A stretch of DNA of 24,514 bases from a virus. The notes under the pieces were generated by a model. The model did no database searches. It was not told the origin of the DNA and was given only the letters and a program-made list of their open reading frames with translations. Shown here in pieces: positions 1-24,514 of the stretch (the stretch's first letter is position 1; every line of letters begins with the position of its first letter). A program made the translations under genes and the position numbers. The stretch lies in IMG/VR virus record IMGVR_UViG_3300007539_000213, positions 1 through 24,514 of that record. One strand, written 5' to 3'.

Positions 1-119
1 CACACAGAGAGTTGGTATCATCTTGGCTAAGTGCCTCAAAGGTTTTGTATTGTACTCTCAAATTTCAAACCTTATACCTTTATGTGCTACAAGCTACATA
101 CAGGTGTATGTAGATGTTT

Positions 120-141
120 ATGGTTAGCTACTGCTAACCAT
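120..141. repeat. Perfect 9-bp hairpin over a gene end
   Basis: ATGGTTAGC and GCTAACCAT flank a TACT loop. The hairpin contains the stop codon of the leftward gene that ends at 124. No T-run follows on either strand, so it is not a standard intrinsic terminator. The GGTTAG/CTAACC arm recurs in hairpins at 418-445 and 1553-1567. Confidence 0.7.
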
Positions 142-351
142 ACATGCGTCTGCAAACTTCTTTCTATCAAAGTTTGGATTATCTTCTTCAAGTGTCAAAG
201 CCACTTGGAAGATAACGTTAGTTAGTGCATCAAGAACGTAGTTCTTGGCTACATTTTTAGTTTCTTCATCGCTTTCAGCGAGTTCACGGAAACTATCTTT
301 CATAGCATTTCTAATAGCTTCAGCTATTAATGTATAGTGTTTTCTAGTCAT
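124..351 (-). CDS. Small phage protein, FDRxxF..AC family (hypothetical)
   Basis: Encodes 75 aa beginning MTRKHYTLIAEAIRNAM and ending with NPNFDRKKFADAC plus a short tail. From memory, small proteins beginning MTRKH(F/Y) with a late NP.FDR.RF..AC motif are common in many unrelated tailed phages; their function is unknown to me. The frame stays open upstream to 408, but the start at 351 has GGAG (complement of 357-360) five bases before the ATG, while the upstream ATG has none. The protein is largely helical in character, with no membrane segment. It is the leftmost complete gene of a leftward group. Several hairpins (231-247, 312-329, 170-176) lie inside it; the one at 312-329 encodes the palindromic peptide LIAEAI. 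Family assignment is by motif only. Confidence 0.75.
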   Translation of the reverse strand: MTRKHYTLIAEAIRNAMKDSFRELAESDEETKNVAKNYVLDALTNVIFQVALTLEEDNPNFDRKKFADACMVSSS

Positions 352-476
352 TGTTTCTCCAATCGTGGATAATTTCTTTGAAATTATAATAAATTTCTTC
401 ACATGCAATCTTGAACACTAACCACGCCATGTAAGACATGGTTAGCGTAAGAATAATTAAGATTAATGGTTGATAT
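352..476. other. Gap between leftward genes with two hairpins
   Basis: This 125-bp gap holds a perfect 8-bp hairpin with a TTT loop (369-387) and a bulged hairpin (418-445) whose inner stem is CCATGT/ACATGG around AAG. Neither is followed by a T-run on the leftward transcript, so I do not call a terminator. The second shares the CTAACC/GGTTAG arm with hairpins at 120-141 and 1553-1567. Confidence 0.5.
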
Positions 477-782
477 TTATACATAAATATCTTCCGTGTC
501 ATCTTCCTCGATGACTTCGTCAACGATATTGTCGCTGACTTGCATGAGGTCGATGTAATACCAACGTGGTTCAGTTCTATTCTTACCGAATAGCATATCT
601 AGTTCGGCGTCAATAGACTGTTCGATGAAACTATCAGTTTCATAATCCATGAACCTCTCCCACATAGGTGCAACAGTTGTAGAACAACTGTCAAGTTCGG
701 CAAAAATATCTTGCCCATATTCGACATAGTCGTTGTATAGTTCGTCGTATTCATCAGTGAATACCATGTTGTTGATTAGCAT
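477..782 (-). CDS. Very acidic small protein, unknown function
   Basis: Encodes 101 aa with 28 Asp/Glu against four Lys/Arg, so it is strongly negative along its whole length, ending in an IEEDDTEDIYV tail. The start at 782 is supported by AAAGGA (complement of 787-792) four bases upstream, the same type of ribosome site used by the next leftward gene. I recognise no family. Small, very acidic proteins in the non-structural part of phage genomes are sometimes DNA mimics (T7 Ocr is the best-known example), so an anti-restriction or decoy role is possible, but composition is the only support. Several perfect hairpins (472-491, 625-643, 673-691, 747-764) lie within or at the edge of the gene. 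Confidence 0.7.
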   Translation of the reverse strand: MLINNMVFTDEYDELYNDYVEYGQDIFAELDSCSTTVAPMWERFMDYETDSFIEQSIDAELDMLFGKNRTEPRWYYIDLMQVSDNIVDEVIEEDDTEDIYV

Positions 783-802
783 ATCGTCCTTTCCACGAAA
801 TT

Positions 803-844
803 TATATAAAAAATATCTTCACAAGTATCAGATATTTTTATATA
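803..844. repeat. Long AT-rich hairpin at a gene end, possible terminator
   Basis: Arms 803-817 and 831-844 pair over 14 bp with one extra A in the left arm (six A against five T) around a 13-nt loop. The hairpin straddles the stop of the leftward gene at 838. The leftward strand has a T-run inside the stem rather than after it, so termination is possible but not textbook. The hairpin at 1281-1321 has the same build. Confidence 0.5.
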
Positions 845-1137
845 CGGCAACAGTTATCAGCACCGTCTAATGCTTTATGAATAAAGCCATTAGGACATTG
901 TGTCGCTTCTACTTTATCTTTGGCTTTAAAAAGCCAAAACGGAGTATTTTCTTCCTGTACTTGTAGGCGATGTTCCATATCAGCAATGATATGACCATTT
1001 TCATCTCGCCACTTGCTTGGTTCAAGTATCGCTCTGCGATACTTACGTCCACGAGCAAACGCTACTTTACAAGCTACACAAGTAGCTTGATTACCACTAG
1101 CTTTGAATTTTGTAGAACAAAATTTACAGTTCTTCAT
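838..1137 (-). CDS. Zinc-finger protein (CX2C-X12-CX2C), hypothetical
   Basis: Encodes 99 aa starting MKNCKFCSTKF. Cysteines at 4, 7, 20 and 23 form a CX2C-X12-CX2C knuckle expected to bind one zinc ion, followed by a basic stretch (ARGRKYRR) suited to nucleic-acid binding. Three more cysteines sit near the C-terminus (QCPNG and DNCCRI), possibly a second, incomplete metal site. The start at 1137 is preferred to the in-frame TTG at 1143 because AAAGGA (complement of 1144-1149) lies six bases before the ATG. A small transcriptional or HNH-related regulator is possible, but no HNH histidines are in the right places. It is the first gene of the leftward group, and a large stem-loop (1159-1200) precedes its ribosome site. 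Confidence 0.7.
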   Translation of the reverse strand: MKNCKFCSTKFKASGNQATCVACKVAFARGRKYRRAILEPSKWRDENGHIIADMEHRLQVQEENTPFWLFKAKDKVEATQCPNGFIHKALDGADNCCRI

Positions 1138-1158
1138 TCGCAATCCTTTCCATCGCTT

Positions 1159-1200
1159 ATATATTTATTTACTTCACTATTACATAGTGAATAAATATAT
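1159..1200. repeat. Large stem-loop upstream of the zinc-finger gene
   Basis: The outer arms 1159-1168 and 1191-1200 (ATATATTTAT/ATAAATATAT) enclose an inner stem 1173-1180/1184-1191 (TTCACTAT/ATAGTGAA) with a TAC loop; four bases are unpaired on one side. In the leftward transcript it would end about ten bases before the AAAGGA ribosome site, so it could affect translation or RNA stability. No regulator is known. Confidence 0.6.
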
Positions 1201-1206
1201 AAATCA

Positions 1207-1269
1207 TCACAATCCACAATACAATCCACAATCTTCTTCATTACAACGTAATGACTTGTCGTTATTCAT
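1207..1269 (-). CDS. Possible 20-aa micro-ORF, cysteine-containing
   Basis: A leftward ATG at 1269 has AAAGG (complement of 1276-1280) six bases upstream, close to the ribosome sites of the neighbouring leftward genes. It reads 20 codons, ending in CNEEDCGLYCGL. The last part is a duplicated CGL unit produced by the tandem 12-bp DNA repeat at 1209-1232. The peptide is very short and has no recognised family; it may be an upstream leader peptide of the leftward group or chance. Only the ribosome site and position support it. Confidence 0.25.
   Translation of the reverse strand: MNNDKSLRCNEEDCGLYCGL
1209..1232. repeat. Tandem 12-bp direct repeat (2 copies)
   Basis: ACAATCCACAAT occurs twice in immediate tandem, upstream of the leftward gene group. 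It could be a protein-binding direct repeat or simple slippage. No further copies were seen nearby. Confidence 0.75.
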
Positions 1270-1280
1270 TGTCAGCCTTT

Positions 1281-1321
1281 CTTTAAAAAATACTTTCACT
1301 ACGTTACAAGTATTTTTAAAG
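1281..1321. repeat. Long A/T-rich hairpin in the intergenic region
   Basis: Arms 1281-1295 and 1308-1321 pair over 14 bp with one unpaired A (six A against five T) around a 12-nt loop. This copies the architecture of the hairpin at 803-844, including the odd A. It could be a terminator for a short transcript or a structural element. Confidence 0.55.
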
Positions 1322-1573
1322 GCAGTTCATACACTTGAACGTGCAGATGAAACAGTTTGTATCGAAGTAAAACAATATGTTTTATTCCACGACAAAGGAA
1401 GTCAAACCGTAACAATACTATGTATTGTTCAATCAAACCATACCATATCTAGTGGTACTAGATGTTGTGGTACAACATATAGTATGTCGTCAAAAGTTGG
1501 AGAACGTTGCATTAGCAACGAACCGTCAGACAGAACCTTTGACCCACGTATGCTAACCAAAGGTTAGTCATGT

Positions 1574-1678
1574 GTATATACGTACCCTAAAATTTATTTA
1601 CTGGTAAACGTCCGATAAAAGGAGAAAAACCTTTTATTTATTGGACGTAAACCTTAAAGGGCAGTAACGGACATATAC
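1574..1678. other. Compound nested fold (candidate structured RNA)
   Basis: The inner hairpin has ATAAAAGG (1615-1622) paired with CCTTTTAT (1630-1637), then ACGTCC (1608-1613) with GGACGT (1643-1648), then GGT with ACC. Around it CCCT (1585-1588) can pair with AGGG (1658-1661), and GTATAT (1574-1579) with ATATAC (1673-1678). The nested pairings suggest a stable RNA or cruciform-prone element of about 105 nt. No known riboswitch or RNA family is recognised. Confidence 0.4.
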
Positions 1679-1825
1679 GGTATACGTGAAAAAAAATTTG
1701 AAATTTAACGTTACAAGTTGCCTTGGGTAGTCAGTTTGTGGTAATCCCAGTCACTTTAATTTCTAAAGTCGCTGACCTTTCTGCCGTCCGATAGCTCTTA
1801 CCTGTACAAGTTTTATCCGTTAAAC

Positions 1826-1854
1826 TTGTTTGTTGCTATTATTTATACCATAAT
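1826..1854 (+). promoter_or_regulatory. Candidate promoter for the structural genes
   Basis: TTGTTT (1826-1831) and CATAAT (1849-1854) are separated by 17 bases. The -10 matches the sigma-70 consensus at five of six bases, the -35 at only three of six. A start near 1861 would leave a leader of about 23 nt before terL. A perfect 8-bp inverted repeat (1806-1813/1822-1829) overlaps the -35 and could be an operator. Confidence 0.35.
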
Positions 1855-1883
1855 TAAAAAGATAACACAAGTTAGTTAGGATT

Positions 1884-3785
1884 ATGGCAAAAAACATTAG
1901 ATGTGGCAAAGTAGGTTGTCAGAAGAAGTTAGCCCAAGGTAGAAGAAAATACTGTTCTGATAATTGTCAGTCTGCTCAATACATGAGAAATAGACGTAGA
2001 GGTAAAGAAGAAATCAAACCTATTAATGCAGAGAGAGATACTGCTGCATCAGCACGTCGTGGTCCTCTCTATGATGCTTTCAGGAAGTCAGAGATAGCTG
2101 ATTTAGTAGCAGAAGGAGAAATGGACCAAAAGGATGCTGCTGATATTTTAGGCACAACCAGTGCTACCATCTCTCGTTTACTAGCAGCAATGAAAGAAGA
2201 CCAGTTTAATGCAGGACTGCAAGAGGAATGGGAAATATCTGAAGAAGCCTTAGAAACTACAAAAAATTTTTCGACGTTTAGAGATACATATTTTAAAACT
2301 GAAACTGGCGATAAGTACGAAACTGCTGACTTTCATTTGAAATGGATTAATTCGATTGTTGACGCTATAGAACACGGAAAAGAACTTGTTATACTTTCTC
2401 CTCCACGTCATGGTAAGACGGAACTGTTAGTACATTTTGCAGTGTGGCAAATCATCCGTAATCCGAACATACGTATCATGTGGGTCGGTGGTAACGAAGA
2501 CATTGCTAAGAACGCTGTATCGGCTGTATTAGACCATTTAGACAGCAATAGGACGCTAATAGAAGACTTCTGTGGTCCTAGCCGTAGTTTTAAACCTGAA
2601 ACACGTAGTGGTAAGAATTGGTCACAAAATCAATTTACTGTTGCTACTAGAACAGTGACAGGTATTAAATCTCCGACAATGGTAGCAGTTGGTAAGGGAG
2701 GTAAAATTCTATCTCGTGACTGTGACATTATTATTGCAGACGACATTGAAGACCATTCTACAACTATCCAACCTAGTAACAGAGAGCATACAAGAAGTTG
2801 GTGGACTACTACTTTATCATCACGTAAAGAGGAACACACAGCTATTGTTGTAATTGGTTCAAGACAACATCCTGATGACTTATATCATCATTTGTTAGGT
2901 AACGACCAATACGAAAACATAGTCGAAACAGCACATGACCTGGAGTGTACTATTCCTGAAGAAGATATAGACGGACATACTGACTGTATGTTATGGGGTG
3001 GCAAGAGAACGTACAAATGGTTGAAGTCACGTATGGCTGCAGCAGAAACTACTGGTGGTAGAAACGTATTTGATATGGTATATCTCAATCAAGCATACAG
3101 CGTAGGTATGACAATTTTTAATTTAGAAGATATTGAAAGTTGTTATAGACCAAACTTAATTGTTGGACAAATACCAAATAGAAATTTACATTTAGTAGCA
3201 GGACTAGACCCTGCATCAAGTGGACATCAAGCTGCATTCCTATGGGGATATGATGTTGTTAAAAAAGAATACTACATGATTGATAATGACAACAGACAAG
3301 GTGGTGGAACTAAAGCAGCGTATGAGATTATAGAAAAATGGTTTAAGCAATATAGATTACAAGAATGGGTTATTGAAGAAAATGGTTTTCAGACTGCTAT
3401 ACGACAAGACGAAAAGATAAAGAAACTTGCGTATGAATGTGGTATTGTATTAACAGGAACAAAGACTGGTACAAATAAACATGACCCAATGTTCGGAGTT
3501 GGTGCGATGAGTGAATTGTTCGAAGAAGGGCGTATACATTTACCAGTTGGCGATGCGTTAAGTCGTGACAAGGTTGGTGCTTATAAGTCACAGTTGGTTT
3601 ACTTTGATGGCAAACCACAGAATAGAAGAACTAAGCATAAAACTGACTTGGTCATGGCTTCGTGGTTTCCTATGAAGATTTTTAGAAGATTGACTAAAGA
3701 GAGGTCAGCAATGATAGGGTTAGATTACACTCCTAGTTTTAGCGACTGGGACATTAATGATTGGAACGAAGCACCATGGCGATAA
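1884..3785 (+). CDS. terL: Terminase large subunit with N-terminal zinc-finger/HTH region
   Basis: TerL is the packaging motor: it pumps DNA through the portal into the procapsid and cuts the concatemer. The 633-aa protein shows both catalytic domains. In the ATPase, Walker A is SPPRHGKT (172-179) and Walker B is DIIIADDIED (281-290). The RNase H-like nuclease has Asp442 (LDPASS), the Glu pair 498-499 (VIEEN) and Asp588 (KTDLVMA). Unusually, about 130 residues precede the motor: four cysteines (7, 12, 24, 28; CX4C-X11-CX3C) form a zinc-binding knuckle, followed by a basic stretch and a helix-turn-helix (about 72-105, with QKDAADILGTTSATISRLL) like those of small terminases or sigma-type regulators. 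No separate terS is seen in the window. The ribosome site (TTAGGA) is weak. The stop overlaps the portal start as TAATG. Confidence 0.95.
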   Translation: MAKNIRCGKVGCQKKLAQGRRKYCSDNCQSAQYMRNRRRGKEEIKPINAERDTAASARRGPLYDAFRKSEIADLVAEGEMDQKDAADILGTTSATISRLLAAMKEDQFNAGLQEEWEISEEALETTKNFSTFRDTYFKTETGDKYETADFHLKWINSIVDAIEHGKELVILSPPRHGKTELLVHFAVWQIIRNPNIRIMWVGGNEDIAKNAVSAVLDHLDSNRTLIEDFCGPSRSFKPETRSGKNWSQNQFTVATRTVTGIKSPTMVAVGKGGKILSRDCDIIIADDIEDHSTTIQPSNREHTRSWWTTTLSSRKEEHTAIVVIGSRQHPDDLYHHLLGNDQYENIVETAHDLECTIPEEDIDGHTDCMLWGGKRTYKWLKSRMAAAETTGGRNVFDMVYLNQAYSVGMTIFNLEDIESCYRPNLIVGQIPNRNLHLVAGLDPASSGHQAAFLWGYDVVKKEYYMIDNDNRQGGGTKAAYEIIEKWFKQYRLQEWVIEENGFQTAIRQDEKIKKLAYECGIVLTGTKTGTNKHDPMFGVGAMSELFEEGRIHLPVGDALSRDKVGAYKSQLVYFDGKPQNRRTKHKTDLVMASWFPMKIFRRLTKERSAMIGLDYTPSFSDWDINDWNEAPWR

Positions 3786-5527
3786 TGAAAAAGAACATTA
3801 AAACTATTTTAGATAATGTTAATGCCTTAATGGATAACAACGCAGAACAACAACTTATGCGTTATCGTATTCGTTCAATTATGGATGGTGGTATCGATGG
3901 TATGAGAGCATTGCTTGGACCAAACATGGATAACATGGATGCAGATACTTTACCTGCACCAAATCTTTTAGTATCAGGATTAGATAGATTAGCACAAAAG
4001 ATTTCAGGAGTACCTGACATACGTGTTGATAGAGTTAATGACAAAGATAGTGAACGTGCTAGAAAACGAGCAGAAAAACTAGAACGTATTGTATCTTCTT
4101 ATGATGATAAGCAAAAACTTAAACAACAATTAGGTCAAGTATCACGATGGCTTCCTGGATATGGTTATATCTCATGGGTTATAAAAACAATTAAAGATGT
4201 TGATGGTAATTATTTTCCTTATGCAGAATTACGTGACCCATACAATACTTATCCTGGACACTTAGGTGCTGACCAACAACCTGATGAGATAGCTTATGTA
4301 CGAAGAATACCTTTGTACAAACTTATACAGATTTATCCTGAACATGCTGTTGCTTTAAAAGCAGACGATAAAACTAAAAAACCTGAACCTGCAGGAGAAA
4401 GTTTTTATTCTATGACACTTGATGACCAACAAGAACAATGGGAAAACGATAATGGTAAAGGTGTTGTAGTTGTAGAGTATTACGACGACAGTGGTATGTA
4501 CATTGTTGTACCACATAAAAAGATATTATTAGATTTTGTTGAGAACCCATTAAAGAGTGGTCCACAGTTTATATTTGCTAAAAGATTTTCTTTTAATGAA
4601 CTTAAAGGACAATATGACCATGTCTTAGGTTTAATGTCACAAATGGCAAAGATAAATATTTTATCTACGATTGCTATGGAAGATGCAGTCTTTACTGAAA
4701 CAAACATATCAGGAGAATTAGAGAGTGGTCAGTATCGTAAAGGCAGACACGCTATTAACTATTTAGCACCTGGTACACAAGTATCTAAACCTGTTAACAA
4801 TTTACCTTATCAATTATTTAATCAAGTTGATAGATTAGAAAGACAGTTGAGATTAGTTGCAGGTTATCCTGTTACTGATGATGCACAATCTCCTAACAGT
4901 TTTGTTACTGGTAGAGGATTAGATGAACTTAATGCTTCAATGTCTTTAATGATAGGAGAGTATAGAAACATACTAGGAGATGCTTTACAAGAACTAGATG
5001 CTAAAAGACTTGAAATGGATGAATTGTTATTTGATAAGTCTAAAGCATTAGTAGGACATAGGAAAGGTTCTGCTTTCTCTGAAACTTATAAACCATCTAT
5101 TGATATTGCTAAGAACTATAGAACAAGACGTGTTTATGGTGTTATGGCAGGATTTGATGAGCCACAAAAAATTGTTACAGGTTTACAGCTTATACAAGCA
5201 AACATTATTGATAAGCAAACTTTACAGGATAACTTGACAGGATTAGATAATATTCCTGCCATTAATGAAAGAATAAGAAAACAAAAAGCAGAAGATTTAT
5301 TATTTGAAACCTTATTAGCTAGAGCAAATCAAGGCGATACACAAGCAACTATGGCTGTTGTAGAAATATATAAACAACCTGATGATATGCAAATGATACT
5401 TAATAAATTCTTTACACCTGAAGAACCACAGCTATCTCCTGAAGAAATGGCAATGATGGGTCAACAGCAGATGCCACAGTTATCACAAGGTGGTTTAGCA
5501 CAAATGGCATTAGGATTACCTGGATAA
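3785..5527 (+). CDS. Portal protein
   Basis: The portal forms the ring at one head vertex that serves as DNA gate, nucleation point for head assembly and docking site for TerL. The call rests on position directly after terL, a length (580 aa) in the usual portal range, and a mixed-helical sequence with segments typical of portals, such as APNLLVSGLDRLAQKISG near the N-terminus, a WLPGYGYISWV strand (about 120-130), YAELRDPYNTYPG and a long helical region around VDRLERQLRLVAGYP. The C-terminus is Gln/Met/Pro-rich. The frame extends upstream to a TTG at 3761 and an ATG at 3776. I chose 3785 because TAATG overlap with the preceding stop is the rule at four other junctions here. No protease is fused. 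Confidence 0.85.
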   Translation: MKKNIKTILDNVNALMDNNAEQQLMRYRIRSIMDGGIDGMRALLGPNMDNMDADTLPAPNLLVSGLDRLAQKISGVPDIRVDRVNDKDSERARKRAEKLERIVSSYDDKQKLKQQLGQVSRWLPGYGYISWVIKTIKDVDGNYFPYAELRDPYNTYPGHLGADQQPDEIAYVRRIPLYKLIQIYPEHAVALKADDKTKKPEPAGESFYSMTLDDQQEQWENDNGKGVVVVEYYDDSGMYIVVPHKKILLDFVENPLKSGPQFIFAKRFSFNELKGQYDHVLGLMSQMAKINILSTIAMEDAVFTETNISGELESGQYRKGRHAINYLAPGTQVSKPVNNLPYQLFNQVDRLERQLRLVAGYPVTDDAQSPNSFVTGRGLDELNASMSLMIGEYRNILGDALQELDAKRLEMDELLFDKSKALVGHRKGSAFSETYKPSIDIAKNYRTRRVYGVMAGFDEPQKIVTGLQLIQANIIDKQTLQDNLTGLDNIPAINERIRKQKAEDLLFETLLARANQGDTQATMAVVEIYKQPDDMQMILNKFFTPEEPQLSPEEMAMMGQQQMPQLSQGGLAQMALGLPG

Positions 5528-5730
5528 TGGAATTTAACGACGACTTCTTTAATATAGTTATGAACTCTTTGAATGGAGTTGGTGGCTTTAATAAAAAAGA
5601 TTTTATACCTCCAATGCAAATGTGGCAAGTAATTATACCTATGCCAGGCATGATGATTTTATTAGACAGAGAAATATTAAGACAATACTTAGATGAAAGC
5701 GATGAAGATTATGGCGAAGAAGCGTACTAG
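5527..5730 (+). CDS. Small hypothetical protein in the head module
   Basis: Encodes 67 aa starting with the A of the portal stop (TAATG). A central hydrophobic stretch rich in Pro and Met (IPPMQMWQVIIPMPGMMILL) is followed by an acidic, Tyr-containing tail (DESDEDYGEEAY). The hydrophobic part contains prolines and is short, so a true membrane helix is doubtful. I recognise no family. Placement between portal and the 140-aa protein, tight coupling at both ends, and overlap of its 3' end with the next gene argue that it is real and made together with the portal. Confidence 0.65.
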   Translation: MEFNDDFFNIVMNSLNGVGGFNKKDFIPPMQMWQVIIPMPGMMILLDREILRQYLDESDEDYGEEAY

Positions 5731-6133
5731 AGGAGGTTATAGACAACCTGCTAATCCTGCACCAGTAAGTGGACCTGGTGCTTTATCAGCTAGAACTGAT
5801 GGTGGTCCAGGTAGTGCTACACAACCTATTAGAAGAATACCTGGCGTAGATTACGGAGAACAACAAGCATTATCAGAACAACAAGCAGCAGCACCATTAC
5901 CTGCTGAACCTACAGTTCCATCAAGAGGTATGGCTACGCCTAGACCTCCATTAAACAGAGATGTCTTTAGACCAACAGATGTACCTGGCGAAGACCCACG
6001 TACAGCAGGAATTAATCCTGCAGAAGCAGCACCTGACAATACATTGTTAGCTTTAAAAGCTATGTATCAAGTATCAGGATTTAATCCAGTAATTAGTCAA
6101 TTAATACATAACTATGAACAAAGAGGTTTATAA
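5711..6133 (+). CDS. Proline/alanine-rich phage protein with GPGALS/RTDGG motif
   Basis: Encodes 140 aa starting MAKKRTRGGYRQPANP, then PVSGPGALSARTDGG (about 15-30), IPGVDYGEQQALSEQQ, a Pro-rich linker and a C-terminal helix (LLALKAMYQVSGFNPVISQLI). From memory, proteins with a PAPVSGPGALS-RTDGG core and a YGE motif sit just after the portal in many actinobacteriophages; their function is not established, though a minor head or connector role fits the position. In-frame ATGs at 5693 and 5702 are possible starts. 5711 is chosen because the basic MAKKRTRGGY start resembles the family; no ribosome site decides it. It overlaps the previous gene by 20 bases and ends in TAATG into the giant gene. 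Confidence 0.75.
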   Translation: MAKKRTRGGYRQPANPAPVSGPGALSARTDGGPGSATQPIRRIPGVDYGEQQALSEQQAAAPLPAEPTVPSRGMATPRPPLNRDVFRPTDVPGEDPRTAGINPAEAAPDNTLLALKAMYQVSGFNPVISQLIHNYEQRGL

Positions 6134-9100
6134 TGGCTTTTCATGGTTGGTTCAACGATGACGAGTTAGCAAACGAACAAGACAAAAAAGACGCTGCTCA
6201 AAGAGAATTTGAACTTTTAACAAGAATTATTACTTCTGAACAAGCTAAGTCAGCAGTTGAAATGTCAACTGTTTGTCCTAATCTACCTGCTGATGTTATA
6301 GAAGCAGCAGCTATGTCAGGATTAACTGTTTACGACCCTGCGTTTCAAGATATAACAGATATGGTTACAGAAGAACAACAGAAGCAATGGGAACGTGATT
6401 GGAATAAAGTGCAAGACAGTAGTGGTTTTGATGAACCAATTATGGGTATGGCAGAATTACTTGCTAAAAAACCTGGATATGTAGTTGATTTATTACTTGA
6501 AGCAGGTATTGAAGAAGTATCTATGTTGTATAGAGCAGCAGGATATGCAGCAGTTAATGCAATACAAAGTTACAGATTACAAAAAGGTTGGATTAAAGAA
6601 GGTCAGTTACTAAATGGTATTCAAATAAAAGAAGAAGACATAGTTAATTATGACCCTGCAGCAGCATGGAAAAAAGATGGATTTAAAGGATTAGTTAAAG
6701 AATATTCTGAATTGTTTTCTAATGCTAAAGAAGCAGCAGGTGCAACATTATGGACTGAAACATTAGCTACATTACGAGAAGGTAAACCATTAAACATTGA
6801 CCCTTCAAGAAAATTTATATTTCAAGGTTTAAAACCTGAAGATGATGAACGATACAGAATGCTACTCAAAATGGATTATGAGGAAAACGAAGCTAAAAAT
6901 ATCTATTACAAATATGCAGGTGTACCACTTAGAGCAGAAGGATGGAATGACCATGAAAGAACTTCTGTATTTAGACCTAATGAGATTATGTTTAGACCTA
7001 CATCAGGTAAAAGACTTACATTAGGTTTTGACCCTAATAACTATTTACACTTACAACAACAAAGATTAAAAAATAATCCTGATGCTTTTGCACCTATTGA
7101 AGGTAACAAACTAAGTAGATTTTTACAAACAGTTTGGAGAGGTACAACAAATTTAGCTAAATCACAAGTTGATGCAGTTAAATCTTTTGACCCTGGTATA
7201 ACTGAATTAGAAGGAGTACAACCTGCTATACATTTTAGTAATGGTCGTGTTACTGCTTCACAAATAGTTCCTCCAGGAACAGTAGAATTTACAGCATTAT
7301 CAGGTGGTATAGACGCTTACACATCATTAAAGTTAGACCCAGTAGCTAAAGGATTAAAAGGTTTATCTTCTTTACGTCAAGCAACTAGAACTATTCATCC
7401 TGATGTTATACAAGAAGGATTGGGTATTAGTAGGTTTAGAGATACAGTATTCAAACCAAAACTAGCAGATATGATTGAACGACCTGATAGTTATAAATTG
7501 TATGAAGCTACAGCACTTGAACCTAATATTGGTACATTTCAAAAGTTATTTCCACAATTACCATTTGAAAGTCAAGCAGCATTAGCAGGTACAGAAGATG
7601 CGTTACAAGCTAAACAAGTATGGTCAAAGATATGGGGTAGTGGTTATCTTAATGAAACACCTGTTAAAGGTGCAGAAATTAGAAATGCAGTATCACGTGC
7701 TATAGGAAATAGGTCATTATCTTTAAGACAAAGTGAAAGTGTTGTACAAAGAGGATTGGGACAACTTATTAGACCATTAGGTAATCCTAATGCAGCATAT
7801 AGACCACTCCGTTCTAAATTAGCTACTGGACTTAGAGATGAGTTATTACTTCCTATAAGAAACAAAATGAGATTTATGACAGCACAACCATTACTATCTC
7901 CATCTGAAATAGCTAATCCATTAGATGAGTTACTTAGTTTTGGTGCAACTATTAAGTCAGCTATGCCTACTTATATGCAAAGAATGCTTAGTTTAACACC
8001 TGATGATGGTTTATCAGTTACTAACTTTGATGAAGCAGCTATGGCAATTAGAAATCATTATGACAGTATGGGTGCAGAAGTAGAACGTGCAGAACCATTT
8101 TTACAAAGACTATTAGATTTAGAACCTGGAGATTTAGGTGGAGTTACAAGATTAGCTATAGATATTGGTAACGATACACAAGCATTTTTAAAAGGTACAG
8201 GTGTAGCAGATGATATTGCGTTTGAAGCATCAAGAATATTTGAAACAAGTTCACAGATACGTGCGTATGGTAAAGATAGTTTATTCCGTGACTTACCGTT
8301 TGTAGGTATGCGTGAAGTAGAAGAAATACCTTATACATTACTTAATGGAGAAAAAGTATTAATTACAGTACCTTCTGCTTCAGGTTTAGTAGAGATGGCT
8401 TCTTTAAAAGCACCATTACCACAATGGTCAGGTATTACAAAAGCATTATCTAAAGTAACTTATTTAATGGATGGTCAAGAAGGAAGACAAGGCATACGTG
8501 GTGTTATGGATTATTACAAAGGTAATATCAAAGCACTTAAAGATATGGGATTTGGAGATTATGTTATATCAGGTACTTATAAAGGTATATTACCTAAAGG
8601 CATGTCACAAGGTCCAGTATCTTTGTTAGCACAGTTTTATATGGGTGGAATATTCAAACCAATAGTTCTTTTACGTGCTGCATGGTTTACTAGAGTATTT
8701 TTAGAAGAACAAGCACGTATGGCTGTATCTAACCTAGATAGCATGTTTATTCATCCATTCAGATATATTACATGGATTAACTCTCATAACACAGAAGTAC
8801 GTAATGCTATTAAAAACGGAGATGTTAAAGGATTAGAAAAGTTTAGATTACGTTTTACAAGAGATAGTGACCTTAAAGATGTATTAGAGTGGCAAGGTGC
8901 TATGAATGGAAATTTAGCTACTGAAGTAAATACTGGACGTAAATCAGTTGCAGGTTGGCGTGGTGTCAATAGTAAGTTTGCTACAAAAGATTGGATAGAT
9001 GTAAAACCTGGACAAGCAGGACATACTGGTAGCTTACAACATGAACTTATACAAATATACGATGACCCTGTAGGTAGATATGTAGCTGCTAATGGATTAA

Positions 9101-11397
9101 CTACTTCTACTAGAGATTGGTTTAAGTATTCTGATGAAGGTAAAAAGATTAGAGATAGATTAGTACGTAATGGTGGAGATAGATTTGAAGACTTACTTAC
9201 TGATGAAAAGGCAATGGATGCTTACTTAGATTATTGGGAAGCACGTATTCGTTCTAAAGCAGGTGGATTTGATAGTTATACTTACACTCCTGGCGACGCA
9301 TTTAGTTATAAGTTTGTAGAAGATACATCAGATAAAAACCTTAGATTGTTTGCAGGTACTGGTAAAGCAGTACTAGGTAAGGGAGAAATTAGTGCTGCAA
9401 AGATTTCAAGAGCAGCATTAGCTAAAAATAATAAAACATTAGGTGCTTACCTTGAAGGCATGGGAGATTTAAGAAATAGAATTGGTGTTGTAAAAGCACC
9501 TAGAGAAGTAACTGTAGATTTAACATCAGGACAAAAAGCTATTGGTATGTTAGACGCAGTTACTGATATTGCGTTTGAATATCTTATGACTAAACCTAAT
9601 ACATATCTTTCACGTTCAGTTGCATGGAAACAAAATAATTGGGCTAAGATGGAAGACCTTATGCCAAGATTAAATCAATCAGGAAGACTTAGAGCATTGG
9701 AAGAAGCTAGAAATGCAAATATTCCTAAACCAATGTATGCAAGATTACAAGAAGCATCTAAGAAAACTATTGATGGTGTTGATATGGGATATGAAGAAGC
9801 AGAAGCAATAGCTAAAGCATACGCATTACATGCTACTAAATTACTTCTTTATGATGCAGCTAAAAGACATAATATATCTGCTATAACTGCAAATATATTT
9901 CCATTCCCTGAAGTTTATATAGAGTTAGCTACAACATGGGGCAAGTTAATTGCAAACAATCCTGCTTCTATAGCTAGAGGTAATATGGTTGTTAGAGGTG
10001 CAGAAAGTTCAGGAGATGATGGTTTCTTTTTTCCTGACCCAAATGGTAGTGGAGAAGAAATGTTTGCATATCCAGGTAAATCTTTCTTGACACAATCAGT
10101 ATTTGGTCCAGGTTCTAAAGTAGGAATACAACCTGCAGGTTTCGTATCAGGTATCAACATGTTATCTAGTAACATATTTCCAGGTGTTGCACCACTTTAT
10201 GGTTATGCAGCTAATAAGTTATTACCTAAAAACGGTATAGGAGATGAAGCTAGAAAGTTATTGTTTGGAGATTTTCCTGCACCAACTACATTAGTACCTA
10301 AACCTGCATGGGCTAATAAGCTATATACAGCGTTTAGTGATAGTCCTAAAGCACAAGAAGCTAGAGCAGCTACAACTAATGCTATTTACAATTATGCTGC
10401 TGCTACAGGTTATAGAGAATATTTTAGACGAGATGATGGAAGTATTGACGAAGTAGCAATGATGGAATGGGCTAACGATAGTGCTGCATTTATATATGCA
10501 ATTAGAGGTTTTTCACAATTCGTAGCACCTACAGGTTTCTCTCCTAGATTTTATGTAGAAGATAAAGATGGTCAATGGTGGGCTACACAAGTATTAGCAC
10601 AAGAGTTTTACAAAATTAGAGAAGCTACAGGTGGCGATACTATTGCAGCATATAATGAGTTTTTTGGTAAGTACGGTATTGAACATCCTTATTTAACTGC
10701 ATCTACAACTGTATCTCCTGAAGGTCGTAGATTTTACACAGAAGAAGGTAAAGTATGGGAAAGAGAAAACAGTGCTTTAATGAAAGAGTTAAATATTACT
10801 GGATGGTATTTACAACCTGAAAGTCCATTTGATGATAGAGAATGGCAATTTGTTTATGAAGATATACAAAAAGGATATTTAGAAGGATTAACACCTGAAC
10901 AGAATGTACGTAAAGTAAATGACACATTAGGTTGGATTAGATATACAAACTTTACACAACAATTAGAAAGAGCAGGAGTTAAAGGTAGTCAACTTAAAAT
11001 TGCTAAAGCCTTGTATAGACAACATCTTAGAGAAGAACTACCTGGTTATTTAGAAAATTATGGAATAGCTGAAGCACCTACTGCTAAAGAAAAACTATTT
11101 CAAGTAGAAACTAAATGGGCTAAAACTCCTGGAGTAGCAGATAGTGAAGTAGGAAAATCAGTATTAGACTATTTAGATTACTGGAAGCAAATGAAAGAAT
11201 TGTCCGTAGAATTAGGTTATAGTGAAGAATGGTGGTACACATCAACAGATGATAGGGCTGTTATAATGAGGTCAGCAATAATTGGTATAGGTAAAAGATA
11301 TATTCAAGAAACACCTGATTTTGAATATGTTTTTAGAGATGTATTTCAAGGCGTACTAAGGGACGATATACTTGAAGATATAGGAGTTGGAGAATAA
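6133..11397 (+). CDS. Giant virion protein (1754 aa), probable internal/ejected or tail-associated
   Basis: No enzyme motif is evident. The sequence is mostly helical and Ala/Leu/Glu-rich. Around 837-870 a segment with FKPIVLLRAAWFTRVFLEEQ and RMAVSNLD resembles, from memory, a conserved stretch in very long actinobacteriophage virion proteins; it is hydrophobic enough to contact a membrane. Further landmarks are NIFPFPEVYIELATTW (about 1254-1269), a GFFFPDPNGSGEEMF segment (about 1297), several Gly/Pro-rich hydrophobic segments, and a helical C-terminal third. The size, lack of fibre-like repeats and position between portal and capsid genes favour a protein packaged in the head or tail and delivered with the DNA, but a tape-measure-like role is not excluded. 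The ribosome site AGAGG precedes the start, and the gene is coupled to both neighbours by TAATG. Confidence 0.75.
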   Translation: MAFHGWFNDDELANEQDKKDAAQREFELLTRIITSEQAKSAVEMSTVCPNLPADVIEAAAMSGLTVYDPAFQDITDMVTEEQQKQWERDWNKVQDSSGFDEPIMGMAELLAKKPGYVVDLLLEAGIEEVSMLYRAAGYAAVNAIQSYRLQKGWIKEGQLLNGIQIKEEDIVNYDPAAAWKKDGFKGLVKEYSELFSNAKEAAGATLWTETLATLREGKPLNIDPSRKFIFQGLKPEDDERYRMLLKMDYEENEAKNIYYKYAGVPLRAEGWNDHERTSVFRPNEIMFRPTSGKRLTLGFDPNNYLHLQQQRLKNNPDAFAPIEGNKLSRFLQTVWRGTTNLAKSQVDAVKSFDPGITELEGVQPAIHFSNGRVTASQIVPPGTVEFTALSGGIDAYTSLKLDPVAKGLKGLSSLRQATRTIHPDVIQEGLGISRFRDTVFKPKLADMIERPDSYKLYEATALEPNIGTFQKLFPQLPFESQAALAGTEDALQAKQVWSKIWGSGYLNETPVKGAEIRNAVSRAIGNRSLSLRQSESVVQRGLGQLIRPLGNPNAAYRPLRSKLATGLRDELLLPIRNKMRFMTAQPLLSPSEIANPLDELLSFGATIKSAMPTYMQRMLSLTPDDGLSVTNFDEAAMAIRNHYDSMGAEVERAEPFLQRLLDLEPGDLGGVTRLAIDIGNDTQAFLKGTGVADDIAFEASRIFETSSQIRAYGKDSLFRDLPFVGMREVEEIPYTLLNGEKVLITVPSASGLVEMASLKAPLPQWSGITKALSKVTYLMDGQEGRQGIRGVMDYYKGNIKALKDMGFGDYVISGTYKGILPKGMSQGPVSLLAQFYMGGIFKPIVLLRAAWFTRVFLEEQARMAVSNLDSMFIHPFRYITWINSHNTEVRNAIKNGDVKGLEKFRLRFTRDSDLKDVLEWQGAMNGNLATEVNTGRKSVAGWRGVNSKFATKDWIDVKPGQAGHTGSLQHELIQIYDDPVGRYVAANGLTTSTRDWFKYSDEGKKIRDRLVRNGGDRFEDLLTDEKAMDAYLDYWEARIRSKAGGFDSYTYTPGDAFSYKFVEDTSDKNLRLFAGTGKAVLGKGEISAAKISRAALAKNNKTLGAYLEGMGDLRNRIGVVKAPREVTVDLTSGQKAIGMLDAVTDIAFEYLMTKPNTYLSRSVAWKQNNWAKMEDLMPRLNQSGRLRALEEARNANIPKPMYARLQEASKKTIDGVDMGYEEAEAIAKAYALHATKLLLYDAAKRHNISAITANIFPFPEVYIELATTWGKLIANNPASIARGNMVVRGAESSGDDGFFFPDPNGSGEEMFAYPGKSFLTQSVFGPGSKVGIQPAGFVSGINMLSSNIFPGVAPLYGYAANKLLPKNGIGDEARKLLFGDFPAPTTLVPKPAWANKLYTAFSDSPKAQEARAATTNAIYNYAAATGYREYFRRDDGSIDEVAMMEWANDSAAFIYAIRGFSQFVAPTGFSPRFYVEDKDGQWWATQVLAQEFYKIREATGGDTIAAYNEFFGKYGIEHPYLTASTTVSPEGRRFYTEEGKVWERENSALMKELNITGWYLQPESPFDDREWQFVYEDIQKGYLEGLTPEQNVRKVNDTLGWIRYTNFTQQLERAGVKGSQLKIAKALYRQHLREELPGYLENYGIAEAPTAKEKLFQVETKWAKTPGVADSEVGKSVLDYLDYWKQMKELSVELGYSEEWWYTSTDDRAVIMRSAIIGIGKRYIQETPDFEYVFRDVFQGVLRDDILEDIGVGE

Positions 11398-12353
11398 TGT
11401 CACACTTACCAGGACATATAGACGGTAAAAATGATGAGCAGTATAATGTAACTACTACAACAGTACCTCCTGCTGCACTTCCTGACGAAGACGCACAGCA
11501 ATCAGCATTTGATATTGCTGCTGCAATGATAGGTGCAATGACTGAAGATAGTGGTTTACAACCTATTGGAGAAGGTGGAAGGGTCGTTATAGATGCACAA
11601 ACTGGAGAACCTACGTTTGTTCAAGGTTTGTTTTATGAAGGAATGCAGAATGAGTTACTGTTTGGTAACTTATCTCCTGAATTACAAATATACAACGATG
11701 TATTAATAGATATAAGAGATGCTGCAGTTCAAGGTGGATTTCTTAAAAAATCAGATTTACCTCCTGTTGGAGAAACCAATGATAAACTAAATGCTTTTAT
11801 TAATCATGTGTTTGCTAGAGCAAACGAATTAACGCCTACTGTTGCAGAACAAAAAGCTATTATGGACCAACTAGGTCCTGATGTTTCTGAAGGCGTAAAA
11901 CGATTGTATTTATATAGAAATGTATTAATGGATGCAACAGCAGACATACTAGAAAATCCTCCAACAATAGAAGTTACACCTTACATTGCACCTGACCCTA
12001 CAGCAATGAAACAATCTGTTAAAGCATTTATGCGTCAAAAATTAGGTAGAGAAGCTAGTGAAAATGAAATGAGAAATCTAGCTGCATTATTATCTAACGA
12101 ATACAAATTGCAATATGAAAATCAAATAAAAAACGAAATAGCTAATACAGAATTTATACCTATCAACAATGTAGAGAATTTAGATGTAGATGGGGAGTTA
12201 ACATCCTATGACCCACAGGCAGCGTTTGTTGAAAAGTTTGAAAACATGTATGCTAACGATATAGATTTTGTAGAAAGAAAAGCAGCAGAACGTGCTAGTT
12301 TTGCACAATTTAGACAAGCTATAGCAGCAGGTCAAGACTTTATGTCAGGTTAA
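11397..12353 (+). CDS. Virion-associated hypothetical protein (318 aa)
   Basis: The N-terminus is Thr/Pro-rich and probably disordered (NVTTTTVPPAALPDEDAQQ). The middle carries an IDAQTGEPTFVQGLFYEG beta-type segment, and the C-terminal third is helical, with KAFMRQKLGREASENEMRNL followed by DPQAAFVEKFENMY. From memory, the FMRQ.LGR....E element recurs in virion proteins of actinobacteriophages next to the giant structural genes, but no biochemical role is known to me. A GGAG site lies just upstream, and the start overlaps the preceding stop as TAATG. It lies between the two giant genes, with a single base before the second, so the three are probably made in one transcript and may assemble together. 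Confidence 0.7.
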   Translation: MSHLPGHIDGKNDEQYNVTTTTVPPAALPDEDAQQSAFDIAAAMIGAMTEDSGLQPIGEGGRVVIDAQTGEPTFVQGLFYEGMQNELLFGNLSPELQIYNDVLIDIRDAAVQGGFLKKSDLPPVGETNDKLNAFINHVFARANELTPTVAEQKAIMDQLGPDVSEGVKRLYLYRNVLMDATADILENPPTIEVTPYIAPDPTAMKQSVKAFMRQKLGREASENEMRNLAALLSNEYKLQYENQIKNEIANTEFIPINNVENLDVDGELTSYDPQAAFVEKFENMYANDIDFVERKAAERASFAQFRQAIAAGQDFMSG

Positions 12354-12354
12354 C

Positions 12355-15300
12355 ATGTTAGTTAAACCTGAAAGAAATCCTCAACCAAAACCTAGTCCGT
12401 TATTAAATCCTGACTTACTTAGTACTTTACCTTTTGCTACTCGTATGTATGTTATTGGTAATTTTGTTAGAGATATTGTTCAATATATTGGTACACAATT
12501 AAATGATGAATACATTGGTCAAAATAAAAGTTTAGTAAATCCAAATCCTAGACAAAGTAATAAACAGGTTAAAGTTGTTACTAAGCCAACAGAACCTGCA
12601 ACAACAGCACCTAATTTAACTGGTTCAAAAATTAATATAAAATCTCAAAACTTAGTAGGTAGCATATCAAAAAATTATGGAAATGAGAATGCGTCAATGT
12701 TAGTAGAAAATATGCACCATTGGGTACAAAACAATAGCAATCCTATAAATAGTTTTTTTAATTTTGTTGGTACAGATACTTATGCAACTGATGCAGAAAA
12801 CTTAAATAGTTTGAATAATAAAGTATTTACTCAAAGTACATTTCAAAAAAGGGTAGCAGAGATATTAGAAATATCTTCAAATACATTTGGTATTGACCTT
12901 ACAGAAATATGGAAACAAGATGTACAATTAATTGAAAAAGCTATTAAAACTTATCAAGATTTTGTTTTAAGTGAAAATGGAGTAAATTTTAATCCATCAT
13001 TATTTAGTACATATTTTAAAGAAATTAAAGAATATAAAGCAGAAGATATAAGAAAAATAGTTAATTCATTAAATACATTTGAAAAAAATTCATACAAAGT
13101 TATTACAGAAGGAATTGAAGCATTAGAAAATTTAATGAAACCTATTTTAAATTTGAATAAAGGTCACGCTATGAATGACCAAAGTTGGTTGTTATCTAAC
13201 ACAGAAACAGGGAGAGAAGTAGACCTACCTGTTGGAACTATACATGATGTAGGAGAAGTAGTGGACAGAAATAATCCTATGCTTCTTAAAAATATTAAAG
13301 TAAAAAATAATCGACCTACAGAAATGTTTACAAATTTATTAAGAGATAATTTAAGCAGTGAAGTTATACAAAATTTAATTGGTAATAATAAAGGAAAGAT
13401 ACTTACTTCAGAAGAAACATTATTACCATCGTATGAACAATTTGTAAATATATTTGAAGACTTAGGATATAACGTTAAAGAACTATTATCTGAAACAAAT
13501 AATTTAAAATTAAATCAAGCTAAAGAAGATGTTATTGCAAATATAAAGCAATCTTTACAAACAGATAATGTACAAAATAAAACATTACTAGAAGGTGTTG
13601 AAGAATTATTTGAAGCGTTAGTACTTAAAGATAACAAAGGCGATGTTGATTTAACAGATAGATTTAATAAAATACGAAATGCTTACAGCAAAATATTTGG
13701 TTCTTTATATAAAGGTTCAGACAGTATTCCAAACGTTGGTTATCAGTTATTTAACAATGTAGAAAGATTACAACATCAAGGATATTTATTAGGTACTAAA
13801 GAATTATTAGCTAATGCTACTCCCAAAGAAAGAGCATTAATATTTTTAAATGACATAATTATGGATGGTTCTGTAAATAAAAACTTTAAAAATGTAGAAG
13901 CAATATTAAAAAGTATTATTGCTGAAGACCCATTAGACATACATCACGTAAGTGATGAAGCATTAAACTTTGGAATATTTGATGGTTCTAATTACAATGA
14001 CCCTGTAGCTACTAAGTCTTGGATTAATGACGCATTCTTAAACAAAGCACACAATAACAAAGCATTAATAGAACATATAGTTCCTAATTATGGAAGTAGT
14101 TATTTACCAACTAAATCAAAATATTCTAAGTTTGCAGAGATGTTAAAAGAAGTTCCTGAAGAATTAAAAACTATTATGCGTAGTTATGCAGATAATTTAG
14201 GTATCGACTATATGATAGATAGTAAAAATTTTAACGAAATTAAAAATGCTTTAATTGAATTAGACCCTTCGGCTTTTCCTGCTTACAATAAATATTACGA
14301 AGAATTACCTTTTAAAAATGAAACACTTAAAAGAAAGTTAATAAACTTTAAACCTTCTAATTGGCAAGACTTAACCAATATACATGTTAATAGAGAAGTA
14401 CAAAGATTTATAAACTCGCATCCTAATTTAGATAAGAAAGTATTTACAGATAAAATAATAAGAAAGGGTATTACTTCTGCAGGAACTATAGATGAAAACA
14501 GTGAGTTGTTTAATTTACTTACTGGAATGCGTGAACAATTCCCTGATTTCATTTACATGCTAGAAGCAAAGATTGCAGAGATTGCAGAAAATGCACAAGA
14601 TGTTACTAAATACACGATGAATGCTTTTAACAATATGGATGCAAAACATATAACTTCATTAATGAATAAAAAATATAATGTTGCTAGTCATGGACAAATG
14701 TTAGTAGCAGCACAACAAGTATTAAAAGAAAAAGGTAAGTGGTTTCAATTAACAATGAACCCATCTATTACAGACCAATATGCCACTTATACTGCAAGAC
14801 AACCAGTGTTTTCTCCTTTTAAATATTCAGATTATTTATACGAAGGAACTGGTGGAATAATGGCATCAGGCTATCCTGATATGTTAGTAGGAAACCTAGA
14901 TAAACCTTCAGCTAGTTCTTATAACGTAGATGCAGGTAGCAGCAAATTTGCTGACATAGCATATTCAAGTCAGTTACTACCTGAAAATAGAAAATATACT
15001 TTAAATGGTTTAATAGATGAACTAATGTTAAATAAAGTAGATGTGGTTGGTAACATCGTATATCCAGTTATAGATGGCACAGATTATTCAACTATTCAAA
15101 GAAATCAGATTATTGATTTGTTACAAAAAGATTTAATTAAAGTATTATCAGACCCTGATTTATCTAAAGAGTTTGTAAAGCTAACAGTCAGTTCTTATGG
15201 AGATAAAATGCCATTGATAGTTGACCAGTTCTTAGATGCTAACGAAGGTAATGAATTTTTAAAAGACCAACTTGTTTTACCTGGAGAAGCTAGAAAAATA

Positions 15301-18300
15301 TCTTCTCAACAATCTTACAAAGTAACTGGTGTCAAAGATTTAAACACAATCATAGAACTACCTGATGGAACAGTTATATCTAATAAATTAGATGGAATGA
15401 CTGTAACATATAACTCTCCTTTTAGTATTTCTAAAAACAGTGTGGGTACGCAAAATTTTAATAATCATATATTTGCTAGTGCTGCTAAGGAAATAGGAGA
15501 AAGTGGTTATGCAGAAATAGCTGAAGCGTTATTAAAACTACAAGGTGCTGAAGTAGATAACTATATATATTTTGATAAAGAAGTATTGAATGAATTAAAA
15601 AAGATATTAATAACACCACTAGATAGATTTAATGGTGGAGAAGGTGCAGTTATTACATCAACTACAGGATTAGAAAGTCCTGGTATATATACTCAAAGCA
15701 CTTTAAAAAATGCTGCATTTGATACTTTACAGTTAGCTGTATTAGATGGTGCAGGAACTAGAGGAGAAATAACTATTGTACAAGATGGCATGAAAGTATT
15801 AGATATGTCTAAGTGGGCAGTAGTAACTAGAAACAATGCAGCAAAAAACTCTATAACAATAATTCCTGGTCAAGGAGAAAAAGTTATGTCAGGTAGTTTG
15901 CAGCACTTTCAATCTCCTATTGGTCCACCAACAATAAGTACTAAAGCACCTTCACAGTTAGCAGTTATGTTAACTGCAGATGATTTACAGGAATTAGAAG
16001 ACACAGGTTTCTTTAAGAATATGTTTTATAACTGGTTAGATGGAAGAAAAACAGTTACGCCAGTAGATGGTAAATATATTATAGATAATAATTTTGCACC
16101 TAATTCACTTCCTGCAGCTAAAGGACCTACTAATATTGATGTGAACAAAATGCCTATCTCATTAAGTTCTCATGCAATAAATGAATATTTAAAAACAAAA
16201 ACACCTAATGACCCTACTGAAATAATTGGTACGAAAAACTTTATTATTCAAACTATGCAAAAGTCTGCTCAAAACTTACAAAATTTTATTGATGGTAAAA
16301 CCGAATATGGTAACAAAGCAGTTGCATACTTTAAAGTTGATGAACTTTTAAAAATGGTGGAAGATAATCGTTTACAACTATTAAATGACGGTGGTCCAAC
16401 AGGTATGGACAATGTATATGATATTGCAAAAAGTATGGGTAAAGAAGGTTATAAAGTATTTCAAGAAAAACCAAGTAAAGAAATGTGGTCAAAGATTGCT
16501 AGAGGTCAAGTAGGTAAAGTTTCTGATGCTGATAGAGCAAGAGCAGCAGTGCCTATTGTTAGATTTAATCCTAATAATAATGCGATGATATTAATAGAAG
16601 GTAACCACAGAGTACAAGCTATGAATATTTGGGGAATTGATTATATGCCAGTCATATTTGAATTAGACCCTTACACAATTAAAACTGATATAACAGATGC
16701 TGCAGAAGCATTAAATGGTTTAGGAACAAATAATGATGTTACTGCAAGAATATCAGCAGGTATGAAATTTGAAAGTGATTTTAGAACAGAAAGATACAAT
16801 CCTTATGGTATATGGAAAAAATTAGCTAGGTATATAATCGACCCTGAAATAAACAAGTCGATGTTAAATCCTGTGACATCTGTAACTGATTATACATTAC
16901 ACCCTAAGATAGGACAGTACTTATATCATGCACACAAATATGATAATGCTTTTCAAGTAGCTCAAAATAAAAAAGTATTTGAAAGTCATAATGATACACG
17001 ATTAAGTTATTTACAAAATTTTGTATTTAAAATGAAACACAGAGTAGATGATTTTGCTTCTGCTGTAGATAACATCCAAGACATGGAAGATGCTTTACAA
17101 GGAATGGCTGCTTGGATTAATAGATATGGATTACAAAAAGATAAAGAAAAGTTTAAATTACTTTTAAAATACCATCCAAAAGGAGAAGACTTTGCAGCAA
17201 TGTTAAACTCAATATCATCAGAAGGAAGATTTGATATTGATATATTTGAAACTGCAGCAGCAAGATTAAAGTTAGATAAATCTACATACGAAAATTTATT
17301 TAATGAACATGTAGATTTAGCCAGTTTAAAAACTACAACAAAAGGTGGACATGAATTTAATGCTAAAGATAGTTTTGCTATACCAGTTCAAACACAAGAT
17401 TTTCAATATAATACTGATGGTGGTTTAAAAGTTGGACAGTTTATAGAAGACCAACATCATTTGTTTGAAAACTCTCCTAACTTAGCTAAAAACTTTATAG
17501 AAAATAATTTAGACATCTTAGGTCCTGGCAATATAAAATCTATTAATCAAGGTGTAGATTACATTACAGTTAAACCTACACAGTTAGAAGTTGCAGGAGT
17601 TTCTGCACAACGTACGGTACATAGTTCAAACTCTGATGATATATTACAAGTAATAGTAGATGCAGGAAAAATGACACCTGAAGATGCTGTTCAATATAAA
17701 ACAGTAGAAACTAAATCATGGACAACTAAACTATTTGAAAATCTAAGTAAGTTTGAAAAAGAAAGATTGCAGTATTTATTTAAAGGTCAATATAGATATG
17801 CAACACACGCATTAACTAAAGCAGTACAACCTACAGTATCTGCAATAAAAGATGACGTTTTGTGGAACACTGTTAAAGGATTACAGTGGAATGTATATAG
17901 GAACTCTCCTAAATATGCTAGGGATGTAGGAAGACTTAAAACTTTTGGACAAGTTGCAGATACTTTAACAATACTTCCTGAAACATTAACTTTATTTGCT
18001 ACTACACAAAAGTTTTATGATGACCCTGATTTTGGTGCAGCTACTGGACTAGGTAGGTATGGTATTGGAGGCAAAGAATTAATGCAAGAATTACTACCTG
18101 GAACACAAAACAAATCACAAGGTGGGCAAAAGTTTCAAAATGATGGTCCAGTTTCTGCATTACTTAAAGCAGGTATTAATGGATTGTCTTGGATAGCACG
18201 TAATACTTATTATAGAGATTTGGAAGAAGACCCTACAAAGTACGGAGTTATGGTACAACCTGAAGACTATGACCCTGAACTACACGGAAAGAATTTAAGA

Positions 18301-18558
18301 CAATTAATTTTTGGTTTTGACCCTAGTTTAAAAGGATTTGTTGATGGACCAGGAGGAACACCGTGGCTAAAGCATGAACAAAAACAACCACATGCACAAG
18401 GATTGTTTTATTTATTAGCTAAAGGTTTATCAGGTGGTACAACAAGATATATAGAAGATGGTCAATATAATCCTAAAGCTAATGTACAAAAGATTGATAA
18501 AGAGTTGTACGAAAATATAGGAAAATTTGTTAGTATGGAAGAAGAAAATGGCAACTGA
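12355..18558 (+). CDS. Giant virion protein (2067 aa) with ParB/Srx-like segment; polyvalent-protein candidate
   Basis: This is the largest gene in the window. The N-terminus is Pro-rich, followed by about 800 residues of Asn/Lys-rich helical sequence. Residues about 1325-1430 look like a ParB/sulfiredoxin-fold domain: FKVDELLKM, then GGPTGMDN, then RARAAVPIVRF and EGNHR (1415-1419) followed by VQAMNIWGIDYMPVIF. The EGxHR-A...G...(I/M)PV pattern is the hallmark. About 1108-1154 (SPGIYTQST ... KVLDMSKW) faintly resembles the G.YT...A...VLD pattern of some ADP-ribosyltransferase-like phage domains; I would not rely on it. Such domains occur in phage polyvalent proteins injected with DNA, so an ejected multidomain protein is the best guess. 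Codon use matches the neighbours. The 3' end overlaps the next gene by 11 bases. Confidence 0.75.
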   Translation: MLVKPERNPQPKPSPLLNPDLLSTLPFATRMYVIGNFVRDIVQYIGTQLNDEYIGQNKSLVNPNPRQSNKQVKVVTKPTEPATTAPNLTGSKINIKSQNLVGSISKNYGNENASMLVENMHHWVQNNSNPINSFFNFVGTDTYATDAENLNSLNNKVFTQSTFQKRVAEILEISSNTFGIDLTEIWKQDVQLIEKAIKTYQDFVLSENGVNFNPSLFSTYFKEIKEYKAEDIRKIVNSLNTFEKNSYKVITEGIEALENLMKPILNLNKGHAMNDQSWLLSNTETGREVDLPVGTIHDVGEVVDRNNPMLLKNIKVKNNRPTEMFTNLLRDNLSSEVIQNLIGNNKGKILTSEETLLPSYEQFVNIFEDLGYNVKELLSETNNLKLNQAKEDVIANIKQSLQTDNVQNKTLLEGVEELFEALVLKDNKGDVDLTDRFNKIRNAYSKIFGSLYKGSDSIPNVGYQLFNNVERLQHQGYLLGTKELLANATPKERALIFLNDIIMDGSVNKNFKNVEAILKSIIAEDPLDIHHVSDEALNFGIFDGSNYNDPVATKSWINDAFLNKAHNNKALIEHIVPNYGSSYLPTKSKYSKFAEMLKEVPEELKTIMRSYADNLGIDYMIDSKNFNEIKNALIELDPSAFPAYNKYYEELPFKNETLKRKLINFKPSNWQDLTNIHVNREVQRFINSHPNLDKKVFTDKIIRKGITSAGTIDENSELFNLLTGMREQFPDFIYMLEAKIAEIAENAQDVTKYTMNAFNNMDAKHITSLMNKKYNVASHGQMLVAAQQVLKEKGKWFQLTMNPSITDQYATYTARQPVFSPFKYSDYLYEGTGGIMASGYPDMLVGNLDKPSASSYNVDAGSSKFADIAYSSQLLPENRKYTLNGLIDELMLNKVDVVGNIVYPVIDGTDYSTIQRNQIIDLLQKDLIKVLSDPDLSKEFVKLTVSSYGDKMPLIVDQFLDANEGNEFLKDQLVLPGEARKISSQQSYKVTGVKDLNTIIELPDGTVISNKLDGMTVTYNSPFSISKNSVGTQNFNNHIFASAAKEIGESGYAEIAEALLKLQGAEVDNYIYFDKEVLNELKKILITPLDRFNGGEGAVITSTTGLESPGIYTQSTLKNAAFDTLQLAVLDGAGTRGEITIVQDGMKVLDMSKWAVVTRNNAAKNSITIIPGQGEKVMSGSLQHFQSPIGPPTISTKAPSQLAVMLTADDLQELEDTGFFKNMFYNWLDGRKTVTPVDGKYIIDNNFAPNSLPAAKGPTNIDVNKMPISLSSHAINEYLKTKTPNDPTEIIGTKNFIIQTMQKSAQNLQNFIDGKTEYGNKAVAYFKVDELLKMVEDNRLQLLNDGGPTGMDNVYDIAKSMGKEGYKVFQEKPSKEMWSKIARGQVGKVSDADRARAAVPIVRFNPNNNAMILIEGNHRVQAMNIWGIDYMPVIFELDPYTIKTDITDAAEALNGLGTNNDVTARISAGMKFESDFRTERYNPYGIWKKLARYIIDPEINKSMLNPVTSVTDYTLHPKIGQYLYHAHKYDNAFQVAQNKKVFESHNDTRLSYLQNFVFKMKHRVDDFASAVDNIQDMEDALQGMAAWINRYGLQKDKEKFKLLLKYHPKGEDFAAMLNSISSEGRFDIDIFETAAARLKLDKSTYENLFNEHVDLASLKTTTKGGHEFNAKDSFAIPVQTQDFQYNTDGGLKVGQFIEDQHHLFENSPNLAKNFIENNLDILGPGNIKSINQGVDYITVKPTQLEVAGVSAQRTVHSSNSDDILQVIVDAGKMTPEDAVQYKTVETKSWTTKLFENLSKFEKERLQYLFKGQYRYATHALTKAVQPTVSAIKDDVLWNTVKGLQWNVYRNSPKYARDVGRLKTFGQVADTLTILPETLTLFATTQKFYDDPDFGAATGLGRYGIGGKELMQELLPGTQNKSQGGQKFQNDGPVSALLKAGINGLSWIARNTYYRDLEEDPTKYGVMVQPEDYDPELHGKNLRQLIFGFDPSLKGFVDGPGGTPWLKHEQKQPHAQGLFYLLAKGLSGGTTRYIEDGQYNPKANVQKIDKELYENIGKFVSMEEENGN

Positions 18559-19774
18559 AACTAATAATGAATTATCTTATGTTCCTAATGGTGGAAGAAT
18601 AATAGCAATTAAAGACGCTATATATAATCCTGCTACAGGAATGTTAGAAGATGCTACAGGTAGTACGCAATACTATCTTGTTTATACTATGCCTGGAAGT
18701 GATACAGATATGGGTTGGGCTGTTACTGCAGAAACATTAGATGATAATGGACAACCAAGTGTTTACTTTTCAGGTACAGATAGAAAGCTAACTATATCAG
18801 AAACATACAATTCAAGGTCAGAATTTTTTACAGCTACAGATGGTAATTGGGCTGAATGGGGAACTACTGAAGAACTAGGAGATTTTGAAGAAAGTCATCC
18901 ATTTGAAAAATGGAAAAGAGATATAGATAAAGCAGCAGAAATACAACCTTGGTTAAAAGACCCTGAAGTATTACAAGTATATTTCAATGCTTACGCAGAA
19001 GGTAGAACACCTGAAACATGGGAGTTAGCTGCTACAGACTGGTATCAAACACACAGTAAGTCAGAGAGAAGTTGGCTATCTTTATTTAATTCAGACCCTA
19101 AAACTGCTAAACAATTAAAAGAAGACCAAAGAAGTTTACTTAAATCATTTGGTGTAAATTACAATTTATCAGAAGATGTAACTAATTGGTTAGCAGATAA
19201 ACTAACTACTGGACAATGGACAGAACAAAAATTACGTAGTCAGTTAACAGCACTTACTGACCCATTTGCAGGAATAAAAGTAGATACAGGTTTATCAAAT
19301 TACATGAAGTCACAAAACTTTGCTACTACTACTTACATTAAAAAGTACGAAGACGAAGTTAAAGATATGATATACAATGGTTTAGGTCCTGCATTTGCTA
19401 AAGGATTTACTTCAGATGATGTTGGTAAATGGGCTGCAGAATTTAGAAATGACCCTGATAATGCAAGAGCAAGATTAAATGAATACATGGATTATCAATT
19501 AAAAGTTGTATTTGGAGATAAATACCCACCAGGATTTACATATAAAGAAATAGCACAGCCATGGAAGAATTACACTTATGGTATCTTAGGTGGTTATATG
19601 GATGAACGTGACCCTGCTTGGATAGAAATATTACAAAAGAATGATAGTGTTGAAGCTAGTAAGATAGCTAAGAATTATGGTTTAGAAAAAGGATTTAAAA
19701 AAGTATTTAACGATTTTGAAGGTTCTTTAGTTACAGGTATGGGACTGCAAAAGATTAGAACAACGGTAGGATAG
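18548..19774 (+). CDS. Virion structural protein, helical-repeat type (408 aa)
   Basis: The N-terminal 110 residues are beta-rich, with Gly/Asp turns and aromatic strands (YYLVYTMPGSDTDMGW). After ESHPFEKWKRDIDKAAEIQPWL the protein becomes helical. A segment with LKSFGVNYNLSEDVTNWLADKL followed by TGQWTEQKL has the pattern A/S-x-G-x-x-L-S-(6-10)-W-(4)-L that recurs in virion proteins of actinobacteriophages, by my recollection. The open frame runs back to a TTG at 18527, but the ATG at 18548 is preceded by GGAAGAAG within seven bases and gives the natural MATETNNE start; it overlaps the 2067-aa gene by 11 bases. The stop is one base from the next start, so it is coupled to the 438-aa protein. 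Function unknown; tail or internal head protein are both possible. Confidence 0.7.
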   Translation: MATETNNELSYVPNGGRIIAIKDAIYNPATGMLEDATGSTQYYLVYTMPGSDTDMGWAVTAETLDDNGQPSVYFSGTDRKLTISETYNSRSEFFTATDGNWAEWGTTEELGDFEESHPFEKWKRDIDKAAEIQPWLKDPEVLQVYFNAYAEGRTPETWELAATDWYQTHSKSERSWLSLFNSDPKTAKQLKEDQRSLLKSFGVNYNLSEDVTNWLADKLTTGQWTEQKLRSQLTALTDPFAGIKVDTGLSNYMKSQNFATTTYIKKYEDEVKDMIYNGLGPAFAKGFTSDDVGKWAAEFRNDPDNARARLNEYMDYQLKVVFGDKYPPGFTYKEIAQPWKNYTYGILGGYMDERDPAWIEILQKNDSVEASKIAKNYGLEKGFKKVFNDFEGSLVTGMGLQKIRTTVG

Positions 19775-19775
19775 T

Positions 19776-21092
19776 ATGACTTGGTGGCAATATTTAGGAT
19801 ATGCAAGTGTAGATGAAGCTAACAAAGATATAGCTAATGGCTCATTATCAGCTTCTGAAATACAAAGAGCTAAAGATGAAGTATATCAATCAGATGCTGA
19901 AACTAAAAAAGTTGTTCCTAAAACTCCTAAAAAACCTGCCACTCCTAATGCTGATTATTGGAAACAATATGCTGAATATCAAAAAGCTATATATGAAAGT
20001 ACACAGGAAGTTACTGAAGTTATTACTGAAACTGATGAAACTGATGAAACTGATGAAACTTTATATATAGTTATAGGAACTCCTCCTAACTATACTATTG
20101 CTGCAGTTAATCCTGGAGATGCAAATTACGCTAGTGGTATGTCACAAGGTGCAGCACAAGCTACTGCAGATAAACTAAACGCAGATTATGTACCACCAAG
20201 TAGCAATGATGAAACTGAAACAAATGAACCAAGTACTGACCCAAACTTTTTTGATGTAGATGCTAGATACAATGCAGAATATATAGCACCTGAATTAAAT
20301 TATCAGAATGTATTTTCTGAAATACAAACAAGATACCCTTATTTTCCACAAGCAGTACTAGAAGTATATGCAAAAAATTGGGTTGAAAGTGGAGATGAAT
20401 TAGTAGCTTTATCAAAGACTGAACAATCTGCAGAATTTAAAAAAGCATTTCCTGGAATACGTAGAGATGATGGTTCAATGAGATACTCTGTTGGAGAATA
20501 CTTAGGCGTTAAAGAAGATATGCGAGTACAAGTTGCAGAGTATGGTCTTAATCCTGAAATATTTGAAACTCAATTTAATAAATTAATTGAAGGAGATGTA
20601 TCTCCTGCTGAACTTGCAAGAAGATTACAAGTAGTTCAAGCTGAAATTGGAGAGAACATACCTGCAGTACAACAAGCATGGGCTGCAGAATTTGGAGTAC
20701 CACTATCAGCAGAAGCAATATTAGCTGCTGTTGTTAGTCCTGAAATAGAAGAAGGATTATTACAAGGTACTATATCTGCTGCACAAATACAGGGAGAAGC
20801 AGTAGCTGCAGGATTTGCTACATCATTTGCTAGGTCACGTGCATTAGCTAGAGCAGGATTAACACAGAAACAAGCAGCACAAACATACCAATTTGCTAGA
20901 ACAGCTAGAAGTATTGCAGCAAGAACAGGTAGAGAGTTTGCATTATCTGATATAGAAGAAGCAGCTATTGGAGATACTATGGCTGCAAAGAGAGTACAAA
21001 GTGCTTTACAACAAGTTGAAAGTCAATCATCTACAACTCTAGGTGCAGCACGTACACAATTAGGTGCAGTAACTGGCTTGACAGAAGCATAA
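19776..21092 (+). CDS. Virion protein, FPGIRR-DDG family (438 aa) with TDE repeat linker
   Basis: The N-terminal 30 residues (WWQYLGYASVDEANKDI) form a short helical module. A Lys/Pro-rich and then Thr/Glu/Asp-rich linker follows, containing a TDETDETDET repeat from a 9-bp DNA repeat at 20031-20060. The C-terminal 270 residues are a folded helical domain: ELNYQNVFSEI, FPGIRRDDGSMRYSVGEYL, EYGLNPEIFETQFNKLIEGDVSPAELARRL, and a final LGAVTGLTEA. From memory this order (FPGxRR-DG, EYL..K, L.EGDVS..E.., and a C-terminal GAVTGL) is shared by virion proteins in many actinobacteriophages, usually just ahead of scaffold and capsid genes. The molecular role is unproven. One base separates it from the preceding gene, and GGTAGGA precedes the start. 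Confidence 0.75.
   Translation: MTWWQYLGYASVDEANKDIANGSLSASEIQRAKDEVYQSDAETKKVVPKTPKKPATPNADYWKQYAEYQKAIYESTQEVTEVITETDETDETDETLYIVIGTPPNYTIAAVNPGDANYASGMSQGAAQATADKLNADYVPPSSNDETETNEPSTDPNFFDVDARYNAEYIAPELNYQNVFSEIQTRYPYFPQAVLEVYAKNWVESGDELVALSKTEQSAEFKKAFPGIRRDDGSMRYSVGEYLGVKEDMRVQVAEYGLNPEIFETQFNKLIEGDVSPAELARRLQVVQAEIGENIPAVQQAWAAEFGVPLSAEAILAAVVSPEIEEGLLQGTISAAQIQGEAVAAGFATSFARSRALARAGLTQKQAAQTYQFARTARSIAARTGREFALSDIEEAAIGDTMAAKRVQSALQQVESQSSTTLGAARTQLGAVTGLTEA
20031..20060 (+). repeat. Tandem 9-bp repeat (ACTGATGAA, about 3.3 copies)
   Basis: In-frame copies of ACTGATGAA encode TDE repeats in the disordered linker of the 438-aa protein. The unit length is a multiple of three, so slippage would change linker length without breaking the frame. 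Confidence 0.9.
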
Positions 21093-21127
21093 GAAGTAGT
21101 ATTATTAAATAGGATTTCTTTATTCAT
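21023..21127 (-). CDS. Possible antisense micro-ORF (34 aa) with perfect Shine-Dalgarno
   Basis: A leftward ATG at 21127 is preceded, six bases away, by AGAAAGGAGG (complement of 21134-21143), the strongest possible ribosome site and better than that of any structural gene here. It reads MNKEILFNNTTSYASVKPVT and then 14 more residues. The last 23 codons lie antisense to the end of the 438-aa gene, so much of the peptide could be a shadow of that gene. The ribosome site lies in intergenic DNA and is not explained by the shadow. No family or promoter is recognised. Alternatively, the plus-strand sequence is what matters, as a copy of the 16S rRNA tail. Confidence 0.3.
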   Translation of the reverse strand: MNKEILFNNTTSYASVKPVTAPNCVRAAPRVVDD

Positions 21128-21411
21128 AGATGTCCTCCTTTCTGTCCCCTTACTTCTAAAGTTGTGAGGGGTATTCCTTGACACCACTATATATAGTGGT
21201 ATTCTTATAGTAAGTCGTTGCGTGGTCCGACTAAAGACCTGCATCTAGCACAAGCTACGGTGTGTGCTATGTATTTCAATTCCGTATGTAATTGACATTA
21301 CAAGAAGGAAATAGACTTTGTAATGTTGTGTTTTGATTTCTATTCCCACCCCACATTATTCCGACGTGATGTGTGTATTGGTGTCAAAGTCGAGTTAGAA
21401 GGTAATATAAA
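21093..21411. other. 319-bp structured intergenic region before scaffold and capsid
   Basis: The only long gap inside the structural genes. It holds, in order, an anti-Shine-Dalgarno-like CCTCCTTTCT (21134-21143), a stem CCCCTTAC/GTGAGGGG (around 21145-21172, one G-T pair), a TTGACA with an 18-bp palindrome (21178-21200), TAGCACA/TGTGCTA (21246-21252/21263-21269), and ACATTACAA/TTGTAATGT (21295-21303/21318-21326). No tRNA or known riboswitch is recognised. It most likely contains a promoter and a structured 5' leader of about 200 nt for the scaffold-capsid genes. Confidence 0.6.
21178..21205 (+). promoter_or_regulatory. Promoter-like site with perfect operator-like palindrome
   Basis: A consensus TTGACA -35 box (21178-21183) is followed after 16 bases by TATTCT (21200-21205), four of six to the -10 consensus. 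The spacer is almost exactly the perfect palindrome ACCACTATA/TATAGTGGT (21183-21200). A repressor or activator bound there would block or reshape the promoter, which is a classical arrangement. It would give the scaffold and capsid genes their own control. Confidence 0.45.
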
Positions 21412-21861
21412 ATGGAAGAATTAGAAAATAATATAGACGAAGTACAAACTGAAGATACTGATGGTTCAGGTCCTAAAGGTTTGCGTGATGAGAATAAGCG
21501 TCTAAAGGAAGAACTTAAAGAGTATAAGACTGCTGCTTTACAAAGTACAGTTAATTCTTTAAACCTACATCCTGCAGTTGCTAAAGCAGTTACTAAACTT
21601 TATGATGGTAAACCTGACGTTGATGCTATATCTGCTTTTGTTAAACAAGAATTTGGAGATGATGTTGTTATGAGCAACACTGCACCAGTTCAACAAAATA
21701 ACTTTACAGATGCGTCACAACGTGTAGATAAGTTATCTACTTCTGCTGTATCTGATACTCCACAAAGCCGTGAACAGGCATTGAATGATATTATCAAAAA
21801 TGGAACATTAAGACAGTCCTTAACAGCTAAGTTAGCTGCTATGGACGTAGATAAAATATAA
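21412..21861 (+). CDS. Capsid assembly scaffolding protein
   Basis: Scaffolding proteins guide capsid subunits into a procapsid and then leave. The 149-aa protein has the expected make-up: an acidic start, a charged helical coiled-coil segment (GLRDENKRLKEELKEYK, about 23-40), a short globular middle (LNLHPAVAKAVTKLYDGKPD), a Gln/Asn/Ser/Thr-rich linker and a C-terminal helix (LTAKLAAMDVDKI) that would bind the coat protein. It lies directly before the major capsid gene, 14 bases away. GAAGG lies upstream of the start. No protease motif is seen. The length is at the short end for scaffolds. The identification rests on context plus composition, which together are fairly strong. Confidence 0.8.
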   Translation: MEELENNIDEVQTEDTDGSGPKGLRDENKRLKEELKEYKTAALQSTVNSLNLHPAVAKAVTKLYDGKPDVDAISAFVKQEFGDDVVMSNTAPVQQNNFTDASQRVDKLSTSAVSDTPQSREQALNDIIKNGTLRQSLTAKLAAMDVDKI

Positions 21862-21875
21862 GGAGATAAATAAAA

Positions 21876-22964
21876 ATGGCAGCAATTTCGCTTACCAACC
21901 AAACTATTTACTCACAAAATATCAACAATTTCCAAGGCGAGTTGTTCAGAGTTGGTGGACAAAGAACACCTATGGTATCTGCTCTTGGTGGACTAAGTGG
22001 AGGTGGAAAGGTTATCCAATCTACTTTCTTTCAGTTTCAAACTGCAGACAGTGCTGAAATTTCAAGTGCTGCTACAGTTGGTGCTGAAGGTGGTCAACCA
22101 ACAGAATACCTTGGTAGAGATAGAGTAGCTTATACACAGGTTACTCAAATCTTCCATAAAGGTGTAAAAATGTCCTACACAGCTATGGCAACATACAACC
22201 AACAAAACCCATTTGACCTTAGTGCTAACATCATTAATTCTTCTGATGGGGATGGAACAGTTACTGCTGCAGATAAACTTGCTTTATTTGGTGGCAGTCC
22301 TATTGTTGATGAATTTGCAGAGCAAATGGAATTAGCATTACTTAAAATTGCAAGAGAAGTTGAGTACTTCTTTTGGAATGGAACTTTCAGCGATGGTGCA
22401 AACGTAACCCCTGGTACTGGATTAAGAGCATTCAGAGGTTTCCATGCACACCAAGCATTAACAGGTGGCAACATCTATTATGCTGACACTGTTGGAAATG
22501 GTTCAGGAACAGACCAAAAACTACACTGGGATGCAGTGGCAGGTGCAATGAAAAAATTGTACGACGCACAAGCACCTATGCAGAACTTAGTTCTTGTAGT
22601 TAACCCTGAACAATTATTAGACCTTAACAAGGAACTAATCAACGCAACAGTTGGTACAACTAACTATGCAATTCTCCCAAGAGAGAGAAACGTTGCAGGT
22701 GTTGACATTGACACTGTTATCACACCATTTGGAAACATTGGATTAGTTGTTGAAGAAACAAATCTATTAGGTGCTAACAAAGCAGCTATTGTAGATATGG
22801 CTTTCATCAAACCAGTGTTCACAAACATTCCTGGTAAAGGAACAGTGTTCGTACGTGACATAGACCAAGATGACTATGCACGTGTAGCTAAAGCTATTTA
22901 CATGGAAATGGGATTTGACTTCGGTCCTCCACAATACCATTGTTTAATTAGCGACGTAGCTTAA
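21876..22964 (+). CDS. Major capsid protein (HK97 fold, SU10-like)
   Basis: The shell subunit, 362 aa. The N-terminal region (NQTIYSQNINNFQGELFRVG, then TPMVSALGGLSGGGKVIQS) and the YTQVTQIFHKGVKMSYTAMAT stretch are typical of SU10-type capsid proteins. An E-loop-like segment with TEYLGRDRV, a long spine helix around EFAEQMELALLKIAREVEYFFWNG, and a P-domain/A-domain succession (LVLVVNPEQLLDLNKEL; FGNIGLVVEETNLLG; DMAFIKPVF) follow in the right order. It ends with an aromatic YHCLISDVA tail. A strong AAGGAG ribosome site lies ten bases upstream, suiting very high expression. A hairpin terminator follows at once. No fused delta domain is visible; the separate scaffold upstream fits this. Confidence 0.88.
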   Translation: MAAISLTNQTIYSQNINNFQGELFRVGGQRTPMVSALGGLSGGGKVIQSTFFQFQTADSAEISSAATVGAEGGQPTEYLGRDRVAYTQVTQIFHKGVKMSYTAMATYNQQNPFDLSANIINSSDGDGTVTAADKLALFGGSPIVDEFAEQMELALLKIAREVEYFFWNGTFSDGANVTPGTGLRAFRGFHAHQALTGGNIYYADTVGNGSGTDQKLHWDAVAGAMKKLYDAQAPMQNLVLVVNPEQLLDLNKELINATVGTTNYAILPRERNVAGVDIDTVITPFGNIGLVVEETNLLGANKAAIVDMAFIKPVFTNIPGKGTVFVRDIDQDDYARVAKAIYMEMGFDFGPPQYHCLISDVA

Positions 22965-22974
22965 TTTAAGTTAA

Positions 22975-23012
22975 CAAGATTAGGGTGGAACTCCACCTCC
23001 ACCCTTTTCTTG
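22975..23012 (+). terminator. Rho-independent terminator after the capsid gene
   Basis: AGGGTGGA (22982-22989) pairs perfectly with TCCACCCT (22998-23005) around an 8-nt loop, followed by TTTTCTT. A CAAGA/TCTTG pair (22975-22979/23008-23012) extends it. It would end or attenuate capsid transcripts before the downstream genes. Confidence 0.85.
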
Positions 23013-23029
23013 TGTTATAGTGGAGTATT

Positions 23030-23371
23030 ATGATAAGTAAATCAATAGCTAAAAATGTTTTAATAGATGTATCAGAAGATGCAAGTAACTCATCAGGTGT
23101 TAATACTGATGCTATGTTATTGTCAGGGATAATATTTCCTGCAGCAATGACAGGCACAGCTATCACATTAGACTTTTCTTTAGATGGAACTACATGGGTA
23201 GATGTATTTGAAACTGATGGTACAGAAGTATCTTATACAATATCAGCAGGTAATGCTATTCGCCTTGACCCTAGTGGTTGGGCGTTAGCGTCTTCAGGAT
23301 ATTTAAGAGTTACATCTAACGGAACAGAAGCAGCAGATAGAAATATTACATTAGTATTTAGAAGTAGCTAA
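23030..23371 (+). CDS. Small beta-rich virion protein, possible head decoration
   Basis: Encodes 113 aa, almost all beta-strand and turn: LSGIIFPAAMTGTAITLDFS, LDGTTWVDVFETDGTEVSYT, AIRLDPSGWALASSGYLRVT and a final DRNITLVFRSS. This is the Ig/jelly-roll-like pattern found in capsid decoration or fibre-like proteins. No catalytic residues or signal peptide are seen. GGAG lies four bases before the ATG, and the gene is directly downstream of the capsid terminator, which suits a protein made in lower amount than the coat or from read-through. A tail-knob role is also possible. I recognise no precise family. Confidence 0.65.
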   Translation: MISKSIAKNVLIDVSEDASNSSGVNTDAMLLSGIIFPAAMTGTAITLDFSLDGTTWVDVFETDGTEVSYTISAGNAIRLDPSGWALASSGYLRVTSNGTEAADRNITLVFRSS

Positions 23372-23379
23372 GGAGTACT

Positions 23380-24375
23380 ATGAGTACCACGATTGGCGAC
23401 TTAGTAGATAGGGTTTATAGAGAATATCTTGAACCTATGGACGATGTTGTAAGTTATTCTTATTTAACTTCAGGCATTAACGATAGCACAACAACTATTC
23501 CTTACGACGGAGATTTATTTTCTGTTGAAGAAGAAGACGCATTAGATGCAGGTGCAATCATAGAAATAGGTCAAGAACTCATGTTCGCTAAAGAACTTAA
23601 TGTTGTCACAAATGAAATAACAGTACAAAGAGGTGTAAGAGGTACTACTGCAGCGTCACATTCTTTAGGAGATTTAATAAAGATAGCACCTCCATATCCT
23701 AGAAAAAATGTATTTGATGCAGTTAAAGACCAAATAGAAAATTTATATCCAACTTTATTTGCAGTAGAGGTGCAAACAATAACATCTTCTACTGGATATA
23801 CAGTGCTTACTGGTGGAGATGATAACTACTTAGTAGCACCATTGAAAGCTATATCACAATATACAGATTGGTCAGCAGGTTCTGATGAAACTACTACTCA
23901 ATATCGTGGTGTATCAGTAGAACTTATTGACTTACCTAATCCATTTACCTATACAGATAGTGGAGGTAGTGAGCAAACTGTAACTTATACTACAGGACCT
24001 AGTGTAGTTAAAGCAATACAGATGTATGGTATTGCATCAGGTCATACTGTTTACGTAACTTTTAAAAAGAAATTTGTAGAAATAACAAATGAAGCTACCA
24101 CATTATCTAGTGTTGGATTACAAAATGAATATGAAGCTATCATTATGGCAGGTGTAGCAGCACATATAATGTCAGGTAGAGATATACCTAGTGCTACTGC
24201 AGACTACATAACTGACCAAATGTCTATACAAAACTTTCCTGTTAATAGTGGAACAAGTATTAGAAATAGTTTACTTAGATACCAACAAGTATTAATAAAC
24301 CAAGCTAGAAAAGATTTACGTGCAAGATACCCTGAACCTGTAAGTATTAATAGTATTGTTTATCCTGCACAATAA
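23380..24375 (+). CDS. Head-tail connector/adaptor-like virion protein (331 aa)
   Basis: The start MSTTIGDLVDRVYREYLEP is followed by a beta domain with TTTIPYDGDLFSVEEEDALDAG and then RGVRGTTAASHSLGD (about 84-98), and IAPPYPRKNVFDAVKDQIENLYP. From memory, proteins with this order (N-terminal L.DRV.R, RG..GT.AA.H..GD, then P.R..VFDA......LYP) follow the capsid gene in many actinobacteriophages and are annotated as head-to-tail connectors or structural proteins. The C-terminal half is beta-rich with a helical end (SIRNSLLRYQQVLINQARKDL) like connector subunits. AAGGAG lies four bases before the ATG. The stop overlaps the next start as TAATG. Confidence 0.7.
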   Translation: MSTTIGDLVDRVYREYLEPMDDVVSYSYLTSGINDSTTTIPYDGDLFSVEEEDALDAGAIIEIGQELMFAKELNVVTNEITVQRGVRGTTAASHSLGDLIKIAPPYPRKNVFDAVKDQIENLYPTLFAVEVQTITSSTGYTVLTGGDDNYLVAPLKAISQYTDWSAGSDETTTQYRGVSVELIDLPNPFTYTDSGGSEQTVTYTTGPSVVKAIQMYGIASGHTVYVTFKKKFVEITNEATTLSSVGLQNEYEAIIMAGVAAHIMSGRDIPSATADYITDQMSIQNFPVNSGTSIRNSLLRYQQVLINQARKDLRARYPEPVSINSIVYPAQ

Positions 24376-24514
24376 TGCCTAGAATTGCATCCACTTCCAA
24401 TATTCGTAATCCAAAAAGATATGGTTATGATGTTCGTTTAGACAATTTATATTTTAGAGCAGCTATCGGTCCTGGTAGAGAGATGACTATACAATCATCT
24501 GATGTACAAGAAGG
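24375..24514 (+). CDS. Partial virion gene, cut by the window end
   Basis: An ATG overlapping the previous stop (TAATG) opens a frame that runs to the edge, 46 codons. It begins MPRIASTSNIRNPKRYGYDV, then LDNLYFRAAIGPGREMTIQ. There is no visible ribosome site, as expected from coupling. It is probably another connector or tail gene. The sequence seen is too short to name a family. Confidence 0.7.
   Translation, partial: MPRIASTSNIRNPKRYGYDVRLDNLYFRAAIGPGREMTIQSSDVQE

Follow-up and report, generated by a model that had tools for sequence, protein, structure and literature searches.

Gene organization around giant 2

The DNA analysed here, which we call the window, is a linear IMG/VR record of 24,514 bases that comes from an uncultured phage; all its features mentioned below are on the plus strand. 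The gene order is terminase, putative portal, two small genes, a giant gene (giant 1), a 318-aa gene and a second giant gene (giant 2), followed downstream by genes of 415 aa and 438 aa, a putative scaffold, the major capsid gene and two further genes. The terminase large subunit (phrog_38, E 1e-63) and the putative portal, which is assigned by position only and has no PHROG match, occupy 1884..5527. The 415-aa and 438-aa genes, the putative scaffold and the major capsid gene (18527..22964; capsid matching phrog_1328, E 1e-30) have the same order in relatives. With giant 1 (1754 aa; 6133..11397) as the query, tblastn finds matches at 32 of 64 loci. This protein is conserved throughout most of the group, at 25-35% identity, and has no match in Pfam or NCBIfam. 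Giant 2, an ORF of 2067 aa (12355..18558), adjoins virion structural genes, lying between the terminase and putative portal on one side and the major capsid on the other.

Homologues of giant 2, which came from contigs whose giant 1 is 77-100% identical to that of the window, were found only in L055, L057, L058 and L061 (with the start in L060), at 31-43% identity. Since homologues are this divergent although most genes flanking giant 2 in these same four contigs are 70-90% identical to those of the window, giant 2 is fast-evolving. Below, "four homologues" means the giant 2 of the window together with three others in this identity range. Direct searches with giant 2 of Pfam, PHROGs, NCBIfam, PADLOC and PDB gave no match, and neither did direct searches of phage records, viral contigs and genomes; two weak Pfam matches, to NAD_synthase (E 0.034) and Sigma54 (E 0.12), were judged to be due to chance. 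What can be recognized in giant 2 is a single domain, which explains about 120 of its 2067 residues.

A ParB/sulfiredoxin fold around a conserved EGNHR motif

A first-pass annotation of positions 15600-16660 had suggested, from short strings in the translation, a ParB/sulfiredoxin (Srx)-like segment and, upstream of it, one resembling ADP-ribosyltransferases (ART). The quoted strings are all in giant 2, at or just inside that interval: SPGIYTQST (aa 1108-1116; 15676-15702), KVLDMSKW (aa 1147-1154; 15793-15816), GGPTGMDN (aa 1346-1353; 16390-16413), RARAAVPIVRF (aa 1394-1404; 16534-16566), EGNHR (aa 1415-1419; 16597-16611) and, directly after the latter, VQAMNIWGIDYMPVIF (aa 1420-1435; 16612-16659). 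EGNHR holds the P motif (Box II), with GxxR being G1416..R1419. It is invariant in the four homologues, whose alignment extends the invariant string to EGNHRVQA, and no other 40-residue stretch of giant 2 is as conserved as the one in which it lies (aa 1401-1440), where 57% of the columns are invariant among the four, as against a protein mean of 20.5%. The window has a single match to the back-translated pattern [DE]GNHR..A....G...[IVM]PV, and 100 shuffles have none.

Scanning viral contigs with a degenerate DNA version of this pattern yielded 107 distinct domains. Because these other domains had been picked by the motif, the flanks outside EGNHR had to be tested. With HMMER, the giant 2 domain scored 41.7 bits, while 20 versions with shuffled flanks and an intact motif reached at most 27.3. 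When the four-sequence giant 2 family was compared by hhalign with 40 other EGNHR domains, the probability was 99.2% (E 1.9e-19); masking the motif with X left 83.5% (E 8e-6), with the register kept over strand 1 and helix 1, and the motif-masked score of 38.8 compares with a maximum of 18.6 in 20 column-shuffled versions. Control giants that have no EGNHR motif gave 0.5% or less. The giant 2 domain and the other EGNHR domains are therefore similar in sequence outside the motif as well, as the masked comparison indicates.

The joint profile matches the solved ParB structure 6t1f (E 3.6e-6), Noc, Spo0J, SbnI, KorB and sulfiredoxin, and 36 of the 50 members of the joint alignment match Pfam ParB_N. 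An AlphaFold2 model of aa 1308-1450 built on this 50-row alignment (pLDDT 74.8, pTM 0.71) has the order strand-helix-strand-strand-helix-strand expected for the ParB/Srx superfamily. In a Foldseek search of PDB its best 48 matches all belong to this superfamily, including ParB, Noc, KorB, PadC, sulfiredoxin, Osa, SbnI and free serine kinase, with E-values from 0.013 upwards, probabilities mostly above 0.8 and TM of about 0.4. We regard the model as supporting, non-independent evidence, because its alignment includes relatives found by the motif. Modelling a longer segment (aa 940-1560) from four sequences gave a pLDDT of 31 and no usable structure. Structure prediction and profile-profile comparison, which the annotation had named as the check, both recover the fold at aa ~1318-1440; that part of its guess was borne out, and this segment (16306..16674), judging from profile matches and modelling, almost certainly adopts the ParB/Srx fold.

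An expanded base-recognition loop

In the AlphaFold2 model, strand 1 (around VAYFKVD, aa 1321-1327; 16315..16335), which is followed by the LLKM helix start, corresponds in the alignment to the strand VGFV.T..L that other phage domains have. Next comes E1336-D-N-R1339 (16360..16371), invariant in the four homologues and aligned with the E[YF]DR of many members; in 46 other members the two positions hold E in 19 and R in 21, with 17 gapped. E1415, like E1336, is invariant in the four homologues. The C-motif (Box I) helix (aa 1351-1364; 16405..16446; helix 44-57 of the model) leads into a C-motif loop that the alignment shows to be expanded to 34 residues (aa 1366-1399; 16450..16551). It is followed by strands 2 and 3 (aa 1401-1405 and 1410-1415; 16555..16599), and strand 4 (YMPVIFEL, aa 1430-1437; 16642..16665) lies beyond EGNHR.

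In the four giant 2 homologues, 34, 26, 26 and 35 residues separate strand 2 from the C-motif helix, as opposed to a median of 4 (range 4-14) in the 46 other members. In ParB proteins, this loop and its helix contact the nucleotide base (PMC12704722). The expansion of the base-recognition loop is thus lineage-specific, and the GxxR phosphate-binding motif is intact: when the HMM is aligned to 6t1f, EGNHR falls on the GERR box of ParB, and R1419 is invariant in the four giant 2 homologues and in 46 of 46 other members, the latter having been selected by the motif.

Relation to known families

Proteins of the ParB-CTPase fold (PF02195; ParB, Noc, KorB, PadC) have in common with the giant 2 domain the fold, the order of strands and helices, a GxxR phosphate motif and a helix-loop base site. 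They differ from it in having GERR where it has EGNHR, and a base loop of about 4-6 residues rather than the 26-35 of the giant 2 family; unlike them, it sits inside a 2067-aa phage protein. A scan with PF02195 (ParB_N) did not detect the giant 2 domain, and no ParB Box III, HTH, dimerisation domain or ParA motif was recognized in giant 2. Sulfiredoxin and free serine kinase/SbnI share the superfamily fold with it. The catalytic Cys of sulfiredoxin lies within GCHR; giant 2 and its homologues carry GNHR instead, and since Asn takes the place of this Cys, no sulfinic acid reductase activity is expected. Canonical ParB and Noc outscore SbnI as profile matches.

The DdrB-like ParB domains of polyvalent proteins (PMC5512222) belong to the same superfamily and likewise occur in giant proteins whose genes adjoin virion genes. 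Membership of that family (DdrB-ParB, PF18763), however, was rejected, as its profile matched neither the window nor any of 25 related records. The giant 2 domain is closer to canonical ParB_N than to the DdrB-type ParB family.

The proposed ADP-ribosyltransferase segment

The second suggestion of the first-pass annotation fared worse. The segment that contains SPGIYTQST and KVLDMSKW (aa 1100-1180; 15652..15894) is shared and conserved among the four homologues, but no fold could be assigned to it; what speaks for an ADP-ribosyltransferase there is a faint visual likeness alone. Pfam and PDB scans of aa 960-1260 of the four homologues gave no ART match, the ART-PolyVal profile (PF18760) has no match in the window, and hhalign against an ART profile, itself only two sequences deep, gave a probability of 0.1%. 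Moreover, catalytic His-Tyr-Asp (or R-S-E) residues mark this enzyme family, and Tyr 1112 is replaced in all three homologues, where the counterparts of SPGIYTQST are, for example, SPTVATKNT and TPAADTKST. We therefore rejected an ADP-ribosyltransferase at aa 1100-1180, a reading that we consider extremely improbable.

EGNHR domains in other phage giants

Among the 107 distinct EGNHR domains that the viral contigs yielded, 57 belong to ORFs at least 900 aa long. The closest to giant 2 are the giants of L069, L115 and L162, and also L131 and L166, which have the same motif, spacing and flanking pattern (hhalign probabilities of 99.2% and 96%). Some of 22 EGNHR giants scanned carry LPD38, LPD23, MPTase-PolyVal, ART-PolyVal, ArdC-N, GNAT or KptA. 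Since EGNHR domains co-occur in these giants with domains of polyvalent proteins, they are found in a polyvalent-protein setting (PMC5512222). By this analogy, and with giant 2 encoded in a structural operon, the polyvalent setting that had been proposed for it is supported, although not by way of the polyvalent ParB family itself. As for the further proposal of a multi-effector protein, polyvalent proteins (PMC5512222) combine two or more distinct effector domains in one polypeptide. In giant 2 the ParB/Srx domain is recognizable, whereas a second effector domain was found neither by scans of Pfam and other libraries nor by comparison with the EGNHR giants, which share no domain with giant 2 besides ParB/Srx.

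The giant of L069 is a 3057-aa ORF (L069:3-9173) that, unlike giant 2, has GNAT domains and contains the EGNHR domain twice; among the scored domains from outside the clade of the window domain, its second copy is the nearest to the latter. A stretch of this ORF looks ART-like by eye (TLYRGTGVDEES ... FEEAEVVLL).

An apparent exchange slot

In extended records of related phages (L195-L201), terminase, portal, giant 1 and a second giant are followed by the 415-aa gene, the 438-aa gene, scaffold and capsid. By BLAST, six of the seven have a giant 1 homologue (about 25-28% identity) upstream of the slot that giant 2 occupies in the window (11398-18558), and the seventh has there an ORF of giant 1 size with no BLAST match. 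The second giants (1226-2579 aa) fall into at least five groups with no detectable similarity to each other, and hhalign of giant 2 against same-slot giants of other phages, using shallow profiles, found no homology. Several phages (e.g. L004 and L024) have only genes of 300-420 aa in the slot. The place between giant 1 and the 415-aa gene is thus an apparent exchange slot.

Some of the same-slot giants have features of their own. One (L044:164-5761) contains a GNAT acetyltransferase at aa ~288-348, above the Pfam cut-off (E 1e-6). Those of L049 (1-6951) and L020 have a sub-threshold cpYpsA/SLOG-like segment (INSGQMGVEEAAL, E 0.07), and that of L045 (1107-6725) has a sub-threshold GNAT (E 0.04) and, by eye only, an ART-looking stretch (LVIYRAMT ... 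SYASS).

Possible function of the giant 2 domain

Taken together, giant 2, whose gene lies between those for the portal and the capsid, probably carries a ParB/Srx nucleotide-binding module. Its gene position suggests, with somewhat less assurance, that the protein is packaged and delivered from the virion into the host. The same position is the ground for supposing, with the first-pass annotation, that it would be injected ahead of phage gene expression. It may then enter the cell together with the DNA, where the domain would bind an NTP, be it CTP, ATP or GTP. Binding or slow hydrolysis of this NTP could switch another part of giant 2; alternatively, it could drive metal-dependent nicking or phosphotransfer in early takeover of the host. 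Proteins of the ParB-CTPase fold bind CTP, ATP or GTP via GxxR, with a specificity that cannot be predicted from sequence, and those proteins of this fold that were tested no longer bound NTP once their GxxR arginine was replaced (PMC12704722). We would place an NTP-gated switch or sensor ahead of a sequence-nonspecific nuclease, and the latter ahead of a free-amino-acid kinase.

A nuclease would be a ParB-like, metal-dependent DNase or nickase that hits host or rival DNA on entry regardless of sequence, along the lines of the DdrB-type proposal, in which polyvalent ParB domains are NTP-regulated DNases (PMC5512222). Several ParB/Srx proteins are reported to act as nucleases (PMC5512222), and the AlphaFold2 model and Foldseek matches indicate the same fold. 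Nevertheless, the giant 2 domain is not a DdrB-ParB, no nuclease partner domain was recognized in giant 2, and the same review prefers NTP sensing for phage versions, so that we consider such an activity unlikely. A small-molecule phosphotransferase akin to free serine kinase or SbnI, with the acidic residue of EGNHR and E1336 as catalytic residues, would agree with the presence of SbnI and SerK among the profile and fold matches and with the invariance of E1336 (a putative counterpart of the SerK catalytic residue) and E1415; given that canonical ParB and Noc outscore SbnI, we think it very unlikely.

One may also see in the domain a structural relic that has lost its catalytic activity, or a module for protein-protein contacts, with giant 2 being an ejection protein or a tape-measure-like one. 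Giant 2 is encoded in a structural operon, and the greater part of it lacks any enzymatic signature, as such a reading would have it. However, EGNHR is the conservation peak of an otherwise fast-diverging protein, which is not how a decaying site behaves, and we regard this as quite improbable. Returning to the NTP-gated switch, a more speculative extension is that each lineage uses the slot between giant 1 and the capsid genes to deliver a different giant takeover protein, which here would be an NTP-sensing ParB/Srx switch with a rebuilt base loop, gating the remainder of giant 2 as it enters; we offer this tentatively, as a possibility that is more likely to fail than to hold.

In giant 2, the ParB/Srx fold takes an unusual, long-looped form. 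For its domain-fusion analysis, a 2025 survey of the ParB-CTPase fold relied on PF02195 (PMC12704722). Being undetected by PF02195 and altered in its base-contacting loop, the giant 2 lineage provides a natural test of the role of that loop. The slot comparison, in turn, provides a defined set of lineage-specific giants for testing the virion delivery of host-directed domains.

Host of the phage

The closest annotated relatives of the major capsid protein (21876-22964) are 24-30% identical to it and are mostly from phages of Mycobacterium, Propionibacterium, Bifidobacterium and Eggerthella. As this protein is nearest to those of actinobacteriophages, its sequence hints at an actinobacterial host.
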